From: Gammaproteobacteria bacterium
GTDB taxonomy: Bacteria > Pseudomonadota > Gammaproteobacteria > JAJPIJ01
DNA: 64,000 nt
NCBI GenBank assembly: GCA_022071965.1
Contig: JAJVIQ010000020.1
Coordinates: forward strand, 1-64,000
Reading direction: 5' to 3'
The notes beneath the pieces were generated by a model. It was given only the letters and a program-made list of their open reading frames with translations. It did no database searches and was not told where the DNA came from. Positions 1 to 64,000 of the stretch are shown here, one piece after another. Every line of letters starts with the position of its first letter. Position 1 is the first letter of the stretch. The position numbers were made by a program, and so were the translations under genes.

Positions 1-147
1 CGCGTGCTGCGGGCGTCCGCGGCCGAGGTGATCGGCATCGCCTGTCCACAGGCGGCGATCGACGTCGATACCGAGGCGGACCTCGAGCGGCTCGGCGCGA
101 ACGCCTCGGCCGCCGGCAGCCGCGCCGGGGAGCGCGGCGCCGGCTAG
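1..147 (+). CDS. C-terminal end of a MobA-like nucleotidyltransferase (partial)
   Basis: The frame is open from the first base to a TAG stop at 145-147, leaving 48 residues. The piece IDVDTEADLERL matches the C-terminal 'D-x-D-T-x-x-D-L' signature common in MobA/CofC/MocA-type NTP transferases, where it contributes to the metal and product site. The last ~15 residues are low-complexity Ala/Gly/Arg. The gene starts upstream of the window, so the substrate (a molybdopterin or other phosphorylated acceptor) cannot be judged. The family call rests on one short motif. Confidence 0.55.
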   Translation, partial: RVLRASAAEVIGIACPQAAIDVDTEADLERLGANASAAGSRAGERGAG

Positions 148-410
148 GGCTGCTGCCGCGGCTGCGCTCGCCGTCGGCGCGAAGGGCGGGCGATGCCCGG
201 TCTTGCCGGTCAGCGACAGTCGTGATGCCGGCCGGCGGTTTCGCGACAACCCCTTCTACCACCTCAGGGTTATTGCCGTTCGCGGGCCGTGTTCTTACGC
301 TGCATGCGGGAAATTGTCCTGCGCTGCCCGGGGATGGCGACGACCCCGGCGCAGGGGCTCGACCGGGTACCCTTGTCACCCAGCCCGTCGCAGTCAGACA
401 GGAGGCACGA

Positions 411-2180
411 ATGAAGACCTCTAACCGCAACACTCTCCTGGCAGGGATCGCCGTGACACTCATGCACGGCATCGGTCCGGCCGGTGCGGCCGAGGCCGTC
501 ACCGACGAGGAACTGCGCGGCGCGCCGACGAACACCGCGGAGTGGCTGATCTACGGGCGCACCTATGACAACCAGCGCTACAGCCCGCTCACTCAGATCA
601 CACCGGAGAACGTCGCCGGGCTGCGTCCGGTGTGGGCGTTCTCCGTGGGTAACGTCGACGGCATCGAGGCGACGCCGCTGGTCGACAACGGCGTGATGTA
701 CGTCTCCGGTCCGCACGCCACGGTGTTCGCGCTGGACGCGCGCACCGGGCGCCGCCTCTGGCAGTACAAACCCGAGGAACCGGAGGGCCTCGGCACGGTG
801 CTGTGCTGCGGTCCCGTGAATCGCGGCCTGGCCCTGTGGGGCGAGATGGTCTACGTGATGACGCTCGACGCGCGGCTGGTCGCGCTGAATCGCGACACCG
901 GCGCCGTGGTGTGGGAGAAGACCTTCGGCGACTGGCAGCAGGGCTACGCCGCGACCGGCGCGCCCTATGTCGTGAAGGACAAGGTCATCGTCGGTGTGGC
1001 CGGCGGCGAGTACGGCATACGCGGCTATCTGCAGGCCTATGACGCGAAGACCGGCGAGCTGGCGTGGACCACCTACACCATCCCGGCGCCGGGCGAGCCC
1101 GGCAGCGAGACCTGGACAGGGGACACGTGGAAGACCGGCGGTGCGCCGACCTGGCAGAGCGGGGCCTACGATCCGGAGCTCAACCTCGTCTACTGGGGCA
1201 CGGGCAACCCCGGGCCATGGGTCGCGGAGCTGCGGCCCGGAGACAATCTCTATTCCTGCGCGCTGCTGGCGCTGGATGCCGACACCGGCAAGATCAAGTG
1301 GCACTTCCAGTACACGCCCAACGACGGCTGGGACTACGACGGCAACAACGCGCCCGTCCTTGCCGACGTGACGATCGACGGCAAGCCGGTGAAGGCCGCC
1401 CTGCAGTCCAACCGCAACGGCTTCTTCTACGTGCTCGATCGCACCAACGGCAAGTTCCTGTTCGCGGTGCCGGCGGTCGAGGGGATCAACTGGACCACGG
1501 GCCTGGATCCGCAGACGGGGCGCCCCGCGATCAACGAGGCGATGAAGCCGAAGGCGGATCAGAAGACCGTGACGCCGATCGTGCCGGGCCTGGAGGGCGG
1601 CACCAACTGGTTCCCGATGGCCTACAACCCCGATCTCGGCTACGTCTTCGTGCCGATCAACCAGTGGGCGATGTCGCTGACCAGCCACAAGAAGGAGGAC
1701 ATCGCCTACAAGCCCGGCCAGGTCTACATGGGCGTGGACTACAAGATGCACACCGAGGGCGACACCGTGGGACACCTGAAGGCCTTCGACGTGGCCAACC
1801 GCAAGTGGGTGTGGGACGTTGCCAGCCCGCTGCCGCTGTTCGCGGGCGTGCTCGCGACCAAGACCGGCCTGGTGTTCACCGGCGATCAGCTCGGCTTCGT
1901 GAGCGCCACGGACGCGAAGAGCGGCAAGGTGCTGTGGCGTTTCCAGACCGGGTCGGCCATCAACGCCTCGCCGATCACCTACGAGATCGGCGGCAAGCAG
2001 TACGTGGCGATACCCTCGGGCCTGGGCGGTGACCCGTCGTTCTATTACCAGGGACCGAAGGGCGGCACGGTATGGGTCTTCGGGCTGGAGCCGCTGTCCG
2101 CGGAGGAGGCCTACAGCGGACCGTGGACCGGTCACGTCGTGCCGGTAGAGGGCGGCTTGACGCCGGTGCCGGCGCAATAA
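411..2180 (+). CDS. PQQ-dependent alcohol dehydrogenase, probably lanthanide-type
   Basis: A 589-residue periplasmic quinoprotein expected to oxidise an alcohol or aldehyde and pass electrons to a cytochrome c. The ATG at 411 is chosen because it follows AGGAGG and opens a Sec signal peptide (about residues 1-27, cleavage near AGA-A); the frame runs open further upstream without a credible start. Family landmarks are the adjacent-cysteine pair Cys132-Cys133 and the PQQ/metal ligands Glu200, Asn266 and Asp308. Residue 310 is Asp (W-D-Y-D-G). In this family an Asp two residues after the catalytic Asp marks lanthanide enzymes (XoxF, PedH), whereas Ca enzymes such as MxaF carry Ala there. The next gene encodes a likely electron acceptor. 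Alcohol range is unknown; it could be an ethanol-type rather than a methanol enzyme. Confidence 0.93.
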   Translation: MKTSNRNTLLAGIAVTLMHGIGPAGAAEAVTDEELRGAPTNTAEWLIYGRTYDNQRYSPLTQITPENVAGLRPVWAFSVGNVDGIEATPLVDNGVMYVSGPHATVFALDARTGRRLWQYKPEEPEGLGTVLCCGPVNRGLALWGEMVYVMTLDARLVALNRDTGAVVWEKTFGDWQQGYAATGAPYVVKDKVIVGVAGGEYGIRGYLQAYDAKTGELAWTTYTIPAPGEPGSETWTGDTWKTGGAPTWQSGAYDPELNLVYWGTGNPGPWVAELRPGDNLYSCALLALDADTGKIKWHFQYTPNDGWDYDGNNAPVLADVTIDGKPVKAALQSNRNGFFYVLDRTNGKFLFAVPAVEGINWTTGLDPQTGRPAINEAMKPKADQKTVTPIVPGLEGGTNWFPMAYNPDLGYVFVPINQWAMSLTSHKKEDIAYKPGQVYMGVDYKMHTEGDTVGHLKAFDVANRKWVWDVASPLPLFAGVLATKTGLVFTGDQLGFVSATDAKSGKVLWRFQTGSAINASPITYEIGGKQYVAIPSGLGGDPSFYYQGPKGGTVWVFGLEPLSAEEAYSGPWTGHVVPVEGGLTPVPAQ

Positions 2181-2195
2181 GACGATCGCCCGCGC

Positions 2196-2627
2196 ATGAT
2201 TCACCCGCAACGAAATACGGCCCGGTCGGTGCGTGACCGGGCCGCGGGGCTCGGCTGCGCCGCCCTTGTCATCGCGCTGTCGGCGGGCGCAGCGTCGCCC
2301 GGCGCGCGCGCCCAGGCGCACAATCCGCCCAAGGCGCAGGCCGATACCTACGACTATCGATGGACGGAGAATCCCTTCGCCGGTAACAAGGAGAAGATCG
2401 CCGACGGTCAGCGGCTCTACAAGAACACCTGCTACATCTGCCATCTCGACAACGGTGGCCGCGGACCGGACCTGAAGAAGTCCAAGCTCGTGGACACCGC
2501 CTTCCTCCGCATCGTGCGCGAGGGCCGCAAGGGCACGCAGATGCCCGCGTGGCGCGAGAAGCTCACGGAGGAGGAGATGTGGGAGATCTACGCGTACATC
2601 CGGGCGCAGGCGGAGGCGGCGAAGTAG
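2196..2627 (+). CDS. Periplasmic cytochrome c, likely electron acceptor of the PQQ dehydrogenase
   Basis: A 143-residue class I cytochrome c beginning 15 bases after the PQQ dehydrogenase. A hydrophobic export signal ends near residue 40 (ARA-QA). One haem-binding motif, C79-Y-I-C82-H83, is present, and Met116 in G-T-Q-M-P-A-W is the likely sixth ligand. Size and position match the dedicated cytochromes (XoxG/cL-like) that take electrons from PQQ alcohol dehydrogenases. A Lys/Arg-rich stretch around the haem (KKSKL, REGRKG) could dock the acidic dehydrogenase, but that is inference. Confidence 0.88.
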   Translation: MIHPQRNTARSVRDRAAGLGCAALVIALSAGAASPGARAQAHNPPKAQADTYDYRWTENPFAGNKEKIADGQRLYKNTCYICHLDNGGRGPDLKKSKLVDTAFLRIVREGRKGTQMPAWREKLTEEEMWEIYAYIRAQAEAAK

Positions 2628-2743
2628 CGCCGTGCGCCGCCGCGGTACCGACCCGTGCGCGGGCGCGGCAACGGTGGGCGAGGAGGGCGCCGCGCACGGC
2701 AATGCGCTGCACTACGTACGCACGGCATGCCGAAAGGACGGGC

Positions 2744-2995
2744 TCATCTGGCACCGGCAGCCGTGAACGCCGCCAGCTCCCAGGTGTGCGTGCGCTCGTC
2801 ATGACGCAACACGTAGGTGTCGCCGTCGTCGGCCCGACAGCGATAGTAGCGATGGTCCGGCCCATACCACCGGTCGACCAGCTCCAACACCTCGAGCCGG
2901 CGCTCGCCCAGCCAGAAGGCGCGGGGTTCCTCTTGCCCGCGGTATCCGGCGCAGGATTCCACGCGTATGCCCATCTCCGGCTTCGCCAGGTTCAT
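2744..2995 (-). CDS. Small conserved-looking protein of unknown function (DUF6504-like)
   Basis: An 83-residue protein read toward the cytochrome gene. The body contains FWLGERRLEV, DRWYGPDHRYY and YVLRHD, a pattern I associate with small soluble bacterial proteins of the DUF6504 kind, rich in charged and aromatic residues. The ATG at 2995 is preferred over the longer frame because upstream codons are Pro/Arg/Gly-rich and look non-coding; a second Met at 2974 is possible. No signal peptide or membrane segment is present. No function can be assigned. Confidence 0.6.
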   Translation of the reverse strand: MNLAKPEMGIRVESCAGYRGQEEPRAFWLGERRLEVLELVDRWYGPDHRYYRCRADDGDTYVLRHDERTHTWELAAFTAAGAR

Positions 2996-3100
2996 GCGGC
3001 CGGCCGGCCGCCCACGCATACTGTAGCAAGCGGCGGCGACGGGCGGCGAAGCCACGGGCAAACCGGCGATGCCGCCCCGCGGCATGTCGGCGCGCCCCAC

Positions 3101-3111
3101 GGGGGGGGGGG
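3101..3111. repeat. Run of eleven G (otherwise empty 2996-3282 intergenic stretch)
   Basis: An 11-base G homopolymer sits in the 287-base space between the divergent small genes that start at 2995 and 3283. It lies about 105 bases upstream of the start on the minus strand, outside either reading frame chosen here. Such runs are prone to slippage, or to miscounting in sequencing. I see no other supportable feature in this gap. Confidence 0.6.
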
Positions 3112-3282
3112 AGGCTCGCATCGGGCACGCACGCCGGGATGTCCTTGGTGCACCCGGTTGAATCGGCTGATCGGCTGCAGGGCGGCCCGCGCCGGGAAAG
3201 CCGCTTGCGGCCCACCGTAGTAGTTCATGACCGGCGCCGGGACTAGACTGAACTCGAGGGCCAGAGGTCGGAGGAGCCGGAT

Positions 3283-3522
3283 ATGTACGGAGCGGAGACC
3301 GGAAAATATCGGTTTGTCGTCAAAGAAGGGCGGGTGGAGGGGGGCAGCGGTGACCACCCGCCGGTGACCCTGGCGCTGGAGCCGGCCGGGGAGCAGATCG
3401 GGGTATTACGAGAGGGGCACCTGTCGCTGCGGCTGGCCGCGGGATTCAGCGTCGAACAGGCGAGAGAGCTGGCGCGGCGCCTGAACGATGTCGTGATCAG
3501 CGTCGCCTTCGTCAAGTACTGA
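3283..3522 (+). CDS. Hypothetical 79-residue protein
   Basis: A short frame with a good ribosome-binding site (GGAGGAG about 10 bases before the ATG). The product is hydrophilic with balanced charges, lacks a signal peptide, and ends in a predicted helix (VEQARELARRLNDVV) followed by a beta-like ISVAFVKY. Codon choice looks like that of its neighbours. I do not recognise a family. It lies upstream of the two csrA-type genes but is separated from them by 343 bases, so co-transcription is doubtful. Confidence 0.55.
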   Translation: MYGAETGKYRFVVKEGRVEGGSGDHPPVTLALEPAGEQIGVLREGHLSLRLAAGFSVEQARELARRLNDVVISVAFVKY

Positions 3523-3865
3523 GGAATTCGCCCGCGCCCGTCCTGCGTACCCGTCCGCGCAGACGCATGTGCTGCCATCGACCCCGGGGGCCGTCCTCGC
3601 CTCGGCACTGCTCGCCGTCCTCGCCATCGAGGCGGGGCTGAAGCCGCCGTGGACACCGGCCGTACCCGTGGAGTACGAGCGGAACCGCCTGGGCTGCGCC
3701 GCGCTCGGCGTCGTTGCTCGCGTCCATTGTCTTGACGCCGATCAACCGGCGGCCGCAAATATCTTGTTGTTGCGCGCATGCACATTGCATGTAGCGGAAA
3801 ATCCGGCTAATTTCGCGGCACAACAGAGACCCCTTTACTGTCCCGGAGAAGGCAGGGAGGCATCG
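3523..3865. other. Non-coding stretch upstream of the csrA pair, with an inverted repeat
   Basis: 343 bases without a convincing gene. An in-frame upward extension of the next gene exists but has no start signal and an implausible composition. The part from about 3757 is markedly AT-richer and holds a perfect 6-base inverted repeat, CATGCA-cat-TGCATG, at 3777-3791, a reasonable place for a promoter or operator of the downstream pair. The regulator is unknown. Confidence 0.35.
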
Positions 3866-4090
3866 ATGATCTTCGTTACGCGTAGTCCGAGTCAGTCGGT
3901 CTACATCTCGCTTGGCCCGGACGTCGATCCGGACACGCCCGTTGGAGAGATATTCAAGGACGGCCCGATCCGTGTGCGTGTGGTGACCGCCCAGGGGTCG
4001 CAGGTCCGTCTGGGCGTGGACCTGCCAACGCTGCTCGAGGTCCGGCGCGAGGCGCAGCTCGACAACAGCGCCATATCCGATCTGCCATGA
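3866..4090 (+). CDS. Divergent CsrA/Rsm-family protein with an inserted segment (RsmN/RsmF-like)
   Basis: A 74-residue protein starting after GGGAGG and lying 34 bases upstream of canonical csrA. It aligns with CsrA at both ends: MIFVTRS corresponds to MLILTRR, and [21 protein letters not shown] corresponds to the GNQVRIG...VHREE region, keeping the Arg that contacts RNA. Between the first and second conserved strands there are about 10-12 extra residues (around [18 protein letters not shown]). A comparable insertion is known in Pseudomonas RsmN/RsmF, which changes the fold while keeping GGA-motif RNA binding. It probably binds RNA and may oppose or modify CsrA. The family call is strong; the RsmN likeness is by memory of its architecture. 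Confidence 0.72.
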
Positions 4091-4124
4091 AGTGCAATCA
4101 GAAAAACCAGGAAAGGGGTCTGTC

Positions 4125-4316
4125 ATGCTCATTCTGACCCGCCGTACCGGTGAGGCGATCATGATCGGTGACGATGTCCAGGTCGTCGTCCTCGGAGTCA
4201 AAGGCAACCAGGTGCGCATCGGGATCACCGCGCCGAAGGATCTGCCTGTTCACAGGGAGGAGATCTACCAGAAGGTGCTGCAGGAACGCGCGGAGCAGGC
4301 GGTCGTAAGCGCATAG
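4125..4316 (+). CDS. csrA: Carbon storage regulator CsrA
   Basis: A 63-residue global post-transcriptional regulator that binds GGA motifs in mRNA leaders. The start [18 protein letters not shown] and the [11 protein letters not shown] and PVHREEIY segments are near-canonical, including the RNA-contacting Arg of V-H-R-E-E. ATG at 4125 is chosen over an upstream ATG at 4092 because it restores the universal N-terminus and follows GGAAAGGGG. That leader contains a GGA next to the ribosome-binding site, which would allow the usual autorepression. It is probably co-transcribed with the divergent paralogue just upstream. Confidence 0.96.
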
Positions 4317-4379
4317 CTGTCAGTGGCGATGCATTGAGCTGGTGTTCGCCCCGGGGCGGCACGTGGATGGGGATCGTAT

Positions 4380-4399
4380 TTGACATAATATACATTATG
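4380..4399 (+). promoter_or_regulatory. AT-rich palindrome overlapping a -35-like TTGACA upstream of the PRPP synthetase gene
   Basis: In a GC-rich setting there is TTGACA at 4380-4385, running into CATAAT-atac-ATTATG at 4384-4399, a perfect 6-base inverted repeat. An operator overlapping a promoter is the natural reading. The -10 element at 17-base spacing is weak, and the gene start is 215 bases downstream, so a long leader would be implied. The rest of 4317-4614 shows nothing else I can support. Confidence 0.35.
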
Positions 4400-4614
4400 C
4401 GAACTTAGGGCCCGAGCAGCACGCGAGCAGCACGTGGGATCCCCGGATGCGCCGCGTGGGCGGGCCGCGGAGCGCCGTTGGCCGGGATACCCGAATTCCG
4501 ATCCCGCGGGCCTTTGAGGTGGATCAGCGACGCGCCGCGCCCGCCACATAGGATCTCACCCTCGAGCCGGGCGGCGCGCGGACGCGCGCCGTGCGCACAC
4601 ACGAGGAATCTGCC

Positions 4615-5598
4615 ATGACCGACCCGGTCCTCTTCGCCCTGAATGCCTCGCAGGAGTTCGGATTGGGCGTGGCCAGGGAAATCGGGCTGCCGCTGGCCGA
4701 TCACGAGGAGCGCGAGTTCGACGATGGCGAGCACAAGGCGCGCCCGCTCGTGACCGTGCGCAACCGCGACGTCTACGTCATCCAGTCCCTCTACGGCGAC
4801 GACCGCCAGAGCGTCAACGACAAGCTCTGCCGCCTGCTGTTCTTCCTCGGCGCCCTGCGCGACGCGGCCGCGGCGCGCGTGACCGCCGTGCTGCCGTACC
4901 TGTGCTACGCGCGCAAGGATATCCGCACGCAGACCCGTGATCCGATCACGACCCGCTATGTCGCCACGCTGCTGGAGGCCGTGGGCGTGCAGCGCGTGGC
5001 GACCCTCGAGGTGCACAACATCGGCGCCTATCAGAACGCCTTCCGCTGCGGCGCGGAGCATCTGCACACCGCCGGCCTGTTCGCCGGTCACATCGCGGCG
5101 ATGGTCCCGCGCGACGGCCCGGTGTGCGTGGTCTCGCCCGATACGGGCGGGGTGAAGCGCGCCGAGCGGCTGCGACAGAGGCTGATGCGCGCGCTGGATC
5201 GGGAAGTGCCCCTTGCCGTCATGGAGAAGGCGCGCGGCAAGGGCGTGCTCACGCCCGGACGCCTGATCGGCGAGGTCGGCGACGGCCTGGCGATCGTGGT
5301 GGACGACATGATCGGAACGGGCGGAACGCTGGCCGCCGCGGCGCGCGCCTGCCGCGCGCAGGGCGCGCGGCGCGTGGTGGCCGCCGCGGCGCACGGCCTG
5401 TTCGTGGGCAATGCCGCGGCGGTGATCGGGGGCGGGGAGCTCGATCAGGTCCTCGTGACGGACACGGTCCCGCCGTTTCGGCTCCCGCCGGATGTCGCCG
5501 CCGCCCGGCTGGGTATCGTGTCCGTGGTCACGCTGTTCGCCGAGGCCATCCGCCGCATGCACGACGGCGGCTCGCTGGTGGAGCTGCTCGAGGACTGA
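4615..5598 (+). CDS. Ribose-phosphate pyrophosphokinase (PRPP synthetase-like)
   Basis: A 327-residue protein expected to transfer pyrophosphate from ATP to ribose 5-phosphate. ATG at 4615 follows GAGGAA; an in-frame GTG at 4591 is less likely. The tandem phosphoribosyltransferase fold shows PYLCYARKD (residues 94-102), VSPDTGGVKRAERL and the PRPP loop VVDDMIGTGGTL (228-239), where housekeeping enzymes usually have D-T-G-G-T. The segment around LEVHNIGAYQNAF replaces the usual 'DLHs-QIQGFF', so this is a divergent paralogue rather than the main prs. It converges on an operon containing a phosphoribosyltransferase, which could use the PRPP. Confidence 0.85.
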   Translation: MTDPVLFALNASQEFGLGVAREIGLPLADHEEREFDDGEHKARPLVTVRNRDVYVIQSLYGDDRQSVNDKLCRLLFFLGALRDAAAARVTAVLPYLCYARKDIRTQTRDPITTRYVATLLEAVGVQRVATLEVHNIGAYQNAFRCGAEHLHTAGLFAGHIAAMVPRDGPVCVVSPDTGGVKRAERLRQRLMRALDREVPLAVMEKARGKGVLTPGRLIGEVGDGLAIVVDDMIGTGGTLAAAARACRAQGARRVVAAAAHGLFVGNAAAVIGGGELDQVLVTDTVPPFRLPPDVAAARLGIVSVVTLFAEAIRRMHDGGSLVELLED

Positions 5599-5633
5599 GG
5601 CGTCCGCCGCGGGCGAACGAGGCCCGTGCGCTA

Positions 5634-6656
5634 TCAGTCCTGGCAGGCCTGCCGGTGGCGTTCCGCGATCTGCAGGTATTCGCGCGCCTCGCCCAGCCAG
5701 CGGGGCCAGAGCTGGCGGGGCCGATCGAGGACGTGCAGCGCCGCCAGGCGCGCACGCACGCAGGCTCGCACGCCCATGTAGTAATGACACAGCGCCGCGG
5801 GCGCCCTGTCGCCGCTCGTCGCGCCATAGAGCTCGACGATGAGCGCGGCGAGATGGCCGGCGTCGAGACGCTCGCACTCCATCGCCAGGTACGAGATCTC
5901 CTCCCAGGGATCGATGATGCGGAAGTCGCGATTGAACTCCAGCCGATCGTAGATGACGGGTGGCGTTTCCAGGCAGATGTGCTCGGGGCGCAGATCCCCG
6001 TGGCCTTCGAGGATCCGCCCTGCCCTGGCGGCCAGATGCTCGGGCGCCTGGCGTTGCCAGGCGAGCAGACCGTCATGGACCGCCGCGATCGCGTCCTTGG
6101 GCAGGTCGAGGATCGGATCGAGCAGCAGGCGCCGGTTCAACCTCAGGCCTTCCGCGCAACGCTGCAGGTAGGCGCCCGGGCCCATCGCCGCCGTCTGTCC
6201 CTGTCGATAGAACTGCACGAGCCTCTCGATCACGCCACGCATCGGCGCCTCGAGCGGCGCTCGCGCCCTGATCAGTCGATCCAGCATGCGTTGCCGGTCG
6301 AGCCGCCGCATCCGGACCAGCCAGTCCACGGCCGCGCCGCTGCCGCCGAGCTCCAGCTCACCGTGCGCGTTCCGGGTCAACGGCACGACACCCAGATAGA
6401 CCCCGGGGGCGAGCGCGCTGTTGAGACGCACCTCTTCGCGGCAGAAGTGCTCACGGGCCGCGATCGTGCTGAAGTCGAGATAATCGTGCCGGACCGGCTT
6501 CTTCAGCTTGTAGGCATGGCCGTCGGTCAGGAACACCCACGACATGTGGGTTTCGATGGAGACGATCTCGGCGGCATCCGGGTAGGATTCCGCCCGGCAC
6601 AGCCAGGCAACCTTGCGCGCCAGCCCCTGGTCATCGACCGCGGTGGCGACCGTCAC
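5634..6656 (-). CDS. COG2187-type protein (aminoglycoside phosphotransferase-like)
   Basis: A 340-residue protein similar to COG2187 proteins, which have a kinase-like (APH) fold and in some bacteria are joined to a P-loop kinase; here that second domain is missing. The recognisable core is HGDLRPEHICLE (the APH-like catalytic loop, His-Gly-Asp) followed by IIDPWEEISYLAMECERL, which carries a DPWE variant of the usual metal-binding D-x-E/D. The GTG start at 6656 is set by a 4-base GTGA overlap with the stop of the upstream hydrolase gene, so the two are translationally coupled. Substrate unknown. Confidence 0.8.
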   Translation of the reverse strand: MTVATAVDDQGLARKVAWLCRAESYPDAAEIVSIETHMSWVFLTDGHAYKLKKPVRHDYLDFSTIAAREHFCREEVRLNSALAPGVYLGVVPLTRNAHGELELGGSGAAVDWLVRMRRLDRQRMLDRLIRARAPLEAPMRGVIERLVQFYRQGQTAAMGPGAYLQRCAEGLRLNRRLLLDPILDLPKDAIAAVHDGLLAWQRQAPEHLAARAGRILEGHGDLRPEHICLETPPVIYDRLEFNRDFRIIDPWEEISYLAMECERLDAGHLAALIVELYGATSGDRAPAALCHYYMGVRACVRARLAALHVLDRPRQLWPRWLGEAREYLQIAERHRQACQD

Positions 6657-7312
6657 GGAGGGTGCGCCCCCCCGGTGAGGTAGCGCGCGAACCAGGCGGC
6701 GGCGAGTTCGGCGGCCTGCTCCAGCGTGCCGGGTTCCTCGAAGAGGTGGGTGGCGCCCGCCACGACCTCGAGGGCCTTGACCGCATTCAGCAGCGCATAG
6801 GCCTGGCGATTGAGCGCCAGCACCTCCTCGTCGTCGCCGCCGACGATCAGCATCGTGGGCGCCTGCACCCGCGGCAGGTAGGTGGCGGCGAGGTCCGGGC
6901 GCCCGCCGCGCGAGACGATCGCCTTGATGTCCTGCCCTCCCACGGCGGCCGCCACGAGCGCGGCGGCGGCCCCGGTGCTGGCACCAAAGTAGCCGGTGTC
7001 GAGATCGCGGCAATGCGGTTCCTGTGCGAGCCACCGGGTCGCGCCAAGCAGACGCCCGGCGAGCAGATCGATGTCGAAACGGTTCAGATAATCGCGGTCC
7101 TCGGCCTCGGTCAGGAGGTCGAACAGCAGCGTCGCCAGCCCGGCGCGATGCAGGGTGTCGGCCACGAAACGATTGCGCGGCGACAGGCGGCTGCTGCCGC
7201 TGCCGTGCGCGAACACGACAATGCCCCTGGCCGCCCCGGGGATGATGAGTTCGCCCGCGTGCGGAGCGTCATCCAGCGGGATCCGCACCTGCAGCGTACG
7301 CACTCCCGTCAT
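6653..7312 (-). CDS. Alpha/beta hydrolase (dienelactone hydrolase family)
   Basis: A 219-residue cytoplasmic hydrolase. The oxyanion region is FAHGSGSSR (about 35-42), the nucleophile elbow is G-A-S112-T-G, an acid at Asp160/161 follows the strand TMLIVGGDD, and His189 in GATHLFEEPG completes the triad. The start at 7312 lies one base after the stop of the phosphoribosyltransferase gene, and the 3' end overlaps the COG2187 gene, so the three form a tight operon. Proteins of this subfamily often sit beside phosphoribosyltransferases; the substrate is not known. Confidence 0.85.
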   Translation of the reverse strand: MTGVRTLQVRIPLDDAPHAGELIIPGAARGIVVFAHGSGSSRLSPRNRFVADTLHRAGLATLLFDLLTEAEDRDYLNRFDIDLLAGRLLGATRWLAQEPHCRDLDTGYFGASTGAAAALVAAAVGGQDIKAIVSRGGRPDLAATYLPRVQAPTMLIVGGDDEEVLALNRQAYALLNAVKALEVVAGATHLFEEPGTLEQAAELAAAWFARYLTGGAHPP

Positions 7313-7313
7313 G

Positions 7314-7958
7314 TCACGGCTTCCCTGCCCCGTGTATCCCGGCGAGCAGCGCGGCGACCTCCTCGTCGCCCGTCTGGCTGAAGTCCTGGTAGTAGGCGCC
7401 GACCGCGCCCATGAACATGGCGGGCACATCGCAGGCGACGAACTCATCGACGATCCGGCCAAGCGATTCGGCCGTGTCGCGCGGCGCGACCGGGACGGCG
7501 AGCACCAGCTTGCCGGGCCCGCGCTTGCGCGTCTGCATGATCGCCGCCCGGACCGTCAGGCCGGTGGCGATGCCGTCGTCGACGACGATGGCGATGCGTC
7601 CGGCGAGCGGGATCGGCGCACGCGCGCCGATATAGCGTTCATGGCGCCGCTGCGCCTCCTCGCGCTGCGCCGCCACGGCACGATCGAACCAGCCCCGGTC
7701 GAGCTCGTCCACCTCGTCGGGATTCACCGCCAGCTCGCCGCTCTCGGTGACCGCCGCAATGGCGTACTCCGGGTTCCCCGGGTGGCCGATCTTGCGCGCC
7801 GTGACGAGATCGAGCGGCATCGCCAGCGCGCGGGCCACCTCGGCGGCGACCGGTACGCCGCCGCGCGGCAGGGCGAGGACCACGCCGTCCTGGCCGCGAT
7901 ACTTCAGGAGCAGTCTGGCGAGCTTGCGCCCGGCATCGGCCCGATCGATGAAGTGCAT
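7314..7958 (-). CDS. Phosphoribosyltransferase-fold protein
   Basis: A 214-residue type I phosphoribosyltransferase-fold protein. ALPRGGVPVAAEVA (29-42) and the PRPP-binding loop IVVDDGIATGLTV (124-136) are typical of the COG1926 group, whose members are often encoded with a dienelactone-hydrolase-like partner. It is first in a three-gene operon. The acceptor base is unknown; a PRPP synthetase-like gene lies 1.7 kb away on the other strand. The 230 bases between this start and polX hold the divergent promoters but no motif I would defend. Confidence 0.86.
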   Translation of the reverse strand: MHFIDRADAGRKLARLLLKYRGQDGVVLALPRGGVPVAAEVARALAMPLDLVTARKIGHPGNPEYAIAAVTESGELAVNPDEVDELDRGWFDRAVAAQREEAQRRHERYIGARAPIPLAGRIAIVVDDGIATGLTVRAAIMQTRKRGPGKLVLAVPVAPRDTAESLGRIVDEFVACDVPAMFMGAVGAYYQDFSQTGDEEVAALLAGIHGAGKP

Positions 7959-8188
7959 CCACGCCCTCCCCGGCTGGTCCCGAACAGAATACGACCAAGT
8001 TTAGGCGGGAGACCACACCCGGGGTTGATGGTCATCAACCGCGCAACGTCGCCCCGCCGCCAGTGACGCGCGTCAAGGCGGCCCGCCGGTCCGGCGGAGG
8101 AAAATGCCCCCGGATCGCCGCCGCCCTGGCGCGAGGTAGAGTATGCGCATCGGCAAAGGACACTGCCACTCCAGCGAGGCGACTCCGA

Positions 8189-9910
8189 ATGCCCCTCGTC
8201 AATGCCAGCGTTGCCGCCATCTTCGAAGAGATCGCCGATCTGCTCGACATACAGGGTGCGAATCCGTTTCGCATACGCGCCTACCGGAACGCCGCGCAGA
8301 CCATCGGCACGCTCGGCACGGATCTGCGCACGCTGCTCGAGCGCGGCACCGAGCTGACCGATCTGCCGGGCATCGGCGATGACCTTGCCGCCAAGGTGCG
8401 GGAGATCCTCGACACCGGCAAGTGCCGCATGCTCGAGAAACTGCACAGGCAGGTGCCGCCGGCGGTAACCGAGCTGCTGCGCATCCCGGGCCTCGGGCCC
8501 AAGCGCGTGCGGACCCTGTGGCAGGAGCTCGACCTGAATACCGTCGAGCAGTTGCTGCGGGCGGCGAAGGACGGGCGGATCCGCGGTCTGCACGGCTTCG
8601 GCCCGAGGACCGAGGCGAAGATCCTCGCGAGCGCGCAGGGCTACCTGAGCGCAAGCAAGCGCCACAAGCTGAGCGTCGCCGCCCGGTACGGCGAGCAGAT
8701 TGCCGCCTGCCTGCGCTCCATTGCCGGGGTCGTGCAGGTGGAGATCGCCGGCAGTTTCCGCCGCATGCGGGAGACCGTTGGCGATCTGGACGTGCTGGTG
8801 GTGGCCCGTCCGGACGCTCCGGTGATGGATCGGTTCGTGAAACATGAAGGTGTGCGGGAGGTGGTCGCCAGCGGTCCGACGCGCGGCACGGTCATCCTCC
8901 GCAGCGGCATGCAGGTCGATCTGCGCGTGGTTCCGGAGGAGAGTTTCGGCGCGGCGCTGCTGTACTTCACCGGCTCCAAGGCCCACAACATCGCGCTCAG
9001 GCGCATCGCCCGGGAGAAGGATCTCAAGCTCAACGAGTACGGCCTGTTCCGCGGCAGGGAGACCGTGGCGGGCAAGTCCGAGGGATCGGTGTACAAGGCC
9101 CTCGGTCTGCCGTGGATCCCGCCTGAGCTGCGCGAAGACCACGGGGAGATCGAGGCCGCCCGCGCGGGGACGCTCCCGAGGCTGGTGACGCTCGCCGATC
9201 TGAAGGGCGATCTGCACATGCATTCCAGGGCCAGCGACGGGCACGCGAGCATCGGGGAGATGGCGCAGGCGGCGCGCGAACATGGTCTGGAGTACTGCGC
9301 CGTCACCGATCACTCCAGGCGCCTGACCGTCGCCCATGGGCTGGATTCCGAACGGTTGCGCAAGCAGGTGGCCGAGATCGGCCGTCTCAACGAGCGAATG
9401 GAGGGCATCACGGTCCTGAGTGGCATCGAGGTCGAGATCCTGGAGGACGGCACGCTGGATCTGCCCGATTCCGTGCTCGCCACGCTCGACGTCGTGATCG
9501 CCGCCGTGCACAGCAAATTCGATCTCTCGCGCAAGCGGCAGACGGAGCGCGTGCTCAAGGCGCTCGGCAATCCGCACGTGCGCATCCTTGCGCATCCGAC
9601 CGGACGCCTCATCGGCGAACGGGAACCCTATGACGTCGACATGCAGCGCATCATCCGCAAGGCCAAGGCGGAGCGCGTGGCGCTGGAGGTCAACGCCCAT
9701 CCGCAGCGGCTCGACCTGCTGGACGTCCACTGCCGGATGGCGAAGGAGGAAGGCGTGCTGGTGGCGATCAACTCCGACGCGCACAGCAGCCTGGATTTCG
9801 AGGGGCTGCGGTTCGGCGTCGGCCAGGCGCGCCGCGGGTGGCTGGAGAAAAAGGACGTGCTGAACACCCGCCCCCTCGCCGCGCTAAAGACCTGGCTGCG
9901 CAGGGCTTGA
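8189..9910 (+). CDS. polX: DNA polymerase X with PHP domain
   Basis: A 573-residue family X repair polymerase/3'-5' exonuclease, the usual length for bacterial PolX. Order: an N-terminal helical 8-kDa-like region with helix-hairpin-helix motifs (LPGIGDDLAAKV, IPGLGPKRVRTL, LHGFGPRTEAKI), the nucleotidyltransferase core GSFRRMRETVGDLDVLV with metal-binding Asp199 and Asp201, the third carboxylate in QVDLRVV, then a PHP phosphoesterase domain from about residue 338 (GDLHMHSRASDGH, YCAVTDHS). The PHP metal-binding His residues appear intact. ATG at 8189 gives the normal N-terminus; longer in-frame starts add a basic, unlikely extension. Acts in gap filling during base-excision repair. Confidence 0.95.
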   Translation: MPLVNASVAAIFEEIADLLDIQGANPFRIRAYRNAAQTIGTLGTDLRTLLERGTELTDLPGIGDDLAAKVREILDTGKCRMLEKLHRQVPPAVTELLRIPGLGPKRVRTLWQELDLNTVEQLLRAAKDGRIRGLHGFGPRTEAKILASAQGYLSASKRHKLSVAARYGEQIAACLRSIAGVVQVEIAGSFRRMRETVGDLDVLVVARPDAPVMDRFVKHEGVREVVASGPTRGTVILRSGMQVDLRVVPEESFGAALLYFTGSKAHNIALRRIAREKDLKLNEYGLFRGRETVAGKSEGSVYKALGLPWIPPELREDHGEIEAARAGTLPRLVTLADLKGDLHMHSRASDGHASIGEMAQAAREHGLEYCAVTDHSRRLTVAHGLDSERLRKQVAEIGRLNERMEGITVLSGIEVEILEDGTLDLPDSVLATLDVVIAAVHSKFDLSRKRQTERVLKALGNPHVRILAHPTGRLIGEREPYDVDMQRIIRKAKAERVALEVNAHPQRLDLLDVHCRMAKEEGVLVAINSDAHSSLDFEGLRFGVGQARRGWLEKKDVLNTRPLAALKTWLRRA

Positions 9911-9927
9911 GGCAAGGGCCGGCCTCA
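9908..9927. terminator. Small hairpin between convergent genes
   Basis: TGAGGC at 9908-9913 pairs with GCCTCA at 9922-9927 around an 8-base loop. It spans both stop codons of the convergent polX and YbaK-type genes. There is no T-run on either side, so it is at best a weak bidirectional terminator. Confidence 0.3.
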
Positions 9928-10398
9928 GGCCGTGTAGTCGGTGGAGAATCGCGCGACGACCGGCCGGATCAGCCGTTCGAAATCGTCATAGGCCATCTGC
10001 ACCAGCTCCGTGTGCGTACCGGCGTTGAAGGCGATGCGCCTGCTCAGCGTCAGCGCCTCCTCGACATACACGTCCACGTCGTAGAGGTTGCCGAACGGCG
10101 GCATCGCGCCGGGCTCGCAGTCGGGGAAGATGTCCTTGAATTCGTACTCGTGCGCCAGTTCGACGCGTTCGGCCTTGCAGACGGCCCGCAACAGCTCGAG
10201 GTCGACCATGTCCGACGCCGCGATCACGACCATGACCATGCGCCCGTCGACCTTGATCATCGTCACCTTCGCGAAGGCGTCTCCGTGCACATGGGCGGCC
10301 TCCGCGGTCTCCGCCGCGGTGTACGCGCGCGAGTGACTCACTGTCACATAGCGCACGTTGTTGGAATCGAGGTACTCCTTGAGCTTTATCGGGATCAC
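9925..10398 (-). CDS. YbaK/ProX-type aminoacyl-tRNA deacylase domain protein
   Basis: A 157-residue free-standing deacylase domain expected to hydrolyse mischarged tRNA. The frame begins with GTG at 10398 (VIPIKLKEYL) behind GGGAGG, the usual N-terminus of this subgroup; longer in-frame ATG starts lie in Arg/Pro-rich sequence and lack a site. Conserved pieces are VRYVTVSHS, HGDAFAKVTMIKVDG with the functional Lys of the family, and GAMPPFGNLYDVDVYVEE, where the G-x-x-x-P-x-G loop lies. No membrane segment. The cognate tRNA is not predictable from sequence. Confidence 0.87.
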   Translation of the reverse strand: MIPIKLKEYLDSNNVRYVTVSHSRAYTAAETAEAAHVHGDAFAKVTMIKVDGRMVMVVIAASDMVDLELLRAVCKAERVELAHEYEFKDIFPDCEPGAMPPFGNLYDVDVYVEEALTLSRRIAFNAGTHTELVQMAYDDFERLIRPVVARFSTDYTA

Positions 10399-10806
10399 CG
10401 CATTGCCCTCCCGGTCCCGGACGGGTGCGCCGGATGCGTCATGCGGGAATTCTGCCGGCTCGCCGCTTCCGGCGTACTGATCCGGATCACGGGCCCGCGC
10501 ACGCGGGCGGCGCGCCCGGGGCAAGGCGTCGCCCGCAGATCCACCGCGCCATGACCCACGTCAAGCTCGGTGCCCGGTGACACAATAACCTGTCGGCAGG
10601 CCATAGTGATCGAGTGCCGCGAGGGCGGCGGGTGACGCGGCCTCGGGTGAACTCCCGGTCCCTGGCGAGCGCCGGCGCGGGAGGCGCGCGAGACGATGCA
10701 GCGAACCCCTGGGCACGATCGGATCCTTCCGCGACAGGAAAGGATGGTGTGCGCCGGGCGCCGGTGACGCGGGACCGATATCCACCCCAACGAGAGGACG
10801 CCGTGT
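10399..10806. other. Intergenic region, no gene seen
   Basis: 408 bases between the divergent YbaK-type and hemerythrin genes. Open frames here are GC-driven and lack start signals. The region must hold both promoters, but no -35/-10 pair or palindrome stands out enough to annotate. Confidence 0.5.
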
Positions 10807-11220
10807 ATGGAACTGATGCATTGGGATGAAAAATACTGCGTGGGTCTGCCGGAGATCGATGAGGAGCACAGGAGCCTGATCAGGAGCGTCAACGAGCTCC
10901 ATGCGGCGATCAAGGCGCGGATGGATCGCGAGGAGATCAAGGGATTCTTCGCGAAGGTGACCCGTGAGGTGTCCGCCCATTTCGACCACGAGGAACGGCT
11001 CATGCGCGAGCACCGGTACCAGGGATACGAGGAACACCGGGCCGACCACCAGCGCCTGCTGGAGGACATCGGCGATATCGCCACGGATTTCGCCGATGGC
11101 GTCTTCGATTACGATCCGGACAAGGCGCTGGGCCGCCGGCTCACGGAATGGTTCGTGGACCACGTCCGCGAGTACGACGCGCCGGCGTGCGCGTTCCTCT
11201 CCCGCAAATCTGTCGCATGA
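10807..11220 (+). CDS. Bacteriohemerythrin
   Basis: A 137-residue single-domain hemerythrin that should bind O2 at a di-iron centre. All seven classical ligands are in place: His21, His58, Glu62 (H-F-D-H-E), His77, His81 (H-R-A-D-H), His119 and Asp124 (H-V-R-E-Y-D). It starts after GAGAGGA. Single-domain forms store or deliver O2 or act in oxygen sensing. There is no attached signalling domain, and no obvious partner next door. Confidence 0.95.
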   Translation: MELMHWDEKYCVGLPEIDEEHRSLIRSVNELHAAIKARMDREEIKGFFAKVTREVSAHFDHEERLMREHRYQGYEEHRADHQRLLEDIGDIATDFADGVFDYDPDKALGRRLTEWFVDHVREYDAPACAFLSRKSVA

Positions 11221-11253
11221 GCGCGCCGGCCCCTGCTCCGGGCGCCGGCGCGC
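11221..11253 (+). terminator. Strong hairpin directly after the hemerythrin stop codon
   Basis: A perfect 10-base stem, GCGCGCCGGC (11221-11230) with GCCGGCGCGC (11244-11253), encloses a 13-base loop and begins at the base after the TGA stop. No T-run follows, so termination may be weak or Rho-assisted; mRNA 3'-end protection is an alternative role. Confidence 0.55.
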
Positions 11254-11258
11254 GACGG

Positions 11259-11387
11259 TCAGGAGGCCGGCGCGGGCTGCCGGCGCGAGGGTGAGAGCCT
11301 CCTCGCCCGGCGTCTCGGCCGCTGGCAGCCTATCCGCCCAGGCCAGCAGCAGTTCGCGGTGCCGGCTCAGGATCGCGGTGGCCTGCC
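11259..11387 (-). pseudogene. Decayed 3' fragment of a second ftsH
   Basis: About 130 bases align end to end with the last ~130 bases of the intact ftsH at 13995-14125, with roughly four bases in five identical by eye. Read on the minus strand it gives QATAILSRHRELLLAWADRL and PAAETPGEEALTL, clearly related to the FtsH tail ([34 protein letters not shown]). A two-base deletion shifts the frame before the former stop, and nothing of the protease or ATPase domain remains upstream, where the homology breaks off shortly before the molybdopterin oxidoreductase stop codon. It is a relic, not a gene. Confidence 0.8.
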
Positions 11388-11425
11388 TTCACAAATCGTC
11401 TCCCTGATGTGAGTTCGCGGATCGC

Positions 11426-13549
11426 CTATGCGGCGGCTTCCACCTGCACCAGGTTGTCGAAGACTCTCGGTGCGTTGCCCATTTCCACGAAATCCGCGGA
11501 GCTGGTGATATTCACCGTGCCGTTGTTGAACTGCCGCCAGTAGCCGAGCGTGGCGACGACCACGCCCGGGTTCACGTCGTCCGTGACTCGGGCGGCACAC
11601 TCGAAGGCGCCACGGTCGTTGAACACACGCACGGTATCGCCGTCCCTGATGCCGCGCGCTCCGGCGTCCACCGGACTGATCAGCACGAACTGGTCACCCT
11701 GCTCTTTCTGTTTGCCTTCCATGTTGGCGTAGCAGGAATTCAGGAACGCATGGCTCTTCGGCGTGATGATGTTCAAGGGGTATCTCTTCGCCAGTTCCGG
11801 GTTGGTTTCCGGGCGTTCCTTGGGCGGGAGGTAATCCGGCAGGGGATCGATATCCTCGCCCGGTTGCATGCCCTCGTACATCTGCCGGAACGGCGCAGCG
11901 ACAAAGTTCTTGGCACCGTCAACGCGGAAATGGCACTTGCCCGTAGGTGTCGGGAAGTTGCCTTCCCGGTGCGGGCAGCGGTCGTCCCTGGTCCCGACGT
12001 TGAGGCGTGCAAAGCCATGCTTGCGCAGGTAGTCGAGATCGATGCCCGCGCAGGCAGGAGCGTCCCAGTCGATGAAGTTCTCCAGGCATTCCGTGTCGGA
12101 CCACTTCAGTCGATCGTCCTCGTAGCCCATGCGCTCGGCCAGGCGGCGGAAGATCTCGTTGTTGGGGAGACATTCGCCGGGGGCATCGGCGCACTTGGTA
12201 TTGTAGGTCAGGTACAGGTGGCCCCAGGAGAGAATGATGTCTTCCATTTCCGCGCCCATGGCCGCGGGCAGCAGGATGTCGGCGTAGGACGCGGTGTCGG
12301 AGATGAAATGCTCGGCGGACACCTGGAACAGGTCCTCGCGCATCAGCCCTTCCACCACCTTGTCGGCCTCCGGGGATTGCGTCACCGGGTTGGAGTTCCA
12401 GCACATCAGCGAACGGATCGGGGTCGAGAGCGGCAACTCGCCGGTCAGGGCGCGGCCGAGTTGCAGGATGTTCACCACCTGGGTGTTCTCCGGGATCCAA
12501 TCCGGGCGGCAGATGACGTCAAACCTGTAGGGATGCTCCCACACCGGGAACTGGGTGATGCCGCCGCCGACATGCCGCCAGGCGCCGGTCAGCGCCGGGA
12601 TGCACGTGACCGCGCGGATGGTCTGGGCGCCGCCGTAATGACGTTCCAGGCCGACACCGATACGGATGGCGGCCGGCTGTTCCGTGGCAAGCTCCCGCGC
12701 CAGCCTGCGGATGTCCTCCGCCGGGACTCCGGTTATTTTCTCGGCCCATTCCGGCGTGCGGTCCCTGGCGCGTTCAGCGAGATCCTCGAAACCGACCGTG
12801 TATTTGTCGACGTAGTCCCTGTCCACCAGGCCCTGCTCGATGATGCTGTTGATGACCGCCATGGCCAGCGCGCCGTCGGTGGCCGGTTTCGGGGTGATGT
12901 GCCAGTCCGCCTGTTTCGCGGTGCGTGACTTGTAGGCGTCTATGACGACAACCTTCGCACCCCGCTTTCTCGCATCCACCACAATGTGCCAGTGGTGCAG
13001 GTTGGTGCTGACGCTGTTGCAGGCCCAGATGACGATGTACTTGGAGTGAATGTAGCTTTCCGGATCGACACCGGCGGTGGGCCCGATGGTCAGCAGCCAG
13101 GCGGTGCAGGAGCCTTCACCGCAGTAGGTGCGCTCGCATACCGTCGCCCCCATGCGATTGAAAAAGGCATCGCCCCCGTTGAGGCCGTGCACCAGGCCCT
13201 GGTGACCGAGGTAACTCGCCGGCAGGATGGCCTGCGGGCCGTCTTCGGCGATGATCCGTTTCCATTTGCCGGCGATTTCGTCCAGCGCCTCGTCCCAGGT
13301 GATGCGCTCGAACTGCTTCGACCCTTTGGGGCCGCTTCGGCGCATGGGATGGAGCAGGCGATCGGGATGGTAGTGGCGTTTTTCGTAGTCTTTCAGCTTG
13401 ACGCACAGGCCGCCGCGCGTCATGGGGTGTTCCTTGTTTCCGCGAACACCGGTCAGCCGGCCATTCTCCACTTCAAAGACCATGGAGCAGGTGTCGGGAC
13501 AATCGTGCGGGCAACCGCCGTGGTAGGTTTTCATGACCGCTGCGGACAT
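11426..13549 (-). CDS. Molybdopterin (bis-MGD) oxidoreductase with one 4Fe-4S cluster
   Basis: A 707-residue catalytic subunit of the DMSO-reductase superfamily. N-terminal Cys13, Cys17, Cys21 and Cys49 (CPHDCPDTC ... GGLCVK) bind a 4Fe-4S cluster; the cofactor-binding body and the C-terminal MopterinDB domain (NIITPKSHAFLNS to LGYWRQFNNGT) follow. There is no twin-arginine signal, so it should be cytoplasmic. The start ATG follows GAGGAGG by a good distance. No electron-transfer or membrane subunit and no chaperone gene lie beside it, which is unusual. Substrate and Mo ligand are not evident; the CGEGSC segment near residue 145 is where the ligand usually lies. Confidence 0.93.
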   Translation of the reverse strand: MSAAVMKTYHGGCPHDCPDTCSMVFEVENGRLTGVRGNKEHPMTRGGLCVKLKDYEKRHYHPDRLLHPMRRSGPKGSKQFERITWDEALDEIAGKWKRIIAEDGPQAILPASYLGHQGLVHGLNGGDAFFNRMGATVCERTYCGEGSCTAWLLTIGPTAGVDPESYIHSKYIVIWACNSVSTNLHHWHIVVDARKRGAKVVVIDAYKSRTAKQADWHITPKPATDGALAMAVINSIIEQGLVDRDYVDKYTVGFEDLAERARDRTPEWAEKITGVPAEDIRRLARELATEQPAAIRIGVGLERHYGGAQTIRAVTCIPALTGAWRHVGGGITQFPVWEHPYRFDVICRPDWIPENTQVVNILQLGRALTGELPLSTPIRSLMCWNSNPVTQSPEADKVVEGLMREDLFQVSAEHFISDTASYADILLPAAMGAEMEDIILSWGHLYLTYNTKCADAPGECLPNNEIFRRLAERMGYEDDRLKWSDTECLENFIDWDAPACAGIDLDYLRKHGFARLNVGTRDDRCPHREGNFPTPTGKCHFRVDGAKNFVAAPFRQMYEGMQPGEDIDPLPDYLPPKERPETNPELAKRYPLNIITPKSHAFLNSCYANMEGKQKEQGDQFVLISPVDAGARGIRDGDTVRVFNDRGAFECAARVTDDVNPGVVVATLGYWRQFNNGTVNITSSADFVEMGNAPRVFDNLVQVEAAA

Positions 13550-13613
13550 CGTGGCGCCTCCTCGTTACGCGTCGTTGAACGTCACCCCGGAACATGGGAA
13601 CGGGAAGAATAAG

Positions 13614-13630
13614 CTTGGTCCCTGACCAAG
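13614..13630. promoter_or_regulatory. Perfect inverted repeat upstream of the molybdopterin oxidoreductase
   Basis: CTTGGTC-cct-GACCAAG, a 7-base perfect dyad with a 3-base centre, lies 65-81 bases upstream of the oxidoreductase start. Size and position fit an operator for a dimeric repressor or a LysR-type site. No regulator gene is adjacent, so the cognate protein is unknown. Confidence 0.4.
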
Positions 13631-13715
13631 TCGAGCGGTCGCTCGCCGCCGATGTTTTCTGCAGTGCAGCAGTTCGATACCGTGGAATCCGGCCTGGGCT
13701 CCGCTCGCATCGCCA

Positions 13716-13991
13716 TCATCGAGCCACCACCTTCTCGAAATACGGCGTCTCCTGATCGTCCGGCCGACAGAAACCGTGCCGCGTTGCCGTGCGCCGCATC
13801 TCGAGCTGCCAGGCGGGTTGCCGGTGCAACAGGCGAATCGGCCCGCCGCCGTGCCGGCCGGCGGTGCCCGGCCCTTGCGCAAGGGAGGGCGCCCTCTCGA
13901 GCAGGTGCGTGTCAATGACGGGATGGACGATGCCGGGCAACTGGCCCGTGATCGCCGCGTGGCTGGCAAACAGGGAGCGTAGCCGCCGCAT
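13716..13991 (-). CDS. Possible small protein downstream of ftsH
   Basis: A 91-residue frame starting 3 bases after the ftsH stop codon on the same strand. The product is basic (many Arg and His), with a moderately conserved-looking start, RLRSLFASHAAI. I recognise no domain, signal or membrane segment. Close linkage to ftsH favours a real gene, but there is no clear ribosome-binding site apart from the end of ftsH, and GC-rich DNA makes such frames by chance. Confidence 0.35.
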   Translation of the reverse strand: MRRLRSLFASHAAITGQLPGIVHPVIDTHLLERAPSLAQGPGTAGRHGGGPIRLLHRQPAWQLEMRRTATRHGFCRPDDQETPYFEKVVAR

Positions 13992-13994
13992 CCC

Positions 13995-15824
13995 TCAGGC
14001 GGCCGGTGCGAGTTGCTGGCGCAGGGGGCGGAGATCCTCCTCGCCCAGCGTCTCGGCCGCGAGCAGCCTCTCCGCCCAATCCTGCAGCAGGTCGCGGTGC
14101 TCGCTCAGTGTCGTGCTGGCCTGCTCGAAGGCCGAGCCCACGATATCCCGCACCGCGCAGTCGATCTCGCGCGCCGTCTCCTCGCTGAAATCCCGCCGCG
14201 GCGTGGCACCCCCCGGCATGTCCAGGAATCGCGATCGCTCTCCCTCGTACGTCACGTGTCCGAGGGCGGCGACCATGCCGTAGCGCATCACCATGGAGCG
14301 TGCGATGTCGGTGACCTTCGCCAGGTCATCGGCCGCGCCGGTCGACAGGTGTCCGAAGACCAGTGCCTCGGCCGCCCTGCCGCCAAGCAGCACGGCCATC
14401 TTGTTCTGCAGTTCCTCCTGCGTCATCAGGTAGCGATCCTCCGTGGGCCGCTGGATCGTGTAGCCCAACGCGCCTATCCCGCGCGGGATGATGGAGATCT
14501 TGTGGACCGGATCGGCGCCGCGCGTCGTCATGGCGACGAGCGCGTGCCCCATCTCGTGGTAGGCGATGGTCCGGCGCTCCCTCTCATTCAGCACGCGGTT
14601 CTTCTTCTCCAGCCCGGCGACGATGCGTTCGATGGCGCGCGTGAAATCGTCCATGGCGACCGCGCTCGCCTTGCGCCGGGTGGCGAGCAGTGCCGCCTCG
14701 TTGATGAGATTGGCGATGTCGGCGCCGGAGAATCCGGGCGTCAGTGCGGCGAGCTGCTCCTTGTTCACATCGGGCGCAATCTGGATCTTGCGGATATGCA
14801 CGCTGAGGATGTCCAGGCGGCCCTTCCTGTCGGGGCGATCGACCAGCACCTGCCGATCGAAACGGCCGGCCCGCAACAGCGCCGGGTCCAGGATCTCGGG
14901 GCGGTTGGTCGCGGCCAGCAGCAGCAGGCCGCCGCTCGGGTCAAAACCATCCATCTCGGCGAGCAGCTGATTCAGCGTCTGCTCCTTCTCGTCGTGTCCT
15001 CCTCCGCCGCCGGGGCCGAACGCGCCGCGCGCCCGCCCGAGCGCATCGAGTTCGTCGATGAAGATGATCGCGGGCGCCTTCTGGCGCGCCTGCTCGAACA
15101 GGTCGCGCACGCGCGCGGCGCCGACGCCCACGAACATCTCGACGAACTCCGACCCGCTGATGGAGAAGAACGGAACTCCGGCCTCGCCGGCCACGGCGCG
15201 CGCGAGCAGCGTCTTCCCGGTGCCGGGAGGGCCGACCAGGAGCACGCCCTTGGGTATGCGGGCGCCGAGACGGCCGTACTCGCCCGGGTTCTTCAGGAAG
15301 TTGACCACTTCCCGCAGTTCCTCCTTCGCCTCCTCGACCCCGGCCACGTCGTCGAAGGTCACCTTGACGTTCGTCTCGACGTAGACACGGGCCTTGCTCT
15401 TGCCGACCGCGAGAAAGCCCCCGCCCAGCCCCCCCCGCCCCGCCAGCCGGCGGATCACGAACGACCACAGGGCGAAGAACAGGACGACCGGCACGATCCA
15501 CGACAACAGGTCGCGGAGGAAGGTATTCTCGGCCGCCTGCGTGTAGCGCACCTGGTGTTCGTCGAGCACCTTGGCAAGCCCGGGCTCCACGCGGTTGGTG
15601 ACGAACCGCGTGCGGCCATCCCGCAGTGGCGCCTTGAGTTCGCCGCGGATCGTGTCGGTGCCGATCACCACCTCCTTGATGCCATTCTCCTTCAGGTACT
15701 TCTGAAAGTCGCTGTACGGGATGAGTTCGACCTGGCGTGCCGCTATCCAGTAATTCTGCAGCGAGATCACGGCCAGCATGGCGACGATCCAGTACCAGAT
15801 GCTTATGTGTGTCTGTCTCTCCAT
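13995..15824 (-). CDS. ftsH: ATP-dependent zinc metalloprotease FtsH
   Basis: A 609-residue membrane-anchored AAA+ protease that degrades misfolded membrane proteins and regulators. N-terminal TM helix about 9-29, periplasmic domain about 30-103, second TM about 105-125. Walker A is GPPGTGKT (198-205), Walker [11 protein letters not shown], second region of homology [20 protein letters not shown], and the zinc site H-E-M-G-H. It lacks the rlmE/folP neighbours of the housekeeping copy in many gammaproteobacteria, so it may be an extra paralogue. A degraded tail of a related copy lies 2.6 kb downstream. Confidence 0.95.
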
Positions 15825-16107
15825 CGTCTCTCGCCTCGGATCCGGCTGAGTGCCGCATCCGTTTCACCCCGCGCGGAAGTCGGCGGGGCCCGCCTTTGCC
15901 ATCCATGCCTGCAACGATAGCGCCTGCCGCCGGCGGCCACCATGACCGCGCACGAGCCCCGGCGCGGGAGGCGGCCCCCGGCGCGGCGGACGGACCGCCG
16001 GCCCCGCAGTTGTCGCGGCCCCCGGATGGCCGCGTCCGGACCACGGACGATCCCCCTCATTGGCGGCGCGATGCGGCACGGCGGTGTCCTGGCCATGACA
16101 ACAGTGT
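15825..16107. other. Upstream region of ftsH, no gene seen
   Basis: A GC-rich stretch of about 280 bases that must contain the ftsH promoter. Open frames here have no ribosome-binding site and very high Arg/Pro content. No motif is clear enough to call. Base composition drops sharply to AT-rich from about 16095. Confidence 0.5.
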
Positions 16108-16136
16108 TTGTATTGTCTTCTAACACATTGAATATA
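16108..16136 (+). promoter_or_regulatory. Putative promoter of the Xre/RES module
   Basis: TTGTAT (16108-16113), a 17-base spacer and AATATA (16131-16136) sit in a 150-base AT-rich island quite unlike the surrounding DNA. It would give a leader of about 110 bases. The sharp AT shift is typical of toxin-antitoxin promoters and of transferred DNA. Confidence 0.45.
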
Positions 16137-16207
16137 GACATTAATAAAACACATATTAAAGTGATTTCTCGTGATCGAGTTGAGGCCCGTCCTCTTGCTG
16201 GTAGTCC

Positions 16208-16221
16208 AATAAGAGATTATT
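16208..16221. promoter_or_regulatory. Inverted repeat, candidate antitoxin operator
   Basis: AATAA-gaga-TTATT, a perfect 5-base dyad, lies 32-46 bases upstream of the antitoxin start. Xre-type antitoxins repress their own promoters by binding such dyads. The arms are short and AT-only, so chance is a real alternative. Confidence 0.35.
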
Positions 16222-16253
16222 TTGCAGAAACGTCCATATTGAGACTTGCCGTC

Positions 16254-16676
16254 ATGGCAATCCGCCCCGACATCCCGGCCACCGAACCGGCCAACGTCCC
16301 GCTGGCCGACATGGGCGCCGCCGGGTTGCGAGCCTTTGCCCGCATCGCCAGGCTCTGGCGCCTGAGCGTGGAGGAACAGCGCACCCTTCTGGGTCAGCCC
16401 CCGCGATCCTCCTTCTTCGCCTGGCGCCGGCATCCCGAGAAGGCGGTCCTGCCCCGCGACACGCTCGAGCGCCTGTCGAACATCCTGGGCATATACAAGT
16501 CCCTGCAGATCCTGTTTCCGGAGCCGGAGATCGCCGATGCGTGGATACGCAAGCCCAACAGCGCGCCGCCGTTCGGCGGCCAGCCGGCGCTGACCCGCAT
16601 GCTGGCGGGGAACGTCAGCGATCTCCATCTCGTGCGGCGCTACCTCGACGGTGTGCGTGGCGGCGGCGGTCCGTGA
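16254..16676 (+). CDS. Xre/MbcA/ParS-type antitoxin
   Basis: A 140-residue DNA-binding antitoxin of a RES-Xre pair. The N-terminal helical part (GLRAFARIARLWRLSVEEQRTLLGQ) and the C-terminal MbcA/ParS domain (LSNILGIYKSLQILFPEP, ADAWIRKPN, PFGGQPALTRML) are characteristic. The Trp-Ile-x-x-Pro-Asn and 'G-x-x-P-L/A' region normally contacts the toxin. ATG at 16254 is chosen because the coding-like sequence starts there; the frame further upstream runs through the AT-rich promoter. The stop codon overlaps the GTG of the toxin gene. Confidence 0.88.
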   Translation: MAIRPDIPATEPANVPLADMGAAGLRAFARIARLWRLSVEEQRTLLGQPPRSSFFAWRRHPEKAVLPRDTLERLSNILGIYKSLQILFPEPEIADAWIRKPNSAPPFGGQPALTRMLAGNVSDLHLVRRYLDGVRGGGGP

Positions 16677-17347
16677 GCATCCGGGTGCGCCGTGTGCGCT
16701 GGAACCCGGCGAACCGGATCGTCCCGACCCGCTACCCGACGGTCTTTGTCTATGATCGTGTCGCCGATGCGGAGGAGTTCGACGCGTTGTACGCGCTGGA
16801 GGCGCTGACGAACGATCGACTGCGCGACCAGACGGGCGCGATAGGGCTCGTGCCGCGCGAGCAGCGGATCTTCGGGCCCGGCAGCGGACCCATCATGGCG
16901 GCGTTCACGCACGTCAACCCTGGCGGCAGCCGCTTTTCCGACGGCAGCTATGGGGTCTTTTATGCCGCCAACCGACGGGCAACGGCCGTCGCGGAGACCC
17001 GCTACCATCATGCACGCTTCCTGCTCGCCACGCGGGAGCCGCCGATGCATCTGCCGATGCGCCTGTACCACGTCCGGATCGACGCGCAGTTGCACGATCT
17101 CCTGCCGCCGGATGCGGTCGACCGCGCGGTCTTTGCGCCGGACTCGTATGCGGCCTCGCGGGCGTTGGGCATGGGGCTGCGCGCGCAGGGCTCGCGGGGG
17201 GTGATCTACCGCAGCGTACGCGACGACGGCGGCCAGTGCATCGGACTGTTCTCGCCGCGGGGCGCGAGCGGGTGTCTGCACGCCGCGTACCTCATATACG
17301 TCTGGAACGGATCGGAATTCTCCGGCATCTACGAGCAGGTGGCGTGA
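16673..17347 (+). CDS. RES-domain toxin (NAD+-degrading family)
   Basis: A 224-residue RES-domain protein; family members deplete NAD+ by phosphorolysis or hydrolysis when freed from the antitoxin. The conserved Arg (SRFSDGSYGVFYAA), Glu (TAVAETRYH) and Ser (GVIYRSVR) are all present, so the toxin looks intact. The GTG start at 16673 overlaps the antitoxin stop by GTGA, so translation is coupled. The gene converges on the next operon with only 7 bases between stops. Confidence 0.9.
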   Translation: MSIRVRRVRWNPANRIVPTRYPTVFVYDRVADAEEFDALYALEALTNDRLRDQTGAIGLVPREQRIFGPGSGPIMAAFTHVNPGGSRFSDGSYGVFYAANRRATAVAETRYHHARFLLATREPPMHLPMRLYHVRIDAQLHDLLPPDAVDRAVFAPDSYAASRALGMGLRAQGSRGVIYRSVRDDGGQCIGLFSPRGASGCLHAAYLIYVWNGSEFSGIYEQVA

Positions 17348-17354
17348 AGGCGTC

Positions 17355-19793
17355 CTAATTGCGCAGCGCCTCGCCCGTGGTCAGCGTGTGGTGGATGCGT
17401 GCCTGGGTCCGCGGGTGCTGCAGCAGTTCGAGGAACCCGCGGCGTTCGATGTCGAGGAGCGCGTCCTCCGCGACCAGCGTCCCGGGTTCGATCTCCCCGC
17501 CGGTCAGGGCCAGCGCGACGCGCAGGCCGATATATGCGTCGTGCTCGGTCATGCGCCCCGATGCGAGGGCCTGCCGCATGTCCTCGTTCAAACGGCGCAT
17601 CCCGTCGCGGCCGCACACCGGTATCGGCGCGTGACAGGGTGGATGGTAACCGGCCTCCGCGAGCGCGCGCGCCTGCCCCACCGCCACGTGCAGCAGTTCC
17701 CCGGGATTCATGATGATCAGGTCGGTCTCCCGCAGGTAGCCGAAATCGCGGGCCTGCTCCGCGCTCCCCGAGCGCCTGGCGGTCATGATCCGCCCGAATA
17801 CGCGCGTCAGTTCTTCCAGCGGATTGCACCCGCGTCCGCCCGCTACCACGCGCCGGGCCATCTCCTTGCATCCACCCGCGGCCGGCAGCACCCCGACGCC
17901 GGTCTCGACGAGTCCTATCCGGCTGTCCGTGCAGGCCACGGTGCGTGCGCAATGCATCATCACCTCGCAGGCGCCGCCCAGGGCCAGGTCGCGCACCGCC
18001 GCCACGGTCGGTACCTGCGCATCGCGCAGGCGGCGCGTTGCGCCCTGGAAGCTGCGCAGGATCGCCTCCACGCCCGGTAGCCCCTGCGTTCGCATGACGG
18101 CGTTGAATTCCTTGAGATCCGCGCCGGCGCTGAAGGGCGGTGCGAACTGCCATATCACGAGGCCCGCGAACCCGCGCTCGGCGAGATCCACGGCGCGGTG
18201 CATGCTCTCGAGGATCTCGGCGTTGATGACGTTCAGGCGGGTGTTGAAGCTGAGCACCGCCACGTCGTCATGCGCCCGCCACAGGCGGGCCGAGGCGTTC
18301 TCGAAGATCACCGCGCACGGCGGTGCGGGTTCTCCGCACAGCGGCTCCGGATACCGCTGGCGCGTGTAGACCTTCAGGGCCGGGCGGGGAAGGTACCGGC
18401 GCGATCCCGGCGACCACGATCCCCCGGCGTTGTGCGCATCCGCGATCTCGTGCACCCAGCCGGGAAGCGGGATCCGGGCCAGCGCCTCGCCGGCCGCGAT
18501 GTCCGCCTCGATGAGTCGCGCCACGCGGCGCCAGCCGGCCGCCTGCCAGATCTCGAAGGGACCGTGACGCCAGCCAAAACCCCATCGCATGGCCAGATCG
18601 ACGTCGCGCGCGCTGTCGGCGATCCCCGCCAGATGCACCGCGGCGTAGTGGAGGACGTCGCGCTGGATGGACCAGAGATAGCGCGCCTGCGGATGCGTGC
18701 AGGCGCGCAGTCCGGCGAGACGCTCCCACGGATCGGCCATGCGCAGGATGGTTTCGACCTCGGCGGCCGCCTGCGCGCCGCTGCGCACGTAGCCGCCGCT
18801 GCCGCGATCGTAGACTTCGATGGCGTCGCCCGCCTTCCTGTAAATGCCCCTGCCCGCCTTCCGCCCGAGCGCGCCGCGGCCGATCAGCTCGCGCAGCCAC
18901 GGGGCGAGGGTGAAGTACGCCACCCATGGATCCCCGGCGAGCCGCGCCGACGGTCCTTCCAGCACGTGCGCGTATGTATCCAGCCCGATGATGTCGACGG
19001 TGCGAAAGGTGGCGCTCTTCGGCCGGCCGACAGGCGCGCCGCTCAGGGCATCGGCCAGATCCGCTCGCAAGCCGTGCCGATCGGCATGGTGGATCGACAT
19101 GGCCAGCGCGGCGATGCCGATCCGGTTGCCGATGAAATTCGGCGTGTTCCTGGCGCGTATCACCCCCTTTCCGAGGCGCATGACCAGGAAGGTCTCGATG
19201 GCGTCCAGCAGCGCGCGATCCGTGCTGCCGCATGGTACGAGTTCCACCAGCCGCATGTAGCGCGGCGGGTTGAAAAAATGGATCCCGCAGAAGCGCGCCC
19301 GCAGCGGGCGGGGCAGCGCGTCCGCCATCGCCTCGATGCTCAGGCCCGAGGTGTTGGTGGCCAGCACCGTCTGCGGCCCCGCGCTCGGCGCGATACGGCG
19401 CAGCAGGCCGATCTTCAGGTCCAGGCGTTCCGCGATCGCCTCGATGAGGAGATCGCAGTCCTGCAGCAGGCCGGCATCCGTGTCATAGCCGCAGGGCCTG
19501 ATGCGGGCGGCGAACTGCCCGCCCGCCAGCGGCGGGGGATCGACCGCGGCCAGCCCCGCGATCGCCCGCCGGGCCAGGCCGCGCGGATCACCGGCCTCGG
19601 GCAGATCGAACAACAGCGTCTCGATGCCCGCGTTGGCGAGGTGCGCGGCAATCTGCGCGCCCATGACGCCGGCGCCGAGCACGGCGGCGGCACGGACCTG
19701 CAGGCCTGCCCAGCCGATATGGACATCCGCGGCCTGCGCGGGCGCCGCCTCGCCATCGCGACTGCCGGCGCTCACGGGCACGCCGGGGCCCAA
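17355..19793 (-). CDS. Fused 3-hydroxyacyl-CoA dehydrogenase / enoyl-CoA hydratase
   Basis: An 812-residue bifunctional beta-oxidation enzyme. The dehydrogenase comes first (Rossmann VLGAGVMGAQIAAHLANAG near residue 38; HFFNPPRYMRLVELV with catalytic His and Glu; GNRIGI), and the crotonase domain comes last (PFSAGADLKEF, LGGACEV, IGLVETGVG with both catalytic Glu positions). This order is the reverse of E. coli FadB and matches FadN-type proteins. The start codon is uncertain; the first ~35 residues are low complexity, and GTG codons inside them are possible. It is the last gene of an operon led by a TetR regulator. Confidence 0.92.
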   Translation of the reverse strand: MGPGVPVSAGSRDGEAAPAQAADVHIGWAGLQVRAAAVLGAGVMGAQIAAHLANAGIETLLFDLPEAGDPRGLARRAIAGLAAVDPPPLAGGQFAARIRPCGYDTDAGLLQDCDLLIEAIAERLDLKIGLLRRIAPSAGPQTVLATNTSGLSIEAMADALPRPLRARFCGIHFFNPPRYMRLVELVPCGSTDRALLDAIETFLVMRLGKGVIRARNTPNFIGNRIGIAALAMSIHHADRHGLRADLADALSGAPVGRPKSATFRTVDIIGLDTYAHVLEGPSARLAGDPWVAYFTLAPWLRELIGRGALGRKAGRGIYRKAGDAIEVYDRGSGGYVRSGAQAAAEVETILRMADPWERLAGLRACTHPQARYLWSIQRDVLHYAAVHLAGIADSARDVDLAMRWGFGWRHGPFEIWQAAGWRRVARLIEADIAAGEALARIPLPGWVHEIADAHNAGGSWSPGSRRYLPRPALKVYTRQRYPEPLCGEPAPPCAVIFENASARLWRAHDDVAVLSFNTRLNVINAEILESMHRAVDLAERGFAGLVIWQFAPPFSAGADLKEFNAVMRTQGLPGVEAILRSFQGATRRLRDAQVPTVAAVRDLALGGACEVMMHCARTVACTDSRIGLVETGVGVLPAAGGCKEMARRVVAGGRGCNPLEELTRVFGRIMTARRSGSAEQARDFGYLRETDLIIMNPGELLHVAVGQARALAEAGYHPPCHAPIPVCGRDGMRRLNEDMRQALASGRMTEHDAYIGLRVALALTGGEIEPGTLVAEDALLDIERRGFLELLQHPRTQARIHHTLTTGEALRN

Positions 19794-19827
19794 GGGCGCG
19801 GGCCCGCCGCACGGACCGCGGGACGCC

Positions 19828-20916
19828 TCACTGGCCCGTCTTGATCTTCGTCCACAGGCGCGTGCGCGCGCGCAGCATCTCGTCGGAGACGAGGTTCGAA
19901 CCGTAGAGATTCCTGCGCGTCTCCATGGTCGGGAAGATCCTCGGATCGTCGAGTATCTCCGGTTTCACGAGTTTCCAGGATGCCCGGTTCGAATTGGCGT
20001 AGTAGGTGAAGTTGGTGCAGGCGGCCATCACATCCGGGCGCAGCATGAAGTTCAGGAACAGCATGGCGTTCTGCGGGTGCGGCGCGTCCTTGGGGATCAG
20101 CATGCCGTCGAACCAGATGTTGGCGCCTTCCTTCGGCACGGTGTAGTCGAGGGTCACCTTCGAGCCGGCCTCGATGGCGCGGTTGTTCGCGACCGCGAAG
20201 TCACCGGACCACGACATGGCGATGCACACGTCGCCATTGGGCAGTCCGTCGAGGTATGCCGAGGCATCGAACCGGCGCACGTAGGGCCGCACGGCCATCA
20301 GCAGGTCCTCCACCTTCTTGAGGTCATCGACGTTCTTGGTGTTCGGATCCAGCCCGAGGTAATTCAGTGCGAGCTGTATGACGTCCTCGGGCGAATCGAG
20401 GAAGGACACGCCACAGTCGGCGAACTTGGAGATGACCTCCGGCTTGAACAGCATGTCCAGGCTGTCCACGGGTGCATCGGGCATGCGCGCCTTGATCATC
20501 TCGACGTTGTAGCTGAAGCCGTTCGTGCCCCACATGTAGGGGACGGCGTACTCGTTGCCCGGGTCATAGGCGGCCAGCTCCTTGAGCAGATCGGGGTCGA
20601 GATTGCCCCAGTTCGTCAGCACGTTCTTGTCGAGTTTCTGGAAAACGCCGGCCTGGATCTGCCTGGCAAAGAAGCTTGCCGAGGGAAAGGTCACGTCGTA
20701 GCCCGTGTTGCCGGTCAGCAGCTTCGCGTCCAGCGTCTCGTTGCTGTCGTAGGTGTCGTAGTTGACCTTGATCCCGGTTTCCTTCTCGAAATCGGCGATG
20801 GTCGTCTCGCCGATGTAGTCCGTCCAGTTGTACAGATTGAGAACCTTCTCCTCCGCGGCGGGCGCGGCACCGGCGAATCCGCAAAGTGCAATCAACACCC
20901 CAAGCATATTTCTCAT
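19828..20916 (-). CDS. Periplasmic polyamine-type ABC substrate-binding protein (PotF/PotD family)
   Basis: A 362-residue extracytoplasmic binding protein. ATG at 20916 follows GAGGAGG and opens a short Sec signal peptide (cleavage about AAPA-AEE). The mature start VLNLYNWTDYIGETTIADFEKETGIKV is typical of PotD/PotF, and residues such as the Trp and Asp of NWTDY and WSGD normally cage putrescine or spermidine. No ABC permease or ATPase gene is nearby, so it either works with a distant transporter or serves a related cation. It sits inside an acyl-CoA oxidation operon, hinting that the imported compound is the cluster's substrate. Confidence 0.9.
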   Translation of the reverse strand: MRNMLGVLIALCGFAGAAPAAEEKVLNLYNWTDYIGETTIADFEKETGIKVNYDTYDSNETLDAKLLTGNTGYDVTFPSASFFARQIQAGVFQKLDKNVLTNWGNLDPDLLKELAAYDPGNEYAVPYMWGTNGFSYNVEMIKARMPDAPVDSLDMLFKPEVISKFADCGVSFLDSPEDVIQLALNYLGLDPNTKNVDDLKKVEDLLMAVRPYVRRFDASAYLDGLPNGDVCIAMSWSGDFAVANNRAIEAGSKVTLDYTVPKEGANIWFDGMLIPKDAPHPQNAMLFLNFMLRPDVMAACTNFTYYANSNRASWKLVKPEILDDPRIFPTMETRRNLYGSNLVSDEMLRARTRLWTKIKTGQ

Positions 20917-20966
20917 GGCGAGGCCTCCTCGGGTACGTTTCGTGTGGCGTGGATCGGTCCTGTCGA

Positions 20967-22133
20967 TCAAACTCCCTTCATTCCGCGTTTCAGCAAACCC
21001 CGGGCGATGATCAGCCGCTGGATCTCGCTCGTTCCCTCCCAAATCCGGTCGACGCGCAACTCGCGGTAGAAACGTTCCGCCACATTCTCGCGCATGTAGC
21101 CGCGTCCGCCGAAGATCTGCACCGCGCGGTCGGCGACGCGGTTGGCCATCTCCGAGGCGTACAGTTTCGCCATCGCGCAGCGCCCGTGCAGTACCCGCAG
21201 ATCCTCGCCGCGGTCATGGGCACCCGCTGTCTCGTACGTGAGCAGCCGCGCCGCGAGCAGTTCCGTCGCGCAGTCCGCGAGCATGAACTGGATGGACTGC
21301 TGGTCGGCGAGCCGGCCCTCCCCTATGCGCCGATCACGGGCGAACGCCGCCGCCTCCTCGATGAGGCGCGCTGCCGCGCCGCAGCAGCGGGCGGCGATCA
21401 TCAAGCGCTCGCGTCGAAACCAGGCATGGGTGTAGCGCATCCCGTCGCCGGGGCGACCGATGCGATTCGACGATGGCGCGTGCACGCCGTTGAACCGGTA
21501 GACCGGGTGATGCGCCGCAAAGGTGTGGCTGAACCGCGGCGTTCGCACCAGCTCCACGCCCGGGGTGTCGATGTCTATGAAGAACAATGCCTGCTCGCCG
21601 TCCTCGACACCGCCGGCGATGCGTGCCTGCAGTATGAAGTAGTCGGCGAGATTGGCGCTGGTGACGTACCATTTCTCTCCGTTGATGCGATAGCCCTCGA
21701 GGGTGGGCTCGGCGGTGGTGTTGATGATGACCTCCGAACCCGACTCCGCCTCGGTAATCGCGTAACACTCGTGCCTGGTCCCGTCGGCCAGCGGCATCAC
21801 GTATTCCCGGATCTGCTCCTCGGAGCAGACCTCGAACATCCAGCGGTGGGGTTCCGAGAAGCACCAGCCGAGCGCATTGGTGACCGTGCCGAGCTGCTCC
21901 CAGGCGGCCACCTGCGCCAGCACCGAGAGCTCCATGCCGCCGCGCGAGGCCGGCACGTCCATGCGGCTCAGACCGAGCTCCAGCGCGCGCTGCCGATGCG
22001 CCTGTCTGCGCTCCGCCGGCAATTCGCCGTCGTGCAGCTCGGCATGCACTTCCCATGGGCGCAGCTCATCCTCGGCGAACGTTCGGATGCGCTCCTGCCA
22101 GGCGCGCGCTTGATCGGTCAGGGGGATATGCAT
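20967..22133 (-). CDS. Acyl-CoA dehydrogenase
   Basis: A 388-residue FAD enzyme that makes a 2,3-enoyl-CoA and passes electrons to ETF. Conserved features include YAITEAESGSE (FAD/substrate loop), the INGEKWYVTSANLADYF strand, QIFGGRGYMRE, and the C-terminal catalytic base in R-I-W-E-G-T-S-E-I-Q. ATG at 22133 (MHIPLTDQ) gives a normal length. It lies 11 bases after the TetR gene, second in the operon. Chain-length preference cannot be read; a DmdC-like role is possible given the neighbours. Confidence 0.92.
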   Translation of the reverse strand: MHIPLTDQARAWQERIRTFAEDELRPWEVHAELHDGELPAERRQAHRQRALELGLSRMDVPASRGGMELSVLAQVAAWEQLGTVTNALGWCFSEPHRWMFEVCSEEQIREYVMPLADGTRHECYAITEAESGSEVIINTTAEPTLEGYRINGEKWYVTSANLADYFILQARIAGGVEDGEQALFFIDIDTPGVELVRTPRFSHTFAAHHPVYRFNGVHAPSSNRIGRPGDGMRYTHAWFRRERLMIAARCCGAAARLIEEAAAFARDRRIGEGRLADQQSIQFMLADCATELLAARLLTYETAGAHDRGEDLRVLHGRCAMAKLYASEMANRVADRAVQIFGGRGYMRENVAERFYRELRVDRIWEGTSEIQRLIIARGLLKRGMKGV

Positions 22134-22144
22134 GTCCGCCGGCC

Positions 22145-22801
22145 TCAGGCGACGACGCCCTCGTCGGTGAAGTGCCCGGGGAACACGTTTGCGAGATAGG
22201 CGAAGCTGATCCGGCGCGCGCGGCTGGCGCTCATCGAGCGATGCGAGATGAGGATGTCCATCCACAGTCCGTCGGTCAGGGCCGCCAGGCTGCTGGCTAT
22301 GACGTCGGCGTCGGCGTGCTTGTAACGCCCCTCGACGATCACCTGCCTGCAAAGCCCGTGCAGGGCCTCGTCGTATTCCTGATCGCGCTGTTTGCAAAGG
22401 CGCAAATACGTCGGGCGCGAACGCGCCTCGCCCCAGAACGCAAACCAGACGGCGAGTTTTCTGCGATCACAGAGGGCAGGTGTGAAATCCAGCTCGACCA
22501 GTTGCGCGAGCTTTTTCGCCGCCGTCGGTCCGGCCCGCTCGAGCGCCGTCTCCCACGCGCTCTTGTACTCGTCAGCCAGGAATCGAAGCGTCTCCACGAG
22601 CAGTTTCTCCTTGCTCTCGAAATGCAGATTGACCATCCCCTGGCTCATTCCGGCCGCGCGCGCGACGTCGCTGATGTTCGTGCCGGCGAACCCGCGCCTG
22701 GCCACCGCATCGATGGTGGCCTTGATCAGCTGCAGCCGGCGCTGCTCCTTGGCGGCCTGGCGGCGCCTCAACGGCGGATGCTGCGCTGCGTTACGCTTCA
22801 T
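22145..22801 (-). CDS. TetR-family regulator, BetI-like
   Basis: A 218-residue repressor-type protein. The HTH is TNISDVARAAGMSQGMVNLHF (about 42-62), and the ligand domain has the BetI-type pattern VWFAFWGEARSRPTYLRLCKQRDQEYDEAL, which in BetI-group regulators senses choline-like quaternary amines. ATG at 22801 is preferred over a far upstream ATG because that extension would cross the operator. It is the first gene of the minus-strand operon and diverges from the aminotransferase operon across a clear palindrome. It resembles the repressor half of the fused protein at 38333-40228. Confidence 0.93.
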   Translation of the reverse strand: MKRNAAQHPPLRRRQAAKEQRRLQLIKATIDAVARRGFAGTNISDVARAAGMSQGMVNLHFESKEKLLVETLRFLADEYKSAWETALERAGPTAAKKLAQLVELDFTPALCDRRKLAVWFAFWGEARSRPTYLRLCKQRDQEYDEALHGLCRQVIVEGRYKHADADVIASSLAALTDGLWMDILISHRSMSASRARRISFAYLANVFPGHFTDEGVVA

Positions 22802-22917
22802 TGCTGCCCTTCCTTCTGCCCTCTTCCGCGCAAGTCGATGATCCGTGGCGGGGGCAGTGACGCCGTGGCTGTCCGGTGTCGAGATACTACATTCGGAATG
22901 CCACGGGCGCAACAAAA

Positions 22918-22937
22918 ATGAATGAAAATTCATTCAT
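22918..22937. promoter_or_regulatory. Palindromic operator between the divergent catabolic operons
   Basis: ATGAATGA-aaat-TCATTCAT is a perfect 8-base dyad with a 4-base centre, in an AT-rich patch about 117 bases upstream of the TetR start and 91 bases upstream of the aminotransferase start. Length and symmetry suit a TetR dimer pair. The half-site TGAATGA recurs upstream of the fused regulator-oxygenase gene (40305-40311). One site could thus control both operons. Confidence 0.65.
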
Positions 22938-23027
22938 ATTTGTGTGGACACGCGATGTCCCCGTGTGGCATCGTGACGGCTTGCATAGGACGGCCGATCA
23001 GGTGTCACGAATCCAGGCAGGTGAACC

Positions 23028-24359
23028 ATGGCGCGAACCATCACTCGCTCTAACCAGCAATTCCGGAAGGCATTGACCCGCCTGCCCCTGGGCGTGGCGT
23101 CGAATTTCCGGTACTGGGGGCCGGAGAAGACCATCTACGTGAAGCGCGGGCGCGGCGCGCGCGTCTGGGATATCGACGACAACGAGTACATCGACTACCG
23201 GCTGGGCTATGGACCGTGCATCCTCGGCTATGCCGATCCGCGCGTGGATGAGGCGGCGCGCGCCGGCATGGAGGTTGGCGGTGTGTTCGCCCTTGCCACG
23301 GAACGCGAATACGAAGTGGCCAGCCGGGTCGCGAAGATGGTCCCGGCCGCGGAGCTCGTGCGGTTCTCGAACTCCGGCACGGAGGCGGTCATGGCCGCGT
23401 TGCGGCTGGCCCGGGCCTACACCGGGCGCGAGGGATACGTGGTGGTCGAGGGCGGCTACCACGGCGTCTTCGACGCCGCGCTCTGGTACACCGCGGTGGA
23501 GGGCTGGACGCCGGCGCAGGGCGATCCGGATCTCCTGCCCTACAGCGAAGGGGTGCCCTGGCTGTTGCGCAGCCTCATCTACTCCGTGCCGCTGAACGAT
23601 GCCGGCAAGCTCGAGGCCGTGCTGAAGAATCATGCACACAAGATCGCGGCGCTGCTGATCGAGCCGATCATGGGCAACTGCTGCGCGCTCACGGCCGAGA
23701 GGCAGTACATGCAGGACGTGCGCGCCCTGTGCACCAGGTACGACGTGCTGATGATCGTCGACGAGGTCAAGACGGGTTTCCGCGTCGCCCGCGGCGGGAC
23801 GCAGGAGCTGATGGGCGTGAAGGCCGATCTCTGCACGTTCGCCAAGGCGATGGCCAATGGCTATCCGATCTCCGTACTGGCCGGCCGCGAGGACGTGATG
23901 CGCAAGCTCGGCAACGGAGTGGTGCACGGCGGTACCTACACGGCGCACCCCGTATCGCTCGCGGCCGCCGGGCGCACGCTGCAGATCCTCGATGACACGC
24001 CCGCGCTCGAGACCATCGCGGCTTATGGCCGCGCCTTGCAGACGGGGATCGGGCGGATCCTCGCCCGGCGCGGCATCGCGCACTCGTTCGTCGGTCACCC
24101 GTCGATGGGAGGCCTGTTCTTCAGCGAGACGCCCCCGACCAATTACCGCGACTGGGTCAACACCGATTACACCTTCTACGACACCATGGCCCCGACACTG
24201 CACGACCTGGGGATCCTGTGCGAGCCGGATTCGCGTGAACCCTGGTTCATCTGCGAGGCGCACGACGAGGCCTGTCTGGCGCAGACCCTGGAGCGCTTCG
24301 AGAAGGCCGTCGACATGACGTTGAGGAAGCTCGCGCCGAACGGCATGTGCCAGGCATGA
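23028..24359 (+). CDS. Class III aminotransferase (glutamate-1-semialdehyde aminomutase-like)
   Basis: A 443-residue PLP enzyme. Landmarks: FSNSGTEAVMAALRLARAYTG (cofactor phosphate site), EGGYHG, the IVDEVKTGFRVARGG strand with the Asp that contacts the pyridine N, and TFAKAMANGYP with the PLP-binding Lys. It resembles HemL-type enzymes but its context is catabolic, so an omega-amino acid or amino-aldehyde is the likely substrate. It is first in the nine-gene plus-strand operon, directly downstream of the operator. ATG at 23028 has GCAGGTGA as a modest ribosome site. Confidence 0.9.
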   Translation: MARTITRSNQQFRKALTRLPLGVASNFRYWGPEKTIYVKRGRGARVWDIDDNEYIDYRLGYGPCILGYADPRVDEAARAGMEVGGVFALATEREYEVASRVAKMVPAAELVRFSNSGTEAVMAALRLARAYTGREGYVVVEGGYHGVFDAALWYTAVEGWTPAQGDPDLLPYSEGVPWLLRSLIYSVPLNDAGKLEAVLKNHAHKIAALLIEPIMGNCCALTAERQYMQDVRALCTRYDVLMIVDEVKTGFRVARGGTQELMGVKADLCTFAKAMANGYPISVLAGREDVMRKLGNGVVHGGTYTAHPVSLAAAGRTLQILDDTPALETIAAYGRALQTGIGRILARRGIAHSFVGHPSMGGLFFSETPPTNYRDWVNTDYTFYDTMAPTLHDLGILCEPDSREPWFICEAHDEACLAQTLERFEKAVDMTLRKLAPNGMCQA

Positions 24360-24401
24360 TGGCGAAGGACGGGCGAACGGGCCTCTGCTCCCGAGGGTAG
24401 C

Positions 24402-26018
24402 GTGAAGAAGTACGATGCGATCGTCGTTGGCGCGGGCCACAACGGGCTCACCAGCGCCGCGTTCCTGGCCAAGGCCGGGCTGCGCGTGCTCGTTCTCGAG
24501 CGCAACCCGTACATCGGCGGCGCCGCGGTCAGCCGCGAGCTGCACAAGGGCTGGACGTATTCGAACTGCTCCTACGTCTGCAGCCTGTTCCGGCCCGAGA
24601 TCTACCGCAGCCTGGAACTCGCCCGGCACGGCCTGCAGGTGATCCCCTACGGCGGCGGCATCACCTTCACCCGCGACGGCGGCTATTTCGGCAACTACAA
24701 CGATCACGAGGTCAAGCGCCGCGAGATTGCCCGTCACAGCAGGCGCGACGCCGACGCCTACGATCGCTACGAAGTCGACGTCATGAAGCAGACCCGCTTC
24801 ATCCGGCCCCTGCTGCTGCGAACGCCGCCGGACCCGGCTTCCTTCAGACCGCGGGACGTGTTCGAACTGCTCTACCTGCTGAGGAAGTTCCACGACCTCG
24901 GCGAGCGCCAGATGTACGACACGCTCCGCTTCTGGACCATGAGCATCGGCGATTTTCTCGACGAGTATTTCGAGTGCGACGTCGTCAAGGCGCACTTCGC
25001 CGGCAGCGGCATCATCGGCACGGCCCTGGGGGTCTACTCCCCCGGCACGGCGTACGTGCTCCTGCATCACTACATGGGGGATATCGACGGCAGCATCGGC
25101 GCGTGGGGCTTCGCGCGCGGCGGCATGGGCGCGATCACGAAGGCGCTGGGAGCGGCGCTGCAGTCCTACGGCGGCGAGATCCGCACGGATGCCGATGTCG
25201 CACGCATCAGCGTGCGCGGAGGCCGTGTCGCCGGGGTCGCCCTGCGCAACGGTGAGGAGTACGAGACCGACATCGTCGTTTCCAATCTCGACGTGAAGCG
25301 GACCTTCCTGAAGCTGTTCGACGAGGGCGATCTGCAGCCGGATTTCCTGGGCAAGGTGCGCAATTTCAAGATCCGCGGCTCCTCGGGAAAACTGAACATC
25401 GCGCTCGACGGACTGCCGAGCTTCCCGGCGTTGCCGGGAGGCAGTCCGCTGATGACCGGGGACATGCACTTCACCGACTCGCTCGAGCGCATGGAGCGGG
25501 CCTACGACGACTGGAAGAACGGACGCTGGTCGCAGGATCCATACGTCGACATGCTGATACCCACGCAGATCGATCCGACGATGGCCCCGCCCGGCAAGCA
25601 TTACATGACGGTGTTCGTTCAATACGCCCCGCCCCGTCTCGCCACCGGCGACTGGACCGACGCGGACCGGCAGGCCTTCGGGAAGACGGTCACCGACCAG
25701 ATAGCCCGGTACAGCCCGGACTTCGAAAATCTGATTCTGCATGCGGAAGTGCGTACGCCACGCGAACTGGAGAACGAGGTCGGCCTGACCGAAGGCAACA
25801 TCTTCCAGGGCGAACTCACCATGGATCAACTGCTGTTCAATCGCCCCTTCCCGGGCTACGCGCAGTATCGCGGGCCGCTGAAGGGCATGTACATGTGCGG
25901 ATCCAGCACGCACCCCGGCGGCGGCGTGATGGCGGCGCCCGGAGCCAACGCCGCGCGCGAGATCCTGCGCGATCTGCGCCGTGCGAATACCGTCCCGGGG
26001 GATGCCAGCGATGAATAG
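24402..26018 (+). CDS. FAD-dependent oxidoreductase, phytoene-desaturase-like (COG1233), copy 1
   Basis: A 538-residue flavoprotein beginning with GTG. The dinucleotide fold is IVVGAGHNGLTSAAFLAKAG (7-26) with VLVLERNPYIGGAA; the C-terminus has YMCGSSTHPGGGVMAAPGANA, the FAD-closing motif of the family. COG1233 enzymes desaturate or isomerise carotenoids, but related copies occur in non-carotenoid clusters; no carotenoid gene lies here, so an amine or acyl oxidase/dehydrogenase role is likelier. It overlaps the next, paralogous gene by 8 bases. Confidence 0.9.
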   Translation: MKKYDAIVVGAGHNGLTSAAFLAKAGLRVLVLERNPYIGGAAVSRELHKGWTYSNCSYVCSLFRPEIYRSLELARHGLQVIPYGGGITFTRDGGYFGNYNDHEVKRREIARHSRRDADAYDRYEVDVMKQTRFIRPLLLRTPPDPASFRPRDVFELLYLLRKFHDLGERQMYDTLRFWTMSIGDFLDEYFECDVVKAHFAGSGIIGTALGVYSPGTAYVLLHHYMGDIDGSIGAWGFARGGMGAITKALGAALQSYGGEIRTDADVARISVRGGRVAGVALRNGEEYETDIVVSNLDVKRTFLKLFDEGDLQPDFLGKVRNFKIRGSSGKLNIALDGLPSFPALPGGSPLMTGDMHFTDSLERMERAYDDWKNGRWSQDPYVDMLIPTQIDPTMAPPGKHYMTVFVQYAPPRLATGDWTDADRQAFGKTVTDQIARYSPDFENLILHAEVRTPRELENEVGLTEGNIFQGELTMDQLLFNRPFPGYAQYRGPLKGMYMCGSSTHPGGGVMAAPGANAAREILRDLRRANTVPGDASDE

Positions 26019-27585
26019 AGATTGCGACGTCATCGTCATCGGGGCCGGACACAACGGGCTTGCATGCGCGGCCTACCTGGCCAGGGCGGGGCGGAAGGTC
26101 TTGGTGCTGGAGGCCGCGGCCGCCGTCGGCGGCGCGGCGACGACGGCCGAGTTCGCGCCGGGTTTTTCCGTCTCGGCATGCGCGCACCTCTGTTATCAGC
26201 TCAATCCACGGGTGATCGGGGAGCTCGCCCTCGCCCGGCACGGCCTGCGCTGGGCCGCCGCCGGACTCGACACCATCGCGCTGTCGACCAATGGCAGGCA
26301 CCTGCGCATCGCCGATGGAGGCGCGAGCGTCTCGGGCGCGGGCGTCTCGGCGGGCGACACGGCGGCACTCGCGGAATTCGACATGCGGATGAAGCGGTTC
26401 GCGCGCCTGCTGGTGCCGCTTTTCGATCAACGCCCGCCACGGCTCGCCGATAACGACTGGCGCGACAAGCTCGCGCTGGCCAGGCTGGGGTGGAGCATCC
26501 GCCGCATGGGCCGCCCGGACATGCAGGAGTTCCTGCGCATCGCCGCCATCAACATCTACGACGTGCTCGAGGAAACCTTCGAGCACGCGCTGTTGAAGGC
26601 TGCGATCGGGCTCGACGCCGTGCTCGGTACGCACATGGGTCCGCGCTCGCCGAACACCGTGCTGTCGTATCTGTACCGGTTGAGCGGCGCGTGTACCCCG
26701 CGCGCGGTGGGGGCCGCGCTGCCGCAGGGCGGGATGGCCGCCGTGTCACGCGCGCTCGCCGGCGCGGCGCAGGCCCTCGGGGCCGAGATTCGTACCGGCG
26801 CTCGCGTCGCCCGCATCCTCGTGGAACACGACCATGTGACCGGTGTCGAGCTCGCTGATGGCGAGATGCTGCGGGCCGGGACGGTGGTCTCCAATGCCGA
26901 CCCCAGGACCACGTTCTTCGGCCTGTTGGGCGCCGGCCGTCTCGAGGCCGGTTTCGCGCGTTATGTGAAGAACATACGCATGCGGGGCACGGCGGCCAAG
27001 CTGCATCTCGCCCTCGATCGGCTGCCGGCCTTCAACGGGTTGGAGCCCGCCAGCATGGGGAATCGCCTGCTGATCGCGCCGACGCTCTCCTACCTCGAGC
27101 AGGCCTTCGATCACTCCAAGTATCGCGACTACTCCCCTGCCCCGGTCATGGAGATGGTCATCCCCACGCTCCATGACGCCTCGCTGGCACCGCCCGGCAA
27201 GCATGTCCTGTCAGCCATCGTGCAGTACGCCCCCCATGACCTGCGCGCCGGGTGGGAACAGGTCGGCGGGAAGTACAGGGATCTGCTGATCGATACCCTG
27301 GCCCAGTATGCCCCGGACATCCGCGACTGTATCCTTGCCGCCGAGCTCCTCACGCCCGTCGATATCGAGCGGCGGTTCGGCATGACCGGCGGACACTGGC
27401 ATCACGGCGAGCTGGCTCTCGATCAGTTTCTCATGTTGCGGCCGGTGCCCGGTGCGGCGCAGTATGCGACGCCGCTGCCGGGGCTCTATCTCTGCGGCGC
27501 CGGCGCGCATCCTGGCGGCGGCGTCATGGGCAGCGTCGGAAGGAACGCGGCCGGCGCGATCCTGGGCGGAGCGGCATCGCCATGA
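26011..27585 (+). CDS. FAD-dependent oxidoreductase, phytoene-desaturase-like (COG1233), copy 2
   Basis: A 524-residue paralogue of the preceding protein, sharing the N-terminal GAGHNGLACAAYLARAG fold, the central YLYRLSGACTPRAVGAALPQGGM and the C-terminal LCGAGAHPGGGVMGSVGRNA. ATG at 26011 follows GGGGGA and overlaps the upstream gene by 8 bases; the 3' end overlaps the GcvT-like gene by ATGA. Tight coupling of two paralogues suggests a heteromeric enzyme or two sequential steps. Confidence 0.9.
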   Translation: MNRDCDVIVIGAGHNGLACAAYLARAGRKVLVLEAAAAVGGAATTAEFAPGFSVSACAHLCYQLNPRVIGELALARHGLRWAAAGLDTIALSTNGRHLRIADGGASVSGAGVSAGDTAALAEFDMRMKRFARLLVPLFDQRPPRLADNDWRDKLALARLGWSIRRMGRPDMQEFLRIAAINIYDVLEETFEHALLKAAIGLDAVLGTHMGPRSPNTVLSYLYRLSGACTPRAVGAALPQGGMAAVSRALAGAAQALGAEIRTGARVARILVEHDHVTGVELADGEMLRAGTVVSNADPRTTFFGLLGAGRLEAGFARYVKNIRMRGTAAKLHLALDRLPAFNGLEPASMGNRLLIAPTLSYLEQAFDHSKYRDYSPAPVMEMVIPTLHDASLAPPGKHVLSAIVQYAPHDLRAGWEQVGGKYRDLLIDTLAQYAPDIRDCILAAELLTPVDIERRFGMTGGHWHHGELALDQFLMLRPVPGAAQYATPLPGLYLCGAGAHPGGGVMGSVGRNAAGAILGGAASP

Positions 27586-28769
27586 GCACCGGGCATTTCC
27601 GTACACCGCTGCAGCACACGCCCTTTCATTCCCGCCTGGTCGCTGCCAGCACCTGCAACGAGTGGTATGCGTGGAAGGGTTACACGGCGCCTTCGCGGCT
27701 GACGGAGGTGGAATTCGAGTACTTCGCCATCCGCAACAGCGCCTCGATCTTCGACATCACGCCGATGACGAAGTATCGCATCCGCGGGCCGGACTGCGTT
27801 CCCTATCTCAATCGTCTGCTGACGCGCGAGATCGGCGCGCTGGCGGTGGGTCGGGTCGCGTACTGCCTGTGGTGCGATGACGCCGGGCAGCTCATCGACG
27901 ACGGCACTCTGTTCCGCCTTGCCGGGCAGGAATACCGGCTCTGCTCGCAGGAGCGGCATTACGACTGGCTGCTGACATCGGCGCTCGGGTTCGACGTCGG
28001 CATCGAGGAGGAGACCGGGCATGTCGCGGCGCTGGCCCTGCAGGGCCCCACGTCCTGCGCCGTGCTGCGGGGCCTCGGCATCGGGGCCATCGAGATGCTC
28101 AGGCCGTTTCACCTGATGAGTACGTCCTTCCAGGGGCATGAGTTCATGATCTCGCGTACGGGCTTCACGGGCGATCTGGGCTATGAGCTGTGGATGCACC
28201 CGGATGCAGCCGGTGCCATCTGGGACGCCCTGATCGAGGCGGGAGGCGACTACGCCATCATGCCGATCGGCAGCGAGGCGCTCGACGTGGCGCGCATCGA
28301 GGCCGGCTTCATCCAGGCCAACGTCGACTTCGTGCCAGCGGATCAGGCGGTGCGCCCGGGGCGCGGCCGATCCCCGCTGGAGCTGGGCCTGGCCAGCCAC
28401 GTGGATTTTCGCAAGGCGAACTTCACCGGCCGGCGGGCACTGTCGGAGGAACAGCGCCGCGGGTCGCGTTACCAGCTGGTGAGGCTCGACATCGACGGCA
28501 GCACGCCGGCGACCGATTCCTTCGTCTACTACGGCCGGCGCAAGGTCGTCGGACATGTGACCTCGGCCGCATGGTCACCCACGGCCAAGGCGAACATCGC
28601 GTTGGCCTCGCTGCAGACCCCTTACGGCACGCAGGGCGATGACCTATGGGTGGAGATCTACTACAAGCGCGAACTGAAATGGGAACGAAAGATGGCGCGC
28701 TGCCGGGTCGTGGCGGGGACGTTTTACGACCCGCCGAGACGGCGGCAGACGCCGGCGGCGGATTATTGA
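27582..28769 (+). CDS. GcvT-family folate-dependent aminomethyl/methyl transferase (DmdA-like)
   Basis: A 395-residue GcvT/DmdA-type protein. Family features are FDITPMTKYRIRGPD near the N-terminus, FMISRTGFTGDLGYELWMHP in the middle (fold and folate-site region) and a C-terminal GcvT barrel domain. Members transfer a one-carbon unit from an amine (glycine cleavage T, dimethylglycine or sarcosine oxidation) or a sulfonium (DMSP) to tetrahydrofolate. Next to flavoproteins and Rieske oxygenases it most plausibly captures methyl-derived carbon from a methylated amine. Start ATG overlaps the previous stop (ATGA). Confidence 0.9.
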   Translation: MSTGHFRTPLQHTPFHSRLVAASTCNEWYAWKGYTAPSRLTEVEFEYFAIRNSASIFDITPMTKYRIRGPDCVPYLNRLLTREIGALAVGRVAYCLWCDDAGQLIDDGTLFRLAGQEYRLCSQERHYDWLLTSALGFDVGIEEETGHVAALALQGPTSCAVLRGLGIGAIEMLRPFHLMSTSFQGHEFMISRTGFTGDLGYELWMHPDAAGAIWDALIEAGGDYAIMPIGSEALDVARIEAGFIQANVDFVPADQAVRPGRGRSPLELGLASHVDFRKANFTGRRALSEEQRRGSRYQLVRLDIDGSTPATDSFVYYGRRKVVGHVTSAAWSPTAKANIALASLQTPYGTQGDDLWVEIYYKRELKWERKMARCRVVAGTFYDPPRRRQTPAADY

Positions 28770-30895
28770 GTCCGCCACCCGGGATTTCGGCGCGACGTCT
28801 GGACCCGCTGTTGCGGCCGCGATCGATCGCGGTCGTCGGCGCCACGCCTCGCGACGGGGCAGTCGGCAACCAGACCTTGCGAAACCTGATCCAAGGCGGC
28901 TACGCCGGGGCGCTGTACGCCATCAACCCGCGTCATCGCGAGATTCACGGGATCCCCTGTTTCGCCGGCTTCGCCGATCTGCCGGGGCGCGTGGAGCACG
29001 CGATCTTCGCGCTCGGCGACCCACGCATGGAAGCCGCTCTCGACGATGCCTTGGATCATGGCGTGCGCGCCGTGACCCTGCTGTCGGCGCTGGTGCTGGA
29101 CAGCGACCGAGATCCGCCCCTGCGCGAACGCGTGCGGGCGCGATTGCTGCGGGCCGGGGTCGTCGCCTGCGGCGGCAACGGCATGGGCTTTTGCAATTTC
29201 ACCGATCGGGTGTGGGCCTACGGTTTCGAGACGCGGCGGCACGGCGACCGCGGCAACGTGACGCTCATCAGCCACTCCGGCGCCGGGCTGTGCGGCATCC
29301 TCGACACCGACGAGCGATTGCAGTTCAATCTGGCGATCTCCCCGGGCCAGGAGTTGTCGGTCACGATGGCCGACTATCTCGATTTCGCGCTGGAGCAGCC
29401 CGAGACGCGGGTCGTCGGGCTGTTCATGGAGACCGTCCGCGATCCCGACGCGATGATTCGTGCGTTCGGGAAGGCCCGCCGCCGATCGATCCCGATCGTG
29501 GCGATCAAGGTCGGGCGCACCGATATGTCCGCGCGTCTGGCCGTATCGCACTCCGGCGCGCTGGCGGGTTGCGACACGAGCTACGACGCACTGTTCGACC
29601 GCTACGGGATCCAGCGCGTACGCGACATGGACGAGCTGGCGGCCGCGCTCGTCATGTTCGCGCAGCCGCACCCGGTTGCCGCCGGAGGCCTGGTCAGCAT
29701 TCACGATTCCGGCGGCGAGCGACAGTTGCTCATCGATGTGGCCGCGGAGCTCGAGGTGCCGTTGGCCGAGCTCTCCGCCGGTACGAGCGGCAAGCTCGCC
29801 GCGATGCTCGATCCCGGGCTGCCGGCCGTCAATCCGCTCGACGCCTGGAGCGCCGGCGGCCCGGACGCCCACGAGACCATCGCCGACTGTTTCGCGATCA
29901 TGCTGAAGGACCCCGCGGCCGCGTTCGGCGCCGTGGTGCACGATCGCGTCGCGGACGGGCGCATCTATCCCGGTTACGCCGGGTATCTTCAGCATGCACA
30001 TGCCGCGACCGGCAAGCCGGTATTTCTCGTCTCCAATCACCAGGGGACCGGTGCCGATCCGCTGGTGACGCGCCTCACCCGGCAAGGATTCCCGGTGCTG
30101 GACGGGCTGGCGCCGTTTCTGATCGGCGCACGCTGCCTCCTGGCCTACCGCGACTTCACGCACCGCGTGGAGTCGCCGCCCCCGGATGTCGATCCCGCGA
30201 TCCTCGAGCGCTGGCGGTGGCGCCTCGCCGATGAAGGGACGCCGGACGAGGCGACGAGCATGGAGCTGCTCGCCGAGGCGGGCCTGCCGATGAACCGGGG
30301 ACGGCTGGCGGAAGACGAGGCGGCGGCGGTCGCCGCAGCGACGGCGCTCGGCTTTCCCGTCGTGATGAAGACGGCGCGCGCCGGCATCGCGCACAAGACG
30401 GATGTCCGCGGGGTGATCCTCGATGTCGCCGACGAGGAAGGCTGTCGCGTGGCCTATCGTTCACTCGCGCGTCGTCTGGGCGGGCGCGTGCTGGTCGCGC
30501 CGATGATCCGCGATCCGGGCGTGGAGATGATCCTCGGCATGGTCAACGACGCGCAGTTCGGGCCCCTGGTCATGCTCGGCTTCGGCGGGGTCCACGCCGA
30601 GACGCTGAGGGACGTGCGCTTCGCGCTGCCGCCCTTCGGCACGGGCACGGCCCGCCGGCTGCTCGATACCTTGCGCATGCGCCCGCTGCTCGATGGCGCC
30701 CGCGGCGCGCCGGCGCCGGCCGTCGACGCGTACTGCCAGGCCGCCGCGCGCCTGTCGGTGGTCGCGCATCATCTGCGCGAGATGATCGCCGAGATCGATC
30801 TCAACCCGGTGATCCTGAGTGCCCGGGGATGCCTCGCCGTCGATGCCCTGATCGTCACGCGCGCCCTGCAACACCGCGGCGGAGATCGCGCGTGA
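28766..30895 (+). CDS. ADP-forming acyl-CoA synthetase family protein (ACD superfamily)
   Basis: A 709-residue protein with fused alpha and beta parts: a CoA-binding domain (RPRSIAVVGATPRDGAVGN), succinyl-CoA-synthetase-like domains (SHSGAGLCG; VSHSGALAG, where the family places a phospho-His loop) and a C-terminal ATP-grasp domain (PVVMKTARAGIAHKTDVRGV, EIDLNPVI). No ATG gives a sensible N-terminus; TTG at 28766, overlapping the upstream stop as TTGA, yields LSPPPGISARRLDPLLRPRS, the usual start of the family. It should make an acyl-CoA with release of ADP. The DMSP-CoA lyase DddX belongs to this superfamily, so a ligase/lyase is possible. Confidence 0.88.
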   Translation: MSPPPGISARRLDPLLRPRSIAVVGATPRDGAVGNQTLRNLIQGGYAGALYAINPRHREIHGIPCFAGFADLPGRVEHAIFALGDPRMEAALDDALDHGVRAVTLLSALVLDSDRDPPLRERVRARLLRAGVVACGGNGMGFCNFTDRVWAYGFETRRHGDRGNVTLISHSGAGLCGILDTDERLQFNLAISPGQELSVTMADYLDFALEQPETRVVGLFMETVRDPDAMIRAFGKARRRSIPIVAIKVGRTDMSARLAVSHSGALAGCDTSYDALFDRYGIQRVRDMDELAAALVMFAQPHPVAAGGLVSIHDSGGERQLLIDVAAELEVPLAELSAGTSGKLAAMLDPGLPAVNPLDAWSAGGPDAHETIADCFAIMLKDPAAAFGAVVHDRVADGRIYPGYAGYLQHAHAATGKPVFLVSNHQGTGADPLVTRLTRQGFPVLDGLAPFLIGARCLLAYRDFTHRVESPPPDVDPAILERWRWRLADEGTPDEATSMELLAEAGLPMNRGRLAEDEAAAVAAATALGFPVVMKTARAGIAHKTDVRGVILDVADEEGCRVAYRSLARRLGGRVLVAPMIRDPGVEMILGMVNDAQFGPLVMLGFGGVHAETLRDVRFALPPFGTGTARRLLDTLRMRPLLDGARGAPAPAVDAYCQAAARLSVVAHHLREMIAEIDLNPVILSARGCLAVDALIVTRALQHRGGDRA

Positions 30896-32418
30896 ACCTC
30901 GGCGCCGCGCGCTCGCTTTCGCGGGAGGACTGGCGGGCGCTGGCCGCGCGCCTGCGGCCCGAGACCCGGATGCTGATCGATGGCCATTTCCTGGACTCGA
31001 TGACCGGGGGCGTATTCGAGACCATCAACCCGGCCGATGGCAGCGTCCTGGCGACGGTCTCGTCCGCGGCCGGTGTCGACGTCGATCGCGCGGTCGCCTC
31101 GGCAAGGCGCGCGTTTCGATCCGGATGCTGGTCACGCCTGCCCCCGCGCCGGCGCATGGAGATCCTGTATCGATGGCGCGAACTCATCGAGGCACACGCC
31201 GCGGAACTCGCGCTCCTCGACACGCTGGACATGGGCAAGCCCATCGCGGACGCGTTGAACGTCGATCTGCCCGCCGTGATCGACACCATCGGCTTCATGG
31301 CGGAGTGCGTCGACAAGGTCGATGGCGCGGTCACCAGCACGGCGCCCGACGTCATGCATTTCGTGCTGCGCGAGCCGCTGGGCGTGGTGGCGGCCATCTC
31401 GCCGTGGAACTACCCGTTGCTGATGGCGACCTGGAAGGTGGCGCCGGCGCTGGCGGCAGGCAATACCGTGGTCCTGAAGCCCGCCGAGCAGTCCCCGCTC
31501 AGCGCCCTGCAGCTGGCGCGGCTTTTCCTGGAGGCGGGCGGACCACCGGGGGTCTTCAACGTCGTGAACGGACCGGGCGAGATCGCGGGCAAGGCGCTCG
31601 CGCTGCATCCGGAGGTGGCCAAGGTGAGTTTCACGGGCTCGACCGCCGTGGGCAAGCTGATGCTGCAATACGCCGGCCTTTCGAACATGAAACGCGTCGC
31701 GCTCGAGTGCGGCGGCAAGTCCCCGCAGATCTTCCTCGCCGACACGCCCGATCTCGACCGTGCCGTGGCGGCGGCCTGCAATGGCATCTTCGCCAACATG
31801 GGGGAGGTCTGCAACGCCGGGTCGAGACTGCTGGTCGAGCGCCGGATACACGAGGAGTTCGTGGAACGATTCATCGCGGTGAGCGCGAACGCGTATCGCG
31901 CCGGCGACCCCCTGGATCCCGCCACCAGCATGGGGCCGCTCGTCGATCGCGGTGCCCAGCGGCGCGTCCTCGGCTACATCGATACCGGCCGGCGCGAGGG
32001 AGCCCGGCTGCGCTTCGGAGGCGATGTGCCGTCCGGGCTGGGCTGCGGCGCCTACGTCAACCCCACCCTGTTCACGGGCGTGGACAACGGCATGACGATC
32101 GCCCGCGAGGAGATATTCGGGCCGGTGGCATGCGTCATCCCGTTCGAGGATCTCGACGCGGCGATCGACATCGCCAACGACACGATCTACGGACTCGCCG
32201 CCGGGATCTGGACGCGTGATCTCGCCACGGCGCACCGGCTCATCCGCGAGATCGAGGCGGGCGTGTTGTGGGTGAACTGCTTCGACGAGGGCGACATGAC
32301 CCAGCCCTTCGGCGGCTACAAGCAATCAGGCAACGCCAGGGACAAGTGTTTCGACAGCCTGCTCAGCTACACGCAGACGAAGTCGGCATGGCTCCGGATC
32401 ACGCAGCCTTCGGGATGA
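30892..32418 (+). CDS. NAD(P)-dependent aldehyde dehydrogenase
   Basis: A 508-residue ALDH. PWNYPLLMATWKVAPALAAG and KPAEQSPLSALQLA (cofactor site), SFTGSTAVGKL, LECGGKSP (general-base Glu) and GEVCNAGSR (catalytic Cys) are intact. GTG at 30892 overlaps the synthetase stop (GTGA) and follows GGAG. Sequence style is like gamma-glutamyl-aminobutyraldehyde or betaine-aldehyde dehydrogenases, fitting an amine-derived aldehyde. The substrate is inferred from the neighbours only. Confidence 0.93.
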   Translation: MNLGAARSLSREDWRALAARLRPETRMLIDGHFLDSMTGGVFETINPADGSVLATVSSAAGVDVDRAVASARRAFRSGCWSRLPPRRRMEILYRWRELIEAHAAELALLDTLDMGKPIADALNVDLPAVIDTIGFMAECVDKVDGAVTSTAPDVMHFVLREPLGVVAAISPWNYPLLMATWKVAPALAAGNTVVLKPAEQSPLSALQLARLFLEAGGPPGVFNVVNGPGEIAGKALALHPEVAKVSFTGSTAVGKLMLQYAGLSNMKRVALECGGKSPQIFLADTPDLDRAVAAACNGIFANMGEVCNAGSRLLVERRIHEEFVERFIAVSANAYRAGDPLDPATSMGPLVDRGAQRRVLGYIDTGRREGARLRFGGDVPSGLGCGAYVNPTLFTGVDNGMTIAREEIFGPVACVIPFEDLDAAIDIANDTIYGLAAGIWTRDLATAHRLIREIEAGVLWVNCFDEGDMTQPFGGYKQSGNARDKCFDSLLSYTQTKSAWLRITQPSG

Positions 32419-32425
32419 GAATTCC

Positions 32426-33247
32426 ATGTCCACATTGATCTACGCCGTCGACGGTCCGGTCGCGCTGCTCACCCTGAACCGGCCCGAGAAACTCAACGCC
32501 GTCAACAACCGGATGGTGGGGGAATTGAACGCGGCCCTGGACCGTGCGGAGGCGGACGAGGCGATCCGCGCCATCGTCCTCAGCGGCGCCGGGCGCGCCT
32601 TCTCCGCCGGATTCGATCTGGACACCGGCGAGGAAGGATCCGGGCGGGATGTCGACGCCCTCCGGCGCATGCTGCAGCGGGATTTCGACGTCATCATGCG
32701 CTTCTGGCGCTCGCCGAAACCGACGCTGGCGGCCGTGCACGGCCATTGCCTCGGCAGCGGGATGGAGATGGCGCTCGCCTGTGACCTGACGGTCGCGGGT
32801 TCCGGTTGCCGGTTCGGCGCCCCGGAGGTGCAATTCGGCAGCGGCATCATCACCATGATCATCCCCTGGCTCGTCGGGGCGAAGTTCGCCAAGGAGTTGC
32901 TGATGATCGGCGACGACCAGGTGTCCGCCGAGCGTGCCCTGGCCATGGGGCTCGTCAATCGGGTGGTCCCCGACGAGGCGGTGCTGGACGCCGCCCTCGC
33001 CATGGCGCGCGACATCGCCACCAATGGCCGCCTGGCGGTCGCGCTCACCAAGCAGGCGGTGAATCGCAGTTACGATATCATGGGCATGCGCCAGGCGATG
33101 GAGCAGGCGCTGGAACTGGACGTGATCGTCGAGGCGAGCGATACGCCGGAATCGCGGGCGTTCTACGATATGGTGGCCAGCCAGGGCACGAGGGCGGCGA
33201 TTGCCTGGCGTCGGGCCCGCATCCTCGACTCCTCGCGGAAGGCATGA
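32426..33247 (+). CDS. Enoyl-CoA hydratase/isomerase family protein
   Basis: A 273-residue crotonase-fold protein. The oxyanion hole is AFSAGFDL and GHCLGSGMEMALACDLTVA, and the two catalytic acidic positions (Glu of GMEMA, Glu of APEVQFG) are present, so hydratase activity is plausible. It starts 8 bases after the ALDH stop, inside the plus-strand operon. It may hydrate an unsaturated CoA ester made by the acyl-CoA dehydrogenase; a DmdD-like role is one alternative. Confidence 0.92.
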   Translation: MSTLIYAVDGPVALLTLNRPEKLNAVNNRMVGELNAALDRAEADEAIRAIVLSGAGRAFSAGFDLDTGEEGSGRDVDALRRMLQRDFDVIMRFWRSPKPTLAAVHGHCLGSGMEMALACDLTVAGSGCRFGAPEVQFGSGIITMIIPWLVGAKFAKELLMIGDDQVSAERALAMGLVNRVVPDEAVLDAALAMARDIATNGRLAVALTKQAVNRSYDIMGMRQAMEQALELDVIVEASDTPESRAFYDMVASQGTRAAIAWRRARILDSSRKA

Positions 33248-33251
33248 ATCC

Positions 33252-34691
33252 ATGGGCACTGACAGGCGCGGCCGGAAGAACGAGGCGCCAGCACCGCGCC
33301 GCCGTCGGCGCGGTGCGTACCCCACCGCGGCCATCGATCGCCTGCTCGAGCGGCAGCCTCGGACCGAACTCATCGAGGTGCTGTTCGCCGACATCAACGG
33401 CATGTTGCGTGGCAAGCGCGTGGGCCGCGAGGACATCCGGAAGGTCTTCGAGCCCGGCGTCAGTCTGCCCGGCGCGACCGCCCTGCTCGACAGCAAGGGC
33501 ATGACCATCGATGCCATCAGCAACGGCAGCGCCGACGGCGACCCGGACATGATCTGCCGGCCCATCGCCGGCACCACCGCAACGGTGCCCTGGGCGAACC
33601 GCCCCACTGCGCAGACGATGGTCAGCATGTACGACGTCAGGGGCATGCCCTATTTCGCCGACTCCCGCCACGTGCTGGAGCGCGCCGCGGAGCTCCTGGC
33701 CAGGATGGGGTTGCGGCCGGTGGTCGCCATCGAGCTGGAGTTCTATCTGCTCGACGGCGCTGCCGCCGAGACGCCGCGACCGCGACTGGGACGGATCCCG
33801 GGCACGTCCCTGCCTCAGGACGGTCCGCAGTACAACAGTCTCGATGATCTTGCCGATCTCGACGCGTATTTCGCCGAAGTGGACGCCGCCTGCCGCGAAC
33901 AGGGGATCCCCGCGAGCGCGGCACTGGCGGAGTTCGCACCCGGGCAGTACGAGATCAATCTTCATCACATCGATGATCCGCTGCTGGCCTGTGCGCATGC
34001 CCTGATGCTGAAACGGGTGGTCAAGAGCGTGGCGCGCCGGCACGGGATGGGCGCATGCTTCATGGCGAAGCCGTTTGCCGGGAGCGCGGGGTCCGGAATG
34101 CACGTGCACGTCAGCCTGCTCGACTCCAGCGGTTGCAACGTCTTTGCGGACGCCGGCGGCGAGCGCGGCGAGTTGCCGATCTCCGATCGGCTGCGTCATG
34201 CCGTCGGTGGCCTGATCGCGACCATGGACGAGGGCATGGCGATCTTCGCGCCCAATGCGAACTCCTATCGCCGATTGCAGCCCGCCTCGTTCGTCCCGTT
34301 GACCCCCAACTGGGGCATCAATCATCGCCGGCTCGCACTGCGCATACCGCTGGCGGCAGCCAAGGACGTGCGGGTGGAGCATCGTGTCGCCGGTGCCGAC
34401 GCGAATCCCTACCTGGTGATGGCGGCCGTATTGGCCGGCATACATCACGGCCTCACGCGGCGTTGCGATCCGGGACCGATGGTGCCGTCGGGCGCCGTGA
34501 TCGACGAGATCATCACCCTGCCCACGCGCTGGGAGCAGGCCCTCGACGCCTTTGAGCGCGGGTCGGTGCTGCGGGGATATCTGGGTGAGGAATTCGCGCG
34601 CATCTATGCGATCTGCCGACGCGGGGAGTGTGAGCGTTTTCATGCCGAGATCGGCCGGCAGGACTACGAATGGTATCTGCGCAACGTCTAG
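33252..34691 (+). CDS. Glutamine synthetase family ligase (gamma-glutamylamide synthetase-like)
   Basis: A 479-residue type-I glutamine-synthetase-fold enzyme. The beta-grasp start is LIEVLFADINGMLRGKRV; metal and substrate motifs are VVAIELEFYL, AEFAPGQYEINLHH, GMHVHVSLLD and the NWGINHRRLALRIP segment. In catabolic clusters such proteins (PuuA, GMAS, GlnA-like) join glutamate to amines rather than ammonia. ATG at 33252 is chosen; residues 1-25 are a basic, likely disordered tail. Together with the PotF-like binding protein and ALDH this recalls the gamma-glutamyl route for putrescine, but no PuuB- or PuuD-type gene is present. Confidence 0.9.
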   Translation: MGTDRRGRKNEAPAPRRRRRGAYPTAAIDRLLERQPRTELIEVLFADINGMLRGKRVGREDIRKVFEPGVSLPGATALLDSKGMTIDAISNGSADGDPDMICRPIAGTTATVPWANRPTAQTMVSMYDVRGMPYFADSRHVLERAAELLARMGLRPVVAIELEFYLLDGAAAETPRPRLGRIPGTSLPQDGPQYNSLDDLADLDAYFAEVDAACREQGIPASAALAEFAPGQYEINLHHIDDPLLACAHALMLKRVVKSVARRHGMGACFMAKPFAGSAGSGMHVHVSLLDSSGCNVFADAGGERGELPISDRLRHAVGGLIATMDEGMAIFAPNANSYRRLQPASFVPLTPNWGINHRRLALRIPLAAAKDVRVEHRVAGADANPYLVMAAVLAGIHHGLTRRCDPGPMVPSGAVIDEIITLPTRWEQALDAFERGSVLRGYLGEEFARIYAICRRGECERFHAEIGRQDYEWYLRNV

Positions 34692-34730
34692 GATCGCGGC
34701 CCGGTGCCGGCGTCAGCGGGAGCGAATTGC

Positions 34731-35738
34731 ATGCGGCACGATAATGCGGCCGACTCCTTCCGCGCCCTGCTGGCCACCGGTACGGAGAACGGCCCCGTCC
34801 TCGAGCTGCGGCAGCTGGATCGGGGCTTTCTCATGGAAGGCGACGTGACGATTGCAGTCGATTATTCCACGCTGAACTACAAGGACGGGCTGGCGCTCAC
34901 CGGCGGAGCGCCGATCCTGCGCGTCTCGCCGATGATCCCGGGAGTCGATCTCGCGGGGATCGTCGAGAGTTCCCGGAACCCGGACTTCATGCCCGGGGAC
35001 AAGGTGATACTGAACGGCTGGGGCGTGGGTGAACGGCATCATGGGGGCTACGCGCAACTCGCGCGCGTCAGGGGCGAATGGCTGATCCCGCTGCCCGAAC
35101 GCCTCTCCACGCGCCAGGCGATGGCCATCGGGACCGCCGGCTATACCGCCATGCTCTGCATCATGGCACTCGAGGACGACGGCTTGCGGCCAGATGGCGG
35201 TCCCGTGCTGGTCACCGGCGCGGCCGGCGGCGTCGGCAGCATTGCGGTGTCATTGCTTGCGGGACGCGGTTACACGGTGACTGCCTCCACCGGCCGCGTC
35301 GAGGAGGCGCCGTATCTGCAGGCGCTGGGAGCTTCGACCGTGGTCGCACGCGGGGAGTTTCAGACCCCGGTGAAGCCGCTGGCGAAGGAGCGCTGGGCCG
35401 GTGCCGTGGACGCCGTCGGCGGCACGACGCTGGCCAACGTGCTGTCTCAGATGCGTTATGGCGGCCGCGTGACGGCCTGCGGGCTGGCCGGCGGGATGGA
35501 CCTGCCGGCGACGGTCGCGCCGTTCATACTTCGCGGCGTGCGTCTGCTGGGTGTCGATTCCGTGATGGCGCCGCGGCAGGAACGCCTGCGTGCCTGGCAA
35601 CGCCTGGCCTCGGAGATCGATCCCGGCAGGCTGGAATCCATGACACGCACGATTCCGATCCGGGAGTTGCCGGCGGCCGCCGCCGACATACTGGCCGGCA
35701 GGGTCCGCGGCCGTATCGTCGTCGACGTCAATGCCTGA
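34731..35738 (+). CDS. MDR-family oxidoreductase, acrylyl-CoA reductase (AcuI/YhdH)-like
   Basis: A 335-residue zinc-free medium-chain reductase. DYSTLNYKDGLALTG, PGVDLAGIVESS, VTGAAGGVGSIAVSLLAGRGY (NADPH fold), GVDSVMAP and the C-terminal ILAGRVRGRIVVDV match AcuI/YhdH, which reduces acryloyl-CoA to propionyl-CoA and protects cells from this toxic electrophile. ATG at 34731 follows GGGAG; a GTG at 34704 is less likely. Last gene of the plus-strand operon. Its presence implies an acryloyl-CoA-like intermediate in the pathway. Confidence 0.9.
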   Translation: MRHDNAADSFRALLATGTENGPVLELRQLDRGFLMEGDVTIAVDYSTLNYKDGLALTGGAPILRVSPMIPGVDLAGIVESSRNPDFMPGDKVILNGWGVGERHHGGYAQLARVRGEWLIPLPERLSTRQAMAIGTAGYTAMLCIMALEDDGLRPDGGPVLVTGAAGGVGSIAVSLLAGRGYTVTASTGRVEEAPYLQALGASTVVARGEFQTPVKPLAKERWAGAVDAVGGTTLANVLSQMRYGGRVTACGLAGGMDLPATVAPFILRGVRLLGVDSVMAPRQERLRAWQRLASEIDPGRLESMTRTIPIRELPAAAADILAGRVRGRIVVDVNA

Positions 35739-35754
35739 GCACGGCGGTGCGCAG

Positions 35755-35780
35755 GCCCACGCTAGGTAACGCGCGTGGGC
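35755..35780. terminator. Hairpin between convergent operons
   Basis: GCCCACGC (35755-35762) pairs with GCGTGGGC (35773-35780) around a 10-base loop, between the AcuI-like and MFS genes and overlapping the MFS stop codon. No T-run on either strand; probably a bidirectional, Rho-assisted or partial terminator. Confidence 0.4.
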
Positions 35781-37021
35781 GGCTGCTCTCGCAGGCAGTT
35801 CGTGGCCGACGGCAGTTCGCCGGCTGCTTCCGGTTGCACGCCGCGGGTGATCGGCCTCATGCGTGCCACGACCACCGTTACCCCCGCGGCGAGCGCGAGC
35901 AGCGCCAAGGGAAAGGTCCTGGCGTCGAGAAAATCCATGCCGGATCCGATCATCACCGCACCGAGAAATCCGCCGAGGCACCATCCGGTCACGAGGCTGG
36001 CGCTGGCGATCGGCAATTGTTCGCGACCGACGGTCTTTCCCGCCAGCGCCAGTGCCGCGCCATAGATGCTAAAGCAGGCGGGCCCGAACAGGAAGGTGAG
36101 CGCGAGCAGGATTCCCGGCCGCAGGAGCTCGGCCTTCGTCAACGCCAGGGCGTACAGCACGATGTACACGGACAGGATCCGCATCAGCCGCCTCTCACCC
36201 ACCCGGTCGGCAAGGTACCCGAGCGGCAGCAGCAGTACTACCTGTCCCCACACGAACACCGTCAGCGCGTACAGCGACAGGTGATCGGAATACCCCGCGG
36301 TGCGCAGGTAGGGCGTCAGCAGCGACCATGCGGAATTGTCCAGCGCGCCAGTCAGGACGCCAAGACCGATCACCCAGGGCAGCCGGCGGCCGATCTCGAC
36401 GAATCGCCGTAGCGTGACCGCGGCCTGACCGACGCTGGCCTGCCGGTCGTCCGGGAGGAAGACAGCCGCCGGGATCGTCGCCACGCACATTGCCGCGGCC
36501 GCCGCCAGGAAGAACCCGGCCGGTTCCAGGTTGCCGGCATTGACGATGATCGGTCCCGTCGCGAAGCCCAGCGATTGCACGGAGAGGTACAGGGCATTGA
36601 TGCGGTTGCGCACGGCGTGCCCACAGGCGCCGTTGATCCAGGTCTCGGCCGCCACGTAGAACAGTCCGAACGCGGCGCCCTGCAGCGTCTCCGCGATCAG
36701 CCATAGCCAGAATGCGCCCGGGACGGAAAGCAAGGCGATGGCCACGCCCGATGCCAGCAGCGCGAGCACGGCGCACACGCGCGTGCCGAGACGCCGGAGC
36801 ATCTCCGGGTAACCGTGTGAGAAGAAGATCAGCGAAAGCGCCCACATGTTCAACAGCAGCGCCGTGCGCGTGGATGCCGCCTGAAACTCCGCGAGCGTGT
36901 TGATCAGCGTGGCGTACGACAGGCTCAGGCCCATGTTCGCCACGAAGGCGGTGAACAGCACCCCGAGCAGCATGGGAAGCCGGGCGCCTTCGTCGGATCG
37001 TCTTTCGGATTTGATGACCAT
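35762..37021 (-). CDS. MFS transporter
   Basis: A 419-residue, twelve-helix major facilitator. Helix-rich segments alternate throughout (for example LLGVLFTAFVANMGLSLSYA and FWLWLIAETLQGAAFGLFYV); the loop LADRVGERRLM carries the MFS 'D-R-x-G-x-R-R' motif. ATG at 37021 is followed by a short cytoplasmic tail (VIKSERRSDEGARL). It is last in the operon headed by the fused regulator-oxygenase, so import of the pathway substrate or export of a product is likely. The solute cannot be read from sequence. Confidence 0.9.
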   Translation of the reverse strand: MVIKSERRSDEGARLPMLLGVLFTAFVANMGLSLSYATLINTLAEFQAASTRTALLLNMWALSLIFFSHGYPEMLRRLGTRVCAVLALLASGVAIALLSVPGAFWLWLIAETLQGAAFGLFYVAAETWINGACGHAVRNRINALYLSVQSLGFATGPIIVNAGNLEPAGFFLAAAAAMCVATIPAAVFLPDDRQASVGQAAVTLRRFVEIGRRLPWVIGLGVLTGALDNSAWSLLTPYLRTAGYSDHLSLYALTVFVWGQVVLLLPLGYLADRVGERRLMRILSVYIVLYALALTKAELLRPGILLALTFLFGPACFSIYGAALALAGKTVGREQLPIASASLVTGWCLGGFLGAVMIGSGMDFLDARTFPLALLALAAGVTVVVARMRPITRGVQPEAAGELPSATNCLREQPPTRVT

Positions 37022-37109
37022 GATGATAGCCGCCTCGTCGCGCCGGCCGCGGCTCCCGCGGAGACGCCAGGACGGCGTCCGGGGCGCGAACGCGGCCTGG
37101 GCCGCTTCG

Positions 37110-38306
37110 TCAGGACATGCGCTCGTTGCAGGCCGCGACGGTGCCGCGCGGCGGCGCTGTGCGCAGGCGGCTGACCGGCAAGGTCGCCCGCATCCGGGCC
37201 GCGTAGGCGCGCAGGCAGACCTCATTTCGCCCCAGGACGCCTTCGGTGAAGCTGCTCGAAGTCACTCCCGCCTGCACGCGCTCGATGAGGTCCTTGTCCT
37301 CGAATCCGACACGCCGGTTGATCCGCAGATTGAGCGCCCGGGCCGTCCTCATCGCGGGGCGCTCGTCCGGGTAGCCGTAGGCGGCGTCGCGTACCAGAGT
37401 CTCGACAGGCGACAACGGCAGGAACTGCAGAAACTCGACCTGATCCGGATAGAGATTGAACGTGAGATTCGGCCACAGCAGGTAATACAGCCACATCCGC
37501 CTGTACTGCTCCGGCAGGAATTCGACCGGCGGCAATACCTCCCTGTAGGCGCGCACGCTCAGACCGGCGCGGGGCAGATCTTCCATCGACCCCCACAGGC
37601 GGTAGACCGACTCGGTCCTGACCTCCATGCCATAGGTGTTCCCGACCAGGCTGTCGAGGCCGCGATGCGCAACCCGCACGTGCAGCGCGTCGATGTAGTT
37701 GTCGCAGGCGTTCTTCCAGTTCGTCTGGCAGCGCCGGGCGGACACGCTGCCCAGTGGCTGCAGGGACTCGATGCGGTAGAGGCGCATCTCGGCCTCCATC
37801 GGTGCGACGCCCTCCGCCAGGTCCACGCCGCCGCTCGTGAACCGGATGAAGACGAAGCCCAGGAAGACGGTGCAGTCGATCGGCACGAGGCCGTAATCAC
37901 CGTCGCGGATCTGCGGGTATTGGGTCTTGAACGGAATGCCGACCAGTCTGCCGTCGAAGGCATAACTCCACGCGTGATACGGGCAGGTGATGTGGCGTTC
38001 GCAGCGGCCGCGATCGCCGTCCAGCAGCCGCGCCGCCCGGTGACGGCACACATTGTGGAACGCGCGCAGCGCGCCTGATTCGTCGCGAATCACGATCGCC
38101 GATTCGCCCAGCAGCGAGAAGGTGTGATAATCGCCCGCCGCCGGGATGTCGTTGGCGTGGCAGACCAGCTGCCAGCTGCGCATGAAGATCCGTTCGCGTT
38201 CCAGTTCGAAGAATTCCTGGTCGAAATAGGTCCATGCCGGCAGGGTCCGATCGCTTGCATCGTGCCCGGGTGCACGTGCCGGCTCTACGGGGCGGGCGAG
38301 GTCCAT
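37110..38306 (-). CDS. Rieske non-haem iron oxygenase, alpha subunit
   Basis: A 398-residue ring-hydroxylating-type oxygenase. The Rieske 2Fe-2S ligands are Cys87/His89 (NVCRHRAA) and Cys108/His111 (CPYHAW); the catalytic domain has NYIDALHVRVAHRGL with Asp206 (electron bridge), His209 and His214 as iron ligands. Proteins of this shape include the demethylases or C-N lyases of glycine betaine, carnitine and stachydrine. It starts 26 bases downstream of the fused oxygenase gene and is clearly paralogous to its C-terminal half. No ferredoxin reductase gene is present in the window. Confidence 0.94.
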   Translation of the reverse strand: MDLARPVEPARAPGHDASDRTLPAWTYFDQEFFELERERIFMRSWQLVCHANDIPAAGDYHTFSLLGESAIVIRDESGALRAFHNVCRHRAARLLDGDRGRCERHITCPYHAWSYAFDGRLVGIPFKTQYPQIRDGDYGLVPIDCTVFLGFVFIRFTSGGVDLAEGVAPMEAEMRLYRIESLQPLGSVSARRCQTNWKNACDNYIDALHVRVAHRGLDSLVGNTYGMEVRTESVYRLWGSMEDLPRAGLSVRAYREVLPPVEFLPEQYRRMWLYYLLWPNLTFNLYPDQVEFLQFLPLSPVETLVRDAAYGYPDERPAMRTARALNLRINRRVGFEDKDLIERVQAGVTSSSFTEGVLGRNEVCLRAYAARMRATLPVSRLRTAPPRGTVAACNERMS

Positions 38307-38332
38307 GCGTTCACCGTGCCGTGGCGTGCGCG

Positions 38333-40228
38333 TCAGCGCCCTGCCCGCGCCAGAGATTCGTTGCGTAGCGCGACGCTTCCGGCCGGCGGCGCCCGCAGTA
38401 GCAGGGACGCCGGCAGGCGTTCACGGATCCAGTCCTGGAAGCGCTTCACGAGACATTCCTTGTCCGAGAGGATGCCCACCTCGTAGGCGCTGGTGGCCAG
38501 GCCGCGCTGCACCGAGTGCGTGAGCGCGTTGTCCTCGTCCTGCACGCGCATGTTGATGCGATCGCTCAAGTAGCGCACGGCCCTGGTCTCGCGGCGACTG
38601 TCGGACAGGCCGTAGGAGCGGCCGCGCAGCATGACGCGCCCCGCGGCCAGCGGGATCATCTGGAAGAAATCCATTTTCTCCGGGAAGAGATCGAAAAAGG
38701 TGTTCGGGAACATCGCGTAGTACGTCCAGCGCGTCTGCATGTGGGCGGGCAGGTGTTCATATCTGGGCAGCAGCTTTCGGTACCGTTGCGTGCTCCAGTT
38801 CCTGTCGGCCTTCTCGCGCATCTCGTGACTGAGTCGGATCACGCCGGTCCCTGCGTATTCGCGGTCGTACTGCGTCTTCATCAGCGCGGACAGTCCGCGG
38901 TGGCCTGCAGGAAAGTGATAGTCCTCGACGTAGTTCTCCACCCCGTTCTTCCAGTCGATCTCCACCGTCTCCTGCCAGAACCGGTGATCGCTGTAGCGAT
39001 CGTTCGTCGGCACCATCTCCGCCGTGCGATACAGTGCGAACTCCTCCGCGTACGGGGCGAACTGCTCGGCCACGGACGATCCGCCGGCCTCGAACCGCAC
39101 GAAGACGAAGCCCAGAAAGACCTCGCAGTCCAGCCCCTTGAGGCCGAATCGCGAGGCATCGTGCCTGCGGAAGGTGTCCGGGGCCGAGAGGCCGTGACGC
39201 CTGCCGTCGAGATTGTAGGTCCAGCCGTGGTAGGGGCAGACCATGCGTCCGGTCTTGCAGCGGCCGCTCTGTCCCTGCACGACCGCGTGCGCGCGATGAC
39301 GGCAGACGTTGTGGAAGGCGCGGATCTCGCGATCTTCCCCGCGCACGACGAACACGCGCTCGTTCAGCAGCTCGAAGGTCACGTAATCCCCGATCTGCGG
39401 CATGTCGCTGACATGGCAGACGAGCTGCCACGAAGGCAGGAAGACATGCTCTTTCTCCAGCGCGAGGAACTCCTCGTTCCCATAGATCCACGCCGGCAGC
39501 GTATAGATCAGACCCTCCTCTGACACCGGCGCCATCGCCTCCGGGTCGTCGTCCGGCACGCGGGCCGCATCCCGCGCGGCGGACGCCGGTGCCGGCAAAT
39601 CGAACCGCCAGGGAAATATGCTGGCGAGAAACGCCTGGCAGCGCCTGCGGGCGGCGGCGCGATCGAACCTCTCGCCCGTGAACATGATCTCCTGCCAGAG
39701 CTCGTCGATCAGGCCTACCAGCCCATAGGCGATGGCCTCGGCGTCGAGACGCGCGCTGCCCTGCGGATCGCGGGTCATGCGCTCGCAGAGTTCCAGCACC
39801 GTGCGGAAATAGGCGGCATCGCGCTCGCCGCAGAGCTGCTGATAGTCCTGTCGGGCGCGCGACTCGGACATGAAGGCGTACCACACGGCCACCTTGCGTG
39901 GCTCCGTCAGCTCCGGGTCGAGATTGACGTCGATGATGTCCAGCAATGTCCGGGCCGGATCTTCCCCGGCGTTGTCGAGACAGCGTGCAATGGCCTGCTC
40001 GAACTCCTCGGCGACGCTGCGCAGGGTGGCGAGCAGCAGGGATTCCTTGCTGGTGAAATGAAAGTTGACGGTGCCTGCGGTGAGGCCGGCCAGCGCAGTA
40101 ATCTTGGCGAGCGTCAGGTTGGATATGCCATGCTCGAAGATGGCGGTCATGGTGGCATCGATCAGGCGCTGCTTGCTCTCGGGGATCGGTGTCGATACCC
40201 CCGGCTGACGGTTCTCGACGATGGCCAT
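38333..40228 (-). CDS. Fusion of a BetI-like TetR repressor and a Rieske oxygenase
   Basis: One uninterrupted 631-residue frame. Residues 1-209 form a complete TetR protein: HTH LTLAKITALAGLTAGTVNFH (38-57) and the BetI-type ligand domain VAVWYAFMSESRARQDYQQL. A roughly 25-residue Ala/Asp/Pro linker (210-232) follows. Residues 232-631 form a complete Rieske oxygenase: Cys309/His311, Cys331/His334, and ENYVEDYHFPAGH with Asp436, His438, His443. ATG at 40228 is set by AGGAGG six bases upstream. An in-frame ATG at 39535 (Met232), preceded by GGAGG but at only 2 bases, could also release the oxygenase alone. It heads an operon with a second Rieske gene and an MFS transporter. Confidence 0.88.
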   Translation of the reverse strand: MAIVENRQPGVSTPIPESKQRLIDATMTAIFEHGISNLTLAKITALAGLTAGTVNFHFTSKESLLLATLRSVAEEFEQAIARCLDNAGEDPARTLLDIIDVNLDPELTEPRKVAVWYAFMSESRARQDYQQLCGERDAAYFRTVLELCERMTRDPQGSARLDAEAIAYGLVGLIDELWQEIMFTGERFDRAAARRRCQAFLASIFPWRFDLPAPASAARDAARVPDDDPEAMAPVSEEGLIYTLPAWIYGNEEFLALEKEHVFLPSWQLVCHVSDMPQIGDYVTFELLNERVFVVRGEDREIRAFHNVCRHRAHAVVQGQSGRCKTGRMVCPYHGWTYNLDGRRHGLSAPDTFRRHDASRFGLKGLDCEVFLGFVFVRFEAGGSSVAEQFAPYAEEFALYRTAEMVPTNDRYSDHRFWQETVEIDWKNGVENYVEDYHFPAGHRGLSALMKTQYDREYAGTGVIRLSHEMREKADRNWSTQRYRKLLPRYEHLPAHMQTRWTYYAMFPNTFFDLFPEKMDFFQMIPLAAGRVMLRGRSYGLSDSRRETRAVRYLSDRINMRVQDEDNALTHSVQRGLATSAYEVGILSDKECLVKRFQDWIRERLPASLLLRAPPAGSVALRNESLARAGR

Positions 40229-40283
40229 GATCATCCTCCTGTCCGTGACCTGCTCGATGATGATACAGGCGTCGCCGCACCGG

Positions 40284-40308
40284 TTCAACGAATATTTAAT
40301 CGTTTGAA
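40284..40308. promoter_or_regulatory. AT-rich imperfect inverted repeat upstream of the fused regulator-oxygenase
   Basis: TTCAACGA (40284-40291) and TCGTTTGAA (40300-40308) form a dyad with one bulged base, 56-80 bases before the start at 40228, in an AT-rich patch running to about 40320. The overlapping TGAATGA at 40305-40311 matches the half-site of the operator at 22918-22937. It is the natural binding place for the fused repressor, the free TetR protein or both. Confidence 0.5.
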
Positions 40309-40529
40309 TGATTGTTTAAATCGCCCCCCGGGAGCGGCAGGGGTCACGTGCGCAGACGTGTCCTTGCGCAGGTTTTCCGGTGAGAGGATCCGTCGGGAAA
40401 AAAATTGCCTGCGCGGCGCCCCGGCGGACATGTCCGGTCGGCGGAGAGGACTTCGAAGGAATCGCAGGATCGCGCGAAAAACATCTTTATATCAGCGTGA
40501 TACAAATGAATTCTCAGGAGTTACCGATA
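40309..40529. other. Intergenic stretch downstream of tatD
   Basis: About 220 bases with no gene. It contains a perfect 12-base palindrome, CGGACATGTCCG, at 40425-40436, and a run of seven A at 40398-40404 (seven T on the tatD strand). No clean GC stem precedes the T-run, so I do not call a terminator. This is the boundary between the catabolic island and core genes. Confidence 0.4.
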
Positions 40530-41345
40530 TCAGGCCACGGTCGGTTCGCTGCGGGTGGCGGCCTTGAACAGGCGGAAGAAATTCTCGGTGGTCTGACGCG
40601 CGAGCGCCTCGACGGGGACCCCGCGCAGTGTGGCGATGAACTCGCCGACGTGCCGCACGTAGGCCGGCTGGTTCTCCTTGCCACGATAGGGCACCGGGGC
40701 GAGGTACGGGCAGTCCGTCTCGACGAGAAGACGATCCGCCGGGACGGCGCGGGCGACCTCCTGGAGATCGCCGGCGTTTCGGAAGGTGACGATGCCCGAG
40801 AACGAGATGAGGAATCCGAGCGCCATGGCCTGCACGGCGGTATCGAGGTCCTCCGTGAAGCAGTGCATCACGCCCCCCACCGCCTCCGCGCGCTCCTCGC
40901 GAAGGATGCGCAGGGTGTCCGCCCGGGCATCACGGCTGTGGATGATCAGCGGCTTGCGGCATCGCCGCGCGACATCGATGTGGCGGCGGAATCGATCGCG
41001 CTGCCAGGCGAGATCTCCCCGTGAGCGGAAGTAGTCCAGGCCCGTCTCACCGACGGCGATCACCCTGGGATGCCGGGCGTACCGGAGCAGTTGCTCGGCG
41101 GAGGTGTCCTGGTCCGCGTCCGTATTCGGATGTATGCCCACGGAGGCGAACACGTTCCGGTGCGTCTCGGCGAGCCGTATCACGCCGGGCATCGACTCGA
41201 GATCGACCGACACGCAGAGGAAGTGGCCCACGCCGTTTTCGGCCGCCTGGCGCAGCACGGACCGCACCCCCTCCTCCGTGCGGCCGAGGCTGAGCATGGG
41301 GATGTGGCAATGGGAGTCGACAAACAGCGCTGGCGTCGCGTTCAT
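40530..41345 (-). CDS. TatD-family metal-dependent hydrolase (YcfH-type)
   Basis: A 271-residue DNase/hydrolase. The metal-binding FVDSHCHI opens the protein; further conserved pieces are SVGIHPN, AVGETGLDYFRS, PLIIHSRDA, GVMHCFTED and LLVETDCPYLAPVPYRGKENQP. ATG at 41345 gives the standard N-terminus. It is the last gene of the yceD-to-tatD block, downstream of pilZ, the place this gene (ycfH) occupies in many gammaproteobacteria. Proposed roles are 3'-5' DNA repair exonuclease or removal of D-amino-acyl groups. Confidence 0.93.
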   Translation of the reverse strand: MNATPALFVDSHCHIPMLSLGRTEEGVRSVLRQAAENGVGHFLCVSVDLESMPGVIRLAETHRNVFASVGIHPNTDADQDTSAEQLLRYARHPRVIAVGETGLDYFRSRGDLAWQRDRFRRHIDVARRCRKPLIIHSRDARADTLRILREERAEAVGGVMHCFTEDLDTAVQAMALGFLISFSGIVTFRNAGDLQEVARAVPADRLLVETDCPYLAPVPYRGKENQPAYVRHVGEFIATLRGVPVEALARQTTENFFRLFKAATRSEPTVA

Positions 41346-41428
41346 GCGTCTGCGTGCGGGGACTGAAAACTGCGCGGCGACTGCACGGGCCGCCTCGGCA
41401 CGGCGGCACGCCGTGCGAGGATCTGCCG

Positions 41429-41788
41429 CTACATCGTATGGGTCGCGCGGTCTGACTTGAGGACGCCGGCGAGCAGGGTCTCGATCCTGTTGCGCGTGGC
41501 CCCCTTGTCGAGCTCGCTGAACTGCACCCCGATCCCCGCGGTCTTGTTGCCCTGCGCCCCCTTCGGGGTGATCCACGCCACCTTGCCGGCCACCGGCAGC
41601 TTCTCCTTGCCTTCGGGCAGCGTGAGCAGCATGAAGACCTCGTCCCCGAGCCTGTATTGGTTGGGAGTGGGCACGAACAGCCCGCCATTCTTCAGGAAAG
41701 GCATGTAGGCCACGTACAAGGCCCCTTTCTCGCGGATGGTCAGCGACAGGATGCCCTTGCGGGGCGCATTGGGATCAGGGGTGCTCAT
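41429..41788 (-). CDS. pilZ: PilZ-domain protein, type IV pilus assembly
   Basis: A 119-residue single PilZ domain (LSLTIREKGALYVAYMPFLK, GGLFVPTP, GKVAWITPKG, AGIGVQFSELD). Like PilZ of Pseudomonas and Xanthomonas, it lacks the R-x-x-x-R motif needed for cyclic-di-GMP, and it sits between holB and tatD as the pilus-assembly PilZ does. It probably works with FimX/PilB in pilus biogenesis. No pilus gene is in the window. Confidence 0.92.
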   Translation of the reverse strand: MSTPDPNAPRKGILSLTIREKGALYVAYMPFLKNGGLFVPTPNQYRLGDEVFMLLTLPEGKEKLPVAGKVAWITPKGAQGNKTAGIGVQFSELDKGATRNRIETLLAGVLKSDRATHTM

Positions 41789-41808
41789 CGGTATCGGATC
41801 CGTTCAAG

Positions 41809-42783
41809 TCAGTCCGCCCACAAAAGGGCAAAGTCCTCCAGCATGTCCTGCGATCGCACGTTTGCACCCGCGGTGTGCAGGCGCCATTGTTCGAGCAGCA
41901 GGGCGTGGGCTCGCGTCAGCTTCGACAAGTCTATACGCTCCGCCGTCGCCCGCAAGATCTGATGGAGATCGGCATGCTGCAGCTGCTCGCCCGGCGTGGC
42001 GGACTTGCTGCGGATCAGATCCTGAACCAGCGAGACCAGCACCCTCAGGACCGAGGTCATGTCCAGTCCGGCCCAGCGCGCCGCCGTCGTAATCGGCTCG
42101 ATCCTGCCCGAGACCAGGCCCTGCAATTCGCCCATCATGCGGCTGCGTTCGGCCAGGACGCCTGCCTGTTCCATCGCCAGCGCGAGCAGCGGGCCGCCAT
42201 TGGCCAGCCCCAGGGCGCACTCGGCCGCGATATCCGACTTCAGTTGTCCGCGCAGCCACTGGAGCTTCAGGGTCCGCTCGCCGCCGAAGTCGATGCCCTG
42301 GCAGCGGCTGCGTACGGTGACCGGCAACGTCGCCGGGGCATGCGCGACGAGGATCAGCAGGGTTCTTAGCGGCGGTTCCTCCAGCGTCTTGAGCAGGCTG
42401 TTGGCGGCGTTGCGATTCATCGCGTCGGCAGGCTGGATCAGCACCACCCGCATGGCCTCCCCCCCGGCCGCGGTCAGGGCAATCTGCTCGATGAGCCCGC
42501 GGATCTGGTCTACCTTGATGGCGTTCGAGTCTTCCTCGGGGGAGATCTGGAGCAGGTTCGGATGGGTTCCCGCCGCCAGCAACTCGCAGTCCCGGCAACG
42601 GCCGCAGGCGGTCCCCGGCGCGGCCGGCGTCTGGCATAGCAGCGCCCTGGCGAAGGCTGCGGCGAAGACGCCCTTGCCGCATCCACGCGGACCGGTAAGC
42701 AACAGGGCGTGCGGCAGGCGGTGACCCGCTGCCGCGGCGTGCAACCGTCTCCAGGCGTGCTCCTGCCAAGGATACATTGTCAT
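41809..42783 (-). CDS. holB: DNA polymerase III delta' subunit
   Basis: A 324-residue clamp-loader subunit. The zinc module is Cys50, Cys60, Cys63, Cys66 (C...CGRCRDC). The P-loop-like GPRGCGKG lacks the final Thr/Ser, consistent with delta' being an inactive ATPase. NAANSLLKTLEEPP and SRCQ (near-SRC motif) are conserved. ATG at 42783 starts one base after the tmk stop; the ATG two codons later (MYPWQEH) is an equal candidate. Order tmk-holB-pilZ is conserved in the class. Confidence 0.94.
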   Translation of the reverse strand: MTMYPWQEHAWRRLHAAAAGHRLPHALLLTGPRGCGKGVFAAAFARALLCQTPAAPGTACGRCRDCELLAAGTHPNLLQISPEEDSNAIKVDQIRGLIEQIALTAAGGEAMRVVLIQPADAMNRNAANSLLKTLEEPPLRTLLILVAHAPATLPVTVRSRCQGIDFGGERTLKLQWLRGQLKSDIAAECALGLANGGPLLALAMEQAGVLAERSRMMGELQGLVSGRIEPITTAARWAGLDMTSVLRVLVSLVQDLIRSKSATPGEQLQHADLHQILRATAERIDLSKLTRAHALLLEQWRLHTAGANVRSQDMLEDFALLWAD

Positions 42784-42784
42784 C

Positions 42785-43411
42785 TCAGAGTATCATGCGT
42801 TGCACCAGATCGGCGATCTGCCGGCGTACCGCGTCCAGCGGCTGCGTCGCGTCGACGATCCGGAATCGGCCGGGTTCGCGCGCCGACCTCTGGAGATAAG
42901 CCGCACGCACCCGATCGAAGAACGCCAGATCCTCGGCTTCGAAGCGGTCGCTCTCGCTGCGGTGCCTGGCACGCGCGCATGCGATCCCGGCGGGGGCGTC
43001 CAGCAGCAAGGTGAGGTGCGGTCTGAGCGTTCGCTGTACGAAGGACTCCAGCACGGCGATACGGTCGAGTCCGACACCACGGCCGCCTCCCTGATAGGCA
43101 TAGGTCGCATCGGTGAACCGGTCGCAGAGCACGTCGTTGCCGGCCGCCAGCGACGGACGTATTACCTTCTCGACGTGCTGCGCGCGCGCCGCGAATATCA
43201 GCAGCAGCTCCGCGTCGGCATTCATGCCCGCGTGCGCCCGGTCGAGCAGCAGGGCGCGTATGCCTTCGCCCAGTGCCGTGCCACCGGGCTCGCGCGTCTG
43301 GATCACGGAGCGCCCGCGGGCCTGGAGGCGCTCGGCGATGAAATTCATGTGGGTGCTCTTGCCCACACCCTCGATACCTTCCACGGTGATGAAGATCGGC
43401 GGTCGGCTCAT
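42785..43411 (-). CDS. tmk: Thymidylate kinase
   Basis: A 208-residue dTMP kinase. P-loop EGIEGVGKST (11-20), TREPGGT, DRFTDATYAYQGGGRG, and a LID region RARHRSESDRFEAED with basic residues of the E. coli type. It overlaps the end of mltG by ATGA, so translation is coupled. Essential for dTTP synthesis. Confidence 0.96.
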   Translation of the reverse strand: MSRPPIFITVEGIEGVGKSTHMNFIAERLQARGRSVIQTREPGGTALGEGIRALLLDRAHAGMNADAELLLIFAARAQHVEKVIRPSLAAGNDVLCDRFTDATYAYQGGGRGVGLDRIAVLESFVQRTLRPHLTLLLDAPAGIACARARHRSESDRFEAEDLAFFDRVRAAYLQRSAREPGRFRIVDATQPLDAVRRQIADLVQRMIL

Positions 43412-44466
43412 TGGACGGCCCTTCCCGCAGCGCCCTTCCCGCCAGCCGGACCGAGTTGGTACTTCGCGACCGCCTGGTTGTGCTCGTCAAGCGTACGCGA
43501 AAACGCGTGGCTGCCATCGCCGCGTGCCACGAAGTACAATGCGTCCATGTCGGCGGGATTCAGCGCGGCCACGATGGCGTCCTTGCCGGGCATCGCGATC
43601 GGCGTCGGCGGCAATCCGGCGCGCGTGTAGGTGTTGTAGGGCGTGTCAGTCTCGAGGTCCCTGCGCCGGATGTTGCCGTCATAGCTCTTGCCGATTCCAT
43701 AGATGACGGTGGGATCGGTCTGCAGTTTCATGCCGCGCGCGAGTCGTTGCACGAACACGCTGGCGATCTGCGGGCGCTCGGCCGCGAGCGCGGTCTCCTT
43801 CTCCACGATCGACGCCATGATCAGCGCCTCCCCCGCATCCCTGTAGGGCAATCCGTCCGCCCTCTTCTCCCACGCCTCGCGCAGCACCTGCTCCATGCGT
43901 CCGTGCGCCCGCTTCAGCAGATCCAGATCGGTGGTCGTGCGCGTCACGTGGTAGGTGTCCGGGAAAAACCGGCCCTCGGGGTGCTCGCCGGCATGACCGA
44001 GCCGGGCCATGACCGCGGCGTCATCCAGCCCTTTCAGGGTCTGCCGAAGGACATCCGATTTCTCGATTTCGGCCCGCACCTGTGCGAAGGTCCAGCCTTC
44101 GAGCAGAGTCACCTGGTGCTGCACGGTCTTGCCGGAGATCAGGTGATCCATCAGTTGCAGGGCCGTCATGCCCGGAACGATCTCGTATTCGCCACTTTTC
44201 AGCCTGCCGCCGATGCCGCGCTGCCTCACCTGCCAGAGGAAGTAGCCCGACGGATGGGTCCACCACCCGCGCTCACGCAGATCGTTCACGACGGTTCGAA
44301 AGCTTGTCCCGGGCTCCACGTTGTAAACGACCGGTTTCTCGCCGATCGCCAGGGGCGCATTCAAGGCGGCGTCGTAGTCCTTGTAGATCGCCACGGCCAC
44401 GAAACCGGCGCCCAGCATCGCGAGGAAGAGCAGTCTGAGGAGCATCGCCAGCAATCGCGCAATCAT
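43408..44466 (-). CDS. mltG: Endolytic murein transglycosylase MltG
   Basis: A 352-residue inner-membrane enzyme that cuts nascent peptidoglycan strands and sets glycan length. One N-terminal TM segment (LLRLLFLAMLGAGFVAVAIY), a LysM-like early region, then the YceG core IMASIVEKETALAAERP with the catalytic Glu, VFVQRLARGMKLQTDPTV and PTPIAMPGKDAIVAAL. It starts 7 bases after pabC and overlaps tmk, matching the pabC-mltG-tmk-holB order. Confidence 0.95.
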   Translation of the reverse strand: MIARLLAMLLRLLFLAMLGAGFVAVAIYKDYDAALNAPLAIGEKPVVYNVEPGTSFRTVVNDLRERGWWTHPSGYFLWQVRQRGIGGRLKSGEYEIVPGMTALQLMDHLISGKTVQHQVTLLEGWTFAQVRAEIEKSDVLRQTLKGLDDAAVMARLGHAGEHPEGRFFPDTYHVTRTTTDLDLLKRAHGRMEQVLREAWEKRADGLPYRDAGEALIMASIVEKETALAAERPQIASVFVQRLARGMKLQTDPTVIYGIGKSYDGNIRRRDLETDTPYNTYTRAGLPPTPIAMPGKDAIVAALNPADMDALYFVARGDGSHAFSRTLDEHNQAVAKYQLGPAGGKGAAGRAVQ

Positions 44467-44473
44467 CGGACGG

Positions 44474-45307
44474 TCATTCCATCCCCAGTTCGATCCGCAG
44501 GCGATGCACGAGGGGTTGCGAGTCGTAGTCCATGCTTCCGTCCGGCAGCTGGATGCGGCGGACCGCCCAAAGACCGATGAGGGAGTTGGTCAGGAACACC
44601 GCGTCCGCGGCGAGCAGATCGGCCAGCGTCATGCGCCGCTCGATGACCACTGCGCCGGCGGCCGTGTGCCGCTCGATTATTTGCCGGCGCACGATACCGG
44701 CGACGCCGCAGGCATCGAGCGGCGGCGTGCGGATCTCGCCGTTGGCGCGAATGAAAACATTGCTCATGGTGCCCTCGACGAGATACCCGTCGGCATCGAA
44801 CATCAATCCCTCGGCGATGGCCGGATCGCTCCACTCGCCGCGCGCGAGCACCTGCTCGAGCCGGTTGAGATGCTTGAGACCGGCCAGGGCCGGATTGCTG
44901 CCCAGCCGCAGTTCGCACAACCGTACCGCCACACCCTGCTCGCGGTTGGCGGGCGGATGATCGGGCCAGGGGCCGAGGATCAGGACGCGGGTCGGCGAGG
45001 GATCATCCGGAGGTCGGTAACCTCGCCCCCCTGCCCCGCGAGTCAGGATGATCTTGAGCACGCGCGGCCGATCATCGATCGGCAGCTTCAGGAAATCGTC
45101 GAACAGCTGCTCAGGCGCCGGCGGCGGGATGTGCAGGCGTTCGCAGCCCGCGCGCAATCGCTCGATGTGCAGATGCCAGTTCCTCGGCTGGCCGCCCAGG
45201 ACGGCGATCGTCTCGAACAGGCCATCACCGTACTGCAGGCCCCGATCGTTTGCCGAGATGCAGTCAGCCGCCTCGCCGTTTACCACCACGTTGCCCATGG
45301 CGGCCAT
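44474..45307 (-). CDS. pabC: 4-amino-4-deoxychorismate lyase
   Basis: A 277-residue fold-type IV PLP enzyme that makes p-aminobenzoate for folate. DRGLQYGDGLFETI (N-terminal conserved loop), GLKHLNRLEQVLAR (PLP-Lys region), EGTMSNVFI and GVAGIVRRQII are typical. ATG at 45307 is the longest start; MGNVVVNG three codons later fits homologues equally well. It lies between fabF and mltG as expected. Confidence 0.93.
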   Translation of the reverse strand: MAAMGNVVVNGEAADCISANDRGLQYGDGLFETIAVLGGQPRNWHLHIERLRAGCERLHIPPPAPEQLFDDFLKLPIDDRPRVLKIILTRGAGGRGYRPPDDPSPTRVLILGPWPDHPPANREQGVAVRLCELRLGSNPALAGLKHLNRLEQVLARGEWSDPAIAEGLMFDADGYLVEGTMSNVFIRANGEIRTPPLDACGVAGIVRRQIIERHTAAGAVVIERRMTLADLLAADAVFLTNSLIGLWAVRRIQLPDGSMDYDSQPLVHRLRIELGME

Positions 45308-45331
45308 CTTGACCGTCGCGATCAGCGGCGG

Positions 45332-46570
45332 TCAAGGACGTCTGAAGATGACGGTGCCGTTGGTGCCGCCGAAACCGAAGGAGTTCGAGAGCACGATGTC
45401 CAGCTTCATCTCGCGTGCCTGGTTGGGCACGTAGTCGAGATCGCATTCGGGGTCCGGCGTGGTGAGATTGATGGTCGGCGGGGCAACCTGATCGCGGATG
45501 GCGAGTACGCAGAACACCGCCTCGGCCCCGCCCGCGGCGCCAAGCATGTGGCCGACCATGGACTTGGTCGAGCTCATGGCGAGCTCGTAGGCATGGGCAC
45601 CGAACACCGCCTTCACGGCATCGGTCTCGGCCTTGTCGCCGAACGGCGTCGAGGTGCCATGCGCATTGATGTAGTCGATCTGCTCCGGGTTGAGGCCCGC
45701 GTTGCGTATGGCCAGGCGCATGCAGCGCGACGCCCCCTCGCCGCCGGGCGACGGGGCCGTCATGTGGTAGGCGTCGCTGTTGGCGCCGTAGCCGATCAGC
45801 TCCGCGTATATCCGCGCGCCGCGGCGCCGCGCATGCTCGTATTCCTCCAGTACCATCACGCCGGCCCCGTCGCTGAGCACGAAACCGTCGCGATCCTTGT
45901 CCCACGGGCGCGAGGCGCTTTCCGGACTGTCGTTGCGTGTCGAGAGGGCCTTGGCCGAGGCAAATCCCCCGAGACCGGTCGGCGAGGTCGCCATCTCGGT
46001 ACCGCCGGCGATCATGACATCGACGTCGTCGTGCTCGATGAGGCGTGCCGCATCGCCGATGGAATGGGTGCCCGTGGCGCAGGCGGAGACGATCGCGTAG
46101 TTCGGTCCCTTGAGCCCGTACATGACCGATACATTGCCCGCGACCATGTTGATGATGTTGCTCGGCACGAAGAACGGAGAGATCTTGCGCGGCCCGCCCT
46201 CCAGGAACGAGCCATAGCCCCGTTCGATACCGGGCAGTCCGCCGATACCGGAGCCGATCAGCACGCCGATCCGCTCCGCGTTCGCCTCCGTGACCGTCAG
46301 ACCCGAATCGGTGAACGCCTCGATGGATGCCGCCATCCCGTAATGGATGAAGGTGTCCATCTTCTTGACCTCCTTGGCCGGAATGTACCTCGTCGCATCG
46401 AAGTCCTTGATCTGGCCACCGAAGGTGGTCGTGAAGGCGGACGCATCGAAGGACGTGATCGTGCCTATGCCGCTCTTGCCGGCAACGATGTTCGCCCAGG
46501 CCGTGGGCACGTCGTTGCCCACTGGCGTCACCAGTCCCAATCCGGTTACTACCACCCGTCGCTTCGTCAC
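45332..46570 (-). CDS. fabF: Beta-ketoacyl-ACP synthase II
   Basis: A 412-residue condensing enzyme, the same size as E. coli FabF. The GTG at 46570 gives [18 protein letters not shown], the normal N-terminus, and follows AGGA; a longer ATG start adds 20 atypical residues. Cys164 in [10 protein letters not shown] is the acyl-binding nucleophile; the His residues lie in [11 protein letters not shown] and [13 protein letters not shown] hairpin terminator separates it from acpP, so part of its expression may need read-through. Confidence 0.95.
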
Positions 46571-46619
46571 CGTGCTGTTCCTGATCCTGAGGATATAGTG
46601 CGCTGCAATAGATTTCGGT

Positions 46620-46662
46620 CGAGCAAACAAGAAAGGCCGCGGCGGATCCGGCTACGCGGCCT
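46620..46662 (-). terminator. Intrinsic terminator/attenuator between acpP and fabF
   Basis: On the minus strand AGGCCGCG and CGCGGCCT form a perfect 8-base stem (46634-46641 with 46655-46662) with a 13-base loop, followed by the T-rich TTCTTGTTTGCTC. It lies just after the acpP stop and before fabF, so it should let acpP be made in excess over fabF. Confidence 0.7.
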
Positions 46663-46686
46663 CGAGGACTGCATCAGGGCCGGTCG

Positions 46687-46926
46687 TTACGCCGATGCAT
46701 GTGCCTTGACGTAGTCGATCGCCTGTTGGACGGTGGTGATCTTTTCGGCTTCCTCGTCCGGTATCTCGGTCTTGAATTCCTCTTCCAGGGCCATGACGAG
46801 CTCGACGGTGTCCAGCGAGTCCGCACCAAGATCATCGACAAAAGAGGACTCGGTCGTGACCTCCTCTTCCTTTACGCCCAGCTGCTCAACGACGATTTTC
46901 TTGACGCGTTCTTCAATGCTGCTCAT
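46687..46926 (-). CDS. acpP: Acyl carrier protein
   Basis: A 79-residue acidic carrier protein. Ser37 in G-A-D-S-L is the phosphopantetheine site; flanking sequence [19 protein letters not shown] is nearly invariant in bacteria. The gene follows GGGAGG. It has its own promoter candidate upstream and a terminator downstream, in keeping with the very high level of this protein. AcpS, which loads the prosthetic group, is encoded at 58685-59083. Confidence 0.97.
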
Positions 46927-46978
46927 AGCGGATTATCCTCCCACTGAATTCGGGTCGCCGGGGAAGCGGCGGGCCAGT

Positions 46979-47006
46979 AGTTTAGAGAAAACTCAACAAG
47001 TTGCAA
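46979..47006 (-). promoter_or_regulatory. Putative acpP promoter
   Basis: Read on the minus strand: TTGCAA (47001-47006), a 16-base spacer, TAAACT (46979-46984), then about 50 bases to the acpP start. The 110-base fabG-acpP gap is AT-rich compared with neighbouring coding sequence, which supports a separate promoter inside the fab block. Confidence 0.5.
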
Positions 47007-47073
47007 GCAAAAGATCCCCCCGCAAAAAACAATCTGATGCGGGCTCAGCGCCCTACGTGAATCTCCTTTCGCC

Positions 47074-47823
47074 CTACGGCATGTACATGCCGCCGTTGAC
47101 GTGCAGAGTTGTGCCCGTAATGTAGCCGGCCGCATCGGAGGCCAGGAACGCCACGGCCTCGGCGACATCCTCGGGCGCGCCGAAGCGGCCGAGCGGGATC
47201 TGTCCGGCCAGGGCCGCGCGCTGATCATCGTTGAGGGCGTCGGTCATGTCCGTGACGATGAATCCCGGCGCGACGGCATTGACCGTGATGCCCCGGCTCG
47301 CGACCTCGCGTGCCAGCGACTTGGTGAATCCGATGATACCGGCCTTGGCCGCCGCGTAATTGGTCTGCCCGGCGTTGCCCACCGCACCGACCACCGAGGT
47401 GATGTTGATGATGCGTCCATAACGCTGCTTCATCATGCCGCGCACGTAGGCCTTGCACAGTCTAAAGACCGATGTGAGGTCCGCATTGAGGATCGTGTCC
47501 CAGTCCTCGTCCTTCATGCGCATCAACAGGTTGTCGCGTGTGATGGCGGCGTTGTTGACGAGTATGCCGGGGGCGAGTCCGAGTCTGTCGGTTTCCGCCA
47601 TCAGCCCATCGACCGACGCGGACTCGGTGACGTCCAGGCGGAGCGCGTGTCCGGTGGCGCCGATATCGGCCAGCGAGCGGCGGATCGTCTCGAGCCCCGC
47701 CTCGCCCGTTGCGGTGCCGATCACCTTGATCCCGCCGCGCGCCAGAACACGCAGGATGGCCGCTCCGATCCCGCGGCTGGCCCCCGTTACGATCGCGATG
47801 CGCTCCGGATTGGCTGAATTCAT
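47074..47823 (-). CDS. fabG: 3-oxoacyl-ACP reductase
   Basis: A 249-residue NADPH-dependent short-chain dehydrogenase. IVTGASRGIG (11-20) binds the cofactor, NNAAITRDNLLMRMKDEDW is the FabG signature, and the catalytic Ser/Tyr/Lys lie in NITSVVG and NYAAAKAG. ATG at 47823 overlaps the fabD stop (ATGA). Order fabD-fabG-acpP-fabF is canonical. Confidence 0.96.
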   Translation of the reverse strand: MNSANPERIAIVTGASRGIGAAILRVLARGGIKVIGTATGEAGLETIRRSLADIGATGHALRLDVTESASVDGLMAETDRLGLAPGILVNNAAITRDNLLMRMKDEDWDTILNADLTSVFRLCKAYVRGMMKQRYGRIINITSVVGAVGNAGQTNYAAAKAGIIGFTKSLAREVASRGITVNAVAPGFIVTDMTDALNDDQRAALAGQIPLGRFGAPEDVAEAVAFLASDAAGYITGTTLHVNGGMYMP

Positions 47824-48764
47824 GCGCTGGCCCCCGAGACATTGATGGCGGCATCCAGGCTCGCCGGATCGAATACCGGCAGGCACTGCAGGTCGGCTTC
47901 GATCCGCCTGCAAAGGCCGGCGAGCACCTTGCCGGGCCCGCATTCGATGATCATGCCGACCCCACGGGCACGGAGGTGCTGAACGGTCTCCACCCAGCGT
48001 ACCGGCTCGCAGAGCTGTCGTGCGAGGGCCTCAACGATCTCACCGGCCCCGTCGTGCGTCTTCACGTCGACGTTGTGGATCACCGGGATATGTGGCCTGC
48101 CCCATGTGACCCGCTGCAACGCCACGCGCATCTGCTCCGCCGCGCCCATCATCAGGCGGCAATGCGACGGCACGCTCACCGGCAGCAGGACCGCGCGCTT
48201 CGCACCGGCCTCCCTGGCGCCTGCGATGGCGCGTTCCACGGCCTCCTTGTGGCCGGCGATCACGATCTGGCCCGGGGCATTCAAATTCGCGCAACTGACG
48301 ACTTGTTCGCCGGCGGCCTGGGCACACACCTGCTCCAGCTCCGGCAGTTCCAGGCCAAGCACCGCGGCCATCGCACCCTGCCCGGCGGCGACGGCCGCCT
48401 GCATACTCTTCGCGCGTGCCGCGACCAGTCCCACGGCATCGGCGAACGCCACGGCCCCGCTGCAGACGAGCGCGGCGTATTCGCCGAGGCTGTGTCCGGC
48501 GAGAAACGCCGGACGCGTGCCGCCGCTTTCATTCCAGGCATTCCAGACGGCGACTCCGGCCGCCAGCATGGCCGGTTGTGTGTGCTCGGTCATGTTGAGC
48601 TCCGCCTCGGGACCTTCCCGCACCAATCTCCAGAGGTCGTAGCCAAGGACGTCCGAGGCCTGGCGAAACGTCTCGCTGACGGAGGCGTAAGCGGCCGCCA
48701 GTTCCCGCAGCATGCCCACCGCCTGGGAACCCTGTCCTGGAAACACGAATGCCGTGGTTATCAT
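47820..48764 (-). CDS. fabD: Malonyl-CoA:ACP transacylase
   Basis: A 314-residue transacylase. FPGQGSQAVGM opens the protein; Ser92 in GHSLGEYAAL is the acyl nucleophile; VSVPSHCRLM carries the catalytic His. Its stop is coupled to the fabG start by a 4-base overlap. It supplies malonyl-ACP for the condensing enzymes encoded on both sides. Confidence 0.96.
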   Translation of the reverse strand: MITTAFVFPGQGSQAVGMLRELAAAYASVSETFRQASDVLGYDLWRLVREGPEAELNMTEHTQPAMLAAGVAVWNAWNESGGTRPAFLAGHSLGEYAALVCSGAVAFADAVGLVAARAKSMQAAVAAGQGAMAAVLGLELPELEQVCAQAAGEQVVSCANLNAPGQIVIAGHKEAVERAIAGAREAGAKRAVLLPVSVPSHCRLMMGAAEQMRVALQRVTWGRPHIPVIHNVDVKTHDGAGEIVEALARQLCEPVRWVETVQHLRARGVGMIIECGPGKVLAGLCRRIEADLQCLPVFDPASLDAAINVSGASA

Positions 48765-48791
48765 GGGTACGATGAATCGCCGATCGAGGTA

Positions 48792-49760
48792 TCAGTAGCG
48801 GAGCAGCGCCGAACCCCAGGTGAGCCCGCCGCCGAACGCCTCCAGGAGCACGGTCTCCCCGCGGCGGATGCGTCCGTCACGTATCGCGACATCCAGCGCC
48901 AGGGGTACGGACGCCGCGGAGGTGTTGCCGTGCTCCTGCACCGTCATGACCACGTGGTCCTCGGGCAGCTTGAGCTTCTTCGCGGTCGCGGCGATGATGC
49001 GCTGGTTGGCCTGGTGGGGCACCAGCCAGTCGACGTCGGCCTGCGTCATGTCGTTTGCCGCCAGGGTCTCATCGACGATGCGCCCCAGCGTGTTGACGGC
49101 GATCTTGAAGATCTCGTTGCCCTGCATCTCCATGTACGGGTAGGAATCACCGTCCTCGGTCGCGCGTTTGGAGACCCCGGTGGGCACCTGCAGCAGAGCC
49201 CCATACTGGCCGTCGGCGTGCAGGTGGGTGCTGAGTATGCCGGGTGTGGCGCTGGCCTGCAGCACCACCGCGCCGGCGCCGTCACCGAACAGCACGCAGG
49301 TCTTGCGATCGGTCCAGTCGACGATGCGCGACAGCGTCTCCGCGCCGATGACCAGGGCATTCCTGGCGCTGCCGGCCCGTATGAACTTGTCCGCGATGCC
49401 GAGCGCGTAGATGAAACCCGTGCAGACGGCCTGAACGTCGAAGGCGGGACAGCCGTGGATGTCGAGTCGCTGCTGGAGCAGACAGGCGGTGCTGGGGAAT
49501 ATCTGGTCGGGCGTGGTTGTGGCGACGATGATGAGGTCGATTTCGCCGGCGTTCAGTGCCGCGGCCTCGATGGCGCGGCGCGCCGCATGCTCGGCGAGAT
49601 CGCAGGTCGTCTCGTCATCGGCGGCGACGTGGCGCTTGTGGATGCCCGTGCGTTCCCTGATCCAGGCGTCGGTCGTATCCACCATCTTTTCCAGCTCGGC
49701 GTTGGTGAGCACCTTCTCAGGCAGGTATCCGCCAGTGCCGGCGAGTCGCGAATACGTCAT
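48792..49760 (-). CDS. fabH: Beta-ketoacyl-ACP synthase III
   Basis: A 322-residue initiating condensing enzyme. The triad is Cys113 ([12 protein letters not shown]), the His of [10 protein letters not shown] and the Asn of EHGNTSAAS. Length and order (plsX-fabH-fabD) are standard for gammaproteobacteria. The start overlaps the plsX stop by ATGA. Confidence 0.96.
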
Positions 49761-50779
49761 CCTGCGCTCCGTGCGACCAGGAGTTCACCGACCTGATCGG
49801 CGATGCGTTCCGGAACCTTCTTGCCGACCTCCACAATCGCCTCTTCGATGGCCGTCAGGAACGACACATCGTCGGCGCTGCCATGACTCTTGATCACACT
49901 GCCGCGCAGCCCGAGGAAGCTGGCCCCGTTGTATTGGCGCGGATCAGCACGATCTTTCAGATTGCGCAGCACGGACCTGGCAATCAGGGCGGCGAGCCTG
50001 GTCCACAGGCTGCGGGTGAATTCCTCGCGCGCCATGTCCAACAGCATCTTGGCCGCACCCTCCGCGGATTTCAGGGCGATGTTTCCCGAGAAGCCATCGC
50101 AGACGATGACGTCCACCTCGCCCTTGAAGATATCGTTGCCTTCCACGAAGCCGACGTAATTCAAGGGGCTGCGCGACAGCAGCGCCGCGGCCTCCTTGAC
50201 GTTCTCGTTGCCCTTGATCTCCTCCTCGCCGATGTTCAGAAGCGCAACGGTCGGGCGCTCCCTGTTCTCCACGGCGCTGGTGAGCACCGCGCCCATGACG
50301 GCGTACTGGTAGAGCTCTTCGGCACTGCTGTCGACGTTGGCGCCGAGGTCGAGTACGTGGCTGTGCCCGTGCAGGGCCGGAAGGGCGGCGCAGATGGCGG
50401 GGCGGTCGATGCCGGCCAGCGTCTTCAGAACGAAGCGCGCGGTGGCCATGAGCGCGCCCGTGTTGCCCGCGCTCACGCATGCCTGACAGGCCCCGCTCTT
50501 GACCAGATCGATGGCCACACGCATCGAGGAATCCTTCTTGCCGCGCAAGGCCTGCGAGGGAAGCTCGTCCATCTCCACACGCTGGCTGGCGTGGCGCACG
50601 ATGAGCCGCTCGCCCAGGCTCGCGCCGCGGCCATGCAGCGCCTCGTCCAGCACGGCCTGATCGCCCACCAGGGTGATCACGAGATCCGGATGGGCCTGCA
50701 GGGCCTTCAGAGCCGCCGGAACCGTCGCGGCCGGACCGCGGTCCCCTCCCATCGCGTCCACCGCGATATGGATCTTCAC
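49757..50779 (-). CDS. plsX: Phosphate acyltransferase PlsX
   Basis: A 340-residue peripheral enzyme that turns acyl-ACP into acyl-phosphate for phospholipid synthesis. GTG at 50779 gives [16 protein letters not shown], the usual start; the longer ATG start would add a basic tail. Conserved segments: [43 protein letters not shown]. It follows rpmF by 82 bases. Confidence 0.95.
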
Positions 50780-50861
50780 CCGAGCAGGAGACTCAGCGAC
50801 ATGGGTAGCGAGTGGAGTCGGCGGCGACCGCCTTGCGGCGGCCGCCGGGCCCCGCTTCTTG

Positions 50862-51053
50862 TTATTCGGCCGGCTTTTCGGGGGACGTCTCGACGACCTT
50901 CCTGCCACGGTAGTAGCCGTCGGCACTCACATGGTGGCGCCGGTGCACCTCTCCGGTCGTGGGCTCGATGGAGAGCGCCTGGGCCGTCAGCGCATCGTGC
51001 GAACGGCGCATGCCGCGTCTCGAGGGGGTCTTGCGATTTTGTTGGACTGCCAT
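50862..51053 (-). CDS. rpmF: 50S ribosomal protein L32
   Basis: A 63-residue basic ribosomal protein starting [21 protein letters not shown]. It lacks the zinc-binding cysteines found in some L32 proteins. It sits between yceD and plsX, the conserved yceD-rpmF-plsX order linking ribosome and lipid synthesis. Confidence 0.96.
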
Positions 51054-51091
51054 TTCAGAAATCTCCTAACCTGTTGCCAATACCAATTTCG

Positions 51092-51610
51092 CTACTGCCT
51101 GTCCTTCAGGGTCGCCAGGATGGCGAAGGGATTTTCACGCATCTCGTCCTGTTCCTGCCCGGGCGTCGCGCCCGACGCCGGCAGGCAGGCGCTGTCCCCG
51201 GCCTCATGCCGCGGGATCATGGGCAGCTGCAGCAGCAACTCGTCTTCCACGATCTCGGTCAGTGACATGCGGTCGCGGCCCACGAACAATGGCTCGTAGC
51301 GCGGCGAGGCGGTGTCAGCTGCCGCCTCTTCCGGCACGAGCTCCAGCGTCGTATCGACCGCCACCGGGATCGCCACGCTGCCCATGCAGCGCTGGCAGGT
51401 CATCTCCAGATCCGCCGTTGCCGCGAGCTCCAGCACCCGTCTGCCCTGCTCGTCCATACCGAAGCGCGCGGTGACCCGCACGCTGGCATCCTCGCTGGCG
51501 AGCATCGCCTTCAGTCTTGCCAGGCGTGCTACCGGCAATTCACCGGCAAGCCGCACCGCCGCGTCGGCCAGGTGCAGGGGATCGATGAGTTCCGGGAGGC
51601 CCCCCCTCAT
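51092..51610 (-). CDS. yceD: YceD/DUF177 family protein
   Basis: A 172-residue protein required for 23S rRNA accumulation in other organisms. CQRCMG, MSLTEIVEDELLLQLPMIP and the C-terminal NPFAILATLK are the family marks (E. coli YceD ends NPFAVLASLK). ATG at 51610 fits homologues, yet it lies only 11 bases below a TATAAT box and has no Shine-Dalgarno, so the mRNA may be almost leaderless. It heads the long fab block. Confidence 0.93.
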   Translation of the reverse strand: MRGGLPELIDPLHLADAAVRLAGELPVARLARLKAMLASEDASVRVTARFGMDEQGRRVLELAATADLEMTCQRCMGSVAIPVAVDTTLELVPEEAAADTASPRYEPLFVGRDRMSLTEIVEDELLLQLPMIPRHEAGDSACLPASGATPGQEQDEMRENPFAILATLKDRQ

Positions 51611-51620
51611 AGGGCGCGGT

Positions 51621-51647
51621 ATTATATGTCAGCGACTTACTGACCAA
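51621..51647 (-). promoter_or_regulatory. Promoter of the yceD-rpmF-fab block
   Basis: On the minus strand TTGGTC (51642-51647), a 15-base spacer and a consensus TATAAT (51621-51626). Transcription should begin about 51611-51615, at or within a few bases of the yceD start codon at 51610. The 47-base gap to the divergent yceF gene is too short for much else. Confidence 0.6.
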
Positions 51648-51657
51648 AAGACGCCGA

Positions 51658-52281
51658 ATGAAAACAGATTCCGAGCCGGATGCCAAGGCTGCCGGCCCCC
51701 GCGCCCTGGTCCTCGCATCCACGTCGCCCTACCGGCGGGCGCTGCTGGAACGGCTGGGCTACCCGTTCCTCACGGCCAACCCGGGGCTCGAGGAGGTGCC
51801 GGAGGAGGGCGAATCCGCCGCGCGGATGGTCACCCGACTCGCCGAGGCCAAGGCCCGGGCCCTCGCGTCCCGATACCCTGGGGCCCTCATCATCGGTTCC
51901 GACCAGATGGCCGTGCTCGATGGCGTCGCATTCGGGAAGCCCGGAACGCCCGAGCGCGCCGAACGGCAGCTGCGCGAGGCAAGCGGGCGGCGGGTCGACT
52001 TTCTGACCGGCCTGTGCGTCCTCGATGCGGCGAGCGGGACTGCCGCCACGGTGTGTGTGCCCTACTCCGTACATCTCCGGACGCTGAGCGAGCCGGAGAT
52101 CAGCAACTACGTGCGCCGGGAGCAACCGCACGACTGCGCCGGCAGCCTCAAGTCCGAAGGCCTCGGTATCGCTTTGTTCGAGCGCATGGAGGGTGGGGAT
52201 CCCACCGCCCTCATCGGTCTGCCGCTCATCCAGCTGACTCAGCTGCTGCGCCGGTTCGGGATCGACGTGCTTGTACCCTGA
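51658..52281 (+). CDS. yceF: Maf-family nucleotide pyrophosphatase (YceF type)
   Basis: A 207-residue house-cleaning pyrophosphatase. LASTSPYRRALLERLGYPF opens the protein; IIGSDQMAVLDG carries the catalytic Asp; CAGSLKSEGLGIALFERMEG and DPTALIGLPL finish the fold. The 'D-Q-M-A' and 'C-A-G-S-L' forms belong to YceF (m7GTP hydrolysis) rather than the dTTP/UTP enzyme YhdE. It diverges from yceD, as in E. coli. Confidence 0.92.
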   Translation: MKTDSEPDAKAAGPRALVLASTSPYRRALLERLGYPFLTANPGLEEVPEEGESAARMVTRLAEAKARALASRYPGALIIGSDQMAVLDGVAFGKPGTPERAERQLREASGRRVDFLTGLCVLDAASGTAATVCVPYSVHLRTLSEPEISNYVRREQPHDCAGSLKSEGLGIALFERMEGGDPTALIGLPLIQLTQLLRRFGIDVLVP

Positions 52282-52282
52282 G

Positions 52283-52305
52283 CCGGGGTGCGGCCAGTCC
52301 CCCGG
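52283..52305. terminator. Hairpin between convergent yceF and sppA
   Basis: CCGGGG (52283-52288) and CCCCGG (52300-52305) with an 11-base loop, in the 30-base gap between the two stop codons. No T-run; a weak bidirectional terminator at best. Confidence 0.35.
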
Positions 52306-52311
52306 GGCGTG

Positions 52312-53277
52312 TCAGCGCAGCTCGATCCGCGAGGCCATCGCCTCGGTCATGGTTCTCCCGAGGCGTCTGGCGAAGCGATCGAGAACGGGCTCGTGCGGCG
52401 TGTAATCGACGATATCCTCGGCCTTCACCACTTCGCGGGCGACGTAGCTCGCACTGCCGAGCGCGTCCACGAGGCCCAGCTCGACCGCCTGCACACCGGT
52501 CCAGATGAGGCCGCTGAAAAGCTTCGGGTCCCGGGCGAGCCGATCGCCGCGTCCCCGCTTCACCGTGTTGACGAACTGCTCGTGGATCTCCTTGAGCAGG
52601 CCGCGCGCATGATCCACCTCCTGCGGCTTGAGCGGGGAAAACGGGTCGAGGAACCCTTTGTCTTCGCCGGCCGTCAGCAGCCGGCGTTCGACACCGAGCT
52701 TCTCCATGGTGCCGGTGAAGCCGAATCCATCCATGAGCACGCCGATGGAACCCACCACGCTCGCCTTGTCGGCATAGATCTCGTCGGCCGCGGCGGCGAC
52801 GTAGTAGCCGCCCGAGGCGCACATGTCGGTGATCACCGCGTAGAGCTTCTTCTCCGGGTATTTCTCGCGCAGCCGAACGATCTCATCACTGATGTAGCCC
52901 GCCTGCACGGGGCTGCCGCCCGGGCTGTTGATGCGGAGGATCACCGCCGCGGAATGCTTGTTCTTGAAGGCATCGCGCAGCGCACCGACAATATTGTCGG
53001 CACTCGCCTCGCCGTCGGCCGCGATGACGCCGTTGACCTCGATCAGCGCGGTGTGGCGGCCGGCGGCCAGTGGCGATCCGCCCATTCCGCCCGACTTGAA
53101 CATGAACAGGAGCAGGAGCAGATAGGCGAAACCGAGCAACTTGAAGAAGATGCCCCAGCGGCGTGCCCGCCGTTGCTCCTCCAGTGCGGCATAGGCGAAC
53201 CTGTCGATGATCTGCTGCTGCCAGTTCGACGCCTGCGGCGCCGAACCCGGCGGGATACTCGTCGTGTTCTCAGTCAT
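52312..53277 (-). CDS. sppA: Signal peptide peptidase SppA, short (S49) form
   Basis: A 321-residue inner-membrane protease with one N-terminal TM helix (about 42-60) and a periplasmic catalytic domain. Ser155 (D-M-C-A-S-G-G-Y-Y) and Lys207 (AGEDKGFLDPF) are the probable Ser/Lys dyad; RINSPGGSPVQAG and KASVVGSIGVLMD are conserved. At this length it is the single-repeat form rather than E. coli's duplicated enzyme. Its start overlaps the rluC stop (ATGA). Confidence 0.94.
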   Translation of the reverse strand: MTENTTSIPPGSAPQASNWQQQIIDRFAYAALEEQRRARRWGIFFKLLGFAYLLLLLFMFKSGGMGGSPLAAGRHTALIEVNGVIAADGEASADNIVGALRDAFKNKHSAAVILRINSPGGSPVQAGYISDEIVRLREKYPEKKLYAVITDMCASGGYYVAAAADEIYADKASVVGSIGVLMDGFGFTGTMEKLGVERRLLTAGEDKGFLDPFSPLKPQEVDHARGLLKEIHEQFVNTVKRGRGDRLARDPKLFSGLIWTGVQAVELGLVDALGSASYVAREVVKAEDIVDYTPHEPVLDRFARRLGRTMTEAMASRIELR

Positions 53278-54281
53278 GATTTCTTGCGTCCCGCTTGGCG
53301 TGTTGGTCCGGCTGCGATCGGCGTCGACGGAGGGAGCGTGCCAAGCACGCTTTCCAGTTCGGCCGGCAGAGGCGATTCTACTGTCATCGCCGTCCCGGTT
53401 TCGAGCGGGATCTCCAGCCGCTCCGCGTGCAGAAACAACCGCCGCAGCCCGAGTGCATGCATGCGCCGGTTGAAGACACTCTCACCATACTTTTCGTCTC
53501 CCGCGATGGGAAAGCCGGCGTGACTCGCATGCACACGGATCTGGTGCGTGCGGCCGGTCTCGAGATCGGCGCTGAGCAGACTGCAGCCCTCGAACTGCCG
53601 GCGCAGCGCGAAGTGAGTGACGGCGTGCTTGCCGGCGCGTTGATCGACTCGCACCACCGCCTCGCCGCCGGTGCGCAATTCCCTCTTCAGTGACGAGGAG
53701 ACGGTACGGTCCGCTCCCTTCCACGCGCCCCGTGCCAGCAGCAGGTACCGCTTGCCGATCCGGCCTTCCCGGAGCTGCCCGTGCAGGCGCCGCAGGCTGC
53801 GCATCGACTTGGCGATGATGAGGCAGCCGGAGGTGTCGCGATCAAGGCGATGAGCGAGTTCCAGAAAATGTCCTGCGCCACGGGCGTTGCGCAGGGTCTC
53901 GATGAGGCCGTAGCGAAGGCCGGACCCGCCGTGGACGGCCATGCCGGAGGGCTTGTCGACGACCAGCATCTGCTCATCTTCGTACAGGATCCGGCCCTCC
54001 AGGAACTGGCCGCGCACGCCGCTCCCCCGGGCCGCCCGCGGCTCGGCCTCCCGTCGGATCGGCGGTAGCCGGACGAGATCGGCCTCCTCCACCCGGGTTT
54101 CAGGCCTGGCCCGCCGCCCATTGATACGGATTTCGCCGCGCCGCAGCATGCGGTAGATGTGACTCTTCGGGACGTTGCCGAGCAGGGAAACCAGCAGGTT
54201 GTCGATGCGCCGGCCGGCCTGATCGGCATCGATCTGCAGGTGGCTGACCGCCTCGGTCCGCAGCGGGGGTCTCGGGCTCAT
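53274..54281 (-). CDS. rluC: RluA-family 23S rRNA pseudouridine synthase (RluC)
   Basis: A 335-residue enzyme with an N-terminal S4 RNA-binding domain (GRRIDNLLVSLLGNVPKSHIYRM) and the catalytic domain with H-R-L-D147-R-D-T-S-G. ATG at 54281 gives a sensible start; a longer ATG at 54341 would run into the divergent rne promoter region. Position opposite rne and before sppA identifies it as RluC (positions 955/2504/2580 in E. coli 23S rRNA). Confidence 0.92.
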   Translation of the reverse strand: MSPRPPLRTEAVSHLQIDADQAGRRIDNLLVSLLGNVPKSHIYRMLRRGEIRINGRRARPETRVEEADLVRLPPIRREAEPRAARGSGVRGQFLEGRILYEDEQMLVVDKPSGMAVHGGSGLRYGLIETLRNARGAGHFLELAHRLDRDTSGCLIIAKSMRSLRRLHGQLREGRIGKRYLLLARGAWKGADRTVSSSLKRELRTGGEAVVRVDQRAGKHAVTHFALRRQFEGCSLLSADLETGRTHQIRVHASHAGFPIAGDEKYGESVFNRRMHALGLRRLFLHAERLEIPLETGTAMTVESPLPAELESVLGTLPPSTPIAAGPTRQAGRKKS

Positions 54282-54640
54282 GGGTGGCGCGGTTTTATTG
54301 CCGCCGGATGACGCGACTGCTATAGTGCTCAGGGCTGACATTGTACAGCTAACTTATAGTTTTGATTCGAAATTTGTGCCGACAACCCCGGCGCGCCAGG
54401 AGGCGAAGCCACTGGCGGCGGGAGGCGTGCCGGCACCGCGGCGGATGCATGCAGGGCGCATTGCGCCAGCGGAATTTGGAAGAGTCCCGACATCACCGCA
54501 GCGAAAAGCGGTGTTTATCAAGGCGTTCCTCCCTCCTGCGCGGATCGAAGCGCCCCGCATGGGGCCCGGCCAGGCTCGGCGACTGCCGGCCCGGGGTCAT
54601 CCGATCGCGGGGAATGGGCGCCAGACAGGATTACTCAAAA
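54282..54640 (+). promoter_or_regulatory. Promoter region and long leader of rne
   Basis: 359 bases between the divergent rluC and rne starts. The first 90 bases are AT-rich with two TATAGT boxes (54321-54326 and 54355-54360), the former 16 bases after TTGCCG. That leaves an untranslated leader of about 280 bases. In E. coli a leader of this kind is cut by RNase E itself to hold its level constant; the sequence here is GC-rich and self-complementary enough for the same, but I did not fold it. Confidence 0.5.
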
Positions 54641-57040
54641 ATGAAAAGAATGCTCATCAACGCGACTCATCCGGAGGAGCTGCGCGTTGCGCTCGTCGAC
54701 GGCCAGAAACTTTATGACCTCGACATCGAATCCACCGGCCGGGAGCAGCGGAAATCCAACATCTACAAGGGCCGCATCATACGGCTGGAACCCAGCCTGG
54801 AGGCCGCCTTCGTCGACTACGGCGCCGATCGCCACGGCTTCCTGCCCCTGAAAGAGGTCGCCCGCAACTACTTTGCCGAGGCCGCCCAGTCCGGCCGCCC
54901 GAACATCCGGGAGGCATTGCGCGAGGGACAGGAGCTCGTCGTTCAGGTTGAGAAGGACGAGCGTGGCAACAAGGGGGCGGCGCTGACCACCTTCATCAGC
55001 CTGCCGGGTCGCTACCTGGTGCTGATGCCCAACAATCCGAGGGCGGGTGGCGTCTCACGGCAGATCGAGGGGGCCGAGCGCGACGATGCCCGCGACGCCA
55101 TGAACTCCCTGGTGGTGCCCGACGGGATGGGGCTCATACTGCGCACGGCAGGGGTCGGCAAGGCCGCCGAGGAGCTGCAGTGGGACCTGGAATACCTGCT
55201 CAAGCTGTGGAATGCCATCGACGAGGCCTCGCGCCAGCGGCCGGCACCGTTTCTCATCTATCAGGATCGCGACGTCATCATCCGCGCCATCCGCGATTAC
55301 CTGCGCAGCGACATCGGCGAGATCCTCATCGACGACAAATCGCTGCACGAAAAGGCGCAGGATTTCATGCAGCAGGTCATGCCGAACAACCTGCGCAAGC
55401 TCAAGCATTACAGCGACAGCATTCCGCTGTTCACCCGGTATCAGATAGAGAGCCAGATCGAATCGGCATTCGAGCGTGAGGTGAAGCTGCCCTCCGGCGG
55501 CGCACTGGTCATCGAGCCCACCGAGGCCCTCATCACCATCGACATCAACTCCGCCAAGGCCACGCGCGGCGGGGACATCGAAGAGACGGCGCTGAACACC
55601 AATCTCGAGGCGGCCGACGAGGTGGCGCTGCAGTTGCGGCTGCGCGACCTGGGCGGCCTCATTGTCATCGACTTCATCGACATGATGAGTCAGAAAAACC
55701 AGCGCCTGGTCGAAAATCAGTTGCGCGAGGCGCTCAAGGTCGATCGGGCGCGGGTCCAGATCGGAAAGATCTCCCGCTTTGGCCTGCTCGAGATGTCACG
55801 GCAGCGGTTGCGCCCCTCGCTGGTCGAGTTCAGCCACATCGTCTGTCCGCGTTGCAGCGGCAACGGGGCCATACGCAGCGTGGAATCCCTGTCGCTGTCC
55901 ATCCTCCGCCTCATGGAGGAGGAGGCCATGAAGGAGTCCACCGTCAAGGTCGTGGTGCAGGTGCCGGTCGACGCGGCGACGTTCCTCCTGAACGAGAAGC
56001 GGCGCGAGATCTGGCGCATCGAGGACCGCTACGACGTCTCGGTGATCGTGATCCCGAACATGAATCTGGAGACGCCTCATTACCAGGTTCAGCGCATACG
56101 CGACCAGGATGCCGCGCTGGCAGCCCAGATCGGGACCAGTTACAAGCTGGTCGCGCCAACGGAGCCCGAGGCCGCGGTCGAAGGCACGGCGGCGTCCCCG
56201 CGGGCGGCGCAGGAGGAACCCGCGGTGAAGGACATACATCGTCAGATGACGCCTGCACCCATCGTCGCCGAGATCGAAACGCCGGCGGCCGCGCCGCCCC
56301 CCGGAGGCGGCTTCGTCAAGCGGGTGCTTGCGATGTTGTTCGGCGCCCGGCCGACGCAGGCGGCGGCCGCGCCGCCCGCGCCCGCACCGCGTCCGGACCG
56401 CCCGTCGCCGGGCGGGAGACGAGGCCCGCCGCGCCAGGAGCAGCGTCGCGAACAACAGCGTGACCGACGCGAGCGGCGCGATCAGGGACCACGGCGCGAC
56501 GATGCCCAGCAGCGACGCCTGCCGCCGCAGGCAGGGGCCGCGGGCGACATGCAGCCTCGCCCGGAACTGAAGGCCCGTGAACGCGAGGAGACCGAGGAGG
56601 GCGGGACGGATGACGGTCGGCGCGGCCGACGTGGTCGGCGCGGCGGTCGCAATCGCAACCGGCGGCGTGAGGGCGAACGCAATCCGGCGCCGGCCGGCCA
56701 GGGCGCGGCCGCGGCGCCGGGTCGCGAAGGCCAGGATGCGGGCATGCCTGCTGCCGGCCTCGAGCCGACGCCGGCGGAACGGATCGACGACGGTTCTTCG
56801 CGCGAGTCGGCCGCCGTTGCCGCGCCGGCCGCGGAGCGTGCCCCGGTGCCCGTGGACCATCGCCTGGCGTTCGCCCCGGAACCCAGGTCCGCCTCGCAGG
56901 CCACCGCCCCCGAGTCGGTCACGACTTTTCCGCCGGAGGGCGCGTTCTCCCGTCCCGAACCGGACGACGAGGCCCGCGCGCCCGCGGTCCACGGGGAAAA
57001 CGCGGCGTCCCAGGGGTCGGGTTCCGAGAGGCATGGCTAG
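54641..57040 (+). CDS. rne: Ribonuclease E
   Basis: A 799-residue endoribonuclease and degradosome scaffold. N-terminal S1 domain ([22 protein letters not shown]), 5'-sensor and DNase I-like catalytic region with [13 protein letters not shown] and [13 protein letters not shown] (metal-binding Asp residues), and the zinc link Cys402-P-R-Cys405. After about residue 520 the tail turns Pro/Ala-rich with an Arg-rich RNA-binding block, marking RNase E rather than RNase G; it includes a short amphipathic stretch ([15 protein letters not shown]) that could bind the membrane. ATG at 54641 gives [18 protein letters not shown], the standard start. Confidence 0.96.
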
Positions 57041-57049
57041 CATCGCCGG

Positions 57050-57083
57050 GCCGCGCGCTGGCGGACCACCCGCGGGGCGCGGC
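57050..57083. terminator. Hairpin between convergent rne and prfC
   Basis: GCCGCGC (57050-57056) and GCGCGGC (57077-57083) form a perfect 7-base stem with a 20-base loop in the 45-base gap between stop codons. No T-run on either strand. Confidence 0.35.
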
Positions 57084-57085
57084 GT

Positions 57086-58666
57086 TCAGTGCTCGCGGGA
57101 GTCGCCGAAGCTCACCTCCGGCCATCTCTCCATCGTCAACTCCAGGTTGACGCGGGTCGGCGCCAGGTAGGTGAGATTGCCGGCGCCGTCGGTGGCGAGA
57201 TTGGCGTGGCATTTCTGCTGGAACTGCATGAGCTTCGCCGCATCCTCGCACCGGATCCATCGGGCGATGGCGATGCCGATGGGTTCAAAGGTGCATTCGA
57301 CGTTGTACTCGTATTTCAGGCGCCAGGCCACCACGTCGAACTGCAACGCGCCGACCGCCCCGAGAATGAGATCGTTGCCGTGGACCGGCCGGAATACCTG
57401 GGTGGCGCCCTCCTCGCTCAGCTGCACCAGACCCTTTTGCAGTGCCTTCACCCGCAGCGGGTCGCGGAGCACGACGCGACGGAAGAGATCCGGGGCGAAG
57501 TAGGGTATCCCCGTGAACTTCAGCTTCTCGCCCTCGGTAAAGGTGTCTCCGATTTGTATGGTGCCGTGATTGTGGATCCCGAGTATGTCTCCCGGCCAGG
57601 CTGCCCCGGCCTGATCGCGATCCCGGGCCATGAATCGCAGTGCGCCGCTGATGCTCACGTCCTTGCCGGTGCGAACCTGATACGCCCGCATCCCGTTCTC
57701 GTATCGCCCTGAGCATACGCGCAGGAAGGCGACCCGATCGTGATGTGCGGGATCCATGTTCGCCTGGATCTTGAATACGAAGCCGCTGAACTTCTCTTCC
57801 TGGGGCCGGACCCGCCGCTCCAGCGCCTCGCGCGGTCGCGGCGGCGGCGCATGCTCGACGAAATAGTCCAGCAGTTCGCGCACGCCGAAGCTGTTCAGGG
57901 CCGAGCCGAACAGTACGGGCGTGAGCCGGCCGGCGAGAAATTCCGTCTCATCCGGAGGGTCACCGGCGCCGCCCAGAAGTTCCAGGGCCTCCTCGAACTC
58001 TGCCCGCTGCGGTCCGAGCGCCTCGGCAACGGCGGGATCCTTCAGATCCCGAATGACATTGCCCTCCGCGGCACCGTCGTCGCTGCGCGAGCGGAAAAGG
58101 CGCAAGTGCCGTGTGATGAGATGACAGACGCCGCGGAATCGCGTCCCCGAGCCGATCGGCCAGGTCACGGCGGCGCAACGGATCTTCAGCACGCGCTCGA
58201 TCTCGTCCATCAGGTCGAGTGGATCGCGGCTCTCGCGGTCGAGCTTGTTGATGAACGTGATGATCGGGGTGTCCCGCATGCGGCAGACCTCCATCAGCTT
58301 GATGGTGCGTTCCTCCACGCCCTTGGCGGCGTCGATCACCATCAATGCCGCGTCCACGGCGGTCAGCGTGCGATAGGTGTCTTCCGAGAAGTCCTCGTGG
58401 CCCGGCGTGTCGAGCAGATTGATGATGCGGCTCCGATAGATGAACTGCATCACCGAGGAGGTGACGGATATGCCGCGCTGCTTCTCGATCTCCATCCAGT
58501 CGGAAGTGGCGTGGCGCGAGCTTTTCCTGCCTTTTACAGTACCGGCGATTTGGATTGCGCCGCCCAGGAGCAGGAGCTTCTCCGTCAGGGTCGTCTTGCC
58601 GGCATCCGGGTGCGAGATGATGGCGAAGGTTCGCCGGCGTGAGATCTCACGTTGGAGTTCCGACAT
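57086..58666 (-). CDS. prfC: Peptide chain release factor 3
   Basis: A 526-residue translational GTPase that recycles RF1/RF2. G1 [12 protein letters not shown], switch region [15 protein letters not shown]3 [17 protein letters not shown]4 NKLD; the effector segment [16 protein letters not shown] and the C-terminal domains are of RF3 type, not EF-G. Length equals the E. coli protein closely. It converges on rne and lies 19 bases beyond the acpS end. Confidence 0.96.
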
Positions 58667-58684
58667 GACTGAAAACCGATCGGA

Positions 58685-59083
58685 TCAGGACGAATTCCGC
58701 GGCTGGCATCCCTCGAGCGTGACCATGGCGATCGAGTACTCACCCTCGTCGCTCAGGCTCACGTGACTGCGCGTGACGCCGAGATGGTCCACCCTGTCCC
58801 GCGCACCGCCGACGAATTCGAGCAATGGCTTGCCGCGGGCGTCGCTGCCGACGATGATGTCGCACGCGTAGACGCCGCCGGCGAAGCCGGTGCCCAGCGC
58901 CTTGGCGGCCGCCTCCTTGGCGGCAAACCGCTGCGCCAGGAATTCGGGTTTGCGCCTGGAGCCGGCGAACCGCGCGTATTCCGAGTCGTGCAGTATGCGG
59001 CGCGCCAGCCGCTCGCCGTAACGCGCCATCCCGGTGCGCATGCGTGCGATTCGCACCATGTCCACGCCTATTCCGATGATCAC
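58685..59083 (-). CDS. acpS: Holo-[acyl-carrier-protein] synthase
   Basis: A 132-residue phosphopantetheinyl transferase that activates [14 protein letters not shown] carries the metal-binding Asp, and [18 protein letters not shown] the catalytic Glu/Lys region. GTG at 59083 overlaps the pdxJ stop (GTGA); no ATG gives the expected N-terminus. The order pdxJ-acpS is standard. Confidence 0.95.
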
Positions 59084-59817
59084 CGGCGCGCCTCGACCAT
59101 CAGTCGTTTCATCTCCCGCACGGCCTCCTCCATGCCACTGAGGATCGCGCGCGACACGATCGCGTGACCGATATTGAGCTCCCGCACCACGGCGATGGCG
59201 GCCACGGGCTGCACGTTGTGATAGGCCAGCCCATGTCCCGCATTGACATGCAGGCCGCAGTGGTGCGCGAAGTTCGCCGCGCCCTGCAGGCGTTCCAGCT
59301 CGGCCTGGCGCGAATGTGGATCGGCCGCCTCGGCGTAGTTGCCCGTATGCAGTTCGATGACCGGCGCCCCGCAATCCGCAGCCGCCTCGATCTGGCGTTC
59401 GTCGGCATCGATGAACAGCGACACCCGAATGCCGGAATCGCCAAGCCGGCGGCAAGCCGATCGCACCCGGCTCAGCTGTCCGGCCACATCGAGTCCGCCC
59501 TCCGTGGTCAGTTCCTCGCGCCGCTCCGGCACCAGGCAGCAGTCCCGGGGTTTGAGGCGGCGCGCGATGCGCAGCATTTCATCGGTCACCGCCATCTCCA
59601 GGTTCAGGCGCGTCTGCAGGACCTCTTTCAGCACGGCGACGTCACGATCCTGGATGTGCCGGCGGTCCTCCCGGAGGTGCACGGTAATGCTGTCGGCGCC
59701 CGCCCGTTCGGCAGCGAGCGCCGCGTCGACCGGATCCGGGCAGCGTGCGCGACGGGCCTGTCTGAGCGTGGCCACGTGATCGACGTTAACGCCTAAGAAG
59801 ATGAATGCGTCGTGCAT
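59080..59817 (-). CDS. pdxJ: Pyridoxine 5'-phosphate synthase
   Basis: A 245-residue TIM-barrel enzyme, last step of the DXP-dependent vitamin B6 route. [18 protein letters not shown] opens the protein; [32 protein letters not shown]-like [11 protein letters not shown] and [13 protein letters not shown] line the active site. ATG at 59817 gives a normal length. It supplies PLP for the aminotransferase and other enzymes here. Confidence 0.96.
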
Positions 59818-59908
59818 GCGTCTGGGGGAGGCAGATGAGAATTGCGGGCCGCGCGAATTGTACCAGCCCGGCGGCTGTTCCGCTCGCGCGTGCGGCCGGG
59901 GGTGCCGC

Positions 59909-60625
59909 TCAGTACTCGTCGAACCAGGCGCGGCTGTGCAACGGTTTGTCGCCCAGATGCAGCCGGAGCAGGACGCGCAACAGGCGCTTGGCCTCGGCAC
60001 GGTGCAGTGGCGCCGTCAGTTGCTCGCGGTTGAGCGCCAGCAGCGTCGCGCCGGAGATCGCAATGCCTGCCTCAGGCGCCGCGCCCCCATCCCGAACGGC
60101 TGTCGGTCCATGCCCGGGGACGTAGCGGTAGAGGCGTTCCGGCTCGACCGGTCGCGCGGTGTCCGCGTCGCTGTCGAGAATGACGCCGTAGCCGGCGGTC
60201 TGCAGCAGGTGCTTTTCGAATATTCGTAACGTCGGCTCCGCGGCAGCAGGCTCCGCCGCCAGTCGTCCCAGCGCCGCCCGGTAACGTGCGAACAGCTCCG
60301 GATGCGCGTCGTTGCGGGGCAGGGCCCGGAGCAGCAGTTCGTTCAGATAGAACGCGCACAGCGCGGTCCGCCCGCTGAAGACGAACGGCTCGCCTGCCGC
60401 CTCCACCTGCGCGAGCGTCACCAGCTCGCTGCGGCGCGTCGACCATGCGGCCAGCAGCGGGCGGAATGGCTGCAACAGGGCGGCGAGCGGATTGCCGCGT
60501 CGCGTCACGCCCTTGGCCACCGCGCCGACCCGGCCGTGTTTCGCGGAGAACAATTCGACCAGCAGACTGGATTCCCGATAGCTGCGGCGGTGCAGGACAC
60601 AGGCCTCGTGGAGTTCAGTCTGCAC
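59909..60625 (-). CDS. recO: DNA repair protein RecO
   Basis: A 238-residue recombination mediator with an N-terminal OB fold ([33 protein letters not shown]) and a helical C-terminal domain without zinc cysteines, as in other gammaproteobacteria. It lies between era and pdxJ, its usual place. The 91-base gap to pdxJ shows nothing notable. Confidence 0.93.
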
Positions 60626-60660
60626 GCTCCGGATTCCCTCGTTGACTGCGGACGGAGCGA

Positions 60661-61551
60661 TCAGTCCGCGACGTCGATACCGAGCTGCCGTAACAGGCGG
60701 CTGTCATCGGCCCAATTCTCCTTGACCCGCACCCAGGTCTGCAGGAAGACCTGGCGGCCCAGAAACCGCTCGATGTCGTGGCGCGCCTGTTCGCCTATCC
60801 GTCGCAGCATCTGGCCGCCCTTGCCGACAATGATGGGCTTCTGACCCTTCCTCTCCACCCAGATCGTCGCGGCGATTCGTGTCATGCGTTCTTCATCCTT
60901 GAATTCATCGATGACGACGGTGGTGGCATAGGGGAGTTCCTCACCCAGCAGCCGGACGAGTTTTTCCCGGACGATCTCCGCCACGAAGAACCGCTCGCTG
61001 CGGTCGGAGATCTGATGGCCGTCGTAAAGATGGGCCCGTTCGGGGAGCAGCGCGACGATGCATCGGCGCAAGGCATCGATATTGTCTCCGTTGCGCGCAC
61101 AGACCGGCAGGATGTCATGAAACGCATGCTTGGCGGCGAGATCTCCGAGCACAGGCAGCAGCTTCTTCTTCTCCCTGAAGAGATCGACCTTGTTGACCGC
61201 CAGGATGACAGGCAGGCCCGAGGCCTTGATCCGCGCGAGTGCGTGATCGTCGACATCGGTCCACCGGTCGGCCTGCACCACGAAGAGCACCAGGTCGACA
61301 CCTTCGAGGGCGTTCAGGGCCTCGCGGTTCATGGAGCGATTGAGCGCCTTCGCGGGGCGCAGCTGCAGGCCGGGCGTGTCCACGTACACGACCTGCGTCT
61401 CGCCCTCGGTCTGTATGCCCAGTATGCGCTGGCGCGTGGTCTGCGGTTTGCGGGAAGTGATGCTGAGCTTCTGGCCGAGCAGCCGGTTCAGGAGCGTCGA
61501 TTTGCCGACGTTCGGACAGCCGAAAATGGCAACGATACCGCAACGGGGCAT
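60661..61551 (-). CDS. era: GTPase Era
   Basis: A 296-residue GTPase for 16S rRNA maturation. G1 GCPNVGKST, switch TTRQRILGI, G3 DTPGLQ, G4 NKVD, and a C-terminal KH domain (VERKGQKPIIVGKGGQMLRRIGEQAR). ATG at 61551 follows the rnc stop by one base, so translation is coupled. Confidence 0.96.
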   Translation of the reverse strand: MPRCGIVAIFGCPNVGKSTLLNRLLGQKLSITSRKPQTTRQRILGIQTEGETQVVYVDTPGLQLRPAKALNRSMNREALNALEGVDLVLFVVQADRWTDVDDHALARIKASGLPVILAVNKVDLFREKKKLLPVLGDLAAKHAFHDILPVCARNGDNIDALRRCIVALLPERAHLYDGHQISDRSERFFVAEIVREKLVRLLGEELPYATTVVIDEFKDEERMTRIAATIWVERKGQKPIIVGKGGQMLRRIGEQARHDIERFLGRQVFLQTWVRVKENWADDSRLLRQLGIDVAD

Positions 61552-61552
61552 G

Positions 61553-62233
61553 CTAGTCCTGCCGGGCGTCCGGGCCGCGCAGGCGCGCGAGCATCCGCTC
61601 GGCAGCCTGTTGTTCGGCATGCCGCCGGCTGCTTCCCTCCCCGGTGACGGGAGCCATGGCATCCTCCAGCATGCATTCGACGACGAAATGCTGGTCGTGA
61701 GGGGCACCCTCCACCCCCGTCGTGCGGTAGACCGGCAGTGGCCGACCGCGCGCCTGCAGCCACTCCTGCAGCGCCGTCTTGGGATCCTTGGTCGTCTCCG
61801 CCGCGGACAGTTTCGCAATCCGTCGACCGAACAGACGCGTGATCGCGGCGCGGCAGGCCTCGTAGCCGCCGTCCAGATAGATGGCGCCGAGGATCGCCTC
61901 CAGCGCGTTCGCGAGAATGGAGGCCCGGCGAAAGCCGCCGCTCCTGAGCTCGCCCTCGCCGAGGCGCAGATGCGCGCCGAGATCGAGCTCGACCGCCAGG
62001 TCGGCGAGGGTCTCCCGGCGCACCAGCGCGGCACGCAGGCGGGTCAGCAGCCCCTCATCGGCGTCCGGGAAGCGACGGTACAGCTCCTCCGCGACGATCA
62101 GCCCGAGCATCGCGTCGCCCAGGAACTCCAGGCGCTCGTTGTGAGGATTACCCGCACTGCGATGGGTGAGCGCCTGCGTGCACAGGCGCCCGTCGGTGAA
62201 TTCGTATTGAAGTATCGTGGACAGTTTGGCCAA
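61553..62233 (-). CDS. rnc: Ribonuclease III
   Basis: A 226-residue double-stranded-RNA endonuclease: N-terminal catalytic domain with NERLEFLGDAML and a C-terminal dsRNA-binding domain (DPKTALQEWLQARGRPLPVY ... AEQQAAERML). The TTG at 62233 is preferred: it follows GGAGG by five bases and gives the same length as E. coli RNase III. The longest ATG (62308) would add 25 Pro/Gly-rich residues and overlap the upstream gene by 26 bases. It is followed directly by era. Confidence 0.9.
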   Translation of the reverse strand: MAKLSTILQYEFTDGRLCTQALTHRSAGNPHNERLEFLGDAMLGLIVAEELYRRFPDADEGLLTRLRAALVRRETLADLAVELDLGAHLRLGEGELRSGGFRRASILANALEAILGAIYLDGGYEACRAAITRLFGRRIAKLSAAETTKDPKTALQEWLQARGRPLPVYRTTGVEGAPHDQHFVVECMLEDAMAPVTGEGSSRRHAEQQAAERMLARLRGPDARQD

Positions 62234-62282
62234 GACGGCCTCCGGCCTGCGCCCGGGTTCGCCGCCGGCGTGGCCGGTGCGC

Positions 62283-62684
62283 TCAGGGGGAATAGGCCGG
62301 GATGGCAATCTGCTTGTCCACCTTGAGGACGACGTCGAGCGCGCCCAGGAAGGGGGCGCGGATCTCGTACTTCATGCTCATGGTGCGGCCTTCATTGTCC
62401 TTGTTCTTGGTGACGGTGAAGATCTTCTTCAGATCCTCCTGGCGGCTGAACTTGTCCACATCCTCGATCTCGAAATGCCGCAGCAGTCTGTTCTTCATGT
62501 CGCTCTCTTCGAGGGTGCGAATGTCCGGTTGCGTGGCGATCGACTGCATCGCCTTCTCGACCTTGAATTTCTCCATGTACAGCGGCAGGAGCTTGATGAC
62601 AACCAGCGCCGAGACGCCGATGAGCACGCCGTAGAACAACAATTCCCAAAGACTCAGACCACGCTGCCGATGCAATAGGTTCAT
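62283..62684 (-). CDS. DUF4845 membrane protein
   Basis: A 133-residue protein with one N-terminal TM helix after a pilin-like RQRGLSLWELLFYGVLIGV start, then a soluble alpha/beta domain (LLPLYMEKFKVEKAMQSI, VLKVDKQIAI). DUF4845 proteins lie between lepB and rnc in many gammaproteobacteria; their function is unknown, though the location hints at a link to protein export or RNA processing. ATG at 62684 follows GGGGAGG. Confidence 0.9.
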   Translation of the reverse strand: MNLLHRQRGLSLWELLFYGVLIGVSALVVIKLLPLYMEKFKVEKAMQSIATQPDIRTLEESDMKNRLLRHFEIEDVDKFSRQEDLKKIFTVTKNKDNEGRTMSMKYEIRAPFLGALDVVLKVDKQIAIPAYSP

Positions 62685-62698
62685 CTCGCCCCTCCCCG

Positions 62699-63523
62699 TC
62701 AATGGATACGCTGGCCCAGGCGCCGCCAGTCAATTATATGGTCCTTGTTCTGCAGATCGAAATTCATCCAGATGTAGACCGCCCGGCCGATGAGATTCTC
62801 ATCGGGGACGAAGCCCCAGAACCGGCTGTCCCGGCTGTTGTCCCGGTTGTCGCCCATGACGAAATAGTGCCCCTCCGGGACGACGCTCTCCCCGTCCACG
62901 GACGGCATCTGCGGCCGGATGAGGATCAGGTGCTCCACATCCCCCAGCTTTTCCATCATCACCGGGTCGCCGTTCTGATCGGAGCCCGCCCCGGCGCCGA
63001 CATAGGTGCCGGCCGGCTCCTGCGCCATCACCCGGCCATTGATGTACAGCGTGCGATCACGGTACTCGACATGGTCGCCGGGCAGTCCGACGACCCGCTT
63101 GATGAAGGGTGTCGAAGGATCAACGGGGTAGCGGAAGACGACGATGTCGCCGCGTTTCGGTGCCCCCAGCTCGACGAATTTCTTGTTGAGCACCGGCAGG
63201 CGCAGTCCGTAGTTGAACTTGTTCACGAGGATGAAGTCGCCCACCAGCAGAGTCGGCATCATCGAGCCGGATGGAATCCGGAAGGGTTCGAAAAGAAACG
63301 ACCGCAGCAGCAGCACGACTAGAAAGATCGGGAAGAACGAGCGCGCGTAGTCCACGATCACCGGCTCGCGACGCGAGGCCTTTATCGTCCTGTCGTCGGC
63401 GCCCGCGGTGCGCGTCATCGTGGCGCGCTGGCGCCGCGGCGCCAGCACCCATGCATCGGCTGCCCAGATGACACCGCTCACCAGAGTCAACAATACCAAC
63501 AGCAGCGAGAAGTCGAAGTTCAT
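62699..63523 (-). CDS. lepB: Signal peptidase I
   Basis: A 274-residue inner-membrane leader peptidase. Two N-terminal TM segments (about 5-26 and 62-79), then [12 protein letters not shown] with the catalytic Ser87 and [12 protein letters not shown] with Lys142, and [20 protein letters not shown] at 63523 overlaps the lepA stop (ATGA), giving the classical lepA-lepB pair. Confidence 0.96.
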
Positions 63524-64000
63524 TTGTCCTTGCCTATGCTCAATACCGCCATGAAGGCTTCCTGGGGGATCTCCACGGTGCCGAATTGCTTCATGCGCTT
63601 CTTGCCCTCCTTCTGCTTTTCGAGCAGTTTGCGTTTGCGGGTGACGTCGCCCCCGTAGCATTTCGCAAGCACGTTCTTGCGCATCGCCTTGACCGTCTCG
63701 CGTGCGATGATGTTCGAGCCGACGGCGGCCTGTATCGCCACGTCGAACATCTGGCGCGGGATGAGCTGGCGCATCCTCTCCGCCAGTTCGCGCCCCCTGC
63801 GCTGGGCGTTGTCCTGGTGCACGATGAGCGACAGGGCGTCGACCTTGTCGCCGTTGATGAGGATGTCGACCTTGACGAGCCTTGCCGGCTGGTGACGCAG
63901 GAAGGTGTAGTCCATCGAGGCGTATCCTCGCGTCACCGACTTCAACCGGTCGAAGAAATCGGTGACCATCTCGCTCAGCGGCATCTCATAGGCGATCGCG
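63520..64000 (-). CDS. lepA: Elongation factor 4 (LepA), C-terminal part, runs off the window
   Basis: The last 160 residues of EF4, the back-translocating translational GTPase. [29 protein letters not shown]-like [40 protein letters not shown] and the LepA-specific C-terminal [20 protein letters not shown] are diagnostic. The GTPase domain lies beyond position 64000. Confidence 0.95.

Follow-up and report, generated by a model that had tools for sequence, protein, structure and literature searches.

Few enzymes are fused to a DNA-binding repressor of their own. In proline utilisation, the flavoenzyme PutA doubles as its own repressor, one polypeptide combining the catabolic activity with redox-controlled DNA binding, and the regulator BzdR carries an XRE-type helix-turn-helix (HTH). 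The shikimate-kinase-like enzyme domain of BzdR became an effector-binding domain after loss of its activity (PMC3602430), and among the tetralin genes, the Rieske oxygenase electron-transfer proteins ThnY and ThnA3 report the pathway state to transcription (PMC4814904). No description of a TetR–Rieske fusion, or of any enzyme–repressor fusion built on a Rieske oxygenase, was found in the open-access papers searched, in line with the sequence-only reading of the present locus, which had known of none. Described counterparts of the separate halves are the carnitine monooxygenase CntA and the stachydrine demethylase on the enzyme side, and the choline-responsive repressor BetI on the regulator side.

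In the window, i.e., the whole 64,000-nucleotide stretch analysed here, the ORF, Pfam and homologue evidence identified a TetR/BetI-type repressor–Rieske oxygenase fusion of 631 aa at 38333..40228 on the minus strand. The frame, read from 40228 to 38333, comprises 631 uninterrupted codons, and AGGAGG lies 7 bases ahead of its ATG. Pfam called four domains, all on the minus strand and all above the gathering cut-offs: the TetR_N HTH (residues 22–67, 40028..40165; 40 bits, cut-off 24), the BetI-type ligand/dimer domain TetR_C_6 (residues 91–205, 39614..39958; 62 bits, cut-off 27), the Rieske [2Fe-2S] domain (residues 266–350, 39179..39433) and the non-heme iron catalytic domain Ring_hydroxyl_A (residues 411–606, 38411..38998). 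The single polypeptide proposed by the sequence-only reading was thereby confirmed, as were the intact metal ligands it had claimed for the oxygenase, all seven being present in the alignment: the CxH and CxxH cluster ligands C309, H311, C331 and H334, and the 2-His-1-carboxylate iron site H438, H443 and D566, with E435 at the bridging position. Residues E435, H438, H443 and D566 align with E205, H208, H213 and D323 of CntA (CntA numbering, with the tag offset taken into account). The AlphaFold model of the fusion had a mean pLDDT of 80, with a disordered linker (pLDDT <50) at residues 213–226 (39551..39592, minus strand). Furthermore, in Foldseek the oxygenase half matched CntA best (TMt 0.83), followed by the stachydrine demethylase, and CntA was also the best sequence match in the PDB. 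The fusion shares the fold and the Rieske and iron ligands with these two enzymes, and the bridging glutamate with CntA, but it is only ~23% identical to them and they have no repressor domain. The cut-off of the equivalog NF058607 for the glycine betaine monooxygenase GbcA was not reached (124.9 vs 670 bits).

Full-length fusions numbered 21 in 18 genomes, covering gamma- and alphaproteobacteria and a class of metagenome-assembled genomes (MAGs) labelled Deltaproteobacteria; starts were set by alignment, as the mechanical gene caller placed the start too late for G535 and too early for the window gene. The named fusion records are gammaproteobacterial, proteobacterial and 'Deltaproteobacteria' MAGs. 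A sister genome (G001) encodes the fusion at 90% identity with the same junction open, the fusions in G123 and G370 have 58–59% identity, and further fusions occur in G216, G535, G371 and many genomes of the G369 class (full-length in 11 of 91 genomes searched), some with two copies. Close homologues are therefore not all split into two genes, and the hidden stop or frameshift in the linker that had been considered from the sequence was not seen, since the 20 further fusions are open across the same junction. The TetR_N domain was kept in all 23 aligned proteins (the 21 fusions and two shorter relatives). Free relatives of the oxygenase (36–50% identity) were frequent in other genome samples, often with a separate TetR gene nearby. 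In a phylum sample of 398 genomes, 21 other genomes matched over the oxygenase half only, and 152 records of a plasmid collection matched, none of them covering 80% of the query, with the oxygenase half alone matched among the best matches listed. Analysis of seven close pairs revealed dN/dS values of 0.06–0.16 for the TetR part, 0.07–0.19 for the Rieske part and 0.09–0.23 for the catalytic part, compared with 0.31–1.15 for the linker (residues 213–241) in the six scorable pairs. Purifying selection acts on both halves and is relaxed in the linker, indicating that the frame behaves as one functional protein and excluding an assembly error. The TetR–Rieske fusion is real and old.

In the TetR tree, 22 of the 23 fused or vestigial proteins grouped in one clade (100/99), apart from the free BetI-type regulators that the same gene clusters encode. 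The TetR half of G535 fell outside this clade; a single clade including it was not rejected (p=0.09), and a second fusion event in G535 is possible from these trees. For the oxygenase halves, from whose tree G371 was omitted as too divergent, one clade was rejected (AU p=1.5e-5), and free oxygenases, including the second oxygenase of the window (RO2, see below), nested among the fusion halves. A single clean fusion event was accordingly discarded, and the claim goes no further than at least one old fusion and subsequent fission or re-fusion. On our reading of the trees, fissions or duplications came after an old fusion, in an order that goes beyond what trees alone fix.

Upstream of the fusion gene, a putative operator spans 40283..40320, with half-sites ~10 bp apart and the core ATTCAA-N4-TTAAAT at 40294–40309. 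The sequence ATTCAANNNNTTRAAT occurs only once in the 3.56-Mb genome, at 40294–40309 in the fusion's own promoter, so that the site picked out earlier at about 40284–40311 does hold a palindrome found once in this genome, as far as the sequence goes. Palindromes of TTGAAT/ATTCAA half-sites, often 10 bp apart, directly precede the start codon in most fusions, e.g., ATTGAATGGACATTCAAT in G535, TGATTGAACATTCAATCA in G123, ATATGACCGTTCAATCAGACTTGAACGGTCATAT in G1080 and TGAATGAATCGTCAATACTGACGATTCATTCA in G369a. Strict sites with a spacer of 4 numbered 11 in 440 kb of loci (~1 expected), and 10 of them were intergenic, before fusions or free oxygenase relatives. In a looser test, half-site pairs were detected upstream of 15 of 21 fusions vs 18 of 361 other genes, with a p value of 1e-13 that is optimistic because the test was picked after the sites had been seen and the sequences are related; the palindrome was not seen by this test in the upstream stretches of the other six fusions, two of which were masked or incomplete. 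Autoregulation of the fusion–RO2–MFS genes is the natural reading of these sites, to which the protein would bind. The same kind of palindrome was also observed 25 bp before the start of a free oxygenase relative in G443 (L123:2352-2367), which suggests control in trans by an unfused regulator.

The gene following the fusion, 26 bp off and in the same direction, encodes RO2, a second Rieske oxygenase of 398 aa (37110..38306, minus strand) that is 41% identical to the fusion's oxygenase half and has intact motifs. A second oxygenase also follows the fusion in G001, G123, G370 and G535, and several fusions had none within the stretch examined. An MFS transporter gene (35762..37174, minus strand; profile match) probably belongs to the same operon. 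Profile matches and neighbourhood comparison further identified an adjoining amine-catabolism cluster (19831..35738) encoding a PotF-like binding protein, an acyl-CoA dehydrogenase, a free BetI-type regulator, a class III aminotransferase, two FAD oxidoreductases, a GcvT/DmdA/TMAO-demethylase-like aminomethyltransferase, a CoA ligase, a PuuC/BADH-like aldehyde dehydrogenase, an enoyl-CoA hydratase, a glutamine-synthetase-like protein and AcuI. Parts of this cluster flank fusions and free relatives in other genomes, and in the G369 class corrinoid methyltransferase clusters (MttB, MtgC-like corrinoid protein, pterin methyltransferase and RACo) contain or border several of the fusions. Such neighbours, with a second oxygenase, methyl transfer and a polyamine-type transporter among them, point to catabolism by demethylation of an N-methylated amine; homarine was considered as the named pathway and dropped, as the papers searched gave nothing usable. 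No partner reductase gene was found in the fusion operon, and candidate reductase-fold proteins are encoded elsewhere in the window's genome (e.g., G000:C19:52360). Within the cluster, the separate BetI-type regulator gene (22148-23028) faces the aminotransferase operon with a related palindrome, TGAATGAAAATTCATTCA, in the gap; its product belongs to a different clade from the fusion's TetR half, and two related repressors may share out the control of one pathway. In addition, the region 32426-35738 encodes the enoyl-CoA hydratase, the glutamine-synthetase-like protein and AcuI (an acrylyl-CoA reductase, scoring above the equivalog cut-off), which suggests that the amine pathway has a C3/acrylyl-CoA branch.

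Both catalytic histidines are kept in 16 of the 21 fusions, and five have lost one or both. In paralogue group a (G369a, G1073a and G1071a), the iron histidines are replaced by Y and L, whereas the four Rieske ligands are all retained, as are the acidic residues, purifying selection persists and the long palindromes are kept. As this non-catalytic group still has the cluster ligands, fold, repressor and operator, a protein of this type is most simply read as a sensor. Group a fusions are located between mttB and mtgC genes; at L178:4723-13218, and also at L108 and L177, the fusion with the dead iron site stands between mttB-type and mtgC-type genes, followed by genes for DUF1638, a pterin methyltransferase and RACo. 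A statistical association of dead iron sites with mttB operons (5/7 vs 1/16 at first) was abandoned, since counting neighbouring corrinoid/RACo genes gave 5/7 vs 5/16 (p=0.17). The first iron histidine is lost in the G1066 fusion, and the G371 fusion lacks the helix with both iron histidines, plus one Rieske histidine, while still scoring as Rieske and Ring_hydroxyl_A. The degenerate G371 gene (L107:7623-9314) adjoins an intact-looking free oxygenase pair and a polyamine-type transporter. Moreover, two shorter relatives, P0003 (G266) and P0004 (G583), fall within the TetR clade of the fusions, and hhalign matched the ~70 residues after their TetR part to the beginning of the Rieske domain (E 1e-4, probability 57%). 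Comparison of two models, the second built with fusions in its alignment, predicted that they keep the first four and two later strands of the Rieske domain and that the cluster-binding part is gone. Pfam did not call a Rieske domain in either protein, and Foldseek with the vestigial protein gave TetR matches only among those listed, which neither supports nor refutes a remnant. On the modelling, a ligand-less Rieske remnant is likely in both.

Taken together, these results suggest an autorepressing oxygenase, in which the N-terminal half, as a TetR-type dimer, would bind the ATTCAA/TTGAAT half-sites before its own start and repress the fusion–RO2–MFS operon. The C-terminal half, with its ligands in place, would be a competent CntA-like (quaternary-ammonium) Rieske oxygenase, which, probably with RO2, would strip an imported methylated amine of its N-methyl or N-alkyl groups, the nature of the substrate being deduced from the neighbouring genes. 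Substrate bound by the BetI pocket, by the oxygenase site or by both, or a redox change of the Rieske cluster, might then release the protein from DNA, so that enzyme occupancy would be reported to the promoter; it is consistent with this scheme that a single amine could be the ligand of the repressor and the substrate of the enzyme. In side lineages, where the iron histidines were lost or the Rieske domain probably shrank to a ligand-less remnant, the oxygenase half would have become a sensor; that a degenerate half stays attached fits a sensory role with no need for catalysis. This reading, in which DNA binding is coupled through the enzyme half to amine occupancy or redox state, with a sensor in the side branches, is held with moderate confidence; the 21 fusions, the seven ligands, the CntA-like fold, selection, operator, amine neighbours and degenerate halves bring it to about even. 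A stricter version is more tentative and falls somewhat short of even, namely that TetR and Rieske oxygenase form one allosteric machine whose DNA binding is directly governed by the substrate occupancy or redox state of the [2Fe-2S] cluster and iron, with relatives showing staged catalytic loss (iron site, cluster, most of the domain) towards a sensor.

Several observations speak against the favoured reading. The linker is disordered and relaxed and shows nothing of a rigid allosteric path, the oxygenase has free relatives that manage without fusion, the operon has no reductase gene, and the loose test missed the palindrome before six of the 21 fusions. The repressor could instead sense its own ligand in the BetI pocket beside an independent oxygenase, the tether merely fixing stoichiometry or being retained by chance, as the long, relaxed linker and the complete BetI-type ligand domain would allow; however, the fusion is retained across distant genomes, and oxygenase halves devoid of the iron site are still attached and selected, making such tethering rather unlikely. 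It is more doubtful still that the oxygenase half is a sensor throughout, that of the window included, with RO2 as the real enzyme. The intact motifs of RO2 directly next door and the catalytic histidines lost in five relatives are in its favour, but the window protein has all ligands plus the bridging glutamate, most fusions keep both histidines, and several have no second oxygenase nearby.

The remaining alternatives concern the product itself. The internal ATG at 39535, proposed earlier as the start of a free oxygenase, does exist, in frame within the linker and after a GGAGG; if it were used, the long product would be minor or mainly a repressor. The gap between GGAGG and ATG is only two bases, though, and the methionine is conserved only in the sister genome and absent from G123, G370 and the other fusions, so that a free oxygenase from this start is poorly supported and appears very improbable. 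An assembly or frameshift artefact joining two genes deserves practically no credence: the named fusion records are metagenome bins, as an artefact might have it, but 21 sequences from 18 genomes run through this junction without a stop, and these independent genomes exclude an assembly or sequencing error. Overall, the bifunctional autorepressor–oxygenase is favoured over uncoupled tethering and over a window protein that is purely a sensor. The second oxygenase of the operon, the wide spread of the family and the members whose oxygenase half lacks an iron site had escaped the sequence-only reading.

Since the family includes intact members next to iron-site-dead, cluster-dead and probably vestigial ones, it makes the transition from enzyme to sensor directly testable. 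It could also give a genetically encoded read-out for methylated amines, which are important to carbon and nitrogen cycling in the sea and in soil. In comparison with known systems, the fusion has TetR_N, the BetI-type C-terminal domain and a half-site palindrome at its own promoter in common with BetI, but carries an oxygenase and misses the BetI equivalog cut-off (TIGR03384; 91.5 vs 201.3 bits). Like PutA, it combines an enzyme and a DNA-binding repressor in one chain, here conserved in 21 proteins, and the redox-controlled DNA binding of PutA may serve as a model by analogy, although the DNA-binding and catalytic folds are unrelated. BzdR differs in its XRE-type HTH and kinase fold, whereas intact and dead enzymes coexist in the TetR–Rieske family; in the tetralin system, reporting falls to a ferredoxin and a reductase-like protein, which act together with ThnR as a separate activator, and no oxygenase is fused. 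By analogy, PutA, BzdR and ThnY/ThnA3 show that each step of the proposed mechanism has a precedent in other protein families. The principle of an enzyme–repressor fusion is thus already known, whereas the combination with a Rieske oxygenase, its spread and the graded decay to a sensor are new to us.
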